A stretch of 64,000 bases of DNA, taken from the NCBI GenBank assembly GCA_000720995.1, contig JOEL01000010.1, positions 122,788 to 186,787 of the forward strand. The letters run 5' to 3'. The stretch's first letter is position 1, and every line of letters begins with the position of its first letter. A program made the position numbers and the translations under genes. The notes beneath the pieces were generated by a model. The model saw only the letters and a list, made by a program, of their open reading frames with translations, searched no databases and was not told the origin of the DNA. Source of the stretch: Streptomyces celluloflavus (lineage in GTDB: Bacteria > Actinomycetota > Actinomycetes > Streptomycetales > Streptomycetaceae). This document shows, one piece after another, positions 1 to 64,000 of the stretch.

Positions 1-4
1 CCCG

Positions 5-772
5 CTACGGCAGGGTCAGCACCCGCGGCCCCTCGTCCGTGATCGCGACGGTGTGCTCGAAGTGGGCGGCGCGGCTGCCGTCCGAGGTGCGTAGCGTCCA
101 GCCGTCGGTGGCGGCGTAGTAGTCATTGCCGCCGCCGGCGAGGAACATCGGCTCGATGGCGATCACCAGGCCGTGGCGGAGGCGGAATCCGCGGCCGGGG
201 CGGCCGTCGTTGGGGACGGGCGGGTCCTCGTGCATCCGGCGGCCGATGCCGTGGCCGCCGAAGTCCTCCGGGATGCCGTAACCGGCCGCCCGCCCGATGC
301 TGCCGATCGCGTGCGCGATGTCGCCGATCCGGGCGCCGACTACGGCCGCCGCGATCCCCGCCTCCAGCGCCTGCCGGGTGGTGTCCATCAGGCGGCGGTC
401 CTCGGGGCGCGGTGTGCCGATGGTGAAGCTGAGGGCCGCGTCGCCGGCCCAGCCGTCCACGATGGCGCCGCAGTCGATGCTCACCAGGTCGCCATCGCGC
501 AGCCGGTAGGTGTCCGGGATGCCGTGCACGATTGCGTCGTTGACGGAAATGCAGATGACCGCGGGGAACGGGGTGGGCGCGAAGGACGGCCGGTAGTTGA
601 GGAACGGTGAGGTGGCGCCGGCCTCGCGCAGGACCGTACGGGCAACCTCGTCCAGGTCCAGCAGCCGCATCCCGGGGGCGGCCGCCGCGCGCACCGCCGC
701 CAGCGCGTCGCCGACGACCCGGCCGGCCACCCGCATCGCGTCCAGCGCTGCATCCGTCTTGATCTCCACCAT
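5..772 (-). CDS. map: Type I methionine aminopeptidase
   Basis: This 255-residue protein removes the initiator methionine from nascent cytosolic proteins and needs two metal ions. The sequence shows the family hallmarks in order: VHGIPD with its substrate histidine, the two metal aspartates in DCGAIVDGWAGD, the histidine motif GHGIGRRMHEDP, and the metal glutamate in IAIEPMF. Its length is normal for the type I family. The start at 772 is preceded by an AGGAGGT-like ribosome site on the minus strand. It diverges from a small XRE regulator across a short repeat-rich gap. Streptomycetes usually carry more than one map gene, so this may be the accessory copy. Identification is firm; which paralogue it is cannot be told here. 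Confidence 0.95.
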   Translation of the reverse strand: MVEIKTDAALDAMRVAGRVVGDALAAVRAAAAPGMRLLDLDEVARTVLREAGATSPFLNYRPSFAPTPFPAVICISVNDAIVHGIPDTYRLRDGDLVSIDCGAIVDGWAGDAALSFTIGTPRPEDRRLMDTTRQALEAGIAAAVVGARIGDIAHAIGSIGRAAGYGIPEDFGGHGIGRRMHEDPPVPNDGRPGRGFRLRHGLVIAIEPMFLAGGGNDYYAATDGWTLRTSDGSRAAHFEHTVAITDEGPRVLTLP

Positions 773-812
773 GGGTACGACCTCCTGCCCGGCCCTGCCG
801 CGGTGCGGTGGG

Positions 813-848
813 CGGTATTTATTTACCGGTATTTGTATACCGGTATTA
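813..848. promoter_or_regulatory. Three CGGTATT repeats at 14-bp spacing between map and the XRE gene
   Basis: CGGTATT occurs at 813, 827 and 841, exactly 14 bp apart. The second and third copies sit in palindromes (TACCGGTA at 824-831, ATACCGGTAT at 837-846). The block is AT-richer than its surroundings and ends 11 bp before the ATG of the XRE gene, so a bound protein would overlap that gene's promoter and perhaps the map promoter. I infer an operator, most simply for the adjacent XRE protein. Confidence 0.5.
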
Positions 849-859
849 GTATCACGGGC

Positions 860-1189
860 ATGGTGCGAACTCCATTGACCCCTTGGGAACGTGAGCGCGG
901 CGAGCGGCTGGGTGCGCTGCTGCGCGCGGCGCGCGGCGACCGCAGCATGGTCGAGGTCGCGGCGGGGGCGGGACTGTCCGCCGAGACGCTGCGCAAGATC
1001 GAGACGGGGCGTGTGCCGACCCCGGCGTTCTTCACCATGGCCGCCCTCGCGGGCGCGCTCGGCCTGTCGTTGGACGAACTGGCCGTCCTGGCGGCACCTG
1101 ACGCCGAGGCGGAGGGGGCGCGGGACGGTACGGAAGGCGGGGCGCGGAGTGTGGTGCGGGGTGGGGCGCGGCGCGGAGTGGCTGCGTAG
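860..1189 (+). CDS. Small XRE-family transcriptional regulator
   Basis: A 109-residue DNA-binding protein. Residues of about 12-75 form a Cro/C1-type helix-turn-helix: GERLGALLRAARGDRSMVEVA, then AGLSAETLRKIETGRVPTP as the recognition helix region. The tail after residue 80 is Ala/Gly/Arg-rich and probably disordered. I chose the ATG at 860, not an upstream one, because the upstream frame reads through the 14-bp operator-like repeats and gives no conserved sequence. There is no clear ribosome site, so the message may be leaderless. It diverges from map and probably controls that intergenic region. The regulatory target is inferred only from position. Confidence 0.8.
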   Translation: MVRTPLTPWERERGERLGALLRAARGDRSMVEVAAGAGLSAETLRKIETGRVPTPAFFTMAALAGALGLSLDELAVLAAPDAEAEGARDGTEGGARSVVRGGARRGVAA

Positions 1190-1331
1190 GCGGCGCGTGC
1201 GGCTGGTTCGGTCGGTTCGGCCGGTTCGGGCGTTTCAGCCACGTTCGCGCTTCGGCCCGCCTGCGCTCTCGTCGCGGGCCCGGCTCGTCTCCGGCCGGCC
1301 CCTGTCCCCGTCTCCGTCCCCGGGCATGACG

Positions 1332-1363
1332 GAGGGCCGGCCCCCGTATGGGAACCGGCCCTC
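1332..1363. terminator. Hairpin terminator between XRE and terD
   Basis: GAGGGCCGG at 1332-1340 pairs with CCGGCCCTC at 1355-1363 around a 14-nt loop that can itself pair (CCC with GGG). It lies between two convergent genes, so it probably stops transcription from both sides. The rest of the 1190-1524 gap holds only a short GGTTCGG repeat near 1203-1230 and no gene. Confidence 0.6.
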
Positions 1364-1524
1364 TGTGCGGTCATGCGGCCGCATGCTCCGGCGTCGGCGC
1401 GGTCATCCGGCGGCCGTGGCCGTCCTGCCGTCGTAGCCGTCCGGCGGCCGGGGTCACCCGGCCACCACGATCACCACGGCCGCCGCGATCACCGCGCGCA
1501 CCGCCGCCAACCAGGCATTCGGAC

Positions 1525-2100
1525 TCAGACGTTGACGCCGAAGTCCTGGGCGATGCCGGCGAGGCCCGAGGCGTAGCCCTGGCCGACGGCGCGGAACTTC
1601 CACTCGGTGCCGTTGCGGTACAGCTCGCCGAAGACCATGGCGGTCTCGGTCGCGGCGTCCTCGCTGAGGTCGTAGCGCGCGATCTCGGCGCCGCCGGCCT
1701 GGTTGATGATGCGGATGAAGGCGTTCCGCACCTGGCCGAAGTTCTGGCTGCGGTTCTCGGCGTCGTAGATGGAGACCGGGAAGACGATCTTCTCGATGTC
1801 GGCCGGCAGGCCCGCCAGGTTGACCTTGATCTGCTCGTCGTCGCCCTCGCCCGCACCGGTGGTGTTGTCGCCGGTGTGCTCGATGGACTTGTCGGGCGTG
1901 ACCTTGTTGTTGAAGAAGACGAAGTGCTGGTCCGAGAAGACCTTGCCGCTCGGGTTGACCGCGATGGCGCTCGCGTCGAGGTCGAAATCCGTGCCGGTGG
2001 TGGTGCGGACGTCCCAGCCGAGGCCGACCGTGACGGCGGTCAGGCCCGGGGCTTCCTTGGTGAGCGAGACGTTGCCGCCCTTGGACAGGCTTACAGGCAT
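1525..2100 (-). CDS. TerD-family stress protein
   Basis: A 191-residue cytosolic protein of the TerD/CABP family, calcium-binding proteins linked to tellurite and general stress responses. The start [19 protein letters not shown] is the classic TerD N-terminus. The acidic calcium-site segments follow: [11 protein letters not shown] near residue 40, [19 protein letters not shown] near residue 75, and a C-terminal [11 protein letters not shown] segment. I chose the ATG at 2100 because a GAGGAAAGGG ribosome site precedes it and the longer frame adds no family sequence. Streptomycetes carry many TerD paralogues, so the specific role is unknown. It is transcribed alone and convergent with the XRE gene. 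Confidence 0.95.
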
Positions 2101-2379
2101 GGGATGTCCCTTTCCTCGTGGGTTCGTCGGGCTCCGTACTGCGGACGAAGCTGCCGTCACCCACCACAACGCAGGCAAGGCGCCACGGGGTTCCAGCCCT
2201 CTTTACTTTCTTTACTGATTCCTGACGCCGAGGTTACCGAGACGGGGGTGGGGTGGGAGGGGTGGAGGGGTGCGCGTGGCCGCATGTGCTGGCGGGGCGG
2301 GACGGGGCGTATCCCGGCAGCTTGCCCTGCGGCGCACGTCGGTGCTTCCGGCCGCCTGTCCTCCCGTCCGCGCTCTTGT

Positions 2380-2394
2380 CTGACGGTGCGTCAG
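2380..2394. promoter_or_regulatory. CTGAC-N5-GTCAG operator upstream of the 2513 oxidoreductase
   Basis: CTGAC GGTGC GTCAG, a perfect palindrome 118 bp upstream of the luciferase-like gene at 2513. The same palindrome with the same 5-bp spacer recurs at 4727, 4784 (one mismatch), 23367 and 25090, each before a related catabolic gene. The form suits a TetR-type dimer; no tetR gene is visible in the window. Otherwise the 2101-2512 gap holds the terD leader and nothing else recognisable. Confidence 0.65.
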
Positions 2395-2512
2395 GCGCGA
2401 CGATGGCCCGGCCCTGCCGCCCTTTCTTCCGCCGTCGCTCCCGTTCACCGTCTTCGGTGCGTTATAGGGCGTCAGGGCCGTATTCGGTACGGCTCGCGGT
2501 GAAGGAGTCCAA

Positions 2513-3463
2513 GTGGTGCGGATACTGCCCGAGGGGCGGCTGTCGTACGGGATGCAGCTGCCCGTCCAGTCGCAGAGCACGATCTACGCGGAGGAGTGGG
2601 AGGCGGCGGCCGGGCCCGCGGACCTGGTGGAGATCGCGCGGGCCGCGGACCGGTACGGGTTCGCGTATATCGCCTGCTGTGAGCACATCGCGATTCCGCG
2701 GCGGCTGGCCGGGCCGATGAGCACCGTCTGGTACGACCCGGTCGCCACGCTCGCGCATCTCGCGGCCGTCACGGAGCGGGTCCGGCTGCTGAGCCATGTC
2801 GCGGTGGTCGGGCTCAGGCATCCGCTGATCAGCGCCAAGCAGTACGCGACGCTGGACGCGCTCTCCGGCGGGCGGCTCATTCTCGGAGTCGGCGCCGGGC
2901 ACGTCCGGGAGGAGTTCGAGGCGCTGGGGGTGGCGTTCGAGCGGCGTGGGGCGGTGCTCGACGAGACGATCGACGCGCTCAAGGCGGCGCTCGGACCGGA
3001 GGAGTTCCCGGAGTTCCAGGGGAAGCGGTTCGGCTTCTCGGGGCTGGGGCAGGCGCCGCGGCCGGTGCAGACGCCGCGACCGCCGATCTGGGTGGGCGGT
3101 TCCTCGCCCGCCGCCGTGTGCCGGGCGGCGGTCCGCGGGGACGGCTGGCTGCCGCAGGGCGACCGGCGTGAGCAGTTGCCCGCGCAGATCGCGAAGTTGC
3201 GACGCCTGCGGGAGGAGGCGGGGATCGAGGAACCGGTGGAGATCGGGACGATCGCCGAGCCGCTGTACGTCGGTGAGCCGAGGTGGGAGGTCGGCCGGCG
3301 GACCCTGTCGGGGACGCCGGACCGGATCGCCGCGTCGCTGCGGGAGTACCGGGCGATGGGCGTGGCGCAGATCCAGGTGCGGTTCCGCAGCCGGAGCAGG
3401 AGCGAACTGGTCGACCAGATGGCCGCGTTCGCGACGGATGTCGCGGGACAGCTGGACGCGTAA
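2513..3463 (+). CDS. LLM-class F420-dependent oxidoreductase
   Basis: A 316-residue TIM-barrel enzyme of the bacterial luciferase-like superfamily, subgroup typical of actinobacterial F420-dependent reductases or dehydrogenases. Visible marks are YIACCEHIAIP near residue 50, VRLLSHVAVVGLRHPLISAKQYATLDALSGGRLILGVGAGHVREEFEALG in the middle (cofactor phosphate region), and PPIWVGGSS near residue 190. The GTG at 2513 follows GAAGGAG at 2501-2507 with good spacing. It is followed by an SDR gene in the same direction and is preceded by a CTGAC-N5-GTCAG operator. The substrate is unknown; the context suggests catabolism of an alicyclic or steroid-like compound, which is an inference. Confidence 0.9.
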   Translation: MVRILPEGRLSYGMQLPVQSQSTIYAEEWEAAAGPADLVEIARAADRYGFAYIACCEHIAIPRRLAGPMSTVWYDPVATLAHLAAVTERVRLLSHVAVVGLRHPLISAKQYATLDALSGGRLILGVGAGHVREEFEALGVAFERRGAVLDETIDALKAALGPEEFPEFQGKRFGFSGLGQAPRPVQTPRPPIWVGGSSPAAVCRAAVRGDGWLPQGDRREQLPAQIAKLRRLREEAGIEEPVEIGTIAEPLYVGEPRWEVGRRTLSGTPDRIAASLREYRAMGVAQIQVRFRSRSRSELVDQMAAFATDVAGQLDA

Positions 3464-3590
3464 CCGGGGCTGCTCGACGCGCAACCGGGCGGGATGGCGG
3501 CTGCCCCGTGGCGGAAGGCAGGCGCTGCAAGGCGGTGCCGCGATTCGGCAGTACGCGATGTGGCGGAGGGCCGGGAGGAGAGGCGGGCAA

Positions 3591-4511
3591 ATGGGGAAGC
3601 TGGACGGTCGGGTGGTTGTCGTTACGGGTGGGGCGCGGGGGCAGGGTGAGCAGGAGGCGCGGATCTTCGTGGCGGAAGGGGCGCGGGTGGTGATCGGGGA
3701 TGTGCTGGACGGGCCGGGGGAGGCGCTCGCCGCGGAACTGGGCGGGGAGCGTGCCCGGTATGTGCATCTGGACGTGGGCCGGGAGGCGGACTGGCAGGCG
3801 GCGGTGGCGGCCACGAAGGCCGCGTTCGGGAAGCTGGACGGGCTGGTCAACAACGCCGGGATCCTGCGCTTCAACGAGCTGGTGAACACCCCGCTCGCGG
3901 AGTTTCAGCAGGTCGTCCAGGTCAATCAGGTCGGTACGTTCCTGGGGATGCGGGCGGTGGCGGCCGAGCTGGCGGCGGCCGGCGGCGGCACGATCGTGAA
4001 CACCGCCTCGTATGCCGCGCTGACCGGTATGGCGCTGCTGACCTCGTACGCGGCCACCAAGGCGGCGATCGTCGGGATGACGCGGGTCGCCGCGCTGGAG
4101 CTGGCGGACAAGGGGGTCAGGGTCAACGCGATGTGCCCGGGGGCGATCGATACGCCGATGACCAACCCGGGCAAGGCGACGGCCGACGGCGGGCCCGGGA
4201 CCGATGGCGGCCCCAGGGCCAATGGCAAGGCCATCGGCAAGCCCGACGCCGACGGCGGCCCTGAAACCGACAGCGGCTCCCGATCCGACTCCGACTCCGT
4301 ATCCGACTCCCGATCCGGTGCCCACCAAGAAGCCGTCGGCAGCCGATCGCCGGACGACTTCTACCGCAAGCTCGTCCCGATGGGCCGGATCGGGCAGCCG
4401 GTGGAGGTCGCCCGGCTGGCCCTCTTCCTGTCCTGTGCGGACTCGTCGTACATCACCGGCCAGCCGTTCGTCATCGACGGCGGATGGCAGGCGGGGGTTT
4501 CGCTGCGCTGA
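3591..4511 (+). CDS. SDR-family NAD(P)-dependent oxidoreductase with low-complexity insertion
   Basis: A 306-residue classical short-chain dehydrogenase. The cofactor site TGGARGQG (residues about 13-20), NNAG (about 88-91), the catalytic Ser region NTASYAAL, YAATK with catalytic Tyr and Lys, and CPGAIDTPM are all present. About residues 194-250, in the substrate-binding loop just after CPGAIDTPM, carry a Gly/Asp then Ser/Asp-rich insertion (for example DADGG and SDSDSVSDS) absent from ordinary family members of about 250 residues. The start at 3591 is preceded by a GGGAGGAG-type ribosome site. The last codons (IDGGWQAGVSLR) are repeated twice more downstream as DNA. It follows the 2513 enzyme and probably oxidises an alcohol in the same pathway. 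Confidence 0.9.
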   Translation: MGKLDGRVVVVTGGARGQGEQEARIFVAEGARVVIGDVLDGPGEALAAELGGERARYVHLDVGREADWQAAVAATKAAFGKLDGLVNNAGILRFNELVNTPLAEFQQVVQVNQVGTFLGMRAVAAELAAAGGGTIVNTASYAALTGMALLTSYAATKAAIVGMTRVAALELADKGVRVNAMCPGAIDTPMTNPGKATADGGPGTDGGPRANGKAIGKPDADGGPETDSGSRSDSDSVSDSRSGAHQEAVGSRSPDDFYRKLVPMGRIGQPVEVARLALFLSCADSSYITGQPFVIDGGWQAGVSLR

Positions 4512-4708
4512 GCCGGCGGGTGGCTGTCGGCCGCCCGCTGCCGAAGTCCGGATCGACGGCGGATGGCAGGCGGGGGTTTCGCTGCGCTGACCCGGCGGGG
4601 GCTGCCGGCCGCCCGCCGCCGAAGTCCGGATCGACGGGGGATGGCAGGCGGGCGTTTCGCTCCGCTCAGCCGACGGGGAGCCGTCGGCCGACCGCTGCCC
4701 AAGTCCAG
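4473..4708 (+). repeat. Three tandem copies of a 78-79 bp unit containing the SDR gene tail
   Basis: Units begin at 4473, 4552 and 4630, each with ATCGACGG(C/G)GGATGGCAGG. Unit 1 contains the last 13 codons and stop of the SDR gene plus 40 bp of downstream DNA. Unit 2 is nearly identical; unit 3 is more diverged and its stop codon is changed. This is a local tandem duplication of the gene end, probably by slippage or unequal recombination. No separate gene is encoded. Confidence 0.85.
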
Positions 4709-4726
4709 AACGGCATCCGGGCGAAC

Positions 4727-4741
4727 CTGACTCCACGTCAG
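4727..4741. promoter_or_regulatory. CTGAC-N5-GTCAG operator, distal copy before the 4945 operon
   Basis: CTGAC TCCAC GTCAG, perfect palindrome with a 5-bp spacer. It lies 57 bp (centre to centre) from a second copy at 4784-4798. A weaker half-matching element (TTGACGATGCGTGCA) lies between them at about 4745. Confidence 0.6.
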
Positions 4742-4783
4742 CTATTGACGATGCGTGCACCCGATGTCAGAGTCGGGCACTAT

Positions 4784-4798
4784 CTGATGGAGCGTCAG
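4784..4798. promoter_or_regulatory. CTGAC-N5-GTCAG operator, proximal copy before the 4945 operon
   Basis: CTGAT GGAGC GTCAG with flanking T and A giving a 17-bp near-palindrome (TCTGAT...GTCAGA). It is about 150 bp upstream of the TTG start at 4945, where it could overlap the operon promoter. Confidence 0.6.
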
Positions 4799-4944
4799 AT
4801 ACGCCAGCGGATGGTTCAGCCGGTGCCGGTTCGAGAGGTCGCGGCGGCGGGTGTGACCGGATCGGGTCCGGTCGTACGCCGTCGCACGCACGCGTACGGA
4901 AACTTCCGGGGGGCGACCCCCGCACCCCGAAGGAGTGAACTCCC

Positions 4945-6075
4945 TTGGAATTCGGGCTCTTTGTGCAGGGTTATGTGCCCGCGGCGCGGGCGAAGGTGGA
5001 CCCCGAGGCCGAGCACCACGCGCTGATGGAGGAGACCGAGTACGTCATTCAGGCGGACAAGTCCGGCTTCAAATACGCCTGGGCCTCCGAGCACCACTTC
5101 CTGGAGGAGTACTCGCACCTCTCCGCCAATGACGTCTATCTCGGCTACCTCGCGCACGCCACCGAGCGCATCCACCTCGGATCCGGCATCTTCAACCCGC
5201 TCGCACCGGTCAACCATCCGGTAAAGGTCGCCGAGAAGGTCGCCATGCTCGACCATCTCTCCGGCGGGCGCTTCGAGTTCGGGACCGGGCGGGGCGCCGG
5301 CAGCCACGAGATCCTCGGGTTCATGCCGGGCGTGACCGATATGAACCACACCAAGGAGCTCTGGGAGGAGACCATCGCGGAGTTCCCCAAGATGTGGCTC
5401 CAGGACGAGTACGCCGGCTTCAAGGGCAAACACTGGGAGCTGCCGCCGCGCAAGGTCCTGCCCAAGCCGTACGGGTCCTCGCATCCGGCGATGTGGTACG
5501 CCGCCGGGTCACCGTCCTCGTACGCGATGGCCGGCAAGAAGGGCCTGGGAGTGCTGGGCTTCAGCGTGCAGAAGGTCGCCGACATGGAGTGGGTCGTCGA
5601 CTCGTACAAGACGGCCGTCAAGGAGGCGGAGCCGATAGGGGACTTCGTCAACGACAACGTCATGGTGACGTCCACGGCGATCTGCGCGGAGACACACGAG
5701 AAGGCGGTGGAGATCGCGGTCGGCGGCGGGCTCAACTACCTCCAGTCGCTGCTCTTCCGCTACCACGACACCTTCCCGCGGCCCGAGGGCATCCCGCGCT
5801 GGCCGGAGCTGCTGCCCGAGTACACCGAGGAGGTCATCGAGCTGCTGATCGCCGAGGAGCTGCTGATCTGCGGCGATCCGGACGAGGTGCTCCGGCAGTG
5901 CAAGCGGTGGGAGCAGGCCGGCGCCGACCAGCTCTCCTTCGGCCTGCCGATCGGCATCGGCTACCAGGACACGATCGACTCCATCAAGCTGATCGGCGAG
6001 CACGTCATCCCGAAGATCGACACCGATCCGGTGCACCGCACCACCCGCTTCCGGCAGACGGCGGGACGGCGCTAG
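4945..6075 (+). CDS. LLM-class flavin-dependent oxidoreductase
   Basis: A 376-residue luciferase-like monooxygenase family protein, longer than the 2513 enzyme and closer to flavin-dependent monooxygenases. Marks: MEFGLFVQGYVP at the N-terminus, WASEHHFLEEYSHLSAND near residue 50, LGSGIFNPLAPVNHPVKVAEKVAMLDHLSGGRFEFGTGRG around residues 85-120. The start is TTG at 4945 after AAGGAG at 4930-4935. It is the first gene of an apparent operon with an amidohydrolase and an aldehyde dehydrogenase, under two CTGAC-N5-GTCAG operators. I infer oxidation of a ring or amine substrate whose product is hydrolysed and then oxidised by its neighbours; the actual substrate is unknown. Confidence 0.9.
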   Translation: MEFGLFVQGYVPAARAKVDPEAEHHALMEETEYVIQADKSGFKYAWASEHHFLEEYSHLSANDVYLGYLAHATERIHLGSGIFNPLAPVNHPVKVAEKVAMLDHLSGGRFEFGTGRGAGSHEILGFMPGVTDMNHTKELWEETIAEFPKMWLQDEYAGFKGKHWELPPRKVLPKPYGSSHPAMWYAAGSPSSYAMAGKKGLGVLGFSVQKVADMEWVVDSYKTAVKEAEPIGDFVNDNVMVTSTAICAETHEKAVEIAVGGGLNYLQSLLFRYHDTFPRPEGIPRWPELLPEYTEEVIELLIAEELLICGDPDEVLRQCKRWEQAGADQLSFGLPIGIGYQDTIDSIKLIGEHVIPKIDTDPVHRTTRFRQTAGRR

Positions 6076-6207
6076 CCGCCACCACAGGCCCACGCGCCCC
6101 GTCGCCAGAGCTCGTCCGAGGCGCCGCCCCGCGCCCGTACACCGCCCGCCCCACCACTCGCGAACGCCCGTACCGCACCCGTACCGCACCGAGAAAGGGA
6201 GCCAGGC

Positions 6208-7947
6208 ATGCTCGACCACCTGATCAAGGGCGCGACCGTCGTGGACGGGACGGGCGCGCCCTCCCACGTCGCCGACCTCGGCATCCGGGACGGGCGGATC
6301 GCGCTCATCGCGGAACCCGGGACGGCCGGCGAAGCGGCCCGGACCAGTGAGGACGCCACCGGTCTGGTGCTCGCCCCCGGCTTCGTCGACCCGCATACGC
6401 ACTACGACGCCCAGCTGTTCTGGGATCCGTACGCCACCCCCTCGCTCCACCACGGCGTCACCACCGTCGCGGGCGGCAACTGCGGTTTCACCCTCGCCCC
6501 GCTCCACCCCGACCGGCCCGGGGATGCCGACTACACCCGGCGGATGATGAGCAAGGTCGAGGGCATGTCGCTGGTCGCGCTGGAGGAGGGCGCGCCCTGG
6601 AACTGGCACACCTTCGGCGACTTCCTGGACGCGCTGGAGGGCCGGATCGCGGTCAACGCGGGCTTCATGGTGGGCCACTGCGCGCTGCGCCGGTATGTGA
6701 TGGGCGCCGACGCGGTGGGCGGACAGCCGACCGACGACCAGCTCGCGGCGATGGAGCGGCTCTTCCACGAGGCGATGGACGCCGGCGCCTGGGGGCTGTC
6801 CACGACCCAGTCGGGCACCCACTCCGACGGCGACGGGCAGCCGGTCGCCTCCCGGTACGCGCGCCCCGCCGAACTCCTCGCCCTGTCCCGGGCGGTGGCC
6901 GACCACGAGGGCACCCAGCTGGAGGCCATCGTCGCGGGCTGCCTCGACCAGTTCGACGACGCCGAGATCGATCTGCTGGTGCAGATGTCGGTGGCCGCCG
7001 GCCGCCCGCTGAACTGGAACGTGCTGACGATCGACGCGGCCGTCCCGGAACGGGTGCCGCGCCAGCTGACGGCCAGCGCACGGGCCCGTGCGGCGGGCGG
7101 CCGCATCGTGGCCCTGACCATGCCGATCCTCACCCCGATGAACATGTCGCTGGGCACCTTCTGCGCGCTCAACCTCATCCCGGGCTGGGGCGAGATCCTC
7201 GGCCTGCCGGTGCCCGAACGGATCGCCAGGCTGCGCGAGCCCGGCGTCCGCGCCGAGCTGCTGCGCCGCGCCGGCAGCAAGGAGGCCGGGGTCTTCCGCC
7301 GGCTCGCGCGCTTCGACCGGTACGTCATCGGCGACACCTACTCCGCGGCGAACGAGGGACTCAGCGGCCGGGTGGTGGGCGACATCGCCGCCGAACGCGG
7401 TCTGGAACCGTTCCACTGCCTCGTCGAGATCTGCGCCAACGACCAGCTGCGTACGGTCCTGTGGCCGATGCCCACCGACAACGACCCGGCCAGCTGGGCG
7501 CTGCGCCAGGAGACCTGGCGGCACGAGGACGTCCTGCTGGGCGGCTCGGACGCGGGCGCCCATCTGGACCGGATGTGCGGTGCGCCGTACACCACCCGCT
7601 TCCTCGGGGACTGTCTGCGCGGGCGCCGGCTCGTCGGCCTGGAGCGGGCCGTGCAGCTGCTGACCGACGAACCGGCCCGGCTGTTCGGGCTGCGGGAACG
7701 CGGCCGGATCGCCGAGGGGTACCACGCCGACCTGGTGCTCTTCGACCCGGCGCGGATCGACGCGGGCCCCGCCAGGCTCGTGCACGATCTGCCGGGCGAC
7801 GGGCCGCGGCTGGACTCGCGGGCGGTCGGGATCGTGAGCGTACGGGTCAACGGCGTGGAGACGATCAGGATGGACGAGGTGACCGGCGCGGTGCCCGGGA
7901 CGGTACTGCGGTCGGGCCGGGACACCAGGACGGTGAGCACCCGGTGA
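6208..7947 (+). CDS. N-acyl-D-amino-acid deacylase family amidohydrolase
   Basis: A 579-residue metal-dependent hydrolase of the D-aminoacylase branch of the amidohydrolase superfamily. The metal-binding GFVDPHTHYDAQ is near residues 57-68, the substrate-side GNCGFTLAP near residue 90, and the late metal aspartate is in LGGSDAGAHLDRM near residues 445-457. The C-terminal GRIAEGYHADLVLFDP is the closing beta-sandwich segment. A GAGAAAGGGAG ribosome site precedes the ATG. It is the middle gene of the 4945-9434 operon; its stop codon overlaps the GTG of the aldehyde dehydrogenase, which suggests translational coupling. Such enzymes hydrolyse C-N bonds in cyclic or N-acyl compounds; the substrate here is unknown. 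Confidence 0.9.
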   Translation: MLDHLIKGATVVDGTGAPSHVADLGIRDGRIALIAEPGTAGEAARTSEDATGLVLAPGFVDPHTHYDAQLFWDPYATPSLHHGVTTVAGGNCGFTLAPLHPDRPGDADYTRRMMSKVEGMSLVALEEGAPWNWHTFGDFLDALEGRIAVNAGFMVGHCALRRYVMGADAVGGQPTDDQLAAMERLFHEAMDAGAWGLSTTQSGTHSDGDGQPVASRYARPAELLALSRAVADHEGTQLEAIVAGCLDQFDDAEIDLLVQMSVAAGRPLNWNVLTIDAAVPERVPRQLTASARARAAGGRIVALTMPILTPMNMSLGTFCALNLIPGWGEILGLPVPERIARLREPGVRAELLRRAGSKEAGVFRRLARFDRYVIGDTYSAANEGLSGRVVGDIAAERGLEPFHCLVEICANDQLRTVLWPMPTDNDPASWALRQETWRHEDVLLGGSDAGAHLDRMCGAPYTTRFLGDCLRGRRLVGLERAVQLLTDEPARLFGLRERGRIAEGYHADLVLFDPARIDAGPARLVHDLPGDGPRLDSRAVGIVSVRVNGVETIRMDEVTGAVPGTVLRSGRDTRTVSTR

Positions 7948-9434
7948 CCGGCCGGGCCGGGGCGGGCGTCAGCGAAGTGGCCGGTGCGTGGCGGCTGTTC
8001 ATCGGCGGGGAGTGGACCGAGCCGGAGCTGGGGTACTACGACGTGCTGAACCCGGCGACCGAGGAGGTCGTCGGACGGGCGCCGGAGGCGAGCGGGGCGC
8101 AGGTGGCCGCGGCGGTGGACGCGGCCCGCGACGCCTTCGAGAGCTGGTCGCGGACGGCCCCCGAGGAGCGGGCCGCCGTCCTGGACCGTACGGCGGCGGT
8201 GCTGCGCCGCGAGTCCGCCGGGTACGCGGAGCTGGCGCAGGCGGAGAGCGGCGCGACGGCCGCCACCGCGCGGGGGATGCAGGTCGGGGTGGCCGCTGCG
8301 CGCTTCCGGCGGTACGCGCGCGGCGCCCTGGAGCCGCTGGAGACCGGGCTGCCGCCGCAGGTCAACGAGGCGGGGCCGCTGGGGAAGGCGGGCGTCCTCG
8401 GGGCGCTCGCGGTGCGCCGCCCGGTGGGCGTGGTCGCCTGCATCACCTCGTACAACAACCCGTGGGCCAACCCGGCGGGCAAGGTCGCGCCGGCGCTGGC
8501 GATGGGCAACACGGTCGTCGTCAAACCGGCGCCGCAGGATCCGCTGTCGGTGTACCGGATGGCCGAGGCGCTGGCCGAGGCCGGGGCGCCGCCGGGGGTG
8601 GTCAATGTCGTCACCGGTGCGCGCCCGGAGGTCGGGGAGGCGGTGGTGGCGGCGGACGGTGTGGACATGGTCAGCTTCACCGGTTCGACGGCCGTCGGGC
8701 AGCGGATCGCGGAGGTGTGCGGCCGCGGGATGAAGCGGCAGCTGATGGAGCTGGGCGGCAAGGGCGCGGCGCTGGTCTTCGACGACGCCGATCTGCGCTC
8801 GGCGGTGGCCGGTATCGGCACGACGTTCTCCTTCTACAGCGGGCAGATCTGCACCGCGCCGACCCGGGTGCTGGCGCAGCGCGGGATCTACCGGCGGCTG
8901 GTGGAGGGACTCGCCCGGTACGCGGAGCAGTTGACGGTCGGCGATCCGCGGGAGCGGGGGACCGTCGTCGGCCCGGTGATCTCCGCGGCGCACCGGGACC
9001 GTATCGAGTCGTATGTGGCGCTGGCGGCCGAGGAGGGCGCGCGGCTGGTGACCGGCGGCGAGCGCCCGGCGCGGGAGCGCGGCTTCTATGTCGCGCCGAC
9101 GCTCTTCGCGGACTGTACGCACGCGATGCGGGTGGTGCGCGAGGAGATCTTCGGCCCGGTGGTGGCGGTCGTGCCCTTCGACGACGAGGAGGAGGGCATT
9201 GCGCTCGCCAACGACAGCGACTACGGGCTGCTGGACTATGTCTGGTCCGGCGATGTGGCCCGCGCCTTCCGGGTCGCGGGGCGGCTGCGGGCCGGCGGGG
9301 TCGGGGTCAACACCATCGGCCGGCACATGGAGGCCCCGTTCGGCGGCTTCAAGCGCAGCGGGGTCGGCCGCGATGTGGGCTCGTACGCGCTGCACGCGTA
9401 CAGCGAGTTGCAGTCCGTCGTCTGGCCGGGGTGA
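7944..9434 (+). CDS. Aldehyde dehydrogenase family protein
   Basis: A 496-residue NAD(P)+-dependent aldehyde dehydrogenase. The cofactor lysine segment TVVVKPAPQDPLS, the FTGSTAVG loop, the general-base glutamate in LMELGGKGAALVFDDAD and the catalytic cysteine in SGQICTAPTRV are all present, as is the C-terminal GGFKRSGVGRDVG. I chose the GTG at 7944 because it overlaps the stop of the preceding gene (GTGA), the usual coupling in this genome; the open frame extends further upstream only antisense to nothing useful. As the last gene of the operon it probably oxidises the aldehyde generated by the monooxygenase and amidohydrolase steps. Confidence 0.92.
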   Translation: MTGRAGAGVSEVAGAWRLFIGGEWTEPELGYYDVLNPATEEVVGRAPEASGAQVAAAVDAARDAFESWSRTAPEERAAVLDRTAAVLRRESAGYAELAQAESGATAATARGMQVGVAAARFRRYARGALEPLETGLPPQVNEAGPLGKAGVLGALAVRRPVGVVACITSYNNPWANPAGKVAPALAMGNTVVVKPAPQDPLSVYRMAEALAEAGAPPGVVNVVTGARPEVGEAVVAADGVDMVSFTGSTAVGQRIAEVCGRGMKRQLMELGGKGAALVFDDADLRSAVAGIGTTFSFYSGQICTAPTRVLAQRGIYRRLVEGLARYAEQLTVGDPRERGTVVGPVISAAHRDRIESYVALAAEEGARLVTGGERPARERGFYVAPTLFADCTHAMRVVREEIFGPVVAVVPFDDEEEGIALANDSDYGLLDYVWSGDVARAFRVAGRLRAGGVGVNTIGRHMEAPFGGFKRSGVGRDVGSYALHAYSELQSVVWPG

Positions 9435-9659
9435 GGCGTCGCGGAGGCCGGCGGGAAATTTTTGAACCGCCATAAAACGGACAGCGCTGCGGTTATCGCA
9501 ATGCGGAAGAGTTGGGTTGTGCCCCGTAAGTCAAAGGTGCAGCCCGGCTTCTTCTCCCTATTGCTTGGTCATCATTGAAAATTCACCTGTGTAGCGAAGG
9601 TGTCGACGGCGGAGCTTGGTGCTCCGGATGCGGAAACAGCAGCGCTTAACGTCCTGTTC

Positions 9660-11225
9660 ATGGTTCAGGTAGACCCCCGGCCCCAGACCGGAGACACGGT
9701 AACGAGCGTCGTCGGTACCAGCAGCGACACCCGTAACAAGGGCCTCAGCGGCAACTCCGTCGGCCTGCTCGGCAGCTCGGTGATCGGCATCTCGACCGTC
9801 GCGCCCGTGTACTGCCTCACCTCCACCCTCGGGCCGACCGTCAGCAAGGTCGGCCTCCAGATGCCCGCCGTCTTCCTCGCGGGCTTCCTGCCGATGCTGC
9901 TCGTCGCCTTCGCCTACCGCGAGCTGAACAAGGCGGTCCCCGACTGCGGCACCTCCTTCACCTGGTCGGTGAAGGCGTTCGGCCCGCGCATCGGCTGGAT
10001 GTGCGGCTGGGGCCTGGTGATCGCGACGATCATCGTGCTCTCCAACCTGGCCGGCGTCGCCACCTCGTTCTTCTACCTCCTGCTCGGTGAACTCACCGGC
10101 AATCCGGCCGTCGCCGCCCTGGACGGCAACAAAGTCGTCCACGTCCTGACCTGCCTGGCCTTCATCGCCGTCGCCACGGCCATCAGCTACCGCGGGATGA
10201 CCGCCACCAAGGGCGTGCAGTACGCGCTGGTCGGCCTGCAGCTCGCGGTGCTCGCCGTCTTCATCGTGATGGCCGTGATCAAGGCCCGCGCCGGCGAGTT
10301 CGCCGGCTCCCTCGACTTCTCCTGGACCTGGTTCGACCCGTTCGCCGTCGAGTCCTTCTCCGCCTTCACGGCAGGTCTGTCGCTCTCCATCTTCATGTTC
10401 TGGGGCTGGGACACCTGCCTCACGGTCAACGAGGAGACCGAGGGCAGCAAGCAGACGCCCGGCCGCGCCGCCCTGCTGGCCATGGTCGTGCTGATCGGCT
10501 CCTACCTGCTCACCGCGGTGGCCGCCCAGATGTTCTCCGGCGTCGGCGACAAGGGACCGGGCCTGGGCAACCCGGACACCGCCGACAACGTCTTCGCCAC
10601 CCTCGCCAACCCCGTCATGGGCACCGTGCTCGGCGTGCTGCTCTTCGTCGCGGTCCTCGCCTCGGCCGCCGCCAGCCTCCAGACCACCTTCATCCCGGTG
10701 GCCCGTACGGTCCTGGCGATGAGCGCGTACGAGGCGCTGCCGCCGTCCTTCGCCCGGATCCACCCGCGGTTCCGCTCCCCGGGCAAGGCCACCGTCGCGG
10801 CCGGTGTGGCCACCGGCGTCTTCTACGCCGTGATGACCTTCCTCAGCGAGAACGTCCTCGTCGACACCATCTACGCGCTCGGCCTCATGATCTGCTTCTA
10901 CTACGCGATCACCGCCTTCGCCTGTGCCTGGTTCTTCCGCCGCGAGCTGCGCAACTCGACCCGCGACCTGCTGTTCAAGGGCGTTTTCCCGGCCCTCGGC
11001 GGGGTCGTCCTGACGGCCGTCTTCCTCAAGACGCTGATCGATATGTGGAACCCCGCCTACGGCTCCGGCAGTTCGGTCTTCGGTATCGGCTCGGTCTTCA
11101 TCATCGGCGTCGGCCTGCTGCTCGTCGGCTTCCTGATCATGCTGGTGATGCAGCGCCGCAGCCCGGGGTTCTTCCGCGGCGAGGTGCTCACGCGGTCCAC
11201 CCCGGCGATGGTGGTGGAGGAGTAG
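9660..11225 (+). CDS. APC-superfamily amino acid permease
   Basis: A 521-residue inner-membrane transporter with about 12 hydrophobic helices, of the amino acid/polyamine/organocation superfamily. The first helix carries the unwound-helix signature region GSSVIGISTVAPVYCLTSTLGP, and the TM3-like segment WGLVIATIIVLSNLAGVATS follows. The start at 9660 (MVQVDPRPQTGD) fits family N-termini I remember; a GTG 60 bp upstream at 9600 in the same frame is an alternative, and neither has a strong ribosome site. It stands alone between the aldehyde dehydrogenase and a terminator. The transported amino acid cannot be told. Confidence 0.85.
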   Translation: MVQVDPRPQTGDTVTSVVGTSSDTRNKGLSGNSVGLLGSSVIGISTVAPVYCLTSTLGPTVSKVGLQMPAVFLAGFLPMLLVAFAYRELNKAVPDCGTSFTWSVKAFGPRIGWMCGWGLVIATIIVLSNLAGVATSFFYLLLGELTGNPAVAALDGNKVVHVLTCLAFIAVATAISYRGMTATKGVQYALVGLQLAVLAVFIVMAVIKARAGEFAGSLDFSWTWFDPFAVESFSAFTAGLSLSIFMFWGWDTCLTVNEETEGSKQTPGRAALLAMVVLIGSYLLTAVAAQMFSGVGDKGPGLGNPDTADNVFATLANPVMGTVLGVLLFVAVLASAAASLQTTFIPVARTVLAMSAYEALPPSFARIHPRFRSPGKATVAAGVATGVFYAVMTFLSENVLVDTIYALGLMICFYYAITAFACAWFFRRELRNSTRDLLFKGVFPALGGVVLTAVFLKTLIDMWNPAYGSGSSVFGIGSVFIIGVGLLLVGFLIMLVMQRRSPGFFRGEVLTRSTPAMVVEE

Positions 11226-11266
11226 GGGTAGGAGTCGGGGTAGCGGCGGGGCGGCTTTCCCGTGGG

Positions 11267-11303
11267 TGCGGACCCCGTTCGCTGTGCTCGGACGGGGTCC
11301 GCA
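11267..11303 (+). terminator. Strong hairpin after the APC permease
   Basis: TGCGGACCCCGT at 11267-11278 pairs perfectly with ACGGGGTCCGCA at 11292-11303 around a 13-nt loop, 42 bp past the permease stop. There is no U-run, as is common in Streptomyces terminators. Confidence 0.75.
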
Positions 11304-11407
11304 TCCGTCCGCGCATAACGGCCGGGGCTGCGCCCGTTGGCGGATGGCATCCGGCGTACGGCGCTCCGTCCGCGGGTACCGGTCCGCCCCGCCCGCGGCC
11401 CGCGCGG

Positions 11408-12313
11408 TCAGCTGACGGTCAGGATCGCCTTGCCGCGGATCTCGCGGTTGACGAGGGCGGTGGCGGTCTCGCCGGCCTGTGCCCAGTCGGCCACCCGATC
11501 CACGCTCGGCTGGAGGCGGCCCTCGGCCGTGAGGCGGACGAGGTGGGCCAGATCGGCGCCGGTGTCGCCGCCGGCCTGGATGCCGACGAGGGTCAGCCGG
11601 CCCAAGGGCAGCTGGTAGGGCTGGATCGGGGTCGGCTCGCCCGAGGTGGAGCCGATGGAGATGACCGTGCCGCCCGGGGCGGTACGGCCGAGCAGTTCGG
11701 CGAGGAGTGACCCGCCGACGTTGTCCAGCACGATGTCCACCGGGGTGTCGAGGCCGGTCGGGTCGGTCAGCACATGGTCCGCGCCGAGCGCGGCCAGACC
11801 CTCGCCACGGGCCGGGCTGCCGACGAACGCGTACACCTCGGCGCCCGCCTGATGGGCGAGCTGGACCGCGAAGCGCCCCACACCGCCCGAGGCGCCGGTG
11901 ACGGCCACGCGCTGTCCGGGGCGGACCTCCGCCGTACGGAGCGCGCGCAGCGCCGTCAGGCCCGCCACGGGGAGGGCGGCGGCCGTGCTGAAGTCCACCG
12001 TGTCGGGCAGCACCGCGAGTTCACCGACCGGGACGGCGCGCAGCTCGGCCCAGCCGGCGTCCCAGCCCCAGGTGACGACCCGGTCGCCGGGCCGGGGTCC
12101 GCGACCGCTCGCGGCGGCCCGCTCGACCACGCCCGCCGCGTCCCAGCCCGGGACGGTCCCCTCGGCGACCTCCTCGGACTTGGGCAGTTCGCCGTAGTTC
12201 AGCGATACCGCGCTGATTTTGACCAGTACCTCATCGGGCCCGGGGACCGGGTCGGGGACGGTACCGAGAGCGAGCCGACCGGGCGCGGAATGATCGACAA
12301 CGAGCGCACGCAT
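11408..12313 (-). CDS. Zinc-independent MDR / quinone oxidoreductase-like protein
   Basis: A 301-residue medium-chain dehydrogenase/reductase. The N-terminal GroES-like fold (VLVKISAVSLNYGELPKSEEVAEGTVPGWDAAGVVE) is followed by the Rossmann motif VTGASGGVGRFAVQLAHQAGAEVYA near residues 135-160. Cysteine ligands for structural or catalytic zinc are absent, as in NADPH:quinone oxidoreductases. It may reduce quinones or alpha,beta-unsaturated carbonyls. The ATG at 12313 is the only sensible start. No operon partner: the next gene upstream ends 103 bp away. Confidence 0.88.
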   Translation of the reverse strand: MRALVVDHSAPGRLALGTVPDPVPGPDEVLVKISAVSLNYGELPKSEEVAEGTVPGWDAAGVVERAAASGRGPRPGDRVVTWGWDAGWAELRAVPVGELAVLPDTVDFSTAAALPVAGLTALRALRTAEVRPGQRVAVTGASGGVGRFAVQLAHQAGAEVYAFVGSPARGEGLAALGADHVLTDPTGLDTPVDIVLDNVGGSLLAELLGRTAPGGTVISIGSTSGEPTPIQPYQLPLGRLTLVGIQAGGDTGADLAHLVRLTAEGRLQPSVDRVADWAQAGETATALVNREIRGKAILTVS

Positions 12314-12415
12314 CAGAGATTCCTCCTCGATGGAGCAGAACCGGAACTGTCTGTGCGCCGCAACCGGTGGGTGGCTCCGGTTATTCCGCGGTCCGGGCGG
12401 AAGCGGTTCCGGGAT

Positions 12416-13942
12416 TCAGTCGCGGCCCAGGAAGACCGGGTTGGTGAGGGCGGCCATCGGGCCCGGGAGCCCCGGGACGGTCGCGGGGTGGCGGACCTCG
12501 GCGCGTATGTAGGCGGCGTGGTCGGGGGTGGTCTGCCAGCTGACGGTGCCGGTACCGGCGGGCGGGAGCGGCGCCGTGTACACGCTGCCCTGGTCGGTGA
12601 CGAAGCCGACCGTGCAGCCCGGGGCGCCGGAGACCGCCAGCCGGGCGGTGACCCGGTCCGTGCGGGGAACGGCGAGGCGCTCGGAGATGCCGGCGTGCGC
12701 ACCGCGCTCCCCGCTGACGGTGAAGGTGAGGTCGATCTCCGAGGACTCGGCTATCCAGACCCGGCCGGCCCGGATGCCGTCCTGGAGGGCGCGCCGGGAG
12801 AGGTCGTCGGCCAGTACGACGGTCTGCGGGAGGCCGACGACGTCCGGGTCGCGATGGGCGTCGCTGTGGCCGACGGCGGGCAGCCAGGCCGCCCGGCCGC
12901 GGGTGTGGGCGACGAGGGTGTTGTCCCATTCGGCGAGGGTGATCTCGTCATCGGGGGTGTACGGGCCGTTCCAGACCTCCACCGCGTCCGCCTCGGTCAG
13001 GCCGAACTTCCAGCCGCAGCCCAGGCAGGTGGCGTGCGGATGCGCCGGGATGACCAGGCCGCCGGCCCGCCGGATGGCGCGCGCGTATCTGCCGAAGGCG
13101 TTGTCGCGGGCCCGGTAGCGCCAGTCGATGAACGTGCCGGCGTCGGTGCCCATCGCCACCACGTGGCCATTGCGGGTGGTGATCTCCTCGCCGGTGAGAA
13201 TGAGCAGGTCATCGCCCCACAGGCCGGCCCAGGCGCCGTGTGCGGAGGTGGTGTTGTGCTCGGAGGTGTTGATGAAGTCCAGCCCGGCGGCGCGGGCCAG
13301 CGCGGCGATCTCGGCGGGCGTGCGCCTGCCGTCGGAGTGGACCGAGTGCAGATGGCTGTCCCCCCGGTACCACGCCCGGCCGCGGCCCCGGGCGCGCTCG
13401 GGCGGATGGACGGGCGCGGGGGTGTGCCCCCGGGGGCCGTAGCGCAGGGTGACACTGACGTCGTAGACCAGGCCCTGGGGCGCGATGGTGTACGGACCGA
13501 GCGCGATATGCCAGGTGCCGGCGTTGACGGGGCCCGGGAGGTACCCGGGGGTGGCGTCGTCGGCGCGCAGGAAGAACTCCGTACGCGCCCCGCCCGACCA
13601 GCCGCGGAAGCCCGCAACGCCCAGGGCCGTACCGCGTTCGTCGAAGATCCCGATGTCGCAGGCGTTACCGGACGTGCCCTCGGGGACGGCGGGTCTGTCA
13701 TAGCGGTAGGCGACGGCGATCTCGCGGACGCCGGGCGGCACTTCGACCGGGAGATAGACGAAGTCCGGTGCGCCCGCCGGCAGCCGCCCGGTGACCCTGC
13801 GGGTCTGCTCGCCCCGGGCGCGGCCCGCCCCCGCGGGGTGCCCGGCCGCGGGCGCCGCGGCGGCGAAACTCACGCCGTTGAGCGTGAGCGCACCCGCCGC
13901 ACCCGCGGCTGCCGCAAGCTTCAGAACGTCGCGCCGGTCCAT
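12416..13942 (-). CDS. Tat-exported CehA/McbA-type PHP-domain metallohydrolase
   Basis: A 508-residue predicted secreted hydrolase. It starts MDRRDVLKLAAAAGAAGALTL, a twin-arginine signal with an Ala-rich hydrophobic core, so it is likely exported folded by Tat. After a beta-rich region (residues about 45-190) comes the PHP domain: RGDSHLHSVHSDGRRTPAEIA (metal-binding HLH and D), NTSEHNTTSAHGAWAG, LTGEEITTRNGHVVAMG, IPAHPHA and VGHSDAHRDPDVVG. These are the metal ligands of the CehA/McbA carbaryl-hydrolase-like family, and phosphoesterase or amidase activity is possible. I chose the start at 13942 for the Tat signal; the frame is open far upstream but antisense to another gene. The promoter side contains seven 10-bp repeats. 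Confidence 0.88.
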   Translation of the reverse strand: MDRRDVLKLAAAAGAAGALTLNGVSFAAAAPAAGHPAGAGRARGEQTRRVTGRLPAGAPDFVYLPVEVPPGVREIAVAYRYDRPAVPEGTSGNACDIGIFDERGTALGVAGFRGWSGGARTEFFLRADDATPGYLPGPVNAGTWHIALGPYTIAPQGLVYDVSVTLRYGPRGHTPAPVHPPERARGRGRAWYRGDSHLHSVHSDGRRTPAEIAALARAAGLDFINTSEHNTTSAHGAWAGLWGDDLLILTGEEITTRNGHVVAMGTDAGTFIDWRYRARDNAFGRYARAIRRAGGLVIPAHPHATCLGCGWKFGLTEADAVEVWNGPYTPDDEITLAEWDNTLVAHTRGRAAWLPAVGHSDAHRDPDVVGLPQTVVLADDLSRRALQDGIRAGRVWIAESSEIDLTFTVSGERGAHAGISERLAVPRTDRVTARLAVSGAPGCTVGFVTDQGSVYTAPLPPAGTGTVSWQTTPDHAAYIRAEVRHPATVPGLPGPMAALTNPVFLGRD

Positions 13943-13970
13943 GCCGCCCCCTGTCCTCTGCCGCGGCCGC

Positions 13971-14040
13971 GTACTGCCCCGTACCGCCGCATACCGATTC
14001 GTAGCGCTGGGTATCGCCGTGTATCGCCTCGTGTCGTCGT
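13971..14040. repeat. Seven tandem 10-bp degenerate repeats between divergent genes
   Basis: Seven consecutive 10-mers begin at 13971, 13981, 13991, 14001, 14011, 14021 and 14031 and match GTAYCGCCNN (for example GTACTGCCCC, GTACCGCCGC, GTATCGCCGT, GTATCGCCTC). The spacing is close to one helical turn, so the units face one side of the DNA. The block begins 29 bp upstream of the PHP gene start and ends 110 bp before the 14150 gene. A protein-binding array is possible; simple repeat expansion is the alternative. Confidence 0.75.
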
Positions 14041-14149
14041 CTGAAAACTGTTGTACGCGGGTGTGACACGAAGGAAAAGGGCTGTGGATAACCCGCGGTC
14101 GGTAAGGCAACATGCGGTCACTCACACGCCTGACGCGGAGGTACCCCGC

Positions 14150-14974
14150 ATGCGGATCGCGACCACGATCTTCCTGACCGACGAGACGATCCGGCCGGAC
14201 CGGCTGGCCCGTGAGCTGGAGCAGCGTGGCTTCGCCGGCCTCTATCTCCCCGAGCACACCCACATCCCGGCGAGCCGCGACACCCCCGCCCCCATGGGCG
14301 AGCCGCTGCCCCGCGAATACGGCCGCACCCTCGACCCGTTCGTCGCGCTCGCCCAGGCCGCCGCCGTCACCGGGCGGCTCGGCCTGGGCACCGGCATCAC
14401 CCTCGTCGCCCAGCACGACCCGGTCGCCCTCGCCAAGCAGATCGCGACCCTCGACTTCCTCTCCGGCGGCCGTTTCACGCTCGGCGTCGGCTTCGGCTGG
14501 AACGTGGAGGAAGCCGCCGACCACGGTGTCCAGTGGTCCACCCGGCGCGAGCTGACGCGTGACCGGATGGCGCTGATGCGGGCCCTGTGGGCGGCGGAAC
14601 CGACGGCGTACAAGGGCGAGTTCGGATCCGTACGGGCCTCGTTCGCGTACCCCAAGCCGGCGAACGGCGCACCGCGCACCCTGGTCGGCGGCGCGGCCGG
14701 CCCCCGGCTCTTCGGGCAGATCACCGGGTACGCGGACGGCTGGCTGCCGATCGGCGGACGGGGCCTCGGCGAGAGCCTTCCGGAGCTGCGCCGGGTGTGG
14801 GCGGACGCCGGGCGGGCCGGTGACCCGGTGGTGGTGCCGTACGCCGTCAAACCGTCGGCCGGAAAACTGGCCTACTACCGGGACCTGGGCCTGACGGAGG
14901 TGGTGCTGCAGCTGCCACCGGCCGACGAGGCGACGGTGCTGCGGACCCTGGACGATTTCGCGCAGTACTTGTGA
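14150..14974 (+). CDS. LLM-class F420-dependent oxidoreductase
   Basis: A 274-residue luciferase-like protein with the short architecture typical of F420-dependent enzymes. Marks: MRIATTIFLTDETIRPDRLA, GFAGLYLPEHTHIPASRD near residue 30, LGLGTGITLVAQHDPVALAKQIATLDFLSGGRFTLGVGFGWNVEEAADHG in the middle and RTLVGGAAGPRLFGQI near residue 180. The ATG at 14150 follows GGAGG with 9-nt spacing; an upstream ATG in frame at 14051 lacks a ribosome site. It is monocistronic and divergent from the Tat-exported hydrolase. Substrate unknown. Confidence 0.9.
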   Translation: MRIATTIFLTDETIRPDRLARELEQRGFAGLYLPEHTHIPASRDTPAPMGEPLPREYGRTLDPFVALAQAAAVTGRLGLGTGITLVAQHDPVALAKQIATLDFLSGGRFTLGVGFGWNVEEAADHGVQWSTRRELTRDRMALMRALWAAEPTAYKGEFGSVRASFAYPKPANGAPRTLVGGAAGPRLFGQITGYADGWLPIGGRGLGESLPELRRVWADAGRAGDPVVVPYAVKPSAGKLAYYRDLGLTEVVLQLPPADEATVLRTLDDFAQYL

Positions 14975-15146
14975 CGGGTTCGGCCATTCGCGAGAGGGGG
15001 CGCCCGCCCGGGGGCATCGCGGGCGCGTCGGGCCCGCGACCGGCCGGCTGCCTAGGACCATCGGCGTACGGCGCCCGGGGCGGTTCCGGTACCGCAGACC
15101 GATCCGCGGCGGCCCCGGCCGGTCGTAGCGTCGATGGGGAAGTCCC

Positions 15147-15235
15147 GCGGAGCGGAAATCGGCGGAGCGGAAATCACGGAGCGAAAGCCCGCGAAGCGAA
15201 GGCCCGCGGAGCGGAAATCACGAAGCGGGAGGCGC
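15147..15235 (+). repeat. Six 14-15 bp repeats (CGGAGCGGAAATC type)
   Basis: CGGAGCGGAAATC occurs at 15148, 15163 and 15206, with diverged copies near 15177, 15192 and 15221. It lies in the 427-bp gap before the VOC gene. No gene or promoter is evident inside it. Confidence 0.7.
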
Positions 15236-15290
15236 CCAGCCGGAGACACGGAGCCGGAACCGACCAACCGCACAGCCGTCACGTCGGACC

Positions 15291-15383
15291 GGATCCACCG
15301 ACCAGATCCACCGACCAGCCCCCCCAAGCAGACCCATCGAGCAGATCCACCAAGTAGATCCACAGATCAGATCCACAGATCAA
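15291..15383 (+). repeat. CAGATCCAC-type direct repeats
   Basis: Imperfect repeats of GATCCACCGACCA and CAGATCCAC(A/C) run from 15291 to 15383, ending 19 bp before the start of the VOC gene and so forming its 5' leader. They are AT-richer than their surroundings. Function unknown. Confidence 0.65.
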
Positions 15384-15401
15384 CGGTCCAAGGAGATCAC
15401 C

Positions 15402-15800
15402 ATGCCTCGACTCGACCACACGATCGTGCACAGCACCGACCGTCGCGCCTCCGCGCGGTTCCTGGCCGACCTTCTGGGGGCTCCCGAGCCCAAGGAGTAC
15501 GGCCCGTTCGCCGCCGTCCGGCTGGACAACGTGGTGCTGGACTACGCGGAGCATCTCGCCGCCGGAGGGGAGTTCGTCCCCACGCACTACGCGATCCTGG
15601 TGACGGAGGACGAGTTCGACGCGATCCTGGCCCGCATCCAGGCCCGTGAGCTGCCCTACTGGGCCGACCCTCAGCACAGCCAGCCGCAGGTGATCAACCA
15701 CCTGGACGGCGGCCGCGGCGTCTATCTGGACGACCCCGACGGCCACAACCTGGAGTTCCTGACCCGGACTTACTCCGACGAGCTCCTGGCGGGCCTGTAA
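15402..15800 (+). CDS. VOC-family (glyoxalase/dioxygenase fold) protein
   Basis: A 132-residue cytosolic protein with the vicinal-oxygen-chelate fold. The N-terminal LDHTIVHSTDRRASARFLADLLGAPEP supplies the first metal histidine, HYAILVTEDEFDAIL the second half's first strand, and the GRGVYLDDPDGHNLEFLTRTY tail the C-terminal glutamate and histidine region. AAGGAG precedes the ATG. VOC proteins include glyoxalases, dioxygenases and antibiotic-binding proteins; nothing here decides which. Transcribed alone. Confidence 0.88.
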   Translation: MPRLDHTIVHSTDRRASARFLADLLGAPEPKEYGPFAAVRLDNVVLDYAEHLAAGGEFVPTHYAILVTEDEFDAILARIQARELPYWADPQHSQPQVINHLDGGRGVYLDDPDGHNLEFLTRTYSDELLAGL

Positions 15801-15954
15801 CCGGGGCGGCCGCTCCGGTGGCCGGACGCACCCCGCGTGCGCGGACGTGCCCCGATCCGCTGCGGAGGCAACCTCCGTCTGACGTGATCAGCGGCACACC
15901 GGCCACCGGTTGTCCGGCGGCGGCGCTGTCGGTGGGCGCTCGTATGCTCGGAGG

Positions 15955-18606
15955 ATGACTTCCAGCGTGCAGGGACCTGACCAGGGATCCGATCGAGGCG
16001 GCGACTCCGGCACGGGCGTCGCGGCCGACCGGCCGGAGCGGCCGACGGCGAACTCCATGCGCCGCGCCCTCAAGCGGGCCCGCGACGGCGTCGCGCTGGA
16101 CGCCGCCGAGGCCGCGGTGCTGCTCCAGGCCCGCGGCGACGACCTCCAGGACCTGTGCGCCTCGGCGGCCCGGGTGCGGGACGCGGGCCTGGAAGCCGCG
16201 GGCCGACCGGGCGTCATCACGTACTCGAAGGGGGTCTTCATCCCCCTCACCCGGCTCTGCCGCGACAAGTGCCACTACTGCACCTTCGTCACCGTCCCCG
16301 GCAAGCTGCGCCGCGACGGCCACGGGATGTTCATGTCGCCCGACGAGGTGCTCGACATCGCGCGGCGCGGCGCCGAAATGGGCTGCAAGGAGGCCCTGTT
16401 CACGCTCGGCGACAAACCGGAGGAGCGCTGGCCCGAGGCCCGCGAATGGCTGGAGGCGCACGGCTACGACGACACGCTCTCGTACGTACGCGCCATGGCC
16501 ATCCGGGTCCTGGAGGAGACCGGGCTGCTGCCGCACCTCAACCCCGGGGTGCTGTCCTGGACGGACTTCCAGCGCCTCAAGCCCGTCGCGCCGTCCCTGG
16601 GCATGATGCTGGAGACGACGGCCGAGCGGCTGTGGAGCGAGCCCGGCGGCCCGCACCACGGCTCGCCCGACAAGGAACCGGCCGTCCGGCTGCGCGTCCT
16701 GGAGGACGCGGGGCGCTCCAACGTCCCCTTCACCACGGGACTGCTGATCGGTATCGGTGAGAACTACGCGGAGCGCGCCGAGTCCCTCTTCGCGCTGCGC
16801 CGCATCCAGCGTGCCTACCACGGCATCCAGGAACTCATCATGCAGAACTTCCGCGCCAAACCGGACACGGCCATGCGCGGTATGCCGGACGCCGAACTGG
16901 AGGAGCTGGCCGCAACCATCGCGGTGGCCCGGCACATCATGGGCCCCTCGACCCGCATCCAGGCGCCGCCCAACCTGGTCGACGGGGAATTCGAGCTGCT
17001 CATCGCGGCCGGCATCGACGACTGGGGCGGCGTCTCCCCGCTGACCCGCGACCATGTGAACCCCGAGCGCCCCTGGCCGCAGATCGACGACCTGGCCGCC
17101 CGCACCGCCGCCGCCGGGTTCGACCTGCGTGAACGGCTGCCCATCTACCCCGAGTTCATCCAGCGCGGCGAGCCCTGGCTGGACCCCCGGCTGCTGCCGC
17201 ACGTCCGCGCGCTGGCCGACCCGGAGACGGGCCTGGCCGTCGAGGACGCGGCCGTCGTCGGCCGGCCCTGGCAGGAGCCCGACGAGGGCTTCTCCCTGGG
17301 CGCCTCGGGCCGTACGGATCTGCACCACACCATCGACACCGAGGGCCGCACGGGCGACCGGCGCGACGATTTCGACGAGGTGTACGGCGACTGGGAGGCG
17401 CTGCGCGAGGCCGCCGCCCCCGGGATGGTGCCGTCCCGGATCGACACCGACGTCCGCGCGGCGCTGTCCGTCGCCGCCGACGACCCCACCAAGCTCACCG
17501 ACGACCAGGCGCTGGCCCTGCTGCACGCCGACGGCCCCGCACTGGACGCGCTCTGCAAGATCGCCGACGAGCTGCGCCGGGCCACGGTCGGCGACGACGT
17601 CACCTACATCGTCACCAGGAACATCAACTTCACCAACGTCTGCTACACCGGCTGCCGGTTCTGCGCCTTCGCCCAGCGCCGTACGGACGCCGACGCCTAC
17701 ACCCTCTCGCTGTCGCAGGTCGCCGACCGCGCGCAACAGGCGTGGGACGTGGGCGCGGTGGAGGTCTGCATGCAGGGCGGTATCCACCCGGATCTGCCCG
17801 GTACGGCCTATTTCGACATCGCGCGGGCCGTCAAGGAGCGCGTGCCCGGTATACACGTGCACGCCTTCTCGCCGATGGAGGTCGTCAACGGCGCGACCCG
17901 CACCGGTCTGTCGATCCGCGAATGGCTGACCGAGGCCAAGGCCGCCGGTCTGGACACCATTCCCGGTACGGCCGCCGAGATCCTCGACGACGAGGTCCGC
18001 TGGGTCCTCACCAAGGGCAAGCTCCCCACCGCCACCTGGGTCGAGGTCATCAAGACCGCCCATGAGCTGGGCATCCGCTCGTCCTCGACGATGATGTACG
18101 GCCATGTCGACCAGCCCCGCCACTGGCTCGGCCACTTCCGGCTGCTCGCCGAGATCCAGCAGGAGACCGGCGGTTTCACGGAGTTCGTCACCCTCCCCTT
18201 CATCCACACCAACGCCCCCGTCTACCTCGCCGGTATCGCCCGCCCCGGCCCCACCACCCGCGACAACCGCGCGGTGACGGCCATGGCCCGGGTGCTGCTG
18301 CACCCGCACATCACCAACATCCAGACCAGCTGGGTCAAGCTCGGCAAGGAGGGCGCCGCCGAGATGCTGCGCTCGGGCGCCAACGACCTGGGCGGCACCC
18401 TGATGGAGGAGACCATCTCCCGGATGGCGGGCTCCAGTTACGGCTCGTACCGCTCGGTCCAGGACCTGGTCGCCATCGCCGACGAGGCGGGCCGCCCGGC
18501 CCGGCCCCGTACGACGCTGTACGGCCAGGTCAGCGACGAGCGGCAGTCCGTGGCGCGGGCCTCGGACGGCCATCTTCCGGAGCTGCTCCCGGTCTTGGAA
18601 CAGTAG
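15955..18606 (+). CDS. fbiC: Bifunctional FO synthase (CofG-CofH fusion)
   Basis: An 883-residue radical-SAM enzyme that makes FO (7,8-didemethyl-8-hydroxy-5-deazariboflavin), the chromophore of cofactor F420, from a flavin precursor and tyrosine. Two radical-SAM halves are fused, as usual in actinobacteria: the CofG half has [10 protein letters not shown] near residues 102-111, and the CofH half has [10 protein letters not shown] near residues 563-572. Both CxxxCxxC clusters are intact. GGAGG lies directly against the ATG at 15955, too close for a normal ribosome site, and TATGCT at 15943-15948 could be a -10 box giving a leaderless message. Several predicted F420 enzymes in the window, including the reductase of the lanthipeptide cluster, would depend on this pathway. 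Confidence 0.97.
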
Positions 18607-18766
18607 CCGGAGGAGCGTGAGCCGGAGCCCGAGCCGGGGGAGCGGGGCCGGGCTCCGGGGCGCGCCGGAACCGCCCGGCATCCGGGACCCGGGACCCGGG
18701 CTCACGGACCGCGCGGCGGCGCTCCGCCCCATCCCCCGTACGCCGCCCCGTCCCCCGTACTCCGTC

Positions 18767-19018
18767 TCACTCCTCGGACTCGGTCTCGTGCTGGAGGATG
18801 CACTGCTGCCACTGCGACAGCGCCTCCTCCCGGTCGCCTCCGGCGTCCTGGGCCGCGGCGATCAGCGCATCGGCGGCCATCGCGGCCAGCCGGACCGCGA
18901 TATGGCAGACATCGCGCTGGGGGAGCGGCCGGAGGAGTTCCACCGCGCCGTCGCTGTCGCCGGAGAGCGCGGAGGCGACGACGGCCATGGTGGTGCGGTC
19001 CCACTCGTACTCGGACAT
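18767..19018 (-). CDS. Small conserved hypothetical protein
   Basis: An 83-residue acidic protein, convergent with fbiC. It starts MSEYEWDRTTMAVVASALSG and is predicted mostly helical (AVRLAAMAADALIAAAQDAGGDREEALSQWQQ), with an acidic tail. No signal peptide or membrane segment. I do not recognise a named domain. The internal start at 19018 is chosen because the longer frame is antisense to the ADP-ribosylglycohydrolase gene. Codon use is normal for the genome, so it is likely real. Confidence 0.65.
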   Translation of the reverse strand: MSEYEWDRTTMAVVASALSGDSDGAVELLRPLPQRDVCHIAVRLAAMAADALIAAAQDAGGDREEALSQWQQCILQHETESEE

Positions 19019-19212
19019 GCGGAGAGCATGCCCAGCGGACGCCCGTAGCAGTATCGAACGGGCGGGTGTTCGGGGCGACGTGCGGAGCGGCCCGCCCGCC
19101 CCCGGCCGGGGTACCGCACCGCCACCTGGTGCCGATCGGGCCGACGGGCCGGTGAAGGCCGGTGGAGATTGCCGACGGCCGGTGGGCGACCGGTGAAGGT
19201 TACCCGCCGGTT

Positions 19213-19229
19213 GTTTACCGATCGGAAAC
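19213..19229. promoter_or_regulatory. 17-bp near-palindrome before the ADP-ribosylglycohydrolase gene
   Basis: GTTTACCGATCGGAAAC is palindromic except for one position per arm and is notably AT-rich for this gap. It lies 126 bp upstream of the GTG at 19355. It may be an operator. The remaining gap (19019-19354) has only GGCCGGTG direct repeats and no gene. Confidence 0.35.
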
Positions 19230-19354
19230 CGTCTCCCGGGCGACTGTGCGCAATACGCCGCCGACCCCGAACCGATCAGTCGTGGTCGATTACAGTGCTG
19301 CGCCAAGGGAGCCCGCCGGGCCCCCGGGACGAGGCGAGCTTCGGGAGGGGCGCA

Positions 19355-20476
19355 GTGAGCGCAGCGGCAGACAACACCGCTATCTGGGGCCGCGCCGAAC
19401 AGCAGGACTTCCGCAGCCGGGTGCGCGGCTGCCTGCTCGGCGGCGCCATCGGCGACGCGCTCGGCGCGGGGATCGAATTCGACTCCCTGGCCGCGATCCG
19501 CCAGGCGCACGGCCAGGAGGGCGTCACGGATTACGTGCCGGCCTACGGGCGGCGCGGTGCGGTCACCGACGACACCCAGATGACCCTGTTCACGGTGGAC
19601 GGCCTGATCCGGGCCCAGGTGCGCCGCGACACCGGCGCCTGGCACCCGCCCACCGACGTCCACCGCGCCTATCTGCGCTGGGCCGCCACCCAGCGCGACT
19701 GGGGCCCGGACGAGCGCAAGAAGGACGACGGCTGGCTCGCCCGCGAGGAGTGGCTGTACTCCCGGAGGGCGCCCGGCCGGGCCTGTCTGTCGGGTCTCGG
19801 CGACGACACGATGGGCACGCTGGACCAGCCCAAGAACCCCGGCTCCAAGGGGTGCGGCGCGGTGATGCGCTCCGCGCCGTTCGGTCTGCTGGTCGGCTGG
19901 GAGCCGCAGCTGGTCTTCCAGCTCGCCGCCGAGTGCGCGGCGCAGACGCACGGCCACCCCACCGGCTATCTGGCGGCCGGCGCGTTCGCGGTCATCAGCC
20001 ATGCGCTGGCCCGTGGCGAGGACCTCGACGGCGCCGTGCGGAAGACGCTGGCGCAGCTGGCCGCCCGCCCCGGCCACGAGGAGACCACCGAAGCCCTCCA
20101 GCGCGCGCTCGCCGCCGTACGGCAGGGCGCGCCGACGGCGGAGCGGGTGGAGTCGCTGGGGGAGGGCTGGACGGCGGAGGAGGCGCTGGCGATGGGCGTG
20201 TACTGCGCGCTGGTCGCCGAGGACATCCGCCACGGGCTGCTGCTCGCCGTCAACCACGGCGGAGACAGCGATTCGACCGGTGCCATCTGCGGGAATCTGC
20301 TGGGCACGCTGCACGGCGAGACGGCGCTGCCGCCGGTGTGGCTGGTCGAGCTGGAGGGCCGGGACACGATCCTGCAGCTGGCCGACGATTTCGCGATGGA
20401 GATGACGCAGGGGGCCGCGTTGCACAGCCCGGCCGGTTCGGCACCGGGCTGGCTCGCCCGGTACCCGCGCGCCTGA
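19355..20476 (+). CDS. ADP-ribosylglycohydrolase family protein
   Basis: A 373-residue protein of the DraG/ARH family, which removes ADP-ribose from proteins or nucleic acids using magnesium. The first metal motif region GCLLGGAIGDALGAGIEF is near residues 25-42, TDDTQMTLFT near residue 70 supplies the paired aspartates, and NHGGDSDSTGAICGNLLG near residue 305 supplies the C-terminal metal ligands. All key acidic residues are present. The GTG at 19355 follows GGGAGGGG. It is a single gene convergent with the symporter. The target of de-ADP-ribosylation is unknown. Confidence 0.93.
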   Translation: MSAAADNTAIWGRAEQQDFRSRVRGCLLGGAIGDALGAGIEFDSLAAIRQAHGQEGVTDYVPAYGRRGAVTDDTQMTLFTVDGLIRAQVRRDTGAWHPPTDVHRAYLRWAATQRDWGPDERKKDDGWLAREEWLYSRRAPGRACLSGLGDDTMGTLDQPKNPGSKGCGAVMRSAPFGLLVGWEPQLVFQLAAECAAQTHGHPTGYLAAGAFAVISHALARGEDLDGAVRKTLAQLAARPGHEETTEALQRALAAVRQGAPTAERVESLGEGWTAEEALAMGVYCALVAEDIRHGLLLAVNHGGDSDSTGAICGNLLGTLHGETALPPVWLVELEGRDTILQLADDFAMEMTQGAALHSPAGSAPGWLARYPRA

Positions 20477-20493
20477 CCGGATCCGCCCGCCCG

Positions 20494-22062
20494 TCACGTC
20501 CCCCTGGGCGCATCCCCCGCGACAGCGGCCGCCCCCGCGGCCGCACCGTCACCACGCTCCCCGTCTCCGTCCCCGTCGCCACCGGAGTTGATACGCGCCA
20601 GCAGCGCATCCCGTTCCGGGGTGTCCTCCGGCCTGAGGAACCCGATCAGGACGAAGAGCACCAGCGAGGTGGCGACCGGCGACACGATCTGGATCTGCAG
20701 CTGGACGCCGTCCAGTCCGTAGTTCGTCAGCCAGAAGGCGAACAGGCCGGCCGCCCAGGACACCAGGGCCGCCGTCGGACCGGACCGGCGGAACACCGGC
20801 AGCATGCCGAGCAGGAACGGGATGGAGATCGGCCCGACGAGTCCGGCCACCCACTTGATGACGACCGTGATGATGTCCTTGAACGTGGGGGAGTTGACCT
20901 GCGTCGCGATGGCCATCGACAGCGCCAGGAAGGACACCGTCGACAGCCGCGCGGCCAGCAGCCCCGCCTTGTGCGACCAGGTGCGGGCCTTCGCGCCGAG
21001 CTTCGGCAGTGCGGGCGCGATATCGCGGGTGAAGACCGCGGAGATGGCGTTGGCGTCCGAGGAGCACATGGCCATCGTGTGCGAGAAGAAGCCGACGACC
21101 ACCAGGCCCAGCAGACCGTGCGGCAGCAGGCGCTCGGTCAGCAGCGCGTACGAGTCGGAGGCGTCCGGCTTCGCCGCCTTGACCAGCAGGGGCGCGGCCC
21201 ACATCGGGAAGAAGAGGACCAGCGGCCAGACGAACCACAGCGCCGCCGACAGCCGCGCCGACCGCTTGGCCTGCCGGGCGTCGCGGGTGGCCATATAGCG
21301 CTGGGCCTGGTTCCACATGCCGCCGCTGTACTCGAAGGTCTTGATGAAGAGATACGCGAGCAGGAACGTGAGGGTGTACGGGCCGACGGTCGGCTGGGTG
21401 TGGGTGTCCGGCAGCTTGTCCCATACGGTCCACAGCGCGCTGAAGCCGCCCAGTTCACCCAGGACGGTGACCAGCATCGCCACACCCGCCAGCAACTGGA
21501 TGACGAACTGGCCCAGCTCGGTGAGCGCGTCCGCCCACAGCCCGCCGACCGTGCAGTAGATGCCGGTGATCACGCCGGTGATGAGGATGCCCTGGTTCAG
21601 TGACATCCCGGTGAAGACGGACAACAGGGTGGCGATGGCGGCCCATTTGGCGCCCACGTCCACGATCTTCAGCAGCACACCGGACCAGGCGAGCGCCTGC
21701 TGCGTCGGCAGGTTGTAGCGGTCCTTGAGGTACTCCAGCGGCGAGGCGACACCGAGCCGTGAGCGCAGCCGGTTCAGCCGCCCCGCGAAGAGTCTGGCGC
21801 CGATGGCGATACCGATGGCGATGGGGAAGGACCAGGTCACGTAGGAGGTGATGCCGTACTGGTAGGCGATGCCCGCGTAGCCGGTGAACATCACCGCGCT
21901 GTAGCCGGACATGTGGTGGGAGATGCCGGACAGCCACCACGGCATCTTGCCGCCCGCGGTGAAGAAGTCGCCGACGTCGTCCACCCGCCGGTGCGACCAC
22001 ACACCGATCGCGATCATCACGCCGAAGTAGCCGATGAGCACGGCCCAGTCGAGACTGTTCAT
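20494..22062 (-). CDS. Sodium/solute symporter (SSS family)
   Basis: A 522-residue membrane protein with about 13 transmembrane helices, of the SSS family (sugar, proline or pantothenate-like sodium-coupled transport). It starts MNSLDWAVLIGYFGVMIAIGVWSHRRVDDVGDFFTAGGKMPWW, the typical SSS N-terminus, and retains GISHHMSGYSAVMFTGYAG. After the last helix comes a charged tail with DGDGDGERGDG. A GGAGGGGGC ribosome site precedes the ATG. It ends 17 bp from the convergent ADP-ribosylglycohydrolase gene. Substrate not determinable. Confidence 0.9.
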   Translation of the reverse strand: MNSLDWAVLIGYFGVMIAIGVWSHRRVDDVGDFFTAGGKMPWWLSGISHHMSGYSAVMFTGYAGIAYQYGITSYVTWSFPIAIGIAIGARLFAGRLNRLRSRLGVASPLEYLKDRYNLPTQQALAWSGVLLKIVDVGAKWAAIATLLSVFTGMSLNQGILITGVITGIYCTVGGLWADALTELGQFVIQLLAGVAMLVTVLGELGGFSALWTVWDKLPDTHTQPTVGPYTLTFLLAYLFIKTFEYSGGMWNQAQRYMATRDARQAKRSARLSAALWFVWPLVLFFPMWAAPLLVKAAKPDASDSYALLTERLLPHGLLGLVVVGFFSHTMAMCSSDANAISAVFTRDIAPALPKLGAKARTWSHKAGLLAARLSTVSFLALSMAIATQVNSPTFKDIITVVIKWVAGLVGPISIPFLLGMLPVFRRSGPTAALVSWAAGLFAFWLTNYGLDGVQLQIQIVSPVATSLVLFVLIGFLRPEDTPERDALLARINSGGDGDGDGERGDGAAAGAAAVAGDAPRGT

Positions 22063-22160
22063 GCCCCCTCCAGGGGTCCGCCTTGTGAACGTGGATCACT
22101 TCGCCGTGACGTCCTGTGGGGCGGTATCCCCGCACAGGAGCGGGGACTTGGGGGATTGAA

Positions 22161-22249
22161 CCGCTCAACGAGCGGACCGGTCAAGAGCATGAAGGGTCAT
22201 GGATATGAACAGGGATCAGCTAACCGAACGATTTTGCCGTCTCTTGACC
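22161..22249. promoter_or_regulatory. Two inverted repeats in the gap upstream of the symporter
   Basis: CCGCTC-AAC-GAGCGG is a perfect hairpin at 22161-22175. GGTCAAGAG at 22179-22187 is the exact complement of CTCTTGACC at 22241-22249, separated by 53 bp of AT-richer DNA. These may be operator sites for a looping regulator of the symporter, which starts 99 bp to the left. No promoter could be fixed. Confidence 0.35.
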
Positions 22250-22314
22250 CGCTTGGGCGTTGTCCCGAACATGACGCCGAACACACGATGAGCGGACACT
22301 TCGCCGGGCGCCGT

Positions 22315-22476
22315 CTGCCCGTACGCACCCGCTTGCCCGTACGTAACGAGTTGTCCGGCTACACCCGCATACCCGTACGCACCGACCCGCCTGTCCGCAC
22401 CGACTTGCCCGTACGCGCAGACGTGCCGGTCCGCGCCGACCTGCCCGGATGCGCCGACTCGCCCGTACGCGCCGCC
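22315..22476. repeat. Nine tandem 18-bp degenerate repeats
   Basis: Nine consecutive 18-mers (starts 22315, 22333, 22351, 22369, 22387, 22405, 22423, 22441, 22459) follow YTGCCCGTACGCRCCGAC. Because 18 is a multiple of three, every frame through it yields hexapeptide repeats (plus strand LPVRTD, minus strand AYGQVG), but no start with a ribosome site was found. It fills the gap between the symporter promoter and an SDR gene end. Confidence 0.8.
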
Positions 22477-22553
22477 GAACACCGACCGGCCCGTAGGCGC
22501 CGCTGCGCACCGATGGATACGCGCTTCCTCGAAGGAGGGGGCGGAAGGGGCGG

Positions 22554-23339
22554 CTAGCGCATCAGCTCGCCCGCGTTGACCAGCAGGGACTGGCCGGTGA
22601 TGGCGCGCGCCCGGTCGGAGGCCAGGAAGACCGCGGTCTCGGCCACGTCCGCGTCCGTCGCGAGCTCGGGCAGCGCCATCCGCTCGGTCAGCCGGCCGAG
22701 TACCTCGGATTCCGGTACGCCCTCGGCATCCGCCGTGAACCGTACGTACGCCGCCACCGGCGGGCCCCACATCCAGCCGGGCTGCACGGTGTTGACCCGT
22801 ATCCGGTCCGGGCCCAGCTCGCGCGCCAGCGAGTACATCGCGGAGACCAGCGCGCCCTTGGACGCCGCGTACGCCGCCTGCTGCACCTGCGAGGGCGCGG
22901 CCACCGACGACTGGGTGCCGATCAGCACCACCGACCCGCCGCCGCGCGCGGTGAGCGACGGCAGGCAGGCGCGGGTCATCCGCAGTGTGCCGAAGAGGTT
23001 GACGTCCACGACCGCGCGCCAGGAGTCGAAGTCGGCGTCCCGCAGGCCGCCGAAGACCGAGTCGAGCGCCGCGACATGGATCACCGCGTCGACGCCCCCG
23101 AACCGCTCCACGGCGAGCGCCGCGAGCGCCTCGCACTGCGCCTCGTCGCCGATATCGGTCACCCGCCAGGCCGTGCGCGCGCCCGAGGGGTCGATCCGCG
23201 CGGCCGACGCGGCGAGATTCGCCTCCGTACGGGCTCCCAGGACCACCGTCGCACCGTCCCGCACACAGGCCGCCGCGACCTGGTGGCCGAGTCCGGCCCC
23301 GACGCCGGAGACGATGACGGTCTTGTCGCGCAGCAGCAT
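22554..23339 (-). CDS. SDR-family oxidoreductase
   Basis: A 261-residue short-chain dehydrogenase. VSGVGAGLGHQVAAACVRDGATVVLGART (residues about 10-38) is the cofactor-binding Rossmann start, with VAALDSV replacing the common NNAG loop. The catalytic serine lies in VVLIGTQSSVAAP and the Tyr-Lys pair in QQAAYAASKGAL. It ends GQSLLVNAGELMR instead of the usual DGG. A CTGAC-N5-GTCAG palindrome lies 28 bp upstream of its ATG, linking it to the other units with this site. Substrate unknown. Confidence 0.9.
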   Translation of the reverse strand: MLLRDKTVIVSGVGAGLGHQVAAACVRDGATVVLGARTEANLAASAARIDPSGARTAWRVTDIGDEAQCEALAALAVERFGGVDAVIHVAALDSVFGGLRDADFDSWRAVVDVNLFGTLRMTRACLPSLTARGGGSVVLIGTQSSVAAPSQVQQAAYAASKGALVSAMYSLARELGPDRIRVNTVQPGWMWGPPVAAYVRFTADAEGVPESEVLGRLTERMALPELATDADVAETAVFLASDRARAITGQSLLVNAGELMR

Positions 23340-23366
23340 GGGTATCTCCCGGGCTCCGGGGGCGGT

Positions 23367-23381
23367 CTGACGGGCCGTCAG
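23367..23381. promoter_or_regulatory. CTGAC-N5-GTCAG operator upstream of the 22554-23339 SDR gene
   Basis: CTGAC GGGCC GTCAG with flanking T and A (17-bp palindrome TCTGACG-N3-CGTCAGA). It is 28 bp from the start codon, so binding should repress or start transcription of this gene directly. Confidence 0.65.
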
Positions 23382-23450
23382 AGTAAGCCTGGAGGCGTCG
23401 GGAAGGCCAGGGGTGCTCGTCCGTCAGTCCGGATGTCCGTCCGTCGGCCG

Positions 23451-23482
23451 TCCTGTCCCGGGGTGGACGTCCTGGGACAGGA
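23451..23482. terminator. Hairpin between the SDR promoter and the aminotransferase gene end
   Basis: TCCTGTCCC at 23451-23459 pairs with GGGACAGGA at 23474-23482 around a 14-nt loop. It lies 174 bp past the stop of the aminotransferase gene (minus strand) and could end that transcript. Nothing else is recognisable in 23383-23655. Confidence 0.4.
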
Positions 23483-23655
23483 CCGTCCCGTCCGGGGCGG
23501 GACCGGATGATCTGCCGCCTCGCGCGCCGGGCACGCCCCGCGCGATCCGGCCCCACGCGGCACCGCGGGACGGGTGGGGGTGTGCCGGACGCGCGCGAGC
23601 AGCCGCGGGACGTCGCCCAACAGCAGTGTGTGGGTGCTCCCTGGACCCGGGCGCC

Positions 23656-24879
23656 TCACCCCTCCCGGCGAGCGCCCCGCAGTGCCTCCGCCAGTCGGCC
23701 CAGCCCCTCGGTGATCTCCGTCGGCGAATGCGTCACGAACGACAGCCGGGCGGCGGCGGCATCCGGCGGCCCGGCGAAGAACGGCGCCCCGGGGACGTAG
23801 GCGACATCGTGCCGGACCACCTCGGGCAGCAGCGCCGTCGCGTCGTACCCCTCGGGCAGCGTCGCCCACACGAACATTCCGCCGGCCGGACGGTTCCACC
23901 GCGAGCCCTCGGGCAGCGCGGCGGGCAGTCCGTCCACCAAGGCGTTGCGCCGCTCGCGGTACGCGTCGCGGACCCGCACCAGATGCGCGTCCAGGTCCTC
24001 GACCGCCAGGTACCGGGCCGCCGCTGCCTGGTCGACGGTCGAGGTGTGCAGATCGGCGGCCTGCTTGGCGATGATGCAGGCGCGCCGCAGAGCGGCCGGA
24101 GCGCGCAGCCAGCCCAGCCGCAGACCGGGCGCCACCACCTTGGAGAACGAGCTGAGCAGCGCCGTACGGTCCTCGGCGCCCGGGAAGGAGGCGACCCACG
24201 GCACCGGCTCGCCCTCGAAACGCAGCTCACCGTACGGATCGTCCTCGGCGATCCACAGCCCGCGCCGGGCGGCCACCGCCGCGACCGCGGCCCGCCGCTC
24301 CGCGGACAGCGTCCGGCCGGTCGGGTTCTGGAAGGTCGGCACGATGTAGAGCAGCTTGGGGTGCTCGCGGGTGGCGATCTCGTCCAGCGCGGCCGGGTCC
24401 AGGCCCTCGTCGTCGGTCGGCACCGGCACCACCCGGGCGCCGGCGAAGGAGAATATCTGGAGCGCCGCGAGATAGCAGGGGTCCTCGACCAGCACCACAT
24501 CGCCCGGTTCGAGCAGCGCGGTGGACAGCAGCGAGAGGCCCTGCTGCGAACCGGTGGTGACGAGCAGATCGTCCGGAGCGGTGGCCAGTCCGCGCGCGGT
24601 GGTACGCGCCGCGACGGCCGCGCGCAGCGCCGGATCGCCCTCGGTGGTGGAGTACTGGAGGGCCCGCCGCGGGTGCTCCGTCAGCACATGCTGGAAGGCC
24701 GCCGCGATACCCGGCGCGTCGAACAGCTCCGGCGCGGGCAGGCCACCGGCGAACGAGATGACCTCGGGGCGGGCGGTGAGCGCCAGGATGTCCCGTACGG
24801 GCGAGCTGCCGGTACGCGCCGCGCGGGCGGCGAGCTGGGGGACGGGGACGGATGCGGCGGCGGGGATCGCGTCCGGCAT
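23656..24879 (-). CDS. PLP-dependent class I/II aminotransferase
   Basis: A 407-residue fold-type I aminotransferase of the group that includes 2-aminoadipate and valine/MocR-like aminotransferases. The start region SFAGGLPAPELFD, the PLP-phosphate segment TTGSQQGLSLLSTAL, YIVPTFQNPTGRTLS, and the Schiff-base lysine in SSFSKVVAPGLRLGW are all intact, and RPAGGMFVW supplies the substrate loop. No N-terminal GntR domain is present, so it is an enzyme and not a MocR regulator. Monocistronic and divergent from the 25120 gene. Substrate not determinable. Confidence 0.92.
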   Translation of the reverse strand: MPDAIPAAASVPVPQLAARAARTGSSPVRDILALTARPEVISFAGGLPAPELFDAPGIAAAFQHVLTEHPRRALQYSTTEGDPALRAAVAARTTARGLATAPDDLLVTTGSQQGLSLLSTALLEPGDVVLVEDPCYLAALQIFSFAGARVVPVPTDDEGLDPAALDEIATREHPKLLYIVPTFQNPTGRTLSAERRAAVAAVAARRGLWIAEDDPYGELRFEGEPVPWVASFPGAEDRTALLSSFSKVVAPGLRLGWLRAPAALRRACIIAKQAADLHTSTVDQAAAARYLAVEDLDAHLVRVRDAYRERRNALVDGLPAALPEGSRWNRPAGGMFVWATLPEGYDATALLPEVVRHDVAYVPGAPFFAGPPDAAAARLSFVTHSPTEITEGLGRLAEALRGARREG

Positions 24880-25089
24880 GGCGGCTCCAATCGCTCGTAC
24901 TACGCGCCAGATGCTGCGTCGACCGGCGATAGTTGTGGTGTGCAGCGAGTTTAGGCGGCCGTGCTGCGTCTGTGCAGGGGTGCCCGCATGGTGAGCCGAT
25001 TGGCCTTTTCATCCGCTTGATTCAGCTTTGAGCCATTCCGCCCTGCTCGGCGTTCGGGCCGGGTCCGGCCAAGTTCGCACCCTCCCATT

Positions 25090-25104
25090 CTGACGATGCG
25101 TCAG
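25090..25104. promoter_or_regulatory. CTGAC-N5-GTCAG operator upstream of the 25120 gene
   Basis: CTGAC GATGC GTCAG, perfect palindrome, ending 16 bp before the ATG at 25120. It overlaps an apparent upstream ATG at 25096, which argues that the real start is downstream. Confidence 0.65.
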
Positions 25105-25119
25105 CTACACCTGTCTGTC

Positions 25120-26070
25120 ATGACGGAAGACATCAGGAACGAGGCAGTCGGGACGGACGAGGCAGCCAAGACGGACGAGGCGAGCGGAGCGGGCGGGACG
25201 AGGGAGGCGCGCAAGCCGTGTGATGAGACGCGTGAGCCCGGTGAGATGGACGCGCTCTACGCCGACCTGGCGGCCATCGGCCCGTACGGCGTGCACCCCG
25301 GGCATGCGCTGATCACCATGGTCGAACCGCATCCGGGCCATGAATACGCCTACAACCGCTGGTACGAGGACGATCACTACATCGCGGGTGCGATGGCGAT
25401 GCCGTGGATATTCGCCGGCCGCCGCTGGGTTGCCACCCGCGAACTGCAACTGCTGCGCTACCCGGAGCGGTCCGCGGTCGCCCGGCCCGTCACGGCGGGC
25501 TGCTACCTCTCCACGTACTGGGTCACCGAGGGCCGCTACGACGCGCACATGAAGTGGACCGTCGGCATCAACAAGCGCCTCCACCGGGACGGCCGCGTCT
25601 ACCAGGGCCGTACGCATGTCTTCACGGCCTTCCAGGACCATGCGGCGACGGTCTACCGGGACGGCGCGGCGGGCCCCCGGGACTTCCATGCGCTGGACCA
25701 CCCGTACGCCGGGCTGGTCCTGGAGGTCATCGACGCGGACGGGCCCGAGCAGCGGGCCGAACTGCTGGAGTGGCTCCGCACCCGGCGGCTGCCGCGACGC
25801 CTGGCGGGCTCACCGGCCGCGATGGTCACCGTCTTCCGGCCGACACCGCTGCCGGCGGACCGGATGGCGTATGTGAAGCAGGTCGAGGGGGTCGGCACCC
25901 GGCTGACACTGCTGTGGTTCCTCCAGGAGGACCCGCGCGACGGCTGGGCCACGCACTTCGCGGACCTGGGAGCCGATGTCGAGCGGTCGGGGCTGGGCCG
26001 GGTGGAGCTGGTGGCGCCGTTCATCCCGACCGTCCCGGGGACGGACCGGTACGTCGCCGAACTGCGCTGA
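25120..26070 (+). CDS. Hypothetical protein, possibly tandem dimeric alpha/beta-barrel (EthD-like)
   Basis: A 316-residue protein of unknown function. The first about 40 residues are charged and low complexity (DEAAKTDEASGAGG), so translation may instead start at the ATG at 25246 (MDALYADLAAIG). Two halves look alike: HALITMVEPHPGHEYAYNRWYEDDHYIAGAMAMPW and later GLVLEVIDADGPEQRAELLEWLR, reminiscent of EthD-type ferredoxin-like folds; this likeness is weak. No signal or membrane segment. The CTGAC-N5-GTCAG site immediately upstream ties it to the luciferase/SDR/amidohydrolase units, suggesting a helper or enzyme in the same pathway. Confidence 0.7.
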   Translation: MTEDIRNEAVGTDEAAKTDEASGAGGTREARKPCDETREPGEMDALYADLAAIGPYGVHPGHALITMVEPHPGHEYAYNRWYEDDHYIAGAMAMPWIFAGRRWVATRELQLLRYPERSAVARPVTAGCYLSTYWVTEGRYDAHMKWTVGINKRLHRDGRVYQGRTHVFTAFQDHAATVYRDGAAGPRDFHALDHPYAGLVLEVIDADGPEQRAELLEWLRTRRLPRRLAGSPAAMVTVFRPTPLPADRMAYVKQVEGVGTRLTLLWFLQEDPRDGWATHFADLGADVERSGLGRVELVAPFIPTVPGTDRYVAELR

Positions 26071-26285
26071 GCGGGCAGGCCGACCGGTACGGGAGGCCGA
26101 CGGGTACGGGAGGCCGCTCGGCGCGGCGGCTGTACGGAATGACGGCCGTACGGTGTGACGGGCTCGAACCCGGTGCCCGGCCGTCGGCGGACATGGCCGA
26201 GCCCCCTCGGCCGGGACGGCGATCCAGTCGAGAGGGCCCGTATCTGTGGTGCGGTTACGCGAACTGCGTCAGGTGAGAGGTCAGA

Positions 26286-26495
26286 TCACGCGAGGGGGTA
26301 CGCGCCACCGGCGACATCCGAGACGAAGGTGCTCCACGCGGAGTTGTCGAACGTGAGACGCGGACCGTCGGGGTCCTTGGAGTCACGTACCGCAATGGCT
26401 TCGGTGGTCGGGACGGCGATTTCCACACAGGCGCCGTTGCCACCGGAGTACGAGGACTTCGTCCAAGAGAATGCGGAATTGGGCTGAATAACCAT
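26286..26495 (-). CDS. DUF397 protein, partner of the upstream XRE regulator (Scr2-like)
   Basis: A 69-residue DUF397 protein: FSWTKSSYSGGNGACVEIAVPTTEAIAVRDSKDPDGPRLTFDNSAWSTFVSDV contains the SSYSGGNGACVEVA and VRDSKDP hallmarks. The ATG at 26495 has GGAG six bases upstream; the GTG two codons earlier overlaps that ribosome site. It lies 263 bp downstream of an XRE/DUF5753 regulator. Such pairs are very common in streptomycetes, the small protein acting as a cognate modulator. From memory this pair corresponds to Scr1/Scr2 (SCO4441/SCO4442) of S. coelicolor, which affect antibiotic production; the orthology rests on gene order. Confidence 0.9.
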   Translation of the reverse strand: MVIQPNSAFSWTKSSYSGGNGACVEIAVPTTEAIAVRDSKDPDGPRLTFDNSAWSTFVSDVAGGAYPLA

Positions 26496-26758
26496 GTTCA
26501 CTCCGACTCATTCTGAGTTGCCGCGGATTCGGTAGCGCTGACGCTACGCGCCAACACCACTGGCGACAGGGGGTATTCACCCGTCCGAATGGCGTATTCC
26601 CTGATCTCTTTTCAAGGCGGGTGACCCCGGTGTACCGTGCGGCCCTTTTCGTCGGGATGCCTTCACCCGCAGCCGCGCCCGGCCCTCTCACCTCGCACTC
26701 GACCCGTCCTCGGCCCGTCCCGGGCCCCTCCCCGCCTCGCCCTCACCGCGGTCTCGCC

Positions 26759-27625
26759 TTACCCCGCGGCATCCGCGTGCAACTGCGCCGTATCGGCGAT
26801 GAACTGCCGGCTCTTGTCGGCGTTCAGCGCCTGTGCGCGCAAATGCTCGTACATGATCGTGTACTTGTGCACATCGTTGGTTTTCTCCAGATAGAGATCG
26901 CTGGTGACACCCTCGATGTAGACCACGCTCGAATCGGCGGCATCGTCGAATTCCAGAATGGAGAACGTCCCCGACATCCCGGCGTGCGCACCGGTGTCGT
27001 AGGGCAGTACCTGGACGGTCACATGCGGCAGCAGGCTCACCTCGACGAGATATTCCAGCTGCTCGCGCATGATCAGATGGCTGCCGACCACCCGCCGCAG
27101 CGCGCTCTCGTCCAGCACCACCCACAGCCGCAGCTGGCGATCGGGGTCATTGACCCGCTCCTGGCGCCGCATCCGGACCTGGATGCGCTTGTCCAACTGG
27201 TCGGGCGCCAGCTCCGGGACCGTGCCGGGGATCACCGCCTCGGCATAGCCAGGGGTCTGCAACAGGCCGGGCACCAGCAGCGATTCGTAGACCCGCAGCG
27301 AGGCCGCCTCGGTCTCCAGGCCGATGTAGACGCTGTACGGGATGTCACCGAACGCGTGCCACCAGCCTTGCTGCCGCGAATCCTTGGCCATCTGCATCAG
27401 CGAATCCACTATGCGGTGATCGTCCACCTCGTAGACACCGCAGAGATCACGGACATCGCGCTGGCTGATGCTGCGGCGGCCGTTCTCCAGCCTGCTGATC
27501 TTCGATTGGGAAACGAGCAGACGCTCGGCCACCTCTTCCGCCGTCATGCCCTTGAGCTCCCGGAGCCTGCGCAGCTCCTGGCCCAACCGGCGTCGCCTGA
27601 CGGTGGGATTGACGTTGGACGCCAC
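26759..27625 (-). CDS. XRE-family regulator with DUF5753 ligand domain (Scr1-like)
   Basis: A 288-residue transcription factor. Residues about 10-70 are the helix-turn-helix (LGQELRRLRELKGMTAEEVAERLLVSQSKISRLENGRRSI), and residues about 95-280 are the DUF5753 region (YVIG-like SLRVYESLLVPGLLQTPGYAEAV, later VQVLPYDTGAHAGMSGTFSILEF). I chose the GTG at 27625 because GGAGGT precedes it and the longer frame is unrelated. It heads a pair with the DUF397 gene. Its own leader region (27626-27916) has no gene. In other streptomycetes such regulators affect development and antibiotics; the ligand is unknown. Confidence 0.92.
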   Translation of the reverse strand: MASNVNPTVRRRRLGQELRRLRELKGMTAEEVAERLLVSQSKISRLENGRRSISQRDVRDLCGVYEVDDHRIVDSLMQMAKDSRQQGWWHAFGDIPYSVYIGLETEAASLRVYESLLVPGLLQTPGYAEAVIPGTVPELAPDQLDKRIQVRMRRQERVNDPDRQLRLWVVLDESALRRVVGSHLIMREQLEYLVEVSLLPHVTVQVLPYDTGAHAGMSGTFSILEFDDAADSSVVYIEGVTSDLYLEKTNDVHKYTIMYEHLRAQALNADKSRQFIADTAQLHADAAG

Positions 27626-27916
27626 GGGACGTGCACCTCCGGCTCCGTACTGCTCTCTGTTCTTGCTCAGCAGAGTGCCACTCCAGGTAGACGCTGCGCA
27701 GTGAAATGCACACAGAAGGCAATCGAGCATGCGCACGCGGGGTGGCGGAACGGCCGTCGTCCGGAACGGCCGGCCCGCCACCCCGCGCTTCTTGCCGCGG
27801 CTCCCGAACGGGATGGTGGGGACGGTGGTGCGGTCGGTGCGGTCAGGGCGGACGCGGTGCCGGGGTGTCCGTGATGCGGGTGGTGCACCTGATGCCCGGC
27901 GCCGCGGTGCCGTACG

Positions 27917-28702
27917 TCAGCGGGCGCCGACTCGGGCCATGCTGCCGTGGCCGTGCCGCGACTGGAGCGGCACACCGGCCGCGTCCGCCGTGGCACGGGC
28001 CGCCGGCTGCCGGACCGGCCCTGGTCCCGGACCCGGTCCCGGGGGCGCACCCGCGGCCTGGGCCCGCCGGGGCTGTGCGGCGGCGCCGTTCTGCACATCC
28101 ATGACGGCGTGCGCGACCAGCCCGCCCATCGGGTCGTGCCGGATCAGGTCACGGAGACGGGAGCGCGAGGAGCGCCCTTCGTTCCCCGGGTAGAGATGCT
28201 TGCCGAGCCCGACCGCATGGGCCAGCGCGGCGAGCGCCGCGGTCCGCGGGTCCGGCGGTACGCCGGTGCGGATCGCGTTGTCCAGCCGGGCCCTGATCTC
28301 CCGGCTGATGGCCGTCTCCGTCGCCTGATAGCGCGTCGTCGGCAGTACCCCGCACATCTGTCCCGCCACGGCATGCACCATGCCGCACCGCTCCAGATGC
28401 GAGAGATACGTCTGGCGGAGCCCCAGCCGGGGCCCGCCGATCCAGTGGACCGCCCGCACCGGACTGCCGCGTCGGCGCAGCAGTTCGAGCGCGGAGTCCA
28501 GAGTCGGATCTCCTGTCGGCCGTGGCATCACCACGGCGATACGATCCCCGTCCGGGGCTATCCGTCCTGCCAGAGCCAGCTCTACTAGCTGGGCCCCGGC
28601 CAGGCCGAGGTCGAGCGACTGCGGCTGCGCTGTGGTGCCCGTGGTCGGGTCCAAAGCGAGCAGCAGAAGCTCCTCCGGAATTGTTCTGCGGCTCCTGCCC
28701 AT
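27917..28702 (-). CDS. GPP34 (GOLPH3-like) family phosphoprotein
   Basis: A 261-residue protein of the GPP34/GOLPH3 family, in eukaryotes a phosphoinositide-binding Golgi protein and in actinobacteria a family of unclear role. TIPEELLLLALDPTTG opens the domain, followed by LAGAQLVELALAGRIA and the C-terminal ALAALAHAVGLGKHLYPGNEGRSSRSRLRDLIRHDPMGGLVAHAV. The last about 45 residues are Pro/Gly/Ala-rich and probably disordered. GGGGAGG precedes the ATG at 28702. It is divergent from the carboxypeptidase gene and upstream of the XRE/DUF397 pair in the same direction. Confidence 0.9.
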   Translation of the reverse strand: MGRSRRTIPEELLLLALDPTTGTTAQPQSLDLGLAGAQLVELALAGRIAPDGDRIAVVMPRPTGDPTLDSALELLRRRGSPVRAVHWIGGPRLGLRQTYLSHLERCGMVHAVAGQMCGVLPTTRYQATETAISREIRARLDNAIRTGVPPDPRTAALAALAHAVGLGKHLYPGNEGRSSRSRLRDLIRHDPMGGLVAHAVMDVQNGAAAQPRRAQAAGAPPGPGPGPGPVRQPAARATADAAGVPLQSRHGHGSMARVGAR

Positions 28703-28781
28703 CCATGCCTCCCCGCGTGGATGAATGACAGGGTGACCCCTCTCACATTCATCTGTCGAGAGTGCGTGGGGGGTTCGGTAG

Positions 28782-28815
28782 GGAACCTGTAGGTATGTCG
28801 TGCTCGTCTAGCACG
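28782..28815 (+). promoter_or_regulatory. Possible ECF-type promoter and inverted repeat before the carboxypeptidase gene
   Basis: GGAACC at 28782-28787 is followed after 17 bp by CGTC at 28805-28808, a layout like cell-envelope ECF sigma (SigE-type) promoters of Streptomyces. The same stretch holds CGTGCT-N5-AGCACG at 28799-28815. Both are pattern matches only. Confidence 0.3.
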
Positions 28816-28940
28816 TCGGCGACGCCTTCCGTGGGGCGCGGCGGCCAATGGTTCGCGTGGCGGCGGGGTGCCGCCCCGCGAACACAGGACACTTGGGAAC
28901 ACTGGGCCAGGCAGCAGTACGACGTACGAAGGAGACATCG

Positions 28941-31900
28941 GTGGCGGGCGAGTCCCCCGACAAGTCGGACAGGAAGCAGCCGTCGGGGGAGACGGCGCGG
29001 AGTGAACAGGATCCGCGCTTGGCGGTCTTCCGTCGGGAGCCGGACGAGACGCAGGCCGGGAAACCGGCCGACGGGTCCGCGCAGGGGCCTGAGGCGGCTC
29101 AGGGGGCCACTGTGGGCGCTGTGGCGACCCCGGGCGGCGGTGATCGCCCGCGGGGCGCCACGGCCGCGCGTACGGCCACCGCGGACGGCGGGGACGGGAA
29201 CGACGGGGACGGCGACGGCGGGGCCGGTGGCCCGGTGGACGCTGCTCGGATGGCCGGGGATGGCGACGAGGATGCCGTCGCAAAGCCGGGAGCAAAGACC
29301 GCGGTGACGGCTGAGAAGAAGGCTGAGAAGAAGGTGGAAGCGAAGGCGGAGGCCACTCCGGAGAACGGACCGGAGGCTGGGCCGAAGGGCGAGCCGGCAG
29401 CTGTGACCGCCGGTGCGGAGCACGGCGCGAAGGCCGGTGCGAAGGCGGCGGTCGCCGGGGGCGCGGACGGCGATGCCGGCGCGGACGGGGCTGCGGACGT
29501 GGACGGTGCTGCGGACGCGGAAGCGGCCGTGGTTGCGGGCGGCGGCAAGTCCGGGGCGGAGGCCAAGTCCGGGGCGGAGGCCGAGCCGGGTGCCGGCGCC
29601 AAGTCGGCGGGCGCGGCTGAGGACGGGGCCAAGGGCGGCGTCCCGGGCGACGAGCCCGCACCGGACGCTGTGGACAAGGCGACGGCCGTGTTCGCGACGC
29701 TCGGCGCGCAGAAGAGCGGCGACAAGGGGCGGAGCGCGGGTCAGAGTCTGAGCCAGGGCAAGGGTGAGGACGAGGCTGCCGGCGCGGGGCGGGCCGAGGG
29801 TGCCGCCGATGAGGCGTCCGTCGATACCGCAACCCGTACGTTCACTATCGCGAAGACCAAGGCGAACGGGACGGCGAAGGGGGGCGGCACCACCGAGGAG
29901 CAGGCGGAGCAGCCCGTCGACCAGCCGACCGCCATCTTCAAGATCGCGCCGCCTGTTGGGGACAAGCCCGTTGGCGACAAGCCCGAAGGCGGCAAGTCCG
30001 ACGGTCCCAAGCCCGGGGCCGACGACGCCGAGCCCGCAGGCGGCGCCAAGCCCGTGGACGGCGGTAAGACGTCCAAGTCCGGATCCGGCGAAGCCAAGAG
30101 CAGCGAAGGCAAGGACAGCAAGGCCAAGGCCAAGGCCAAGGACGGCAAGGACGGCAAGGACGAGGCTCAGGGCAAGGAAAGCCGCCAGAGCAAGGGCGAC
30201 GGCGCCAAGGCCGACGGCGCCAAGGCCGACGAGGTAAAGGGCGACGGCGCCAAGGCCGCGGCTGGATCGCGTGCGGCCGAGCGGGATGCCGAGCGGACCA
30301 GCCAGTTCGTGGCGCTGAAGTCGACGGACACCGGTGCGGCGGAGCGGTCGCTCGGCAAGACGGCGGACCGGGCGCCCGGCTGGGGCGGGGCCACGGCCCC
30401 CGGCAAGGCGTCGGACAAGGCGTCGGAGAAGGACACCGGCGAGGAGTCGGCCCCCGCCGCGAAGGACAAGGCCGCCGCATCCGGCGCCAAGCCGTCCGCC
30501 GCGGTCACCGGAGCCACCGCGGCCGCCCCCGGCACCACTGCCCCCGGCACCACTGCCCCCGGCACCACTGCCCCCGGCACCGCCGCGACCGGAGCCTCCG
30601 CGGCCGCCCAGCCGAAGGCTGGGTCCGGCGCGCTGCCCGACTCCGAGCAGACCCGGCAGCAGCCGCTGCCGCCGCTCGACCTGCTGGCGAAGCTCACCAA
30701 CACCCCGCCGCCGCCCGAGACCAAGCTGCGTACGACCGTCCGCCGGTTCAAGATCTGGACCCCGCTGGTCGTCCTGCTGGCGATCATCTTCGTGGTCGTT
30801 CAGGCGGTGCGCCCGGTGCCGGCTCCGAAGCTGGCCGTCGGCGCGGAGGCCGCGTTCACCTTCAAGGGCGGCGAGCTCAATCTGCCCTGGCCCGATCAGG
30901 GGCAGGCCACGGCGGAGGTCGTCGGCGTGGGCAGCCTGGGCACGTCGGGCCAGGAGAAGCCGGTACCGACCGCGAGCGTCGCCAAGGTGATGACCGCGTA
31001 TGTGATCCTGCGCGACCACCCGCTGAAGAAGAAGCAGCAGGGCGAGTCGATCACGATAGACGCCAAGGCGGAGGCGGACTCGAAGAAGGGGGACGAGTCG
31101 CGGGTGCCGGTCAAGGAGGGACAGAAGTTCAGCGAGTACCAGATGCTCCAGATGCTGATGATCCCGTCCGGTAACAACGCCGCCCGCCAGCTGGCGCGTT
31201 GGGATGCCCAGTCCGAGGAGGCGTTCGTGAAGAAGATGAACGACGCCGCCAAGAAGATGGGGATGACCAAGACGACGTACACCGACCCCAGCGGCCTGGA
31301 CGAGAAGACCGTCAGCACCCCCGCCGACCAGCTCAAGCTGGCCGAACTGGTGATGAAGAACGATGTCTTCCGGGAGATCGTCGCCATGGAGAACGTCAAG
31401 ATCGATGGTCTGCCGGAGACGCTGTACGCCAACAACAGCCTGCTCACGACGATGCCGGGCGTGGTGCGCGGTATCAAGACCGGTTCGAGCTCGGCGGCCG
31501 GCGGCGCGTTCATGTGGGCCGCGTACCGCACCGTCGGCGGTGAGACGCAGACGCTGCTCGGCGTGACCATGGACCAGCGCACCACCAGCAAGGACTCCAA
31601 CGCCCACCTGGCGCTCGCCCTGAAGAACAGCGAGAAGGTGATCAAGGCGGTGCGGGACGCGCTGGTCTCGGACACCGTGGTGAAGAAGGGCCAGGTCGTC
31701 GGCTACGTGGACGACGGGCTCGGCGGCCGGACGCCGGTCGTCGCGACCAAGGACCTGAAGGCGGTCGGATGGCCCGGCATGAAGGCGACCTTCTCCATGA
31801 GCGACGGCGGCAAGGCCGTCCCGCACACGGCGAAGGCCGGTACCGAGATCGGTGTCCTGACGGTCGGCAACGGCGAGAGCGTGCAGAAGGTGCCGGTGGC

Positions 31901-31958
31901 GTTGCAGAAGGATCTGGTCGAGCCGTCGTTCGGCGCGAAGCTGACGCGCATCAGCTGA
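28941..31958 (+). CDS. D-alanyl-D-alanine carboxypeptidase (peptidase S11) with very long disordered N-terminus
   Basis: A 1005-residue cell-wall enzyme that trims the terminal D-Ala of peptidoglycan stem peptides. Residues 1 to about 590 are low complexity, rich in Ala, Lys, Gly, Asp and Glu, and predicted cytoplasmic. One transmembrane helix (WTPLVVLLAIIFVVVQAV, about residues 609-626) anchors the catalytic domain outside. The catalytic SxxK is in TASVAKVM, SGN in IPSGNNAARQ and KTG in GIKTGSSSAAGGAF, so the active site is complete. The GTG at 28941 follows GAAGGAG. From memory it matches S. coelicolor SCO4439, which functions in spore-wall maturation. The next gene is a membrane glycosyltransferase. 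Confidence 0.95.
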   Translation: MAGESPDKSDRKQPSGETARSEQDPRLAVFRREPDETQAGKPADGSAQGPEAAQGATVGAVATPGGGDRPRGATAARTATADGGDGNDGDGDGGAGGPVDAARMAGDGDEDAVAKPGAKTAVTAEKKAEKKVEAKAEATPENGPEAGPKGEPAAVTAGAEHGAKAGAKAAVAGGADGDAGADGAADVDGAADAEAAVVAGGGKSGAEAKSGAEAEPGAGAKSAGAAEDGAKGGVPGDEPAPDAVDKATAVFATLGAQKSGDKGRSAGQSLSQGKGEDEAAGAGRAEGAADEASVDTATRTFTIAKTKANGTAKGGGTTEEQAEQPVDQPTAIFKIAPPVGDKPVGDKPEGGKSDGPKPGADDAEPAGGAKPVDGGKTSKSGSGEAKSSEGKDSKAKAKAKDGKDGKDEAQGKESRQSKGDGAKADGAKADEVKGDGAKAAAGSRAAERDAERTSQFVALKSTDTGAAERSLGKTADRAPGWGGATAPGKASDKASEKDTGEESAPAAKDKAAASGAKPSAAVTGATAAAPGTTAPGTTAPGTTAPGTAATGASAAAQPKAGSGALPDSEQTRQQPLPPLDLLAKLTNTPPPPETKLRTTVRRFKIWTPLVVLLAIIFVVVQAVRPVPAPKLAVGAEAAFTFKGGELNLPWPDQGQATAEVVGVGSLGTSGQEKPVPTASVAKVMTAYVILRDHPLKKKQQGESITIDAKAEADSKKGDESRVPVKEGQKFSEYQMLQMLMIPSGNNAARQLARWDAQSEEAFVKKMNDAAKKMGMTKTTYTDPSGLDEKTVSTPADQLKLAELVMKNDVFREIVAMENVKIDGLPETLYANNSLLTTMPGVVRGIKTGSSSAAGGAFMWAAYRTVGGETQTLLGVTMDQRTTSKDSNAHLALALKNSEKVIKAVRDALVSDTVVKKGQVVGYVDDGLGGRTPVVATKDLKAVGWPGMKATFSMSDGGKAVPHTAKAGTEIGVLTVGNGESVQKVPVALQKDLVEPSFGAKLTRIS

Positions 31959-32162
31959 CCAGGGGTCGCTCCGGGCCGGGCCACCGGTCCGGAGCGACCG
32001 CCGCCCGGCCCCGGGGAGCCGGGCCCCGTCCCGGTCCACCGCCGCAGGCCGTCGGATCGGGTCGTCCCAGCAGGCCATCGAAGTCCGCCGGTTCGCCACC
32101 GGAGTTCGTCCTCGGAGTCCGTCATCGACGTAGCGCAAGCACAGAAGACGTACGCGTCCGCC

Positions 32163-33638
32163 GTGCCCGCCCGGAGCGCGTGGGCGGCGCGGTGCGCGGT
32201 GGTGCTGACGCCCTCGGGGCTGATGCTGCTCCTGGGCATGTGGGGCATCCGGCGGCAGGACGCCATCTGGCGGGACGAGGCCGTCACCTACGACATGGCG
32301 CACCGCAGCCTGGCCGACCTGTGGCCGACGCTGCAGCACGTCGATGTCGTGCACGGCCTGTACTACGTGCTGATGCACGTCTGGTTCGTCGTCTACGACG
32401 GTACCCTCGACGGCTTCCTCGGCCCGGTGATCGGCCTGCGGCTGCCGTCCGTGGCCGCGATGACGGCCGCCACGGCGGGCGTCGCGCTGCTGGGCCAACG
32501 GCTGGTCGGGCGGCGGGCGGGGCTGCTCGCGGGCATCACCTTCGCGCTGATCCCCGTCGTGCAGCAGTACGCGCAGGAGGGCCGCTCCTACGCGATGGTC
32601 TGCGCGCTGGTCGTCTGGGCCACATATCTGCTGGTGACGGCCGCCGCCCGGCCCCGCCGGGCGCTGTGGCTCGGCTATACGGCCCTGATGCTGGTCGCCT
32701 GCCTGCTGCACGAGTTCGCCGCGCTGGCACTGCCGGCGCACGGTGCCGCGCTGGTCCTGGCGCGGCTGCCGCGCGGCGTCCGGCGCTCCTGGCTCCTGTC
32801 GGCCACCGCCGTACTCGCCGGTCTGGCCCCGCTCGCGATCTTCAGTGTCCGGCAGTCGGCGCAGGTCAGCTGGCTCATGTGGCCGGACCCCGTCCAACTG
32901 CTGACCTTCGCGGTGCTCGCGGTCGCCGGTATCGCCTGCGCCCGGGTCCCGGTGCGCTCCCGCGGCCCGATCGGCCTGCGCGCGATGGGCATCGCCCTCC
33001 TCCTGCTCCCCACCCTCCTCCTGCTCCTCCTCTCGCACGTCGAGCCCGCCTACGTCGACCGCTACGTCCTCTACTACGTGACCGGCTTCGCGCTGCTCGC
33101 CGGTGCCGCGCTGGCCCGGTTGCTGCGGCCGGCCGGTGAGCGGGGCCAGACCCGCGGCCGGCGGCTGCGGTGGACGATGGCGGTGGTGCTGGTCCTGGCG
33201 GCGCTGCTGCCCGTCGACGTCCATCTGCGCAGCCCGGACAGCCGGGTCGATGACGTGACCGCGGTCGCCCAGGCCGTCCGCGAGGTGGCCCGGCCGGGCG
33301 ACGGGCTGCTGTTCATGCCCGCCCGCCGCCGGGTCTGGTCGGCGGTGGAGCCGCATCAGTTCCGCGGTCTGACCGACCTCGCGCTGGCCAAGGGGCCGGT
33401 GGCCTCGCACACCCTCTACGGCACCGAGCGGTCCGGCGACACGATCCGCGACCGGATGCTGACCGCCCGCCGGATCGTCGTCGCCGGCGACCCGGACGAT
33501 CAGCCCCTCGACGGCAACGACCAGGAAATCGCCAAACGCACCACGCTGCGGGACGCGTTCGTGGTGTGCGGCAGCACCGAGGTCCACGGCGCCCGCATCA
33601 CGGTGTACGCGCGGCCGGGGGAGTGCGGGGGGTCCTGA
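32163..33638 (+). CDS. GT-C fold (family 39-like) membrane glycosyltransferase
   Basis: A 491-residue polytopic membrane protein with about 10-11 hydrophobic helices. IWRDEAVTYDMAHRSLADLW, just after the first helix, has the Asp-Glu pair in the first outer loop that marks GT-C polyprenyl-phosphate-sugar transferases (PMT/ArnT type), followed by HVDVVHGLYYVLMHVW. The soluble C-terminal domain (about residues 350-490) is outside. It probably transfers a sugar from a lipid carrier to a wall or surface acceptor. The GTG at 32163 has no clear ribosome site. It follows the carboxypeptidase by 204 bp and may share cell-envelope roles. Confidence 0.8.
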   Translation: MPARSAWAARCAVVLTPSGLMLLLGMWGIRRQDAIWRDEAVTYDMAHRSLADLWPTLQHVDVVHGLYYVLMHVWFVVYDGTLDGFLGPVIGLRLPSVAAMTAATAGVALLGQRLVGRRAGLLAGITFALIPVVQQYAQEGRSYAMVCALVVWATYLLVTAAARPRRALWLGYTALMLVACLLHEFAALALPAHGAALVLARLPRGVRRSWLLSATAVLAGLAPLAIFSVRQSAQVSWLMWPDPVQLLTFAVLAVAGIACARVPVRSRGPIGLRAMGIALLLLPTLLLLLLSHVEPAYVDRYVLYYVTGFALLAGAALARLLRPAGERGQTRGRRLRWTMAVVLVLAALLPVDVHLRSPDSRVDDVTAVAQAVREVARPGDGLLFMPARRRVWSAVEPHQFRGLTDLALAKGPVASHTLYGTERSGDTIRDRMLTARRIVVAGDPDDQPLDGNDQEIAKRTTLRDAFVVCGSTEVHGARITVYARPGECGGS

Positions 33639-33692
33639 CGGCGGCGGGCGGGGCTGGTGTGCCTGCTGAGGGGGTGGAGGGCTGCGGGGGCC

Positions 33693-33882
33693 GGTTTACG
33701 CCGGGTCCGCTGGTTCACGCCAGGTCGGTTGGCTCACGCCGGGTACGTCGGGTCACGTCAGGTCCGCCGGGTCGCAGCGGACGGACTGGTCCGCGTCGGA
33801 TCTGCAGGTTCGGGTCGGACGTGCTCGTACGCGTCACGTCCACTCGTACGCGGCGGGTCCGCTCGTAAGCGTCGGATCCCCC
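33693..33882. repeat. Ten tandem 19-bp degenerate repeats
   Basis: Ten consecutive 19-mers start at 33693, 33712, 33731, 33750, 33769, 33788, 33807, 33826, 33845 and 33864. The consensus is roughly GGTTCACGTCGGGTCCGCT. The array ends 3 bp before the stop codon of the ArsR gene (minus strand) and would be transcribed as its 3' end. It is not a CRISPR: units touch and have no spacers. Confidence 0.8.
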
Positions 33883-33885
33883 GGT

Positions 33886-34605
33886 TCATATGAGGCCCGC
33901 CGCGTGGCCGTCGAGGCCCAGGAGGTCGTGCAGTGCGGTCGCGCCGTCCGGGGTGAGGCGTACGGCGCGGCCGGTGCCGATCCGCCGGATCCAGTGCCGG
34001 TCCAGCAGCCGGTCGCAGAGCCGGGCGCCGGCCACGCCCGCGAGATGCTGCCGCCGCTCGGTCCAGTCGAGGCAGCCGCGGGCCGACGGCCGGCGTCCGG
34101 CGCGCAGCGCGGCCGGTTCGATCCCCAGGTCGTCGGTGAGCCACGCGCGGCCCGCGTCGGTGAGCGCGAACCCGCCCTCCTGGTCGAGCAGCCCGCGCCC
34201 GGTCATCGCGTCGGTGACGGCCACACCGAGCCGCCCCGCCAGGTGGTCGTAACAGGTGCGGCCACGGGCGAGCGCCGCGGACGCGTTGGCGGCGCGCAGC
34301 CCGCGCGGCTGCACGGCCGGCGGATCGAGATGGGCGGTCAGGGTTTCCAGCAGCTCGGCGACGAGCGGGCTCGCGAGCTGGACGTAACGGTGCCGGCCCT
34401 GGCGCCGCTCGACGAGCAGTCCGCCCTCGGTGAGCTGGTTCAGATGCTCGCTCGCGGTCGACGGCGCCACCTGCGCGTACGCCGCCAGCTCACCGGCCGT
34501 CCAGGCCCGGCCGTCGAGCAGCGCCAGGCAGAACGTGGCCCGGGTGCGGTCCGCGAGCAGTCCGGCCAGCTGGGCGAGCTCGGCGCTGTATGCCCTGTTC
34601 GTCAT
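33886..34605 (-). CDS. ArsR-family winged-helix transcriptional regulator
   Basis: A 239-residue regulator. The N-terminal 90 residues are the winged helix: LAGLLADRTRATFCLALLDGRAWTAGELAAYAQVAPSTASEHLNQLTEGGLLVERRQGRHRYVQLA. The C-terminal 140 residues form a larger domain of unknown function seen in one actinobacterial ArsR subgroup. No CxC-type metal site is evident. The ATG at 34605 is chosen as the first start giving the HTH. It diverges from the PEP-mutase-like gene over a 63-bp gap with an inverted repeat and probably regulates both. Confidence 0.9.
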   Translation of the reverse strand: MTNRAYSAELAQLAGLLADRTRATFCLALLDGRAWTAGELAAYAQVAPSTASEHLNQLTEGGLLVERRQGRHRYVQLASPLVAELLETLTAHLDPPAVQPRGLRAANASAALARGRTCYDHLAGRLGVAVTDAMTGRGLLDQEGGFALTDAGRAWLTDDLGIEPAALRAGRRPSARGCLDWTERRQHLAGVAGARLCDRLLDRHWIRRIGTGRAVRLTPDGATALHDLLGLDGHAAGLI

Positions 34606-34628
34606 GGGTCCATTGTCCGCCGCGACGC

Positions 34629-34644
34629 TTCGGCGGCCACCGAA
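34629..34644. promoter_or_regulatory. TTCGG-N6-CCGAA inverted repeat between divergent genes
   Basis: TTCGG CGGCCA CCGAA lies in the 63-bp gap between the ArsR gene and the PEP-mutase-like gene. TACGGT at 34657-34662, seven bases before the ATG at 34669, could be a -10 box of a leaderless transcript. The repeat is the best candidate ArsR operator. Confidence 0.4.
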
Positions 34645-34668
34645 ACGTGCCACCCCTACGGTGCCTGT

Positions 34669-35574
34669 ATGAGCACCTCCGGCCCCGCTTCCGCCGCCTC
34701 CCGCGAGCCCGCCTTCCGAGAGCCGGGCACCTGCGCGTCCGTCTCCCACACGTCCGTCTTCCACGCGTTGCATCACGCCGACGGACCGCTGCTGTTGCCC
34801 AACGCCTGGGATGTCGCCTCGGCCGTCGCGCTCGCCGGTGCCGGGTACGCGGCGATCGGCACGACGAGTCTGGGTGTCGCGGCGGCCCACGGCCTGCCCG
34901 ACGGGCAGGGCCTCGCCGAGGTCGGGGACGCGACGCTGGCTCTGGCGCGGCGGCTCGGCGAGCGGCTGCCGTGCCCGTACACGGTGGACATCGAGGGCGG
35001 GTTCGGCGGCGGCGCCGAACGTGTCGCCGGGCTGGCGGCCGAGGTGGCGGCGGCGGGCGCGGCGGGCATCAATCTGGAGGACGGGCTGCCGGGCGGCGGC
35101 GGGCTGCAAGTCCCGTCCTGTCAGGCCGAGTTGATCCGCGCGGTCAAGGAACGGGTGCCGGGGCTCTTCCTCAACGCGCGCATCGACACCCACTGGCTGG
35201 TGGACGCTCCGCCGCCCCTGTCGGTGACCCTCGCGCGCGCCGAGACCTATCTGGCCGCGGGTGCGGACGGCATCTTCGTACCGGGCGTCGTCGCGGACGA
35301 GGACGTATCGGCCCTGGTCGCCGCGGTCCCGGCCCCGCTGAACATCCTCTTCGCCCCCGGACGGCACACCGTCAGCTGTCTGGCGGAACTCGGTGTGCGC
35401 CGCATCAGCACCGGTTCGCTCCTCTTCCGTACGGCCTTGGGGGCCACCTTGGCGGCGGCGGAGTCCGTCCGTACGGGACAGGAGCCGGGCGGGGCGGCCG
35501 GGGCGGGGTACGGCGTGCCGGGGTACGCGGAGGTGCAGCGGCTGGCGGGGGAGGGGAGCGGTGGGGAGCGGTGA
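34669..35574 (+). CDS. Isocitrate lyase / PEP mutase family protein
   Basis: A 301-residue TIM-barrel enzyme of the PEP mutase/isocitrate lyase superfamily. LLLPNAWDVASAVALAGAGYAAIGTTSLGVAAAHGLPDG is the N-terminal barrel start, YTVDIEGGFGG the metal-binding aspartate strand and GINLEDGLPGGGG the next acidic loop. The KKCGH motif of true isocitrate lyases is absent, so it is more likely a carboxyvinyl-carboxyphosphonate mutase or 2-methylisocitrate-lyase-like enzyme of unknown substrate. It is divergent from, and probably controlled by, the ArsR regulator. Confidence 0.9.
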   Translation: MSTSGPASAASREPAFREPGTCASVSHTSVFHALHHADGPLLLPNAWDVASAVALAGAGYAAIGTTSLGVAAAHGLPDGQGLAEVGDATLALARRLGERLPCPYTVDIEGGFGGGAERVAGLAAEVAAAGAAGINLEDGLPGGGGLQVPSCQAELIRAVKERVPGLFLNARIDTHWLVDAPPPLSVTLARAETYLAAGADGIFVPGVVADEDVSALVAAVPAPLNILFAPGRHTVSCLAELGVRRISTGSLLFRTALGATLAAAESVRTGQEPGGAAGAGYGVPGYAEVQRLAGEGSGGER

Positions 35575-35706
35575 CCGGCGGTAGGTGGCAGGCGCAGGCA
35601 GGCCCGGGGCCGGGGCTGAGGGGCTGCGGGCCGAGTGGGCGCGGGCCGGCCGGTGGTGGCCGTACGGCGCCGGGATCCGGCGGGGCCGGGGTCCCGTTCA
35701 GGCGTG

Positions 35707-36018
35707 TTACGCGTGGCTTCCCTGGTGTGCCTGATGCGTGCGGACGGTCAGGTGTCCGTGACGCCGGCGGCGCCAGGCGATGCCGACGCCCGCGACGGCC
35801 AGGGCGCTCGCGCCGCCGATCAGTGCGGCCTTGGGCAGGTGGCCGACCCGCTCGGCCACTCCGGCCAGCCCGTCGTCGGGCAGCATGATCGATGTCCGGC
35901 CGCCCGTGGGCATGGTGGAGTCGGCGGCGAAGGCGGCGCCCATCGGCAGGAGCAGCGCGGCCAGTGCGCCGGTCGCGACGGTGGCGGAACGGATCACGGA
36001 GCGGCGCTGGGCCCGCAT
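35707..36018 (-). CDS. Small secreted or membrane-anchored hypothetical protein
   Basis: A 103-residue protein. It starts with a Sec-type signal (MRAQRRSVIRSATVATGALAA... AAFAADS, cleavage likely after AFA). A short exposed stretch follows (STMPTGGRTSIMLPDDGLAG), then a second hydrophobic helix (AALIGGASALAVAGVGIAW) and a basic RRRRHGH tail. This looks like a single-pass cell-surface protein with cytoplasmic tail after signal removal. There is no sortase LPxTG motif. Function unknown. Confidence 0.6.
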   Translation of the reverse strand: MRAQRRSVIRSATVATGALAALLLPMGAAFAADSTMPTGGRTSIMLPDDGLAGVAERVGHLPKAALIGGASALAVAGVGIAWRRRRHGHLTVRTHQAHQGSHA

Positions 36019-36212
36019 GGGTACTCCTCGTTGCCGGCGGCTGCTGCCGCCCTGGGTGCTGATGGCCGCGCGGCCCGGAGCCCGGTACGGGCCGTGGACG
36101 GCGGCTTGCTGACAGGGTGAACGCTATGGAGCGTCCTTAACGGCGATCCGTCCGTTGTGTAACAGTCACCAAGATCTCTACGGTCAGTCGTGTCACAGAA
36201 CACCATCGGCAC

Positions 36213-36385
36213 GGCCGCCGGAACGCCCCGGAACGGGCATCGGAACGACTACCGGAACGCCCCGAAACGGGCGCCGGAACGACTGCCGGGACGGCCGCCG
36301 GAACCGCCAACGGGATCGCCAACGGGACCGTCATCACCACAGCGGCCGGAACCGCCATCGGTGCATCCGGCCGGCGCGTCCGCCG
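36213..36385. repeat. 10-12 bp degenerate repeats (GGAACGNCNNCC type)
   Basis: Starting near 36213, motifs GGAACGCCCC, GGAACGGGCATC, GGAACGACTACC, GGAACGACTGCC, GGGACGGCCGCC, GGAACCGCCAAC and GGGATCGCCAAC follow each other at 10-12 bp steps. They occupy the middle of the 566-bp gap 36119-36684, which holds no recognisable gene. Confidence 0.65.
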
Positions 36386-36684
36386 GGACACGGGTCGGGC
36401 TGACAGCCAGCCCGGCCGCCGGGAGAGCCGTTCCGGCCGTCGGCCGGGCAGCCGTCGGAATGGCCCTCTGGAGATTCCCTCCTCCGCCGTCTTGGGTAAT
36501 TTGGTGATGTTCTGTTCCGCTATGCACTGCTGGACGCGGCACACGGCACGGCAGGCGCGACAGATCTGACGGGTGCGGCGGGCATGACGATCGCGCGCAC
36601 CGGACGCGGCAGGCGTGACGCATACGAGAGGCGTGCGGCCCGCACCGGATGGCCGGCCGGTGCGCCCGGGAAGGCGGTGGCAGC

Positions 36685-37383
36685 ATGCGGCGACGCCGGG
36701 CGCGGGCGGCGCTGGCCTCCCTTGCCGTGCTGGTGCCGCTCGCTCTCGGGTCGGGATGCGCGAGCCTGGAAGGGCTCAAGAGCGACGGACGGGCCAGGGA
36801 GGTGAAGGCGCCGCTCGCACTGTGGCCGGAGTATTCGCCCGCGCCGCCGAACCGCGAGGACAACCCGGCCGCCCTCAAACCCGTACCGGGCGTGCCGCGC
36901 ATCCCCGGCGGCGATATGGCGGCCGCGGACCCGCTCACCGTCCTCGACGCGGACCTGGCCGCCGAAGGACGCCCGCCACCCGATCCGAAAACCGTGCGCC
37001 GCCCCTTCCTGTACGACCTCACCGACAGCGGCAAGCCCGACCTGATCACCGTCGTCGACCTCGACCGCCGCACCAGCGAACTGCGCGTCTACAGCGTCCG
37101 GGACCAGGTCGTCACCCGCGTGCTGTTCGTGCGCGGGGTGCTGGCCGGAGTCGAACTGGCCGCCGGGCATCTCGCCGTCCGCCAGCCCACCGAGGACCCG
37201 CGTTACGTCAGCGTCACCGACTATGTCTGGAACGGCGACTCGATGGGCCTGTGGGACCTCACCCTCGACGAGGCCCGTAAGCCGACGGCCGCGCCGGGCG
37301 CGGGGACGCGGACCGCCGGTTCCCGGCGCACCGGCGCGCCCTCCGCCGCGGTGCGGCCGTCACCCCCTGGCGGCGGTCCGTGA
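36685..37383 (+). CDS. Putative lipoprotein paired with the sensor kinase
   Basis: A 232-residue exported protein. The signal MRRRRARAALASLAVLVPLALGSGC ends in the lipobox LGSGC, so it should be lipid-anchored at the membrane's outer face. The mature part has a VDLDRRTSELRVYSVRDQVVTRVLFVRGVLAGVEL core, reminiscent of a beta-propeller or FG-GAP-like strand pattern (YDLTDSGKPDLITVVD), and a disordered Pro/Ala tail. Its stop overlaps the GTG of the histidine kinase (GTGA). The coupling suggests that it senses or modulates the signal for the kinase. GGAAGG precedes the ATG at 36685. Confidence 0.8.
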   Translation: MRRRRARAALASLAVLVPLALGSGCASLEGLKSDGRAREVKAPLALWPEYSPAPPNREDNPAALKPVPGVPRIPGGDMAAADPLTVLDADLAAEGRPPPDPKTVRRPFLYDLTDSGKPDLITVVDLDRRTSELRVYSVRDQVVTRVLFVRGVLAGVELAAGHLAVRQPTEDPRYVSVTDYVWNGDSMGLWDLTLDEARKPTAAPGAGTRTAGSRRTGAPSAAVRPSPPGGGP

Positions 37384-38783
37384 GACGCCCGGCGGTCTCC
37401 CTCCGCTGGAAGATCGCGCTGACCGTGACGGCGGTGTGCTGCGCGGTGGCCGCGGTCCTCGGCGTCCTCGTCCACAACGCGGTGGCGCGGCAGACCGTCG
37501 GCCAGGTCCGCAAGGAGGCCCGCGCGGACCTCGACACCGCGCTGGACCTCTTCGAGTACGGCACCTCGCGCGAGGGCATCAACTCCGTCCTCGACCCACC
37601 CGACATCCCGGAACCGCTGCGGCAGCTGGTGCGCAAGGGCGATCGCGGCAGCATGGTCGGGACGTACCGGGGGCAGCCCGTCATGTGGGCGGCGGCGCCC
37701 GCGGGCGATCACGTCATGGCGGTGTGGACGCGGTACGGCACCACGCAGCGCTCCCTGGAGAAGTTCGATACGGCCATCCTCGGCTCGGCCGTGCTCGCCG
37801 CCACCGCCGTCGCGCTCGCCGGGCTCTTCCTCGCCCAGCGGATCAGCCGCAGGCTGGTCGCGACCGCGGCCGTCGCCCGCCGGATCACCGCGGGCGACCT
37901 CGACGCCCGGGTCGGCGACGCCGCGGGACCCGGCCCTGGCGCCGGGCCGGGTCCGGTGCCGGGCGGCGGTCCTGCGGGTGGTCCCCGCGGCCCTTCACGC
38001 GACCGGCCGTCCCGTGGTCCGGCGGGCCATGACGAGGTGGCGGCGGTCGCCGCGGCCCTGGACTCGATGGCCGGTTCGCTCCAGAGCCGCCTGCAGGCCG
38101 AACAGCGCTTCACCGCCGATGTCGCGCACGAACTCCGTACCCCGCTCACCGGCATCCTCGCCTCGGCCGAGCTGCTCCCCGAGGGCCGTCCGAAGGAGAT
38201 GATCAACGACCGGCTGCGGGCGCTGCACCGGCTCACCGAGGACCTGCTGGAGATCTCCCGGCTGGACTCGGGCACCGAGCACGCCGACCTCGCCCCGTAC
38301 GGACTCGGCACGCTGGTCGAACGCTCGGTACGGGCCACCGGGCTCGACACCGAGGTGCGGATCGCCGCCGACCCGGTCGTCGAGACCGACCGGCGGCGTC
38401 TCGACCGCATCGTCGCCAACCTCGTCATCAACGCGCACCGGCACGGCGGGCCGCCGGTCGTGGTCACCGTGGACGCGCCGCCCGGGGGCACCCCGACCGT
38501 CGAGGTGCGCGACCACGGGCCCGGCTATCCCGACGAACTGCTGCACCACGGCCCGCAGCGCTTCCGGACCGACGCCCCCGGCCGCGGCAAGGGCCACGGT
38601 CTCGGCCTGACCATCGCGGTCGGCCAGGCCACCGTCCTCGGCATCGGCCTCCGCTTCACCAACGCCCCCGACGGTGGTGCCCGCGCGCTCCTCCGCCTGC
38701 CCCCGTCCGAACCGGCACCGGGCCCCGCCGCCGGCCACGGAGCCCGGCCGCCGGACCGGCCGGGGCCCCCGGCTCCGCCCTGA
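37380..38783 (+). CDS. Sensor histidine kinase
   Basis: A 467-residue membrane kinase. Helix 1 (residues about 10-30) and helix 2 (about 135-160, SAVLAATAVALAGLFLAQ) flank an extracytoplasmic domain of roughly 100 residues. A HAMP region follows, widened by a Gly/Pro-rich insert (PGPGAGPGPVPGGG), then the phosphoacceptor DVAHELRTPLTG (His about residue 250), the N-box RIVANLVINAHRHGG and the G-box GRGKGHGLGLTIA. All kinase motifs are intact. It is translationally coupled to a lipoprotein. No response regulator gene is adjacent, which is unusual for this arrangement. Confidence 0.93.
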   Translation: MRRPAVSLRWKIALTVTAVCCAVAAVLGVLVHNAVARQTVGQVRKEARADLDTALDLFEYGTSREGINSVLDPPDIPEPLRQLVRKGDRGSMVGTYRGQPVMWAAAPAGDHVMAVWTRYGTTQRSLEKFDTAILGSAVLAATAVALAGLFLAQRISRRLVATAAVARRITAGDLDARVGDAAGPGPGAGPGPVPGGGPAGGPRGPSRDRPSRGPAGHDEVAAVAAALDSMAGSLQSRLQAEQRFTADVAHELRTPLTGILASAELLPEGRPKEMINDRLRALHRLTEDLLEISRLDSGTEHADLAPYGLGTLVERSVRATGLDTEVRIAADPVVETDRRRLDRIVANLVINAHRHGGPPVVVTVDAPPGGTPTVEVRDHGPGYPDELLHHGPQRFRTDAPGRGKGHGLGLTIAVGQATVLGIGLRFTNAPDGGARALLRLPPSEPAPGPAAGHGARPPDRPGPPAPP

Positions 38784-38812
38784 CCCTCTCCCGCGCCCTC
38801 GGCTTCCTCAGC

Positions 38813-40927
38813 TCACCAGTCGATGTCGTCCTCCGGCTCCGGCGGGACGCCCTCCTCCTCCGGCGGTTCCTCCAGCGCACCGGCCCCGAACGCACTGGCC
38901 CCCGGCCTGCCCGCCCTCGCCGACGACCTGCCCGGAGCCGAAGCCGGAGCCGATCCCGAGGCCGATGCTGATGCCGGCGGTGCTGACGCCGACCCCGACG
39001 TCGCCGACCCCGCCGACGCCGGATCCGAGGCGGTGCCGTCCGTCGCTCCGCCGTCCGGTTCCCGCCCCGCCAGCACGTCCAGGATCTGCGGCCCGTACTT
39101 GGCGAGCTTGTTCTCGCCGACGCCGGTGACCGTGCCCAGTTCGGCCGTGCTCGACGGCCGGGCGGTGGCGATCTCGCGCAGCGTCGCGTCGTGGAAGATC
39201 ACGTACGCCGGGACGCCCTGCTCCTTGGCGGTGCGGCCCCGCCAGGCCCGGAGGGACTCGAAGACCGGCAGCGCCTCCTCGGGCAGATCCACCGGTGCCG
39301 CCCGCCGGGACTTCGCCTTCGCCGCGCGCGGGGCCTTCTCCGGCTCCCGCCGCATCGGGACCTCGCGCCCGCCGCGCAGCACCTCGGCACTCGCCTCGGT
39401 GAGCACCAGGGTGCCGTAGTCACCCTCGACCGCGAGCAGCCCCTGTGCGAGCAACTGCCGTACCACGCCCCGCCATTCGGCCTCCCGCATATCTTCGCCG
39501 ATGCCGAAGACGCTCAGCGAGTCATGGTCGAACTGGATGACCTTGGCGGTCTTCTTCCCCATCAGGATGTCGGCGATCTGGCCCGCCCCGAACTTCTGCC
39601 CCCGCTCGCGCTGCAGCCGCACGATCGTCGAGAGCAGCTTCTGCGCGGGCACCGTGCCGTCCCACGTCTGCGGCGGGGCGAGGCAGGTGTCGCAGTTGCC
39701 GCACGGGCCGCTCTGCTGACCGAAGTACGCCAGCAGCCGCACCCGCCGGCACTGCACCGTCTCGCAGAGCGCGAGCATCGCGTCGAGATGCGCGGACAGC
39801 CGCCGCCGGTGCGCGTCGTCCCCCTCCGACCCGTCGATCATCTTCCGCTGCTGCACCACATCCTGGAGCCCGTACGCGAGCCAGGCCGTCGACGGCTGTC
39901 CGTCACGCCCCGCACGGCCCGTCTCCTGGTAGTACCCCTCGACCGACTTCGGCAGATCCAGATGTGCCACGAACCGGACGTCCGGCTTGTCGATGCCCAT
40001 TCCGAACGCGATCGTGGCGACCACGACCATGCCGTCCTCGCGCAGGAACCGTGACTGGTTCTCGGCACGGGTCCGGGCGTCCAGCCCCGCGTGATAGGGG
40101 AGCGCGTCGATTCCGTTCTGCACCAGGAACTGCGCGGTCTTCTCCACCGAGGCGCGCGAGAGGCAGTACACGATCCCCGCGTCCCCGGCGTGCTCGCTCC
40201 GCAGCAGCTCCAGCAGCTGGCGCTTCGGCTCGTTCTTCGCCGCGATCCGGTACTGGATGTTGGGCCGGTCGAAGCTCGCGACGAAGTGCCGGGCGTCCGG
40301 CATCCGCAGCCGGGAGGTGATCTCGGTGTGGGTGGCGTCGGTCGCGGTGGCGGTCAGGGCGATCCGCGGCACATCGGGCCAGCGCTCGTGCAGCATCGAC
40401 AGGGCCAGGTAGTCCGGCCGGAAGTCGTGCCCCCACTGGGCGACGCAGTGCGCCTCGTCGATCGCGAAGAGCGAGATCTTCCCCCGGTCCAGCAGATTCA
40501 GCGTCTGCTCGACCCGCAGCCGCTCCGGGGCGAGATACAGCAGATCCAGCTCCCCGGACAGGAACTCGGCCTCCACCAGCCGCCGCTCCTCCAGGTCCTG
40601 CGTCGAGTTGAGGAACCCGGCCCGCACGCCCAGCGCCCGCAACGCGTCGACCTGGTCCTGCATCAACGCGATCAGCGGTGAGATCACGACGCCCACACCG
40701 CTGCGCACCAGCGAGGGAATCTGGTAGCAGAGCGACTTCCCGCCGCCGGTCGGCATCAGGACGACCGCGTCGCCGCCCCCGATGACATGATCGATGATCT
40801 CCTGCTGGCTGCCGCGGAAGGCGTCGTACCCGAACACCCGGCGCAGCACCTGCACCGCCTCGCTCACGTCATCCGACGCGCTGTCCACATCCATGTCCAC
40901 GACCACTTCCACGTCCGCCAGAGCCAT
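38813..40927 (-). CDS. recQ: ATP-dependent DNA helicase RecQ
   Basis: A 704-residue 3'-5' superfamily 2 helicase for recombination and fork repair. Walker A is MPTGGGKS (about residues 57-64), the DEAH box is in FAIDEAHCVAQWGHDFRPDY, motif VI is QETGRAGRDG, the zinc cluster is in CGNCDTCLAPP, and an HRDC domain (ESLRAWRGRTAKEQGVPAYVIFHDATLREIA) lies near residues 570-640. The C-terminal about 60 residues are Ser/Ala-rich and acidic. I chose the ATG at 40927; the open frame continues upstream without family sequence. Confidence 0.95.
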   Translation of the reverse strand: MALADVEVVVDMDVDSASDDVSEAVQVLRRVFGYDAFRGSQQEIIDHVIGGGDAVVLMPTGGGKSLCYQIPSLVRSGVGVVISPLIALMQDQVDALRALGVRAGFLNSTQDLEERRLVEAEFLSGELDLLYLAPERLRVEQTLNLLDRGKISLFAIDEAHCVAQWGHDFRPDYLALSMLHERWPDVPRIALTATATDATHTEITSRLRMPDARHFVASFDRPNIQYRIAAKNEPKRQLLELLRSEHAGDAGIVYCLSRASVEKTAQFLVQNGIDALPYHAGLDARTRAENQSRFLREDGMVVVATIAFGMGIDKPDVRFVAHLDLPKSVEGYYQETGRAGRDGQPSTAWLAYGLQDVVQQRKMIDGSEGDDAHRRRLSAHLDAMLALCETVQCRRVRLLAYFGQQSGPCGNCDTCLAPPQTWDGTVPAQKLLSTIVRLQRERGQKFGAGQIADILMGKKTAKVIQFDHDSLSVFGIGEDMREAEWRGVVRQLLAQGLLAVEGDYGTLVLTEASAEVLRGGREVPMRREPEKAPRAAKAKSRRAAPVDLPEEALPVFESLRAWRGRTAKEQGVPAYVIFHDATLREIATARPSSTAELGTVTGVGENKLAKYGPQILDVLAGREPDGGATDGTASDPASAGSATSGSASAPPASASASGSAPASAPGRSSARAGRPGASAFGAGALEEPPEEEGVPPEPEDDIDW

Positions 40928-41484
40928 CCCTGAAGCGTACGAGTTCGCGAGTGCGCCCGCTGAGCCTGTGGACAACTCACGACCGCCGCCCGCCCCCGTC
41001 CGGCGGCAGCACCGGCCCTCCGCATCGCTGACCTGGGGCGGGAGCCCGTGTCGGTGACCGTTCACAGTGAGCGTCGCCGGCCGCCGGCCGCCCGGAAAAG
41101 GCGGCTGCAAACCCGCTTCGCGGCATCCGCGGCCACCGTCGCCTGAACCCCGTCACCCCGGTACGGCACGTCCCCGACCTGCTCCCGGCCCGGCCCCGCG
41201 CGCCGCCGACCCCGCCGTTCTCTCCCGCGGAAGCGGCTGTGACCTGCGGAGACCTCGACGCCAGGGCCGCAAGCGCCGACGTCGGTGCGTCGGGCCCGGG
41301 AGGGTGGGCCGCTGCCGCAAGACCGGGACGCCCCTGAGAGACGCGAGCGGGCGTCCCGCGATGCTTCGTCGAAGGGCCCGGACAGGAAAGTGTGCTCACC
41401 GTCGTACGGACTCCGACAGCGCCCGGCCGGTCCGCGCGGAAGAACCGCCGCGGCGACCGATCGACAAGTTTCCGGAGCCGCCCC
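40928..41484. other. 557-bp gap with one strong hairpin
   Basis: No gene is supported here. CGGGACGCCC at 41324-41333 pairs perfectly with GGGCGTCCCG at 41349-41358 around a 15-nt loop. It lies about 130 bp beyond the last gene of the lanthipeptide operon (minus strand) and is a plausible end of that transcript. Confidence 0.5.
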
Positions 41485-44103
41485 CTAACCGTCCAGCCCC
41501 GCGGCCCACCCGGAAGCCACCTCGGAGACCGGACCGGGCCTGCCGAGGACGACCAGGGTCATGGCGTCGACGGGGAACAGCTCGGCGCACGCCGCGTCGA
41601 CCTCCGCCGCCGTCGTCCGCCGCAGGAGGTCCGGGAGGCGCTCCGCCCAGTCGACCGGTCGGCCGGCGGAGGCGCCGTCGCGCAGCAGATCGGCCTTGGC
41701 CGCCGGGGAGTCGAACGCGCCGAGCAGTTGGGCGGCGCAGAAGGTACGGACCGGTTCGAGCTCGGACTCGGTGACGGGAGCGGCACGGGATGCCCGCAGC
41801 GCTTCCCGGACGGCCGCGATACCGGGTGCCGCGTCCGCCTCGGGCAGGGTCGCCCTGAGGTAGGCGCGGGAGAGGCCCAGGCAGACGTCGCGGGCGGCGT
41901 ACAGCGTGGGTTCCGGACCGGTGCCGGGGGTGCGCGTCGGCAGGTGGGACCGGTAGCGGGTGCCGGTTATCGCGGTGGCCAGATAGCGGGCCGCCGCACC
42001 GATGCCGTCCGCGGGTTCGGGCGCGCTCAGCGTCACCTGTACGTCGTGCGCGGCAGCGTGGTGGAGCGCCAGTACGGCTCTCCCCGGCCGGGCGGTCCCG
42101 GATTCCGGCGGAGCGGTCCCGGCGCCGTGGGACGCGGCGGACCAGGCGGACAGCGCCCGTTCGGCGTCGGCGGTGAACCGCTCGGGGTCGAGAGCGCCGA
42201 CGGCGGTCAGCCGGCCGCCGCCCCGCCGCAGGACCGATGCGTGCAGCGCGCCGAGGTCGCCGGGGACGGCCGCCGGGAGCGCCCGCCCCAGCCAGTGACG
42301 GCGCAGCGCGGTATCCATCACCTGCTCGGGATCGCGGCGGCGCGGCAGTGGCGTCGGCGGGGCCGCCGGGCCGTGCACCGGCGCGGCCAGGCCGGCGAGG
42401 CGCGCCAGCCAGGCACCGGTCGTGTCCGGGGTGGCGTAGCCGGTGACATCGAGCCACTGGCCGTCGGTGGCCAGTTGGAAGCTCTCGGCCTCCGTACGAG
42501 CGGCCGCCGGGTCGCGCCCGGCCAGCAGCTGAACCAGGGCCTCGACCTCGTCCGGGCGCTGCCACCCCGACGCGCCCAGCGGCAGCCGGAACCGCAGCTC
42601 CACCAGGGGGGCCCGGTCGTCCCGGACGGCCACGATGCCGGTTCCGCCCGCCGTCGTGGCCGTGTGCCGGGGCCCGTGGCTCGGCGGCGGCTGCACGCCC
42701 AGCGGGGGAATCGGGCGGGCAGCGGTGGCCGTGGCGGGAGTGGTGGCCGCGGTGGTGGTGGCGGTCCCGGTCGCTGACGCCGCCGGTGCGTTGGCGGCGC
42801 GGGGGGTCGCCGTCGTGGCCGGTACGGGGCCGGGCTCGTGGACGGGGGCGGGGCGGGTCCGGGTGGGCCCGGGGGTCATGACCAGGATCCCCTTGGGCGC
42901 CGTGCCCAGGCGGCGGGCGGCCGCGGCGACCTGTTCCGGGCCGACCCCGGCCAGCAACGCGGGGTACTCGGTGAGGAGTTCGGCGCGTCCGAACAGCAGC
43001 TCCAGACGGCCGAGAGCGCGGCTGCGCGGATACGCCTCGGCGTGCTCGCGGTGGTGCCGGGTGACGAGGCGCCGCACGGCCTGCGGCAGCGTTCGCCCGA
43101 GGTCGGCCGTGTCCGGCCAGTGCGCCCACCGCTCGGTCATCGCCGTTACCGCGTGCCGCGGTGTGCCGGCCGGCGGTACGAGGGCGGTGATGACCAGGAG
43201 ATCGGGATCCGCGGCGTCGAGCGGTCCGAAGACCCCGCAGCCGGCCGACACCGCCTGGAGGCCCGCCAGACCGTCCTGGCTGATCATGTCCGCCAGCACG
43301 GCATGGGCCAGGTAGTCCGTCATGTCCTGCCGGGGGTCGGGCAGCCGGTAGCCGAGCGCGAGGGCCGCGGCGGACACTCCGGGCTCGGTGCACGTCTGCC
43401 ACCGGTCCGCGACGAGACCGGGCTCCCGCAGCTCCGGCGCGGGGGCGAACGGGCGGGGCGGTATGTCACCGAAGTGCCGCTCGACCAGCGTCAGCAGCTC
43501 TTCGGGGGCGTGGTCACCGACCACGGTGAGGACCGCGTTGCCGGGTGCGTAGTGGGCGTCGAAGAACTCCTCGCACGCGGCGACGGTGGCGTCGCGCAGC
43601 TGCGCCACCCGGCCGTAGCCGTCGTGCGCGTTGGCGAAGCGGTCGAAGACCACGCCGGGGAGCAGCGGCCACGGCAGTCCCCCGTAAGGCCGGTCCGTCA
43701 CCGCCTGGCGGATCTCCTCCTCGATGCCGTCGAGTTGTTCGGCCAGCGTCTCCTCGGTGAACACCGGCGCCCGCATCCGGTCGGCCTCGCTGAACAGCGC
43801 GCGCTCCAGGGCCGCCGACGGGACGAGCTGGTGGTAGTCGGTGTAGTCCTGGTGCGTGGTGCCGTTGGCCCGACCGCCCAGCGGGTGGATGTGCGCGAAG
43901 AAACCGTCCGGCGGCAGGCTCGCGCTGCCGCGGAACATCAGATGCTCGAAGAGATGGGCGAACCCCTCCCGTTCGGGCCTCTCGGACCGGTACCCGACGC
44001 CGTAGTGGACGCAGACCGCGGTACGCGGCGAGTCCGGCCGGCGCTCGAAAACCACCCGCAGGCCGTTGCGGAGGGTCGTCTTGTGCACCTGGCTTGCCGT
44101 CAC
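41485..44103 (-). CDS. Fused double M16 zinc peptidase of the lanthipeptide cluster
   Basis: An 872-residue protein made of two M16 (insulinase-like) halves joined by a Pro/Ala/Thr linker of about 60 residues near position 430-490. The N-terminal half has the inverse zinc site in GFAHLFEHLMF (HxxEH) with the downstream acidic helix EETLAEQLDGIEEEI. The C-terminal half lacks HxxEH and is presumably the non-catalytic partner. Free-standing M16 pairs are known from related RiPP clusters such as pristinin. Its likely job is cutting the leader from the modified precursors, since the ABC transporter has no C39 protease domain. No signal peptide. The GTG at 44103 gives MTASQVHKTTLRNG; 13 bp separate it from the upstream gene, so it ends the operon. 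Confidence 0.88.
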   Translation of the reverse strand: MTASQVHKTTLRNGLRVVFERRPDSPRTAVCVHYGVGYRSERPEREGFAHLFEHLMFRGSASLPPDGFFAHIHPLGGRANGTTHQDYTDYHQLVPSAALERALFSEADRMRAPVFTEETLAEQLDGIEEEIRQAVTDRPYGGLPWPLLPGVVFDRFANAHDGYGRVAQLRDATVAACEEFFDAHYAPGNAVLTVVGDHAPEELLTLVERHFGDIPPRPFAPAPELREPGLVADRWQTCTEPGVSAAALALGYRLPDPRQDMTDYLAHAVLADMISQDGLAGLQAVSAGCGVFGPLDAADPDLLVITALVPPAGTPRHAVTAMTERWAHWPDTADLGRTLPQAVRRLVTRHHREHAEAYPRSRALGRLELLFGRAELLTEYPALLAGVGPEQVAAAARRLGTAPKGILVMTPGPTRTRPAPVHEPGPVPATTATPRAANAPAASATGTATTTAATTPATATAARPIPPLGVQPPPSHGPRHTATTAGGTGIVAVRDDRAPLVELRFRLPLGASGWQRPDEVEALVQLLAGRDPAAARTEAESFQLATDGQWLDVTGYATPDTTGAWLARLAGLAAPVHGPAAPPTPLPRRRDPEQVMDTALRRHWLGRALPAAVPGDLGALHASVLRRGGGRLTAVGALDPERFTADAERALSAWSAASHGAGTAPPESGTARPGRAVLALHHAAAHDVQVTLSAPEPADGIGAAARYLATAITGTRYRSHLPTRTPGTGPEPTLYAARDVCLGLSRAYLRATLPEADAAPGIAAVREALRASRAAPVTESELEPVRTFCAAQLLGAFDSPAAKADLLRDGASAGRPVDWAERLPDLLRRTTAAEVDAACAELFPVDAMTLVVLGRPGPVSEVASGWAAGLDG

Positions 44104-44116
44104 GGAACCCCCGTGG

Positions 44117-45589
44117 CTAGAGATCGATGAGGAAGCGGAGAAAGTCGCAGTAGTGGTCGAAACCGCGGTCGAAATCGTCCAGGTAGGCGGCGATGTCATG
44201 GACGTGGAGCAGGATCCGCAGCGCGGCGAGCTCCTTCCAGCGCGGGCCCAGGTCACGGCCGTACCCCTCGAACAACGCGTCGGTGAGGGACTGCCACGCC
44301 CCCTTGTCGCCGCCGACCTGCCACTGCAGCTCCACCAGTTCCCCGACCACCCAGCCCAGGTCGACGTACCAGGGCGCCAGGCAGACGTCCTCGCCGGTGA
44401 GCAGGTCGACACCGGACGGGTCGCGGCCGACGACGAGCGCGCCGAGACCGGCCGCGCCATGGGCGACGGCGGTGTCGGTGTCGGTGACCGTCCGGGTGTG
44501 CCAGGCGCGCACCTGCGCCCAGCGCTCCTCACCGAGGCTCCGGCGCACCTGCCCCTGGGCGCAGGCCGCACGCGGGTCGGCGGCCCGGCCGGTCAGCCAG
44601 TCGTCGAGCCGTGCCAGCCCCCGGGACGTCCCGGTCGGCGTCCCGGCCGGGGGCTCCAGGTCGTGCACGGCGCGCAGCAACCGGCCCAAGTGGCGCAGGG
44701 GTTCCGCCAGTTCGGCGGCGGGCCCCTGGTGCAGCAGCAGATGCGCGGCAGAGACCTCGCCGCGTACGTCGTAGCGGCGGGCCGGGCCGTCCGGGGTGCC
44801 CAGCGCCAGCCGGGCGTCGCCGAGCTCCCCGACGCCCTGGAGCAGCCGGTACATCTCACCGCCGGCGGCCCGGAAGGGCGTCGGCGCGAGCGGGCCCGGC
44901 TCGCGGCGCCAGCGGTGGCCGCCGGCCGGCAGCGCATGGCAGGAGGTCCGCAGGAGCCCGGTGCCGAACTCCGCGCCGGGCCGCGGCTGTTCGGGAGCGG
45001 CGGCCGCTGCGGCACGGTGCTCCACGAGCAGCCGGAGCGCCTCGGGCAACGGGGGCGGCACCCAGGCGTCCTCGCGCCCCGTGGTCAGGCTCCGCCCGGC
45101 GACGGGCGGCACCAGGACGACGTTGGGCCGGGCCGCCAGGGCGGCCCAGTGCCGGCGGACCGCGGCGCCTTCCAGGGCACCCGGCGGCAGCGCGGGCGCC
45201 AGGACGACCGGCGCCCGGGTGCACTGGGCGGCGAGCAGCGCCGGGCTGTCCGCCAGCCCCAGCGCGAAGCGCGCCATGAAGTGCAGGGTCGCGGGGTAGA
45301 CGAGGATGACCTCGGCCCACTCCGCCCACTCGACATGCCGTGCCGTGGACTCGTCGTCGGGCCAGACATCGGACGAGACGGCTCCGCCCACCCGGGCGCC
45401 GATGGCCTGCGGCGTCACGAACCGCTCCGCGCTCCGGGTCAGTACGACCCGGACCTCCAGGTCGGGGCAGTGCTGACGCAGCAGCTCCAGCCAGTACGGG
45501 GTGGACCAGGCATAGGCGGAACCCGTCACCACGAGGAGGAGCCGGCGCAGCCCCGGGTCGAGAACGCCGTCGTACGGCTCGTCGGTCAT
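44117..45589 (-). CDS. Cysteine decarboxylase (HFCD flavoprotein) fused to a degenerate kinase-fold domain
   Basis: A 490-residue fusion. Residues 1 to about 190 are a homo-oligomeric flavin-containing Cys decarboxylase (LanD/LxmD type): LLLVVTGSAYAWSTPYWLELL, VVLTRSAERFVTPQAIG and VILVYPATLHFMARFALGLADSP are the FMN-binding core. It should oxidatively decarboxylate the C-terminal cysteine of the precursors to an ene-thiol for AviCys/AviMeCys. Residues about 230-490 look like an aminoglycoside-phosphotransferase fold, but the HGDxxxxN catalytic loop reads HGAAGLGA, so the catalytic Asp and Asn are gone; VDLGWVVGELVEL keeps the next Asp. I infer a pseudokinase used for peptide binding or assembly. 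ATGA overlap couples it to the gene upstream. Confidence 0.8.
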   Translation of the reverse strand: MTDEPYDGVLDPGLRRLLLVVTGSAYAWSTPYWLELLRQHCPDLEVRVVLTRSAERFVTPQAIGARVGGAVSSDVWPDDESTARHVEWAEWAEVILVYPATLHFMARFALGLADSPALLAAQCTRAPVVLAPALPPGALEGAAVRRHWAALAARPNVVLVPPVAGRSLTTGREDAWVPPPLPEALRLLVEHRAAAAAAPEQPRPGAEFGTGLLRTSCHALPAGGHRWRREPGPLAPTPFRAAGGEMYRLLQGVGELGDARLALGTPDGPARRYDVRGEVSAAHLLLHQGPAAELAEPLRHLGRLLRAVHDLEPPAGTPTGTSRGLARLDDWLTGRAADPRAACAQGQVRRSLGEERWAQVRAWHTRTVTDTDTAVAHGAAGLGALVVGRDPSGVDLLTGEDVCLAPWYVDLGWVVGELVELQWQVGGDKGAWQSLTDALFEGYGRDLGPRWKELAALRILLHVHDIAAYLDDFDRGFDHYCDFLRFLIDL

Positions 45590-46548
45590 CGGGCGACCGC
45601 CGACAGCAGGGCTTCCAGCTCCGTGAGGGAGGCGCGCTCACCGTATTTGAGGTGCACCCCGGTGACGTTGAGCACGATCTCGTCCGCGCCCGCGTCCGCG
45701 AACTCCTGGAGCCGGGCGGCGAGTTCCGCCTTGTCGCCGTAGAGGAACGCGCCCCCGGACAGCAGCGCCCCGGCATTGCCGCGCGGGTCCTGCGTCGAGG
45801 TCTCGATACCGGAGCGGCGCAGCATATCGGCGTAGTGCGGCAGCATGGTGTGGCCGGTGCTGCTCACCCCCGCCAGCTCGACCGGGTCGCGGTCCGGTGC
45901 CGCGAGCGCCAGCGGCACCATCACCACCACCCGGGGCATGGGGCGGCCGGCGGCCTCGGCGCCGGCGCGCAGCGCGGGCACCACGACCTCGCGGACGTAT
46001 GCGGCCGGGGTCAGCCAGGTGATCGCGACGTCGGCGATCTCCCCGGCCAGCCGGGCCATCCGGGGCCGCAGGACGCCCAGGCCGATCTCCACGGGCGGCC
46101 GGGGTACGGGGGCGAGCTCCGCGCGGCAGGTGAAGTACTCGCCTACGTGGTCGACTTCGCCCTTCTCCAGCAGGCCGCGCATCACCGTGACGTACTCCCG
46201 CACGGCGCCGAGCTGGCTGCGGTAGGGCGCGCCCAGGAGGCTCGCCTGGAACGAGGCCGCGCCCGGCCCGAAACCGGCGACCACCGGATGGCCGCTGGCG
46301 ACCGCCAGTGAGTGGGCCTGAATGGCGGCCTGGTGGGGGTGGCGCAGCGGCATCAGGGTGACGCCGGTGCCGGTCGGTACGCGGAAGCCGCAGGCGGCGG
46401 CGTAGGTGAAGTCCTGGAACGGATCGTTCAGCAGCGCCTGCCCCTGCCAGATGCGGTGCGCGTCGCTCCACTGGGTGAGCGCCGCGTACGGCAGCAACTG
46501 CTCCGGGCGGTAGGGGACCCTCGGGGCGAGGAGGGAGTAGGTGGTCAT
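45586..46548 (-). CDS. LLM-class oxidoreductase of the lanthipeptide cluster (LxmJ-like)
   Basis: A 320-residue luciferase-like TIM-barrel protein. VPTGTGVTLMPLRHPHQAAIQAHSLAVASGHPVVAGFGPGAASFQASLLG is the cofactor region and VEIGLGVLRPRMARLAGEIADVAITW follows. In lexapeptide biosynthesis an F420H2-dependent enzyme of this family reduces dehydroalanine to D-Ala. The same role (D-Ala or D-Abu from unused dehydrated residues) is inferred here. F420 is available through fbiC in this window. Its start overlaps the ABC transporter stop (ATGA) and its stop overlaps the next gene, so the reading frames are tightly coupled. Confidence 0.85.
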   Translation of the reverse strand: MTTYSLLAPRVPYRPEQLLPYAALTQWSDAHRIWQGQALLNDPFQDFTYAAACGFRVPTGTGVTLMPLRHPHQAAIQAHSLAVASGHPVVAGFGPGAASFQASLLGAPYRSQLGAVREYVTVMRGLLEKGEVDHVGEYFTCRAELAPVPRPPVEIGLGVLRPRMARLAGEIADVAITWLTPAAYVREVVVPALRAGAEAAGRPMPRVVVMVPLALAAPDRDPVELAGVSSTGHTMLPHYADMLRRSGIETSTQDPRGNAGALLSGGAFLYGDKAELAARLQEFADAGADEIVLNVTGVHLKYGERASLTELEALLSAVAR

Positions 46549-48356
46549 CGGTCGCCTCCGGTCAGGGCCGCGGTCGTCTTCTCGGGAGTCCCCAGTGCCT
46601 GCCCGTGCACCAGCTCGGCGTACATGGGGCTGGTACGCATCAGGTCGTCGTGCCGGCCCTCGGCCGTCACCTGCCCGCCGTCCATCACGATCACGTGGTC
46701 GGCGTGGCGCACCGTGGAGATGCGGTGGGCGACCACGAGCACCGCCCGGTCCCGGCCGATCTCGTCGACGAGGCGGCGCAGCCGCAGTTCGTTGAGGGTG
46801 TCCAGCTGCGAGGACGGTTCGTCGAGCAGGACCAGCGGCGCGTCCGACAGGCTCGCCCGCGCCAGTGCCAGGCGCTGGCGCTGGCCGCCGGACAGGTCGT
46901 GGTTGCCGCCGAGCACCGTGTCGAGGCCGTCGGGGAGCCGGGTGATCTCCTCTTCCAGGCCGACGTCCCGCAACGCGCGCAGCAGGTCCTCGTCGGCCAC
47001 CGGTATCTCCCGGCCGATGGTGAGGTTGTTGCGCACGGTGTCGCGCAGCAGCGTGGCGCCCTGGTCGACGTAGGCGAGCCGGCTGCGGAGATCGGCCAGC
47101 GGCCACTGGTCCGCACCGTGGCCGAACACCTCGACGCGGCCCTCCTGCGGGTCCATGAACCGCTCGACCAGCCCGAGAACGGTGGACTTGCCGGAGCCGG
47201 AGAGCCCGACCATGGCGGTCAGCCCGGTGGCGGGGACGGTCAGATCGACCTGGTTGAGGACGGGCTCCTCGCCGTACGCGAAGCGGACCTTCTCGAACCG
47301 CACGGCGGGGGCCCCGGCGACGGGCAGCCGGGGGGCGTCGCCCGCCGCCCCGGCGTCGAGCCCCTCGGCCGGGAGGGCGAACAGGTCCTCGAAGCGCTTA
47401 CGGGCGGCCAGGCCCGCCTGGATCGTGCTCATGCCCGACATCGCCATCATCAGCGGTGCGGTGAGCTGGAAGAGGTAGAGCAGGAACGCCACGAAGGTAC
47501 TGAGCTCCAGATCGCCGCCGGCGATCCGGGCGCCGCCGCCCAGGATGACCGCCACCAGAGCGATCTGCTGGCCCAGGTTGATGACCGGGACGATCAGGGC
47601 CTCCATCGCGGACGCGCCGATCTCGCACCGGGCCACCCGCTCCGCGCGGCCGGCGAGTTCGGCCGACACGGTGCGCTCGGCACGGCACGCCTTGATGACC
47701 GTCAGCGCCTCCATCGTCGCGACGAAGTGCTCGGTGAGCGAGCCGACCTGGTTCTGGATCGCCACGTACTTGCGGCGCAGCGCGATAACGACCACCGCGA
47801 CCACGCCCACCGCGACGAGGAAGGCCGCCAGGGTGATGACGAGCAGGACCCAGTCCAGCACGCCCATGATCACCATCGTGCCCACCAGGGTGACCAGCGA
47901 CATCGGAAGCTGGATCGGACCGATGTCGACGATGCTCTTGAGCGCGGCGGCGTCGGCGGTGAGCCGCGTCGCGAGGTTCCCGGTGCCCTCCTGGCGGGCG
48001 GTGCGCAGCCCCAGGCCGATGGAGTGGCGCATGCTGCGCTCCCGCAGCCGCCAGACCATCTGGTGGCCGATCCGGGAGAGCAGATAGGTGGCCAGGGCGT
48101 TGGCGATCGCGGAGCCGAGGCCGACGGCGACCATGAGCCACGTCCACTCGGCCAGGCCGCCGCCCAGCTGGATCGCCTGGAGAAGCTTGCCGACCGTCCA
48201 CGGGAGGACCAGCGTCGCCGCCGTGGCGATCAGGGACAGTCCCAGGATGCCGGCCAGCAGCAGGCGGCGGCCGCGGAAGATCTCGCGGAGGATGAACAGC
48301 CGCTCCGGGGCTCCCTCCGTGTTCAGGACCGGTTTGTCGGTGACCGGGGCGCTCAT
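46545..48356 (-). CDS. ABC exporter (fused permease-ATPase) of the lanthipeptide cluster
   Basis: A 603-residue half-transporter. Six membrane helices lie in residues about 30-320, then the ATPase: Walker A GLSGSGKST, Q-loop YVDQGATLL, signature LSGGQRQRLALARA, Walker B PLVLLDEPSSQLD and H-loop VVAHRIST. There is no N-terminal C39 peptidase domain, so leader removal must be done by another enzyme, most likely the M16 protein. It should export the mature peptides as a homodimer and may give self-protection. AGGAGAT precedes the ATG. The methyltransferase gene ends 12 bp upstream. Confidence 0.93.
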   Translation of the reverse strand: MSAPVTDKPVLNTEGAPERLFILREIFRGRRLLLAGILGLSLIATAATLVLPWTVGKLLQAIQLGGGLAEWTWLMVAVGLGSAIANALATYLLSRIGHQMVWRLRERSMRHSIGLGLRTARQEGTGNLATRLTADAAALKSIVDIGPIQLPMSLVTLVGTMVIMGVLDWVLLVITLAAFLVAVGVVAVVVIALRRKYVAIQNQVGSLTEHFVATMEALTVIKACRAERTVSAELAGRAERVARCEIGASAMEALIVPVINLGQQIALVAVILGGGARIAGGDLELSTFVAFLLYLFQLTAPLMMAMSGMSTIQAGLAARKRFEDLFALPAEGLDAGAAGDAPRLPVAGAPAVRFEKVRFAYGEEPVLNQVDLTVPATGLTAMVGLSGSGKSTVLGLVERFMDPQEGRVEVFGHGADQWPLADLRSRLAYVDQGATLLRDTVRNNLTIGREIPVADEDLLRALRDVGLEEEITRLPDGLDTVLGGNHDLSGGQRQRLALARASLSDAPLVLLDEPSSQLDTLNELRLRRLVDEIGRDRAVLVVAHRISTVRHADHVIVMDGGQVTAEGRHDDLMRTSPMYAELVHGQALGTPEKTTAALTGGDR

Positions 48357-48368
48357 AGCAGTGATCTC

Positions 48369-49376
48369 CTAGGCCGAGAACTCGATCAACGACCGGACCG
48401 GGGTCACCGGCCCCTGCCAGGTCACCCGGAGGCCCGCCGCGCGCCCGAGTCGCGTCAGCTCCGCCACGGTCCGTACCGGCCGGGGCATCATGGCGCGCAG
48501 CAGCAGCTCCGTCCGGGCCGTGTCGTCGCTCTTCATGACGACATCCAGGCTGACGTCGGCGAGCAGCACCTTGCCGGTCCCGCCCGCGGCCTCGGCGCAG
48601 CGGCGCAGGATCGCGACCGCCTGCGCGTCGTCCCAGTCGCCGAGGATCGCCGAGAGCAGGTAGACGTCCCGGTGTGCGGGCAACGGGTCGAAGAAGCTGC
48701 CGGCCACCACCTCGCACCGGTCCTGCACACCGGCTTCGGCGATGTTCTTGGCGGCGACCCGCGTCACGCCGGGCAGATCGACGAGCGTGCCCCTCAGATG
48801 CGGATGCCCCGCCAGCAGGCTGGTCAGGATCGCGCCGGTGTTGCCGCCCACGTCGACGACGCTGCGTACGGCCGACCAGTCGTAGGCGTCGCGGATGAGC
48901 TCCGCGTCGAAGACGAGCTGCCCCAGTGCGGCGCGCTCGATCGCCTCGGCGCCGGTGGCGTCCTCGTCGAGGCTCTCCCAGTAGCTGCGGCCGAACAGCC
49001 CCACGTGTGCGGGCTCCCCGGTCCGGACGGTGTGGACCAGGCCCAGCAGCGCCGTGTCCGACCGGCCGGTCACCCCGTCCAGGCGCAGCGCCTCGCGCAG
49101 GGAGAGCGGATGGTCCGTCAGCAGCGGCCGCGCGGCGTCCCGCAGCGCGTAGCCGCCGTTTTTGTCCCGGTCCAGCAGGTCGAGCGAGACCAGGTAGCGG
49201 AGCAGGCTGTCGAGTACCTCGGTGCGGGTCCCGCAGAGCCGGGCCAGCCGCTCCGTGTCGTGCACCCCGGCGGCGATGTGGTCGGCCACACCCAGCGTCG
49301 CCGCCGCGCGGATCGCGGCCGGCCGCAGCAGGTCGGCCAGATCTGTCAGATGCCCGACATGAGCCAGGTCGTCCAT
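48369..49376 (-). CDS. SAM-dependent methyltransferase of the lanthipeptide cluster
   Basis: A 335-residue class I methyltransferase of the plant-O-methyltransferase-like architecture: an N-terminal winged-helix dimerisation domain (DLADLLRPAAIRAAATLGVADHIAAGVHDTERLARLCGT) and a SAM-binding Rossmann domain starting at VVDVGGNTGAILTSLLAGHPHLRGTLVDLPGV. In class V lanthipeptides such an enzyme N,N-dimethylates the first residue. I infer the same here, on the Ser/Thr-derived end of the N-terminal ring. The ATG at 49376 follows a GGGGGAA ribosome site. Two hairpins separate it from the precursor gene upstream. Confidence 0.88.
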   Translation of the reverse strand: MDDLAHVGHLTDLADLLRPAAIRAAATLGVADHIAAGVHDTERLARLCGTRTEVLDSLLRYLVSLDLLDRDKNGGYALRDAARPLLTDHPLSLREALRLDGVTGRSDTALLGLVHTVRTGEPAHVGLFGRSYWESLDEDATGAEAIERAALGQLVFDAELIRDAYDWSAVRSVVDVGGNTGAILTSLLAGHPHLRGTLVDLPGVTRVAAKNIAEAGVQDRCEVVAGSFFDPLPAHRDVYLLSAILGDWDDAQAVAILRRCAEAAGGTGKVLLADVSLDVVMKSDDTARTELLLRAMMPRPVRTVAELTRLGRAAGLRVTWQGPVTPVRSLIEFSA

Positions 49377-49425
49377 CGTGAGGTTCCCCCAGGTGTGTTG
49401 CGGTGCCGACGGCGTGCGAGGGCCG

Positions 49426-49455
49426 GGTGCGGGCCGCCACATGGCGGCCCGCACC
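49426..49455 (-). terminator. 14-bp perfect hairpin between precursor B and the methyltransferase gene
   Basis: GGTGCGGGCCGCCA at 49426-49439 and TGGCGGCCCGCACC at 49442-49455 are exact complements with only CA between them. On the minus-strand transcript it is the second of two hairpins after precursor B. It probably acts as a partial terminator or RNA stabiliser, so that precursor mRNA exceeds enzyme mRNA. Confidence 0.75.
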
Positions 49456-49467
49456 GGCTCAAGACCG

Positions 49468-49489
49468 GAGTGACCGAAGCCGGTCACTC
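49468..49489 (-). terminator. 9-bp hairpin directly after precursor B
   Basis: GAGTGACCG at 49468-49476 pairs with CGGTCACTC at 49481-49489 around the 4-nt loop AAGC, 11 bp past the precursor B stop. It is the first of the two hairpins met by RNA polymerase leaving the precursor genes. Confidence 0.7.
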
Positions 49490-49500
49490 GGAACGGAGGT

Positions 49501-49677
49501 TCAGCAGCCGTCCTTGACGGTCTTGGCGGAGAACTGGCTGACGATCCACGACACGGTCGCGGCACCGCAGGCCGGGGTGCTCGCCGGAGCGTTCACGGTC
49601 GCGTCGACCTGAAGCTCGGCGGAGTCGGCGTAGACCTCGTAGCCGGCGACGAGCTCCATGATGGCGGTGGTCTTCAT
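49501..49677 (-). CDS. Class V lanthipeptide precursor B
   Basis: A 58-residue precursor. Leader residues 1-32 (MKTTAIMELVAGYEVYADSA, then ELQVDATVNAPA) match the precursor A leader in the frame ELVAGYxxYxxxxELxVxA...APA. I predict cleavage after APA (residue 32), leaving a 26-residue core that starts S-T-P-A-C and ends T-V-K-D-G-C. Ser33 or Thr34 with Cys37 can give an N-terminal (methyl)lanthionine; Thr53-x4-Cys58 can give C-terminal AviMeCys after decarboxylation. Four further Ser/Thr could become dehydro or D-residues. GAAGGA lies 9 bases before the ATG. Precursor A ends 58 bp upstream, so the two are co-transcribed. Confidence 0.9.
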   Translation of the reverse strand: MKTTAIMELVAGYEVYADSAELQVDATVNAPASTPACGAATVSWIVSQFSAKTVKDGC

Positions 49678-49735
49678 GGCTTCACATCCTTCGGAAATGT
49701 CGGACTGACTGGTGGGAAAAGGTGCTGCGGGTGGT

Positions 49736-49942
49736 TCAGCAGGTCCACTCGTACGTCGCACCGCTGATGGCGCTGGCGGCCGCGCTGCACTTGACCGAGC
49801 TGGTGCGGGAGATGGCCACGGAGGCACAGATGTAGGTGGTGGCCGGAGCGCCCGCGGCGGCGCTGACGTTCAGCTCACCGGCCTCCGTGTAGGTGCTGTA
49901 GCCGGCGACGAGGTCGGTGATGACCGCGCTCTTGTTGTCCAT
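49736..49942 (-). CDS. Class V lanthipeptide precursor A
   Basis: A 68-residue precursor. The leader (residues 1-34) contains DLVAGYSTYTEAGELNVSAA and ends GAPA, aligned with precursor B. The predicted 34-residue core starts T-T-Y-I-C and ends T-Y-E-W-T-C. It has three cysteines (39, 52, 68) and many Ser/Thr, so three rings are possible: an N-terminal Thr/Thr-x-x-Cys39 ring, a middle ring to Cys52, and a C-terminal Thr63-x4-Cys68 AviMeCys. The core differs from that of precursor B throughout except at both ends, so two distinct products are expected. GAGAGGG precedes the ATG at 49942; the HopA1 gene ends 66 bp upstream. Confidence 0.9.
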   Translation of the reverse strand: MDNKSAVITDLVAGYSTYTEAGELNVSAAAGAPATTYICASVAISRTSSVKCSAAASAISGATYEWTC

Positions 49943-50008
49943 GAATATCCCTCTCGTGGAATTCTGAGATGAATCCAGGAGGCGCACTCACGCCCCCTGG
50001 AAAGCACC

Positions 50009-50992
50009 TCAGCTCGGGGCCTGTCCGGCTTCGCGGGTGTCGGGGGAATTCAGGTTGATGTCGGGGGAGTTCAGGTTGCGGGAGGGGTCGGCGGGGTCGA
50101 TATTGGCCGCGACGAGGTGGCCGTGGAGGACCCCGGCGAGGGAGTCCGGTGCGTCGGCGGTCTCCACCAGGGCCTTCGCCAGCACGCTGGCCCGGTGCTG
50201 GCCGAAGCTCAGACTGTCCATACCGGGGGAGGAGTCACGCGGCTCCCAGGCCATGGCCACACCCGGGCGGAGCCGGTGCGTGAACACCGAGGTCTCCTCG
50301 CCGATACCGGGCAGGCCGCCCACGACGTCGGCGATGTCCGCGGCGGCGTGCCGGTCCCGCTCGTCCAGATAGACGACCAGGGCATCGCGGCGCGGGTAGA
50401 GGAGCTTGCTGGAGATCACCTTCGCCCGGTATGTCAGCCGGTGCGTCTCCAGATGGCCGAGCACCGCCTGCCAGACCGGCCGCGCCGCGCTCCACTCCGC
50501 GATGTGGAGGTAGACCCGCAGCAGATCGGCGGATCGGTGCGGCCGGGTGCCCTCGACGAGGAAGAACCCGGGCGAAAGACCCGGCCGCATCGAGGTGTTG
50601 ACCACGTCGACGACGCTGCCGGCGGAGACGGGCCCCTCGGCGCGGACACGCTCGGCCGGTACCCGTACGAGGAGCCCGCCGAGCTCGACCACATGCGCTT
50701 GGTCCCCGGCCACCCGCACCAGACCGCGCGCCGTCGTCTCCCGGTGCGGTACGCCCTCGGCGAGCTCCGCCTCGAACGCGGCGTCGCGCAGCCGGAAGGG
50801 GAGCGCCCCCTCCTCCATCGTCAGGCCCGCGTGGAGCTCGTGGTAGAGCGCGTCGGACAGCAGACGCCGCAGCTCTCTGGGGGTCTCCGCCTCGATCTGC
50901 CGCCCGCCCACCGTCGCGCCGGAACGGTCCGCGGCCACCTGGACGCGGCCGGCGGCGTCGAGCAGCGCACGGGATACGGAAACGTCACTCAT
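50009..50992 (-). CDS. HopA1-domain lanthipeptide synthetase subunit (LxmY-like lyase)
   Basis: A 327-residue protein with the HopA1 (type III effector-like) fold: ELRRLLSDALYHELHAGL near residue 40, GFFLVEGTRP near 150, RVYLHIAEWSAARPVWQAVLGHLETHRLTYRAKVISSKLLYPRRDALVVYLDERDR near 165-215, and ETSVFTHRLRPGVAMAWEP near 240. In class V systems this subunit removes phosphate from phosphorylated Ser/Thr to give dehydroamino acids, working with the kinase subunit. The C-terminal about 25 residues repeat NLNSPDI twice, encoded by a 21-bp duplication at about 50039-50080. Its ATG overlaps the kinase stop (ATGA). Confidence 0.88.
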   Translation of the reverse strand: MSDVSVSRALLDAAGRVQVAADRSGATVGGRQIEAETPRELRRLLSDALYHELHAGLTMEEGALPFRLRDAAFEAELAEGVPHRETTARGLVRVAGDQAHVVELGGLLVRVPAERVRAEGPVSAGSVVDVVNTSMRPGLSPGFFLVEGTRPHRSADLLRVYLHIAEWSAARPVWQAVLGHLETHRLTYRAKVISSKLLYPRRDALVVYLDERDRHAAADIADVVGGLPGIGEETSVFTHRLRPGVAMAWEPRDSSPGMDSLSFGQHRASVLAKALVETADAPDSLAGVLHGHLVAANIDPADPSRNLNSPDINLNSPDTREAGQAPS

Positions 50993-52152
50993 CGCACTTC
51001 CTCAAATCCGAGAACGGCGGCGAACCTGTCCGGTGTGATCAGGGCGTTGCGGCCGATTCCGGCGGCGGCCCGCTCGATTCCGGAGAGCCGCTGCCCCTGC
51101 GCCGCACCGGCGACGAGCCGGTCCAGCAGATGCCAGCCGGCGAAGGACGTGGCCCGCTCGGCGAAGCCGGGGCCGGCCTCGTGGCGGGTCAGGTAGCCGA
51201 GCCAGAACCGCCGTACGAGCGGGAGCAGGCGCTCGATCTTCTCCGCGCCGCGCGTCAGCACCTGTTCGTGCGACAACTCGACGTCGGGGAACTGCACTTC
51301 GCCGTCGCCCCGGTTGGTGACGATGTCGAGAACCGAGCGGTACAGCCATTCACCGGCGAAGGCGCCCACGTCCCGGGCGGGATCCGCGGAACGGAACTCC
51401 TCCCAGTCCGCGATGACGGGCGATCCGTCGTCCCGCACCAGCAGTTGGTCCACCCGGAAGTCGCAGTGGGCGGGGACGCGCGGCGCCTCCTTCTCCCACC
51501 TCCGCAGTCTCTCCAGACCTTCGCGGAGCCCGGTGTCGTGCTGCATGAGCCGCCACGCCTCCAACTCGGCGAAGCTGAGCTCGTTGTACATGGACAGCGG
51601 GAGCGCGTGCAGCAGGCCGGGGTTCGGCAGCGCGGGTGGCGTGTCATCCATCTCGCCGACGGGGGCGGCGGCGTGCAGCGCACCGACCTTCTGCCCGACG
51701 GTGAAGGCGAGGTCCTCGCCGAACGTCTCGTCAACCATCAGTTCTGCGCCACTCTTCGCGGTCACATGGTCGAAGGCGACCAGCCCCGCGTCCCGGTCGT
51801 GGCCCAGCAGCGGCGGGACGTGGCCGGCCAGCTCGGGCACGCTCCCCACGAAGTCCTCGAACGCCAGCATCCGGCGCATTCGCGCCGCTACGTCCGGCGC
51901 GGTGCCCACCAGATGTTTGACGAATACCTGGCGCCCGCTTTCCGTGCGTCCGGACCAGGCGTGGTTCCGGCCCACCGGCGCGGACACCGAATCACGGACG
52001 AAGGCGCCGAAGCCCAGTCGATTCAGCAGTGCGTCAACTTCCGGGAACGCGTCCAGATCCGCCGGCCGGAATTTCGGTGTTTCCCTGTGCTCCTTCTTCT
52101 TCTGTTCCCCAGCGAGCGTTCCGCTGGACTCGCCCAGCTCAAAGCCCGGCAT
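50989..52152 (-). CDS. Kinase subunit of the class V lanthipeptide synthetase (LxmK-like)
   Basis: A 387-residue aminoglycoside-phosphotransferase-fold kinase expected to phosphorylate precursor Ser/Thr before elimination by the HopA1 subunit. The nucleotide lobe has VGRNHAWSGRTESGRQVFVKHL with the ATP lysine. The catalytic loop is AHCDFRVDQLLV (HxDxxxxQ, Gln in place of Asn), followed by VIADWEEFRSADPARDVGAF with the metal aspartate. The start at 52152 (MPGFELGESSG) has GGGGAG just upstream; a GTG at 52167 overlaps the better AAGGAG site and is the alternative. It is the first gene of the biosynthetic operon, behind a terminator and an inverted repeat. Confidence 0.88.
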   Translation of the reverse strand: MPGFELGESSGTLAGEQKKKEHRETPKFRPADLDAFPEVDALLNRLGFGAFVRDSVSAPVGRNHAWSGRTESGRQVFVKHLVGTAPDVAARMRRMLAFEDFVGSVPELAGHVPPLLGHDRDAGLVAFDHVTAKSGAELMVDETFGEDLAFTVGQKVGALHAAAPVGEMDDTPPALPNPGLLHALPLSMYNELSFAELEAWRLMQHDTGLREGLERLRRWEKEAPRVPAHCDFRVDQLLVRDDGSPVIADWEEFRSADPARDVGAFAGEWLYRSVLDIVTNRGDGEVQFPDVELSHEQVLTRGAEKIERLLPLVRRFWLGYLTRHEAGPGFAERATSFAGWHLLDRLVAGAAQGQRLSGIERAAAGIGRNALITPDRFAAVLGFEEVR

Positions 52153-52215
52153 ATCTCCCCCGTTCACTCCTTCTTACCGAGACGAGTATTTCCGGATTCC
52201 GGTGGGCCGGACCAG

Positions 52216-52250
52216 CCGCCATTGGTCTGCTGCCGCCAGCCAAGTGGCGG
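52216..52250 (-). promoter_or_regulatory. Inverted repeat in the lanthipeptide operon promoter region
   Basis: CCGCCATTGG at 52216-52225 and CCAAGTGGCGG at 52240-52250 are complementary with one bulged base. The site is about 65-100 bp upstream of the kinase gene start and downstream of the 52347 terminator, where the operon promoter must lie. It is a candidate binding site for the adjacent LuxR regulator. No clear -35/-10 pair could be assigned. Confidence 0.45.
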
Positions 52251-52346
52251 TGAAAAAAGGAGGGATGGCGTCGGGTTCGAGGCGGATGACGCCGGTCGAC
52301 TGGTGCGCCGGGCCGGTGGGCGGTCGGCGGCTGGCCGGAAAGCAGC

Positions 52347-52375
52347 GAGCTCCGGCGGTGGGACCGCCGGAGCTC
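52347..52375 (-). terminator. Strong terminator after the LuxR regulator gene
   Basis: GAGCTCCGGCGGT at 52347-52359 and ACCGCCGGAGCTC at 52363-52375 are perfect 13-bp arms around GGG, 24 bp past the regulator's stop. It separates the VTT/LuxR transcript from the biosynthetic operon. Confidence 0.85.
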
Positions 52376-52398
52376 ACGGGATCGGTACGGGACCGCCG

Positions 52399-53076
52399 TC
52401 AGGCGGCTTCGGGCGTCGGGGGGCCGGCCATGGGCAGCCGCGCCCGGTAGGCGACCATCGCCGCCTGTACGCGGTTGACGACCCCGAGCTTGTTGAAGAT
52501 GTCGCTCACGCAGTCCTTGACCGTGCCGGTGCCCAGCATGAGCCGGCGCCCTATGTCGGCGTTGGACAGCCCCTCGGCGATCATGGTCAGCACCTCGTGC
52601 TCCCGCGTGCTCAACGACTCGGCCATCCGGCGGGCCTCCGACGAGGCGTCGGAGTGTTCCGCGTCGTCCTCCAGCTCCGCCATCAGGAGGGAGGCGGCGA
52701 GGGTGGACAGCACGGTGTTGCCGACGGCGAGCGCACGTACCGACGCCAGCAGCTCCTCGGGGCCGGTGTCCTTCAGCAGGCAGCCGGCCGCTCCCATCCG
52801 TAAGGCGGTGAGGACGGATTTGCCGACCGCGGGCGAGGAAAGTACCGCCACCCGGGGCGGGTCGGTCAGCTCCAGCAGGTCCTTGAGCAGGGCGAAGCCG
52901 TTCGTGCCGCCCGTGCGGATGTCCAGCAGGACGACGTCGGGGCGCCAGCGCCGCGCCTCGGCGAGTGCCTCGGCCCCGCCCGCGATCCGGGCCTCCAGGT
53001 CGTCGGCCGACTCGATGATCATCCGCAGTCCGGCCCGCAGCAGCGGATCGTCGTTGACGATGAGAGTGAGGGTCAC
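52399..53076 (-). CDS. LuxR-family response regulator
   Basis: A 225-residue NarL/FixJ-type regulator. The receiver domain has the acidic pair in VNDDPLLRAG, the phosphoacceptor Asp in DVVLLDIRTGG (about residue 53), the switch serine in VAVLSSP and the lysine in CLLKDTG. The C-terminal HTH is LSTREHEVLTMIAEGLSNADIGRRLMLGTGTVKDCVSDIFNKLGV. No sensor kinase is nearby, so it may be an orphan regulator. AGGAGA precedes the GTG at 53076, which overlaps the stop of the VTT gene. Position directly upstream suggests pathway control of the lanthipeptide operon. Confidence 0.9.
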   Translation of the reverse strand: MTLTLIVNDDPLLRAGLRMIIESADDLEARIAGGAEALAEARRWRPDVVLLDIRTGGTNGFALLKDLLELTDPPRVAVLSSPAVGKSVLTALRMGAAGCLLKDTGPEELLASVRALAVGNTVLSTLAASLLMAELEDDAEHSDASSEARRMAESLSTREHEVLTMIAEGLSNADIGRRLMLGTGTVKDCVSDIFNKLGVVNRVQAAMVAYRARLPMAGPPTPEAA

Positions 53077-53804
53077 GCACGTCTCCTGGCGGCTCGCAGG
53101 CGGCCCCACGCCATCTGCACCAGGAGGCCGCCGAAGATGACCGCCAGGGATACCCACACCGCGTTCTGCGAGACGGTCTCGGCGATGTCCACCGCGGGCT
53201 GCCCGATGGCGTAGCCGAGACCGGCGTAGAGCCCGGTCCAGACGGCCCCGCCGATCAGGTTGAGCGTCAGGAAGAGCGGCAGGCCCATGCCCACCCAGCC
53301 GGCCGAGGCGAACACCAGCGGACCGGGCACCATCGGCACCCGCTCCAGCACGATGGCCGCGCCGATGATCCACCGCCTCGCCGGTGTGTCACGGGTCAGC
53401 AGGCCGAGGCGGCGCTTGGCCCTGCCGCTCTCTTCGGGGCCGGTGAGAAACCGCATCATGTTCCGGCCCCACAGCCGGCCGGCCAGCCAGAACACCCAGG
53501 CGAACTTGGTCATCCCGACGATGCCGGCGGCCATCACCAGGGCCAGCGGGGCCTCGCCGACGCGCGCGAACGCGCCCGCGGCGGTCATGGCGCTCGGTGC
53601 GCCGGTCATCGCCTCCAGGAGTACGGGATTCGTGCCGATCAGCCAGGGTTTGAGCGGCCACATGGCGAACGAATAGGCAAATACCAGCCAGATGCCGTAC
53701 CAGCAAAACAGGTCCTTCGACGAAGGCGCGCCACCCCACGGCAGCCAAGACTTGTCGAGAGGACGGGAATTGCCGACACGATCGTGCTGGGTCTCGGTGG
53801 TCAA
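53073..53804 (-). CDS. VTT/DedA-family membrane protein
   Basis: A 243-residue inner-membrane protein with about five hydrophobic segments of the VTT (SNARE-associated/DedA) family. MAAGIVGMTKFAWVFWLAGRLWGRNMMRFL and the re-entrant-loop motif VLERVPMVPGPLVFASAGWVGMG, followed by NLIGGAVWTGLYAGLGYAIG, fit the family. DedA-type proteins are lipid scramblases or exporter-like and influence resistance to membrane-active peptides, so a self-protection role is conceivable but inferred. The start is taken as TTG at 53804 with GAGG upstream; the frame is open to 53873 without a ribosome site. Confidence 0.8.
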   Translation of the reverse strand: MTTETQHDRVGNSRPLDKSWLPWGGAPSSKDLFCWYGIWLVFAYSFAMWPLKPWLIGTNPVLLEAMTGAPSAMTAAGAFARVGEAPLALVMAAGIVGMTKFAWVFWLAGRLWGRNMMRFLTGPEESGRAKRRLGLLTRDTPARRWIIGAAIVLERVPMVPGPLVFASAGWVGMGLPLFLTLNLIGGAVWTGLYAGLGYAIGQPAVDIAETVSQNAVWVSLAVIFGGLLVQMAWGRLRAARRRA

Positions 53805-54271
53805 TCGGGACCTCGCAATACGAATGCATGTGAAGCGAATTCGGCGCGCGCGGTCACGGCAGCCGCGCCACACCTCATTCGCCTGAAGATTTCACGCACA
53901 CAGCCAGGCATACGGGCAGAACGCCCGGAAAAGTTATCGATGCGATCACTCGCCGTGAGGCTCCTGGCTGGCAGCGCCTCAGAGAGCGGCGAGTGTCAGA
54001 GAGCGGCAGGTCGCCGTTGGCGACGCGCTCCACGCCGAACCATCTTTGACAGCAAAGCACCCATGCTTCAACGTCCCCCTCGTCAAATATTGGAGCATTA
54101 GCTGCGCTCGGGCAGCATTCGCGATAATTACACACACTGGAGGCTGACTTCAACAGCTCTTTACCTTTCGGAGTCCGCTCGTCACGCCCCGCATCCCTCG
54201 GGCGCGGAGCGAGTGCCGGACCGTCCGTCGCGGGTGGCCCGGCCGGCTCCGTACCGCGCCGACGCAACCAC
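53805..54271. other. AT-richer gap without a supported gene
   Basis: About 470 bp of lower GC than the neighbours, especially 54040-54180. A 160-codon minus-strand frame (53875-54357) has no recognisable sequence. Promoters for the VTT gene probably lie here but could not be fixed. Confidence 0.4.
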
Positions 54272-54320
54272 TTGCCGTGTCGGAAAGTGGCTTGTACTGT
54301 TTTCCAACATGGAAAACAGT
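54272..54320 (+). promoter_or_regulatory. Promoter with 10-bp perfect inverted repeat over the start codon
   Basis: TTGCCG (-35, 54272-54277) and TACTGT (-10, 54295-54300) are 17 bp apart. ACTGTTTTCC at 54296-54305 is the exact complement of GGAAAACAGT at 54311-54320, with AACAT between, so the ATG at 54309 lies inside the operator. With a -10 only 8 bp from the ATG the transcript is probably leaderless. The likely binder is the HTH protein encoded by the second gene. Confidence 0.7.
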
Positions 54321-54779
54321 TCACGCAACCCTCATGGGCTGGACGCCAGTTCCGCACGCGAGGCCCTTGATGCCGTCGCCGCCTCCCGCACCCAGGTGGC
54401 GGCGCATGTCGCCAGCCCCTGGTGGTACCACGTGGGGATGGGCGTCACGCTCGCGCTGCTCTTCCTCTCGATGAGCCTGCGGATGGCGACATGGGCCGTT
54501 CCGCTGTTCGTCGGAGTGGTGGTCCTCCTGGGCCTGGCGGTCCGGCGGGTGACGGGCGTCTCCTTCGACCGCTACACGGCAACTCCCGGCGCCACCAGGC
54601 TTTTCGGCATCTACGCACTGGTCTCCGTGCTCGTCGTCGTGACCGGGATGTACCTGGAGTGGGGTGCGCAGGTGCACTGGGCCATCGCCGCCGCCGGGCT
54701 GGTGGTCGGGGTGCTCACCACCGCCGTGGGGTACCGCGTCGACGCGGTCGCGCGCCACGACATCCAGGCCGGACGATGA
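54309..54779 (+). CDS. Hypothetical four-helix membrane protein
   Basis: A 156-residue protein with a short soluble N-terminus (NPHGLDASSAREALDAVAASRTQVAAHV) and four predicted membrane helices (about residues 45-60, 62-82, 100-118, 122-142). WWYHVGMGVTLALLF and RLFGIYALVSVLVVVTGMYLEWG are typical of a small actinobacterial integral membrane family of unknown role. It is coupled by ATGA overlap to an HTH regulator gene. Together they form a self-regulated membrane/regulator pair. Confidence 0.8.
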   Translation: MENSSRNPHGLDASSAREALDAVAASRTQVAAHVASPWWYHVGMGVTLALLFLSMSLRMATWAVPLFVGVVVLLGLAVRRVTGVSFDRYTATPGATRLFGIYALVSVLVVVTGMYLEWGAQVHWAIAAAGLVVGVLTTAVGYRVDAVARHDIQAGR

Positions 54780-55078
54780 CCGACGCGGCCTTCGACGAGG
54801 TGATCCATGCCCCGAACCGGCTGCGGATCTGCACCACGCTCGCCGCGGTGGACGCCATGGAGTTCTCCGTGGTCCGCGACGCGCTCAAGGTGAGCGATTC
54901 GGTACTGAGCAAACACGTCAAGGTCCTCCAGGCGGCGAGCTACGTCACCGTCACCAAGGTCCGCGGCAACTCCCATCCACGCACCTGGCTCGCGCTCACC
55001 CCCGAAGGACGCCGGGCCCTGGCCGGACACATCACCGAACTCCGCCGCATTGTGGAGATGGCGGAGGCGGAGGGGTGA
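54776..55078 (+). CDS. Winged-helix transcriptional regulator (HTH_27/ArsR-like)
   Basis: A 100-residue DNA-binding protein. VIHAPNRLRICTTLAAVDAMEFSVVRDALKVSDSVLSKHVKVLQAASYVTVTKVRGNSHPRTWLALTPEGRRAL is a complete winged helix with the recognition helix around SDSVLSKHVKVL. It overlaps the membrane protein gene by ATGA and probably binds the inverted repeat over that gene's start, giving negative autoregulation. No metal or ligand site is visible. Confidence 0.9.
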   Translation: MTDAAFDEVIHAPNRLRICTTLAAVDAMEFSVVRDALKVSDSVLSKHVKVLQAASYVTVTKVRGNSHPRTWLALTPEGRRALAGHITELRRIVEMAEAEG

Positions 55079-55261
55079 GTCCGGAGGGGAGCGGGCTGGC
55101 GCTCCGGCAGTGCAGCCTCGTGAGCGCCGCGGCATCGCGCGCCGCCAGTGATGGCAGGGCCGAAGATGAGATGCCGGGTGGGCGCCATCGCGTTGGCGCG
55201 GGTGTGCGGTAGCGGAACGTGGTCCGGGGGCGCCGCTCGCACATCAACCGGACGGGTACGT

Positions 55262-55535
55262 AAAGAGTCTGGCTCCGCCCAGTTGTCGATGACGGCGGTG
55301 CTGGGGGTACGTCGCGGTACTGCTTACGGCATGTGGTGCGAGATCAGCCCGTGCTCCACCGTCCGCTCAGGCATTGCTCACTCATCGCTCACGTATGGCG
55401 GACGGCGGAACCGGGCCTGGAGCACGGTTACCTACACGGTTGCTCCGGGCGCCGGCGACTCGATATCCGCCCACAACTCGTCATCGACATCCCAGACATC
55501 CCACGGCTTCGGCCGTTCCTCCCCGCGCCCCGGAT
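55262..55535 (-). pseudogene. Decayed IS5-type transposase remnants
   Basis: Read on the minus strand, 55458-55535 encodes ERPKPWDVWDVDDELWADIE, which resembles the start of IS5-family transposases (RPKPW...DELWA.IEPLLP). Further along, near 55262-55330, RRTPSTAVIDNWAEPD resembles the (A)VIDSQS segment. Stops and frame changes interrupt it. The whole 55079-55728 stretch has no intact gene; a 205-codon plus-strand frame over it looks like chance. Identification is tentative. Confidence 0.35.
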
Positions 55536-55728
55536 ATTCAGTCCCGGAGTGGCCCCATCAGCTCGGAGACTCGGTCAAGGGCCAGCTCGGGAGAACCAAC
55601 CCTCCGAACTGGCTCTTTCAGGAGTTCAATCAACGGGGCGCCACCGCAAGCTGTGGTAGCGGCCGCGGTGTCACAACGGCTTACGCCGGGTCTTGGCTGT
55701 ACGCCGCCGTTGATGTCATGCGTGGATG

Positions 55729-55950
55729 TCAGGCGGGCCGAGGCGTGATGTTCACTGCCCGATAGCTGCACCCGTCCTGTTTGAAGCCGGGGGCTTCCCC
55801 CTGGGGATCTACCAGCTGTCCTGGTGACAGCGCGCGGAAGCCTTCCGTCTGGATGCGGCAGTAGTGGCCCCAACATCCGCCGGGCGTCTCGGGGGAGTCG
55901 ACGACGCCCCACCCTTCCTCATCGCGCCACTCGCGGACAGTCGCCGTCAC
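55729..55950 (-). CDS. Cold-shock-domain-like small protein
   Basis: A 73-residue protein. TATVREWRDEEGWGVVDSPETPGGCWGHYCRIQTEGFRALSPGQLVD follows the cold-shock pattern (strand 1 V.EW....GWGVV, then the RNP-like GCWGHYCRI and the closing LSPGQ.V), as in short CSD proteins of streptomycetes. Aromatic RNA-binding positions are only partly kept. The tail KQDGCSYRAVNITPRP completes the barrel. The GTG at 55950 has a weak ribosome site. It may bind single-stranded nucleic acid; the role is unknown. Confidence 0.7.
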   Translation of the reverse strand: MTATVREWRDEEGWGVVDSPETPGGCWGHYCRIQTEGFRALSPGQLVDPQGEAPGFKQDGCSYRAVNITPRPA

Positions 55951-55963
55951 CAGGGGCAGAACC

Positions 55964-56314
55964 TTACGGGTCCGTCTGCGCCGATGTACCGGGAGCCTCA
56001 GCTTGGGAAGCGGGATGATCCAGCAGCGTTGCCAACCCGGCCCCGTCGCCTACCGGGGCGCGGTTTCGCCGGATTGCCTGGACGCCGCGGCGCAGGACAC
56101 GGGTGCTGTCGCGGTCGGTGGTGAAGCGGGAGTGGGCGGGAATGGACAGCCGCCGCTGCTGTCCAGGGTCGCCCAACGTGGCGAGGCGGCAGCGATGCCG
56201 GTAGTCGCGGCGAGCGAATTGGACGTCGTCCAGGACGATGCAGCAGTCCGCCGCGAACGACTTGGCCGGCGCGGTCAGTCGGGGCAGGGAGTTCGGCTGG
56301 TGAATTGCGCACAG
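55964..56314 (-). pseudogene. Truncated WbqC-family protein remnant
   Basis: In this minus-strand frame the sequence reads LCAIHQPNSLPRLTAPAKSF then AADCCIVLDDVQFARRDYRHR, which matches the WbqC N-terminus (AIHQPNYLPWL...LDDVQF.RRD). Only about 116 codons remain against about 220-240 for the family, the later part no longer resembles it, and there is no ATG or GTG start after the YdcF stop (only CTG at 56314). I infer a decayed third gene of the XRE-YdcF operon. Confidence 0.55.
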
Positions 56315-56333
56315 TCCGCCTGGGGTGAGCAGG

Positions 56334-57002
56334 TCACGAGGCGATGAGTCGGCTGGTGAAGCCGTCGCGGATGAGGGATTCGTACGCGGTATGCACGTCC
56401 TCCGGGACCTCCTGCTCGATGGCGAATCCGAGCTTCGGATACTCGATGACCCGCTGGAGGTCGCCGACGAGCATGTCCAGTACGAGCTTCTCGTCGCCGA
56501 TGGACTTCAGATAGTCGTCGAACTCCAGCGGCTCCGACGCGCAGAGGATCTCGACGTCGGGCCACAACCTGCGCGCAGTCGCGAACGATCGCCTTTCCAT
56601 ATAGGGCTTGGAGACCAGCAGGAGCGTGGTGGGGTGGATGCCGGCGGCGGCGAGGACCTCGCGGGAGAGGGTGATGTTCTGTCCGGTGTTCGTCGCGTCG
56701 GGCTCCAGCAGGATCGCCTCGGCGGGAACGCCGAGGTCGATGGCGTGCTCGCGGAAGTGGACGGCTTCCCCGCGGGGGAAGACCTTGGCGGTGGTGGGGC
56801 TGTTGCCGCCGGTGAAGACGAGGGTTGGGAAGAGCCCGGAGCGATAAAGCTCGGCGGAGTGGGCTGCGACGCCGAGGTCGTGGCTGCCCAGCCCGATGGC
56901 CACGTTGGCGGGCCGCAGCTCGTGGTGCATCTGGTGGTAGTCCCAGATCTGCTCGGCCTGGTGCCACTGGTCCTCGGTGATGGTCCGCTGGTCGTTACGC
57001 AC
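56334..57002 (-). CDS. YdcF/ElyC-type DUF218 protein
   Basis: A 222-residue protein of the DUF218 (YdcF, SanA, ElyC) family. NVAIGLGSHDLGVAAHSAELYRSGLFPTLVFTGGNSPTTAKVFPRGEAVHFREHAIDLGVPAEAILLEPDATNTGQNI gives the Rossmann-like core and the conserved acidic ATNTGQN motif. There is no membrane helix, so it is cytosolic, unlike ElyC. It may bind a nucleotide or SAM. It follows the XRE-TPR gene by 15 bp and is presumably co-transcribed. Confidence 0.9.
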   Translation of the reverse strand: MRNDQRTITEDQWHQAEQIWDYHQMHHELRPANVAIGLGSHDLGVAAHSAELYRSGLFPTLVFTGGNSPTTAKVFPRGEAVHFREHAIDLGVPAEAILLEPDATNTGQNITLSREVLAAAGIHPTTLLLVSKPYMERRSFATARRLWPDVEILCASEPLEFDDYLKSIGDEKLVLDMLVGDLQRVIEYPKLGFAIEQEVPEDVHTAYESLIRDGFTSRLIAS

Positions 57003-57017
57003 GCGTCTTCTCCCTGG

Positions 57018-58121
57018 TCACCGTTGCCGGGGGCCGGTCCGCCCCTCGTTCATGGCCTTGATGCTCTCGATACTGCGCAGTTGGTGCACGAGTCCGTACT
57101 GCGCGGCCGTCCGGGCGGCCTGGTCGAGGACGTGGAGTCCATCATCCCGGCTCGCCGCGTCGGAGAGCAGGATGTGGCCATGAGCGGTGTCCAGTCGCAC
57201 GCGTTGCATCGGTGAGTCAGCGGTCCCGCTGCTGCGGGCGATGTCGATGAAGTGCAGGGCCTGGGTGAGGTCGCCGGCGCCGCGGCGGGCGAGGGCGAGT
57301 TTCTGGTGGGCCACGGACCAGTCGTCGGGTTCGGTGAGGTCTTCGAAGTCGCGGGTCGCAGCCTGCATGACGCGGGTGGCGTAGTCGTGCCGGCCGTCCT
57401 TGCTCAGCGCTGTTCCCACCCATAGCCTCGCGCGGGCTTGGTCGCGCCGGGCGAGCCGGTCGTCGACGGCGAGGGTCTCGTAGTTACGGGCGGCGATCTC
57501 CAGCTTGCCGGACATCTCGGTGACGACCGCGAGGGACAGGTCGAGCTGGGCGACGCGGCGGGGGATGTCGAGCTGGATGAAGGCGGCTCGGGCGCCGGCA
57601 TAGGAATGCTGGGCGGACAGCGGGCCGAGTACGGCGCCCTGATCGCGCTTGAGGTCGCCGAGCAGAGCGGTTGAGCGGGCGAAGAGATACAGGCCCTTCT
57701 CGTCCAGCTCGTGAGCCTTGAACCGGCTCAGCCAACGTGTCAGAAGACTGTCGGCGAAGGCGAAGTTCTGCCGGGACAGGGCGACCACGACGCGGTCGAG
57801 GTCGTCGGCCCAGGACTCGTACTCCCAGGCTCTGGGGCCGGAGGTGGTGACGCGCCGTCGGCTGGCGTTCTGCACCGGGCTGGTCATCTCGGACAGGAGC
57901 GTTTCGAACCGCAGGTGGACGGCAGCGTCCGCGCGGCCGAGGGCGGTGTCGAGGATGGCCTGGGTGTCGGGTCGGGGCTCGGTGTCGGCGAGCTTGGACT
58001 CCCACTTGGACACGGTCGCGACGGCCAGGCCGAGCTGCTGGGCGAAGGCCCGCACGCTCAGTCGCAGGGCGAGCCGCAGGGCCTTGGCCTCCAGGCCGGT
58101 CCAGTGGTGCACGGTCGCCAC
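57018..58121 (-). CDS. XRE-family regulator with TPR-like C-terminus
   Basis: A 367-residue regulator. Residues about 8-60 form the HTH (GLEAKALRLALRLSVRAFAQQLGLAVATVSKWESKLADTEPRPDTQAILD). The C-terminal about 250 residues are helical repeats of TPR type (for example DQARARLWVGTALSKDGRHDYATRVMQAATRDFEDL, HQKLALARRGAGDLTQALHFIDIARSS), as in quorum or stress-sensing helix-repeat regulators. It is divergent from the rightward operon beginning at 58276, and so is the natural regulator of both halves of the locus. Confidence 0.9.
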   Translation of the reverse strand: MATVHHWTGLEAKALRLALRLSVRAFAQQLGLAVATVSKWESKLADTEPRPDTQAILDTALGRADAAVHLRFETLLSEMTSPVQNASRRRVTTSGPRAWEYESWADDLDRVVVALSRQNFAFADSLLTRWLSRFKAHELDEKGLYLFARSTALLGDLKRDQGAVLGPLSAQHSYAGARAAFIQLDIPRRVAQLDLSLAVVTEMSGKLEIAARNYETLAVDDRLARRDQARARLWVGTALSKDGRHDYATRVMQAATRDFEDLTEPDDWSVAHQKLALARRGAGDLTQALHFIDIARSSGTADSPMQRVRLDTAHGHILLSDAASRDDGLHVLDQAARTAAQYGLVHQLRSIESIKAMNEGRTGPRQR

Positions 58122-58275
58122 GCGTCACTCCCTTCCACCGGTCATCGAAGCAGATCCGACGAGGCGCCGGGACGGAAGTGGAACGCAAGTAGAACGGCCG
58201 GTGATTGAGCGCGAGTTGGCCGGACGTCACGCTCGGAGCGTCACTACTTGTCGATCCTTTTGGACGGTCCTGAGC

Positions 58276-58704
58276 ATGGAACCCCTCACGGAGCATCGCG
58301 CCGTCAGCGGCCCGGTCGTGTACGGCTTCCTTCGGCTGATACGGGTCTCCCGAGCGCGGCAGGACGCATTGGTCGCCTCCCTCGCCGAGTACTGCCGCAG
58401 CCACGAGCTGCAGCTGTCCGGCGTCTTCACCGACCGCGCCGCGGGAGCGGGGTTCATGTCGCCGGCGTTCACCGGCCTGCTGGACGTGCTCGTGCTGCCG
58501 GACGTCTACGGCGTTGTCGCCCCCGCCATGTCGCACCTGGGCCCGAAAGCCATAGCGACCGAACGCGAGCGACAGATCGAATCGGCCGGTGCTCGGCTGC
58601 TGTTGGTCCGGCGCCCGCGCCCCATGCACTCGACCGTCCCTCGAAGCGGCCCCGTCCGCTGTCCGCACTCCGGCACCACTCGCGTCGTGGATGCCGAGTC
58701 ATGA
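58276..58704 (+). CDS. Recombinase-like small protein of unknown function
   Basis: A 142-residue protein. YGFLRLIRVSRARQDALVASLAEYCRSHELQLSGVFTDRA recalls the start of serine recombinases (YGYLRVS...Q...L..YC...G..L..VF.D), and ERERQIESAGARLLLV recalls the end of the resolvase core, but the catalytic serine context is not certain (R-L-I-R-V-S) and no DNA-binding domain follows. The tail is basic and disordered. The ATG at 58276 is the first sensible start. Its stop overlaps the ATG of the next gene (ATGA), so it heads the rightward operon. Confidence 0.65.
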   Translation: MEPLTEHRAVSGPVVYGFLRLIRVSRARQDALVASLAEYCRSHELQLSGVFTDRAAGAGFMSPAFTGLLDVLVLPDVYGVVAPAMSHLGPKAIATERERQIESAGARLLLVRRPRPMHSTVPRSGPVRCPHSGTTRVVDAES

Positions 58705-58866
58705 GGACCATCGCGATGACCAAGACGATCCAGAGGTTCTTCGAGTCCCGGCCCGAATCGGTCGGCCAGGCGCGGACTTTCACCACCGAGGCCCTGACCG
58801 GCTGGGGTCTGCTGGACCGAGGCGAAGACGTCCGGCTCTGCGCCTCCGAGCTCGCCACCAACGCGC
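58701..58866 (+). CDS. GHKL ATP-binding protein, exon 1 (gene split by group II intron)
   Basis: First 55 codons plus one base of a 138-residue ATP-binding protein of the RsbW-like HATPase_c family. It reads MTKTIQRFFESRPESVGQAR... and ends LCASELATNA just before the intron's GTGCG. Joined to exon 2 it gives SELATNALVHGTAPGHGF, the intact N-box of the family. Without splicing, translation stops after the three codons following (R-A-P). In Streptomyces such proteins are anti-sigma-type kinases or orphan ATPases. The ATG overlaps the upstream stop. Confidence 0.88.
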
Positions 58867-59401
58867 GTGCGCCATGAGGCGCTCTGTTGTATCCCCGGTT
58901 CAACCGGGAGGAACTGAAGGGAGGTTCTTGGGCCTGATGACTTACCTGGACTCGAAAGAGGAAGGGGACCGCAGCATGTCAGAAAATCAGCGATCGTGTT
59001 CAAGTGTGGAAGCGATGCGTTGAGGGGCCCGCGTGATATGGCGAAAGCTGGATTGCCTGAACCCCAATCTCCAAAGGATGAAATGTGTCGCATCCGCCGG
59101 AAACCTGCACTTGCCACCGGCGCCGCATCCTGCGGTGGAGTAAATGCGTATCCACTGCACCCTTCGGATCGCGGGATGATTCCCAATGAGGGAATTCAAG
59201 GAGATGAGTGGGGCGCCTAAGTCACGCTAGATACGTACAACAGAGACGAACATGGGATCACCTAAAGGACGCGAGTCCCAAGGTGACGGAGGCCCCGTAG
59301 TAGTCGCGGGAGTAACGACCTGCCAAGGAGGACGGGAAAGCCGTCCACAGGGCGAAGGGGGCCAGGTGACTCGGACATCACGATGCTGGGAGGTATGCGT
59401 A

Positions 59402-61204
59402 ATGCAGAGCGCCGAAGCGGTACTTGATGTCCTGCGTGAACGCGGCAGGCGTGGCCTGCCGTGCGATGAGCTGTATCGACAGCTGTTCAACCCGAACCTG
59501 TATCTGCTGGCCTACGGGCGCATCTACGCCAACCACGGCGCAATGACCCCTGGGGCCTGCGGGGAGACCGCAGACGGCATGTCCGAAGCCAAGATCGGGC
59601 GCATCACCGAAGCCATGCGCCACGAGCGCTACCGCTTCCGCCCGGTACGACGCGTTCACATCCCGAAATCCAACGGGAAGACGCGCCCCCTCGGCCTGCC
59701 GTCCTGGTCGGACAAACTTGTCGGCGAAGTAATCCGCCTCCTGCTGGAGGCGTATTACGAGCCGCGGTTCTCCGGCCGCTCCCACGGTTTCCGTCCCGGC
59801 CGGGGCTGCCACACGGCACTGTCCGAGGTGGCACACAAATGGACCGGGACAACCTGGTTCATCGAAGGAGACATCTCCGACTGCTTCGGCTCGCTCGACC
59901 ACGAGGTCCTGCTGGCCATCCTGTCAGAGAAGATCCGCGACAACCGGTTCCTCCGCCTCATCCAACAGATGCTCAAGGCGGGATACGTAGAGGACTGGAA
60001 ATGGCACGCCACTCTGTCGGGTTCCCCGCAAGGAGGCGTCCTCTCTCCGCTCCTGTCCAACATTTATATGGACCGGCTGGACACCTTCGTCGAGACAGTA
60101 CTCATCCCGGAATACACCCGAGGAACCTCTCGGAGGAAGAACCCGGAGTACCAGAAGCTGGAAAACGCGATCTGGAACACCCGGCAGCGGCTCGCCAAGA
60201 GAAAGGAGCACACCGAGTCCGCTCAAGTCCGTCAGTGGCGCAAGGAGTTACGCCGCCATCCGGTCGGGGATCCGCATGATCCCGACTACCGGCGGCTGCG
60301 CTACATCCGCTACGCGGACGATCACCTCCTCGGGTTCACCGGACCCAAGGCCGAAGCCGAGACGATCAAACAGCGCCTGGCCGCGTTCCTGCGTGACGAC
60401 CTCAAGCTGGAGCTCAACCAGAGCAAGACGCTGATCACCCACGGCCGCACCCAGGCGGCCCGCTTCCTCGGCTACGACATCACCGTCCAACACGCTGACG
60501 CCAAGGTCTCCCGGGGCGGCCGTGTCAATCGCGGCATGCGCTCCATCAACGGGAAGGTCTCGCTCCGCGTGCCCAAGGACGTGATCAAGGCCAAATGCGC
60601 CCCGTTCGTCAAGCACGGCAAACCCGCGCACCTGGACCCACTGACTGGATGCACACCCTTCGACATCATCAGTCTCTACGGAGCCCAGTACCGGGGCATC
60701 GTCCAGTACTACCTGCTGGCCGGCGACGTGTGGAAACTCGACCGGCTCAAGGGGGTCATGCTGACCTCCCTGCTCAAGACTCTGGCCGCCAAGCACCGGT
60801 CAAGGGTGACCACGATGGCCAACCGCTACAAAACGACCATCAAGACACCCCAGGGACCACGCAGGTGCTTCGAAGCCAGAATCGAACGAGAGGGCAGGAA
60901 ACCACTGGTCGCACGGTTCGGCGGCATTCCCCTCACCCGGAAACGGACGGCCGTCCTCGACGACCTTCCGTCCACCATGTTCACCCCGCGCAGCCGACCG
61001 CGCGGCAGCCAGCTCATCGACCGGCTCCAACGCGGACGGTGTGAACTCTGCGAGAGGCGAACTGAGGTGCAAGTACACCAAATTCGCTCACTGGCAGAGC
61101 TACACGGCCGGGAAGAACGACCCGCCTGGGCGCTACTGATGCTCAAGAAGCGGCGCAGAACCCTTGTGGTCTGCCCGCCCTGTCACGGAGGCATCCATGC
61201 GTGA
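59402..61204 (+). CDS. Group II intron reverse transcriptase/maturase with HNH endonuclease
   Basis: A 600-residue intron-encoded protein. The RT domain spans about residues 30-330: VHIPKSNGKTRPLGLPSWSDKLV, FIEGDISDCFGSLDHEVLL, GSPQGGVLSPLLSNIYMD and the catalytic YIRYADDHLLGF (Tyr304). The maturase X domain is about 400-530 (FDIISLYGAQYRGIVQYYLLAGDVWKLDRLK). The C-terminal HNH zinc nuclease spans about 545-600 (CELCERRTEVQVHQIRSL ... CPPCHGGIHA). All motifs needed for splicing and retrohoming appear intact. I chose the ATG at 59402 because GGGAGG precedes it; the longer open frame lies in structured intron RNA. Confidence 0.95.
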   Translation: MQSAEAVLDVLRERGRRGLPCDELYRQLFNPNLYLLAYGRIYANHGAMTPGACGETADGMSEAKIGRITEAMRHERYRFRPVRRVHIPKSNGKTRPLGLPSWSDKLVGEVIRLLLEAYYEPRFSGRSHGFRPGRGCHTALSEVAHKWTGTTWFIEGDISDCFGSLDHEVLLAILSEKIRDNRFLRLIQQMLKAGYVEDWKWHATLSGSPQGGVLSPLLSNIYMDRLDTFVETVLIPEYTRGTSRRKNPEYQKLENAIWNTRQRLAKRKEHTESAQVRQWRKELRRHPVGDPHDPDYRRLRYIRYADDHLLGFTGPKAEAETIKQRLAAFLRDDLKLELNQSKTLITHGRTQAARFLGYDITVQHADAKVSRGGRVNRGMRSINGKVSLRVPKDVIKAKCAPFVKHGKPAHLDPLTGCTPFDIISLYGAQYRGIVQYYLLAGDVWKLDRLKGVMLTSLLKTLAAKHRSRVTTMANRYKTTIKTPQGPRRCFEARIEREGRKPLVARFGGIPLTRKRTAVLDDLPSTMFTPRSRPRGSQLIDRLQRGRCELCERRTEVQVHQIRSLAELHGREERPAWALLMLKKRRRTLVVCPPCHGGIHA

Positions 61205-61235
61205 CCTGGGTGAGAACCACGCAGCAGTCACTGGA

Positions 61236-61332
61236 GAGCCCGCTGCACCGAAAAGGTGCACGGCGGGTTCGGGCCGGAGGCCACTGGAAAAGGACCCGCA
61301 CAGCGGAAACCTCGCCAGTGGCCTACCGGTAC
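61236..61332 (+). ncRNA. Group II intron domains V and VI
   Basis: Domain V is 61236-61270: GAGCCCGCTGCACC, a GAAA-type loop, then GGTGCACGGCGGGTTC, with the AGC catalytic triad near its 5' base and a two-base bulge. Domain VI follows: GGCCACTGG pairs with CCAGTGGCC, flanked by CCGG on both sides, with a bulged A eight bases before the 3' end. These fit the branch-point geometry of lariat-forming introns. Confidence 0.88.
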
Positions 61333-61583
61333 TGGTCCACGGCACCGCCCCCGGACATGGCTTCCTGATCAAGCTCGACGCCGACGAGGAAGTCGTACGC
61401 CTGGAAGTGCACGACAGCCGCAGCCAGCACCCCCAGGCTCGCCGGGCCGCCGACACCGACACCTCCGGACGCGGACTGGTCCTGGTGAATGCGCTCGCCG
61501 ACGGCTGGGGAGTTCAGGACCGCCGCCCGTTCGGGAAGATCGTCTGGGCCTGCTTCAAGGCCGCGGGAGGGACGACGGTATGA
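61333..61583 (+). CDS. GHKL ATP-binding protein, exon 2
   Basis: The last 83 codons (82 residues plus stop) of the interrupted ATPase, beginning with the two bases TG that complete a Leu codon with the last base of exon 1. It reads VHGTAPGHGFLIKLDADEEVVRLEVHDSRSQ and then TDTSGRGLVLVNALADGWGV, the G-box of GHKL ATPases. Exon lengths 166 and 251 sum to 417, a multiple of three. The stop overlaps the ATG of the next gene (ATGA). Confidence 0.88.
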
Positions 61584-62051
61584 GCGTCCTGATCAACCTG
61601 CCCGGCCCCGAACTGCGACTGCTGGTGTCGCTCGCCACCTGGACCTGGTTCGGCATCCGTCCAGACGACCACGAGGTCGCGCACATTCTGATCATCCATC
61701 CGTCAGCTCTGACCGGCCCGGGTGCCGCCGCGACGATCGGGGCGCGGATGCTGCGGCTGTCCGCCAGCCTCGGTGGCCTGACCGGGCCGCGGGAGGTCGT
61801 CCCGGTGCCGGAAGCGCTGCCTGCAGATCGTCGGCGACCACGTTCTGGTGTACGTCCCCGGCGCCTCCCGCCAGCTGGGGCTGCCCACCCGCCGGGCCTG
61901 GAGCGAGCTGGTCGCCCGCAACGGCGAGGCGGTCCTCTTGCTCGGGCTGGACCCGTTGCCACAGTCCGCCGGCCCCGCCGAGTTCGACGCCTACCCGGAC
62001 ACCGTGCTCGCGGCCGACCGGATGCTGTTCGGACGCGCTCGCACCCACTGA
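61580..62051 (+). pseudogene. Hypothetical protein gene with a +1 frameshift
   Basis: The N-terminal half reads MSVLINLPGPELRLLVSLATW then FGIRPDDHEVAHILIIHPSAL and TGPREVVPVPE. The C-terminal half is one frame over: CLQIVGDHVLVYVPGASRQLG and WSELVARNGEAVLLLGLDPLP, ending GRARTH. The switch lies in about 61800-61818, and 472 bp equals 157 codons plus one base, so a single extra base explains it. In the uncorrected frame the N-terminal half stays open and runs in frame into the next gene. It could be a sequencing error, a mutation or programmed shifting. I do not recognise the family. Confidence 0.65.
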
Positions 62052-62104
62052 GTCTGCATCTTCCCGCACGGCCCCGGACGGAACGGATGAGAGAGGGAAC
62101 TGCC

Positions 62105-63226
62105 ATGGAAGCCTTTGAACGCGCCCGGCTGGACGCCTACTTCGCCCGGATCGCCGCCCAGTTCACCCCCGACGAGCAGACCGCGTCGTTCCTGATCACC
62201 CACCTGCTGGCCGAGCGTCCTGCGTTCGTCCGCGCGGTCGCCGCGATGACCCGGCTCACCGCGGTGCTGCCCAAGCCGAAGTCCGTCCACCCGGCCGCGA
62301 AGCGCGAGGTCGCGCAGACGCACATGGTCGACACGCTCACCCGCGAAATGTTCGCCCAGGCCGACGACGCTCTGGACTACCTCGAATCGCGGGCCGCCGA
62401 TCAGACCGTCGCCTTACTGGACGTCGGCGGCTACTTCGCCCCCAGCCTCGCCGAGGTCCACAGCCGCTTCACCGGCCGGCTCGCCGGGGTCATCGAGGAC
62501 ACCGAGAACGGGCACCGCCGCTACGAGGACCTCGACAAACTGCCCTGCCCCGTCAGCTCCGTCGCCCGCTCGCCGCTGAAGGACCCCGAGGACTTCCTCG
62601 TCGGCCAGTCCGTGGTCTTCTCCACCGAAGCCGTCATGCGCGGCCGTGGCGACATCCTCCCCGGCCGCCCCGCCCTGGTGATCGGCTTCGGCAAGCTGGG
62701 CTCGTCGATCGCCCGGCTCCTCCACGCCAAGGGCGTCCAGGTCGCCGTCTTCGACATCGACCCGGTCCGCCGCACTCAGGCACTCTCCCGGGGCTTCACC
62801 GTCGCCCGCGACCGGGAGGCCGCTCTGACCGGGGCCGGCCTGGTGCTCTGCGCGACCGGCGCGATCTCCCTGCGTGGCGAGGACTTCTCCCACCTGCGCA
62901 ACGGCGCCTACGTCGCCACCGTCACCTCCGGCGAGGACGAACTCGACCTCGCCGGACTCCCGGACGTTTACACCCGTACGCAGGTCGGCGACCACGTCAC
63001 CCGCTACCAGACCACCGGCCATTACTTCTATCTGGCGAACGGCGGCAACGCCGTCAACTTCGTCCACGGCGCCGGCGTTGGGCCGTTCATCTTCTTGGTC
63101 CAGGCCGAGATCCTCGCCGCGATCAGGATGCTCACCCGCGGCGACCTCGCCCCCGGTATCCATGAGGTCCCCGCACCCGACCGCGAGGCCATCGCGGCGA
63201 CCTGGCTCTCCTACTTCAACAGGTGA
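62105..63226 (+). CDS. S-adenosylhomocysteine hydrolase-like NAD-binding protein
   Basis: A 373-residue protein with the adenosylhomocysteinase architecture. The NAD-binding Rossmann motif GFGKLGSSIARLLHAKGVQVAVFDIDP is near residues 195-222, followed by GLVLCATGA and the C-terminal YFYLANGGNAVNFVHGAGVGPFIFLVQAEILAAI, which resembles the NLA.GHPS/LANG.. region of SAHH. True SAHH is about 470 residues and has catalytic motifs not found here, so a different nucleoside or nucleotide substrate is likely. GAGAGGG precedes the ATG at 62105. It is coupled to the NUDIX gene by overlapping stop and start region. Confidence 0.82.
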   Translation: MEAFERARLDAYFARIAAQFTPDEQTASFLITHLLAERPAFVRAVAAMTRLTAVLPKPKSVHPAAKREVAQTHMVDTLTREMFAQADDALDYLESRAADQTVALLDVGGYFAPSLAEVHSRFTGRLAGVIEDTENGHRRYEDLDKLPCPVSSVARSPLKDPEDFLVGQSVVFSTEAVMRGRGDILPGRPALVIGFGKLGSSIARLLHAKGVQVAVFDIDPVRRTQALSRGFTVARDREAALTGAGLVLCATGAISLRGEDFSHLRNGAYVATVTSGEDELDLAGLPDVYTRTQVGDHVTRYQTTGHYFYLANGGNAVNFVHGAGVGPFIFLVQAEILAAIRMLTRGDLAPGIHEVPAPDREAIAATWLSYFNR

Positions 63227-63231
63227 TCACC

Positions 63232-63774
63232 ATGACCGTCACAGCCGACCACATCCGCACCACCATCACCGCCTACCTCGATCAGCACCCCGAGGACAAG
63301 CGTGAACTCGCCATCGTCCTCGGACTGCTGGAGGACGGCGACGACCTCACCAGCCGCAAGACACTGCCCGGCCACGCCACCGCCGGTGCGATCCTCGTCG
63401 GCCCCGACGGGCGCATCCTGCACATCCTCCACAACGCGACCCAGAAGTGGCTGTTGCCTGGTGGCCATCTGGAGCCCTCGGACAAGACGCTCCTGCAGGC
63501 CGCCGGCCGGGAGCTCGCCGAGGAGACCGGCATCCCGCCCCGCGTGGTCACGCCACACGGCGAGACCCCGCTCCACATCGACATCCACCTCATCGACGCC
63601 AACCCCGCCAAGGACGAGCCCGCCCATCAGCACTTCGACTTCCGCTTCCTCTTCCGTACCACCGCGGACATCGGCGACCTGCAGACCGAAGAGGTTTCGG
63701 ACGCTGCCTGGCGAGAGCTCGACGAGATCGATGATCCGCGACTCCGGCACCGCGTGGCCGCAAGCCTGCACTGA
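63232..63774 (+). CDS. NUDIX hydrolase
   Basis: A 180-residue NUDIX-fold hydrolase. An N-terminal helical region (HIRTTITAYLDQHPEDKRELAIVLGLLEDGDDLTSRKTL) precedes the NUDIX core: GAILVGPDGRILHILHNATQKWLLPGGHLEPSD, then the catalytic box GRELAEETGI with its glutamates. It should cleave a nucleoside diphosphate linked to another group. The ATG at 63232 has AGGTGA upstream; a GTG at 63223 overlapping the preceding stop is the alternative. It is the last gene of the operon and is followed by a strong terminator. Confidence 0.9.
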   Translation: MTVTADHIRTTITAYLDQHPEDKRELAIVLGLLEDGDDLTSRKTLPGHATAGAILVGPDGRILHILHNATQKWLLPGGHLEPSDKTLLQAAGRELAEETGIPPRVVTPHGETPLHIDIHLIDANPAKDEPAHQHFDFRFLFRTTADIGDLQTEEVSDAAWRELDEIDDPRLRHRVAASLH

Positions 63775-63792
63775 CTGCCGGTTCTCACCGGC

Positions 63793-63842
63793 CGGTCGTC
63801 CCGTGTTCCTGCCCTTTGGCGGGCACGGACGCGGGACGACCG
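63793..63842 (+). terminator. Terminator after the NUDIX gene
   Basis: CGGTCGTCCCG at 63793-63803 pairs perfectly with CGGGACGACCG at 63832-63842; the loop itself folds (TGCCC with GGGCA). It begins 18 bp after the NUDIX stop and closes the rightward operon. Confidence 0.85.
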
Positions 63843-63941
63843 TTGTACGAGCCTCCGTCTGCCGTCGTTAGCGGCGGCGGGTGCGTTCCGCGTGATGCCC
63901 GCGGGGGGGTGCCTCTATGTTTTTCGTCAAGCCCGAGTTGG

Positions 63942-64000
63942 TCATGTGGTGGCTGCTTCGGGGGTTCGGGGTTCGTAGAAGGTTCCGTCGCGGAGCATGG
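63942..64000 (-). CDS. Possible transposase C-terminal end, cut by the window edge
   Basis: On the minus strand the last codons read MLRDGTFYEPRTPEAATT then stop at 63942. RDGTFY-type tails occur in some IS transposases as far as I recall, and the poly-G/T-rich DNA just outside (63901-63935) could be an insertion-sequence end. Only 19 codons are visible, so this is a guess. Confidence 0.25.
   Translation of the reverse strand, partial: MLRDGTFYEPRTPEAATT

What the first reader, a model, noticed from the sequence alone, without database searches (positions are those of the whole stretch)
41485..52152. Complete class V lanthipeptide cluster with two precursors in one minus-strand operon
Seen: APH-fold kinase, HopA1 protein, two small Cys-ended peptides, methyltransferase, ABC exporter, luciferase-like reductase, HFCD flavoprotein and M16 peptidase, mostly coupled by ATGA overlaps or gaps under 70 bp. 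Known: kinase plus HopA1 lyase plus HFCD decarboxylase plus N-methyltransferase plus F420 reductase is the set described for class V lanthipeptides (lexapeptide, cacaoidin, pristinin). Inference: the operon makes two new methylated, AviMeCys-containing lanthipeptides.
Basis: partly seen in the sequence, partly recalled or inferred. Interest (0 to 1): 0.92.

Follow-up and report, generated by a model that had tools for sequence, protein, structure and literature searches.

The report
Known sistertide lantibiotic gene cluster
This is a real gene cluster for two class V lanthipeptides (antibacterial modified peptides), but both peptides match the already published sistertides A1 and A2 letter for letter, so it is not a new find.

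Summary
One minus-strand operon (41485-52152) encodes kinase LanK, HopA1-type lyase LanY, two LxmA-leader precursors, a methyltransferase, an ABC exporter, an LLM-class reductase, a CypD-like Cys decarboxylase and an M16 protease. Class V is right too. "Two new lanthipeptides" is wrong: both core peptides are letter-identical to sistertides A1 and A2 of the sis cluster of Streptomyces kasugaensis DSM40819, expressed heterologously and published in 2024 (PMC11162475). Masses computed from the window's cores with the published modifications agree with the printed ones ([M+3H]3+ 1085.2084 against 1085.2083; 816.7487 against 816.7487). Additions: the "HFCD" gene is a LanD-LanX fusion; its second half is a separate gene in other species and fits the kinase-fold AviMeCys cyclase, and such fusions are also in print (PMC12291118). 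Only A1 is methylated in the published work. A response regulator (52399-53373) accompanies the cluster in loci L002-L005, four of four. Enzyme genes could not be compared with the deposited sis genes. Open question: whether A1 and A2 must act together.

The parts
50989..52152 (-). LanK (LxmK-type) kinase, 387 aa
   Evidence: NF038156 LxmK 460.9 bits, cut-off 315; APH PF01636 33.2 bits, cut-off 23.2
50009..50992 (-). LanY (HopA1-type) lyase, 327 aa
   Evidence: PF17914 6.6e-41; solved chain 9dk1_B, named 'Lyase', 4.5e-52; the only HopA1 match in the genome at E 0.001; no NCBIfam match
49736..49942 (-). Precursor A1, 68 aa, 34-residue core with 3 Cys identical to sistertide A1
   Evidence: NF038146 LxmA leader 44.1 bits; core identity
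49501..49677 (-). Precursor A2, 58 aa, 26-residue core with 2 Cys identical to sistertide A2
   Evidence: NF038146 LxmA leader 34 bits; core identity
48369..49376 (-). Methyltransf_2-family methyltransferase, 335 aa; inferred N-terminal N-methyltransferase, same Pfam family as CaoSC
   Evidence: PF00891 6.8e-29, PF08100 9.9e-11; CaoSC is PF00891 and N,N-dimethylates (PMC11447909 passages)
46545..48356 (-). ABC exporter, 603 aa
   Evidence: PF00664, PF00005
45586..46548 (-). LLM-class, probably F420-dependent reductase, 320 aa; inferred Dha to D-Ala reduction
   Evidence: PF00296 2.6e-32; TIGR03564 130.8 bits, below its cut-off 234.25; SisR and D-Ala in PMC11162475; start
44987..45589 (-). LanD half (about residues 1-201) of the 490-aa fusion: Cys decarboxylase
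   Evidence: PF02441 1.9e-16; NF033753 CypD 97.5 bits, below cut-off 215; solved cypemycin decarboxylase 6jdd_A 2e-27
44117..44986 (-). LanX half (about residues 202-490): probable kinase-fold AviMeCys cyclase; the border between the halves is approximate
   Evidence: No Pfam or PDB sequence match of its own at E 0.01; separate frame in L007 and L008 and separate match in 9 genomes of the genus; conserved HxxD (H462, D465) and E417, E420
41485..44103 (-). M16 peptidase with M16 and inactive-M16 domains, 872 aa; inferred leader peptidase
   Evidence: PF00675 1e-16, PF05193 1.6e-16; start
52399..53373 (-). NarL/LuxR-type response regulator, possibly the cluster's regulator
   Evidence: PF00072, PF00196; match beside the cluster in L002-L005

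Best explanation
This is the sistertide (sis) cluster, or an allele of it with identical core peptides. LanK phosphorylates Ser/Thr of both precursors, which share an LxmA-type leader; LanY eliminates phosphate to give Dha/Dhb; Cys thiols add to make (Me)Lan rings; the LanD half decarboxylates the C-terminal Cys; the LanX half closes the AviMeCys ring with the Thr five residues before it; the reductase turns selected Dha into D-Ala; the M16 protease removes the leader; the methyltransferase dimethylates the N-terminus of A1; the ABC protein exports the products. Shown in print for these exact cores: products, masses, and rings and methyl groups of A1. Shown here: gene content, core identity, mass agreement, D-X fusion. 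Inferred from relatives: the role of each single enzyme.
For: Both cores letter-identical to the printed sistertide cores; computed [M+3H]3+ 1085.2084 and 816.7487 match the printed calculated values 1085.2083 and 816.7487. LxmK equivalog and two LxmA leaders over cut-off. HopA1, flavoprotein, LLM, Methyltransf_2, M16 and ABC. Same gene order in L002-L005. LanX as AviMeCys cyclase and D-X fusions in PMC12291118; CaoSC in PMC11447909.
Against: The CypD and LLM NCBIfam matches fall below their curated cut-offs and the HopA1 protein has no NCBIfam match. No structure could be predicted, so the kinase fold of the LanX half is inferred from sequence and gene context.
Confidence: 0.96

Rival explanations
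1. A new class V cluster making two new peptides.
For: The class V gene set is real.
Against: Both cores are identical to published sistertides.
Confidence: 0.02
2. Beyond the above, the cluster makes a two-component class V lantibiotic: A1 and A2 are weak alone and act together.
For: PMC11162475: purified A1 had MIC over 64 ug/mL for the seven strains of its Table 1, while extract of the strain making both inhibited M. luteus; its authors suggest combined action. A1-type and A2-type precursors occur together in L002-L005, and a related pair in L006 and L009.
Against: Sistertide A2 is not in that MIC table (low yield), so the extract may owe its activity to A2 alone; kebanetides A1 and A2 of the same family are each active alone.
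Confidence: 0.3
3. The C-terminal half of 44117-45589 is a second active kinase and not a cyclase.
For: LanX proteins are annotated as kinase homologues (PMC12291118).
Against: The stretch that I take for the APH catalytic loop (motif recalled) reads HGAAGLG, without the Asp of HxD (sequence; H377 and G378 invariant in the seven aligned proteins). HxxD and Glu like the RosX cyclase residues are conserved.
Confidence: 0.05

Closest known systems
Sistertide (sis) cluster, Streptomyces kasugaensis DSM40819 (PMC11162475)
   Same: Both core peptides identical letter for letter; two precursors with 3 and 2 Cys; a methyltransferase and an oxidoreductase are named in the text
   Different: No difference seen, but enzyme sequences, leaders and gene order could not be compared
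Kebanetide (keb) cluster, S. kebangsaanensis DSM42048 (PMC11162475)
   Same: Same sis family, two products with three and two rings
   Different: Different masses; each kebanetide is active alone
Cacaoidin (cao) cluster (PMC8068269 passages, PMC11447909 passages)
   Same: HopA1 protein, kinase, CypD-related protein, Methyltransf_2 N-methyltransferase, M16 protease with active and inactive domains, AviMeCys from Thr five residues before the terminal Cys
   Different: One precursor named, glycosylation genes, LanX (Cao14) and LanD (CaoD) named as separate proteins
Rosin (ros) cluster (PMC12291118, part 1 and passages)
   Same: Kinase, lyase, LanD, LanX, F420 reductase, M16 proteases
   Different: LanD and LanX separate, three precursors, no N-methyltransferase, two proteases, three transporters

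Membership tests
Class Va lanthipeptide cluster | Stand-alone LanK kinase (PF01636) | tested here: met
   APH 33.2 bits, cut-off 23.2; LxmK equivalog over cut-off
Class Va lanthipeptide cluster | Stand-alone LanY lyase (PF17914) | tested here: met
   140.5 bits, cut-off 22.7
Class Va lanthipeptide cluster | LanD Cys decarboxylase | tested here: met
   Flavoprotein 60.5 bits, cut-off 22.7; 6jdd_A cypemycin decarboxylase 2e-27; but NF033753 CypD below its cut-off
Class Va lanthipeptide cluster | LanX kinase-fold cyclase | tested here: inconclusive
   Fused half with separate homologues; HxxD and Glu conserved but Glu-His spacing 45 or 42 against 49 in RosX; no RosX or LxmX sequence was compared; structure tool off
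Class Va lanthipeptide cluster | LxmA-type leader, and C-terminal Cys with Thr five residues before it | tested here: met
   NF038146 over cut-off for both; sequences
Sistertide (sis) cluster | Core sequences of SisA1 and SisA2 | tested here: met
   Identical over 34 of 34 and 26 of 26 residues (against the text)
Sistertide (sis) cluster | Product masses 1085.208 and 816.749 [M+3H]3+ in the strain | not testable with these tools
   Computed from the cores they agree; LC-MS is a bench test
Sistertide (sis) cluster | Enzyme genes identical to the published sis genes | not tested

The most novel reading that the evidence does not exclude
One promiscuous enzyme set makes a true two-component class V lantibiotic: A1 (three rings, methylated) and A2 (two rings, unmethylated) act together. 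In two Nonomuraea relatives the cysteines are even divided between the partners: one peptide keeps only an internal Cys and the other only the C-terminal Cys.
Probability: 0.25. Interest if true: 0.4.

Novelty: already known. Interest (0 to 1): 0.1.

Why it matters
It closes the finding: no discovery claim should be built on it, since core peptides and products are in print. Its remaining use is as a system to test synergy of two class V peptides made by one enzyme set, and the effect of fusing decarboxylase and cyclase.

Tried and rejected
New-product reading: rejected, cores identical to published ones. A second class V locus in the genome: none found; one HopA1 match at E 0.001 and two LxmA-leader matches at E 0.1, all in this cluster. 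D-X fusion as a new feature: rejected, stated in PMC12291118. Naming the host: not done; a paper search on S. kasugaensis (26 papers, 8 listed, listing only) gave no test, and warns that records very near the window's genome may be left out. Explaining why A2 is not methylated by the CaoSC rule of a planar residue at position 2 (PMC11447909, passages): not enough, since A2 has Thr at position 2 of its core and as many dehydrations (7) as Ser plus Thr (7). Paper search for LanX, LanD, class V and fusion: 1,769 papers held three of the terms, 15 listed, one of them relevant (the word 'land' matched). Paper search for HopA1, lanthipeptide and Nonomuraea: no paper.

Full report
Observation. The window lies in a genome of 8,676,521 bases in 193 contigs; that it is a Streptomyces is my inference from the closest named relatives. 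Nine minus-strand genes run from 52152 down to 41485 in the order K-Y-A1-A2-M-T-J-DX-P. Three junctions overlap by 4 bases, four have gaps of 12 to 66 bases, and A2-M is 124 bases. Against a perfect fit: no NCBIfam match for the HopA1 protein, and CypD and LLM matches below cut-off.

Identity. PMC11162475 (section 8 read whole, passages elsewhere) prints the cores of SisA1 and SisA2 from Streptomyces kasugaensis DSM40819. The window's two ORFs end in exactly these 34 and 26 residues. With the modifications printed there (A1: 11 dehydrations, one decarboxylation, 10 H, 2 CH2; A2: 7 dehydrations, one decarboxylation, 6 H), the computed [M+3H]3+ values are 1085.2084 and 816.7487, against printed calculated values of 1085.2083 and 816.7487. 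That paper reports heterologous expression of the whole cluster, NMR of A1 (AviMeCys from Thr29/Cys34, N,N-dimethyl MeLan) and 42 clusters of this family. A search for 'sistertide' found one paper, this one; a 2025 review mentions the work under the spelling 'sisteride' (PMC12328550, one passage). The published leaders and enzyme genes were not available to me for comparison.

Mechanism. Dehydration by LanK and LanY, decarboxylation by LanD and AviMeCys closure by LanX follow PMC12291118 (part 1 of 6 and passages). The methyltransferase is a PF00891 protein, the family of CaoSC, which N,N-dimethylates N-termini and has no similarity to LxmM or CypM (PMC11447909, passages); I did not compare the sequences directly. 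In print A1 is dimethylated and A2 is not. The reductase fits the D-Ala reported for A1. Roles of the single enzymes in this window are inference.

The fused gene. The 490-aa product of 44117-45589 matches known decarboxylases only in about its first 190 residues; the rest has no Pfam or PDB sequence match at E 0.01. In L007 (S. flaveolus) and L008 (Kitasatospora) the frame of the first half ends and the second half lies in another frame. Of 295 genomes of the window's genus (own included), 33 have a match at 1e-30; 2 of these 33 (own and G090) match over residues 1-490 in one piece, and 9 have a separate match of the second half, each in a different reading frame from the first-half match by the coordinates. 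In two further genomes (G159, G241) a match runs part-way into the second half (12-300 and 5-350, with a stop codon inside). The search scored five candidates per genome listed and the cut-off is strict, so these are lower bounds; one search shows weaker second-half matches (31-35% identity) beside the first half in several of L021-L032. H462 and D465 (HxxD), E417 and E420 are invariant in the seven aligned fused proteins, and the same motifs can be read in L007 and L008. RosX needs Glu220, His269 and Asp272: the His-Asp spacing of 3 agrees, the Glu-His spacing is 45 or 42 here against 49. PMC12291118 already notes D-X fusions. The structure tool was off.

Relatives. Of the 11 loci, L002-L005 (S. 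diastatochromogenes, S. nigrescens, S. huiliensis, Streptomyces sp. CB00316) hold the full order, with a match to the response regulator at 52399-53373. L006 and L009 (Nonomuraea) hold all but the regulator on the stretch held; L008 gave no methyltransferase match and only a partial transporter match on the other strand; L007 is cut by the contig end and lacks K, Y and the regulator. L010 (Prauserella) has only weak K, Y and first-half matches (27, 29 and 43%); L011 and L012 (archaeal) only weak decarboxylase and ABC matches.

Verdict. Real, correctly classed as class V, and already published. Interest is low. What remains open is whether the two peptides act together: A1 alone was inactive up to 64 ug/mL while extract was active, but A2 is not in the MIC table and both kebanetides are active singly.

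Noticed in passing
L006:5019-5231, L006:5279-5500; L009:5511-5723, L009:5771-5992: In two Nonomuraea species one precursor has a single internal Cys and no C-terminal Cys, and its neighbour has only the C-terminal Cys, with Thr five residues before it. The paired ORFs have equal length in the two species and differ mostly at third codon positions (16 of 25 and 21 of 28 differing bases), so they look real. No paper in the library holds HopA1, lanthipeptide and Nonomuraea together.
   Followed up: partly
L003:5271-6040 and L007:149-900: The S. nigrescens locus carries one A1-type and two A2-type precursors; L007 carries two nearly identical A2-type precursors and, between them, a third one that runs into an unknown residue.
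   Followed up: no
52399-53373: NarL/LuxR-type response regulator upstream of the kinase, matched beside the cluster in L002-L005; no match in L006, L008 and L009, and L007 is cut there.
   Followed up: partly
38813-41110 and 37380-38783: Flanking genes: RecQ-type helicase (DEAD, RQC, HRDC) and a histidine kinase, probably outside the cluster.
   Followed up: no
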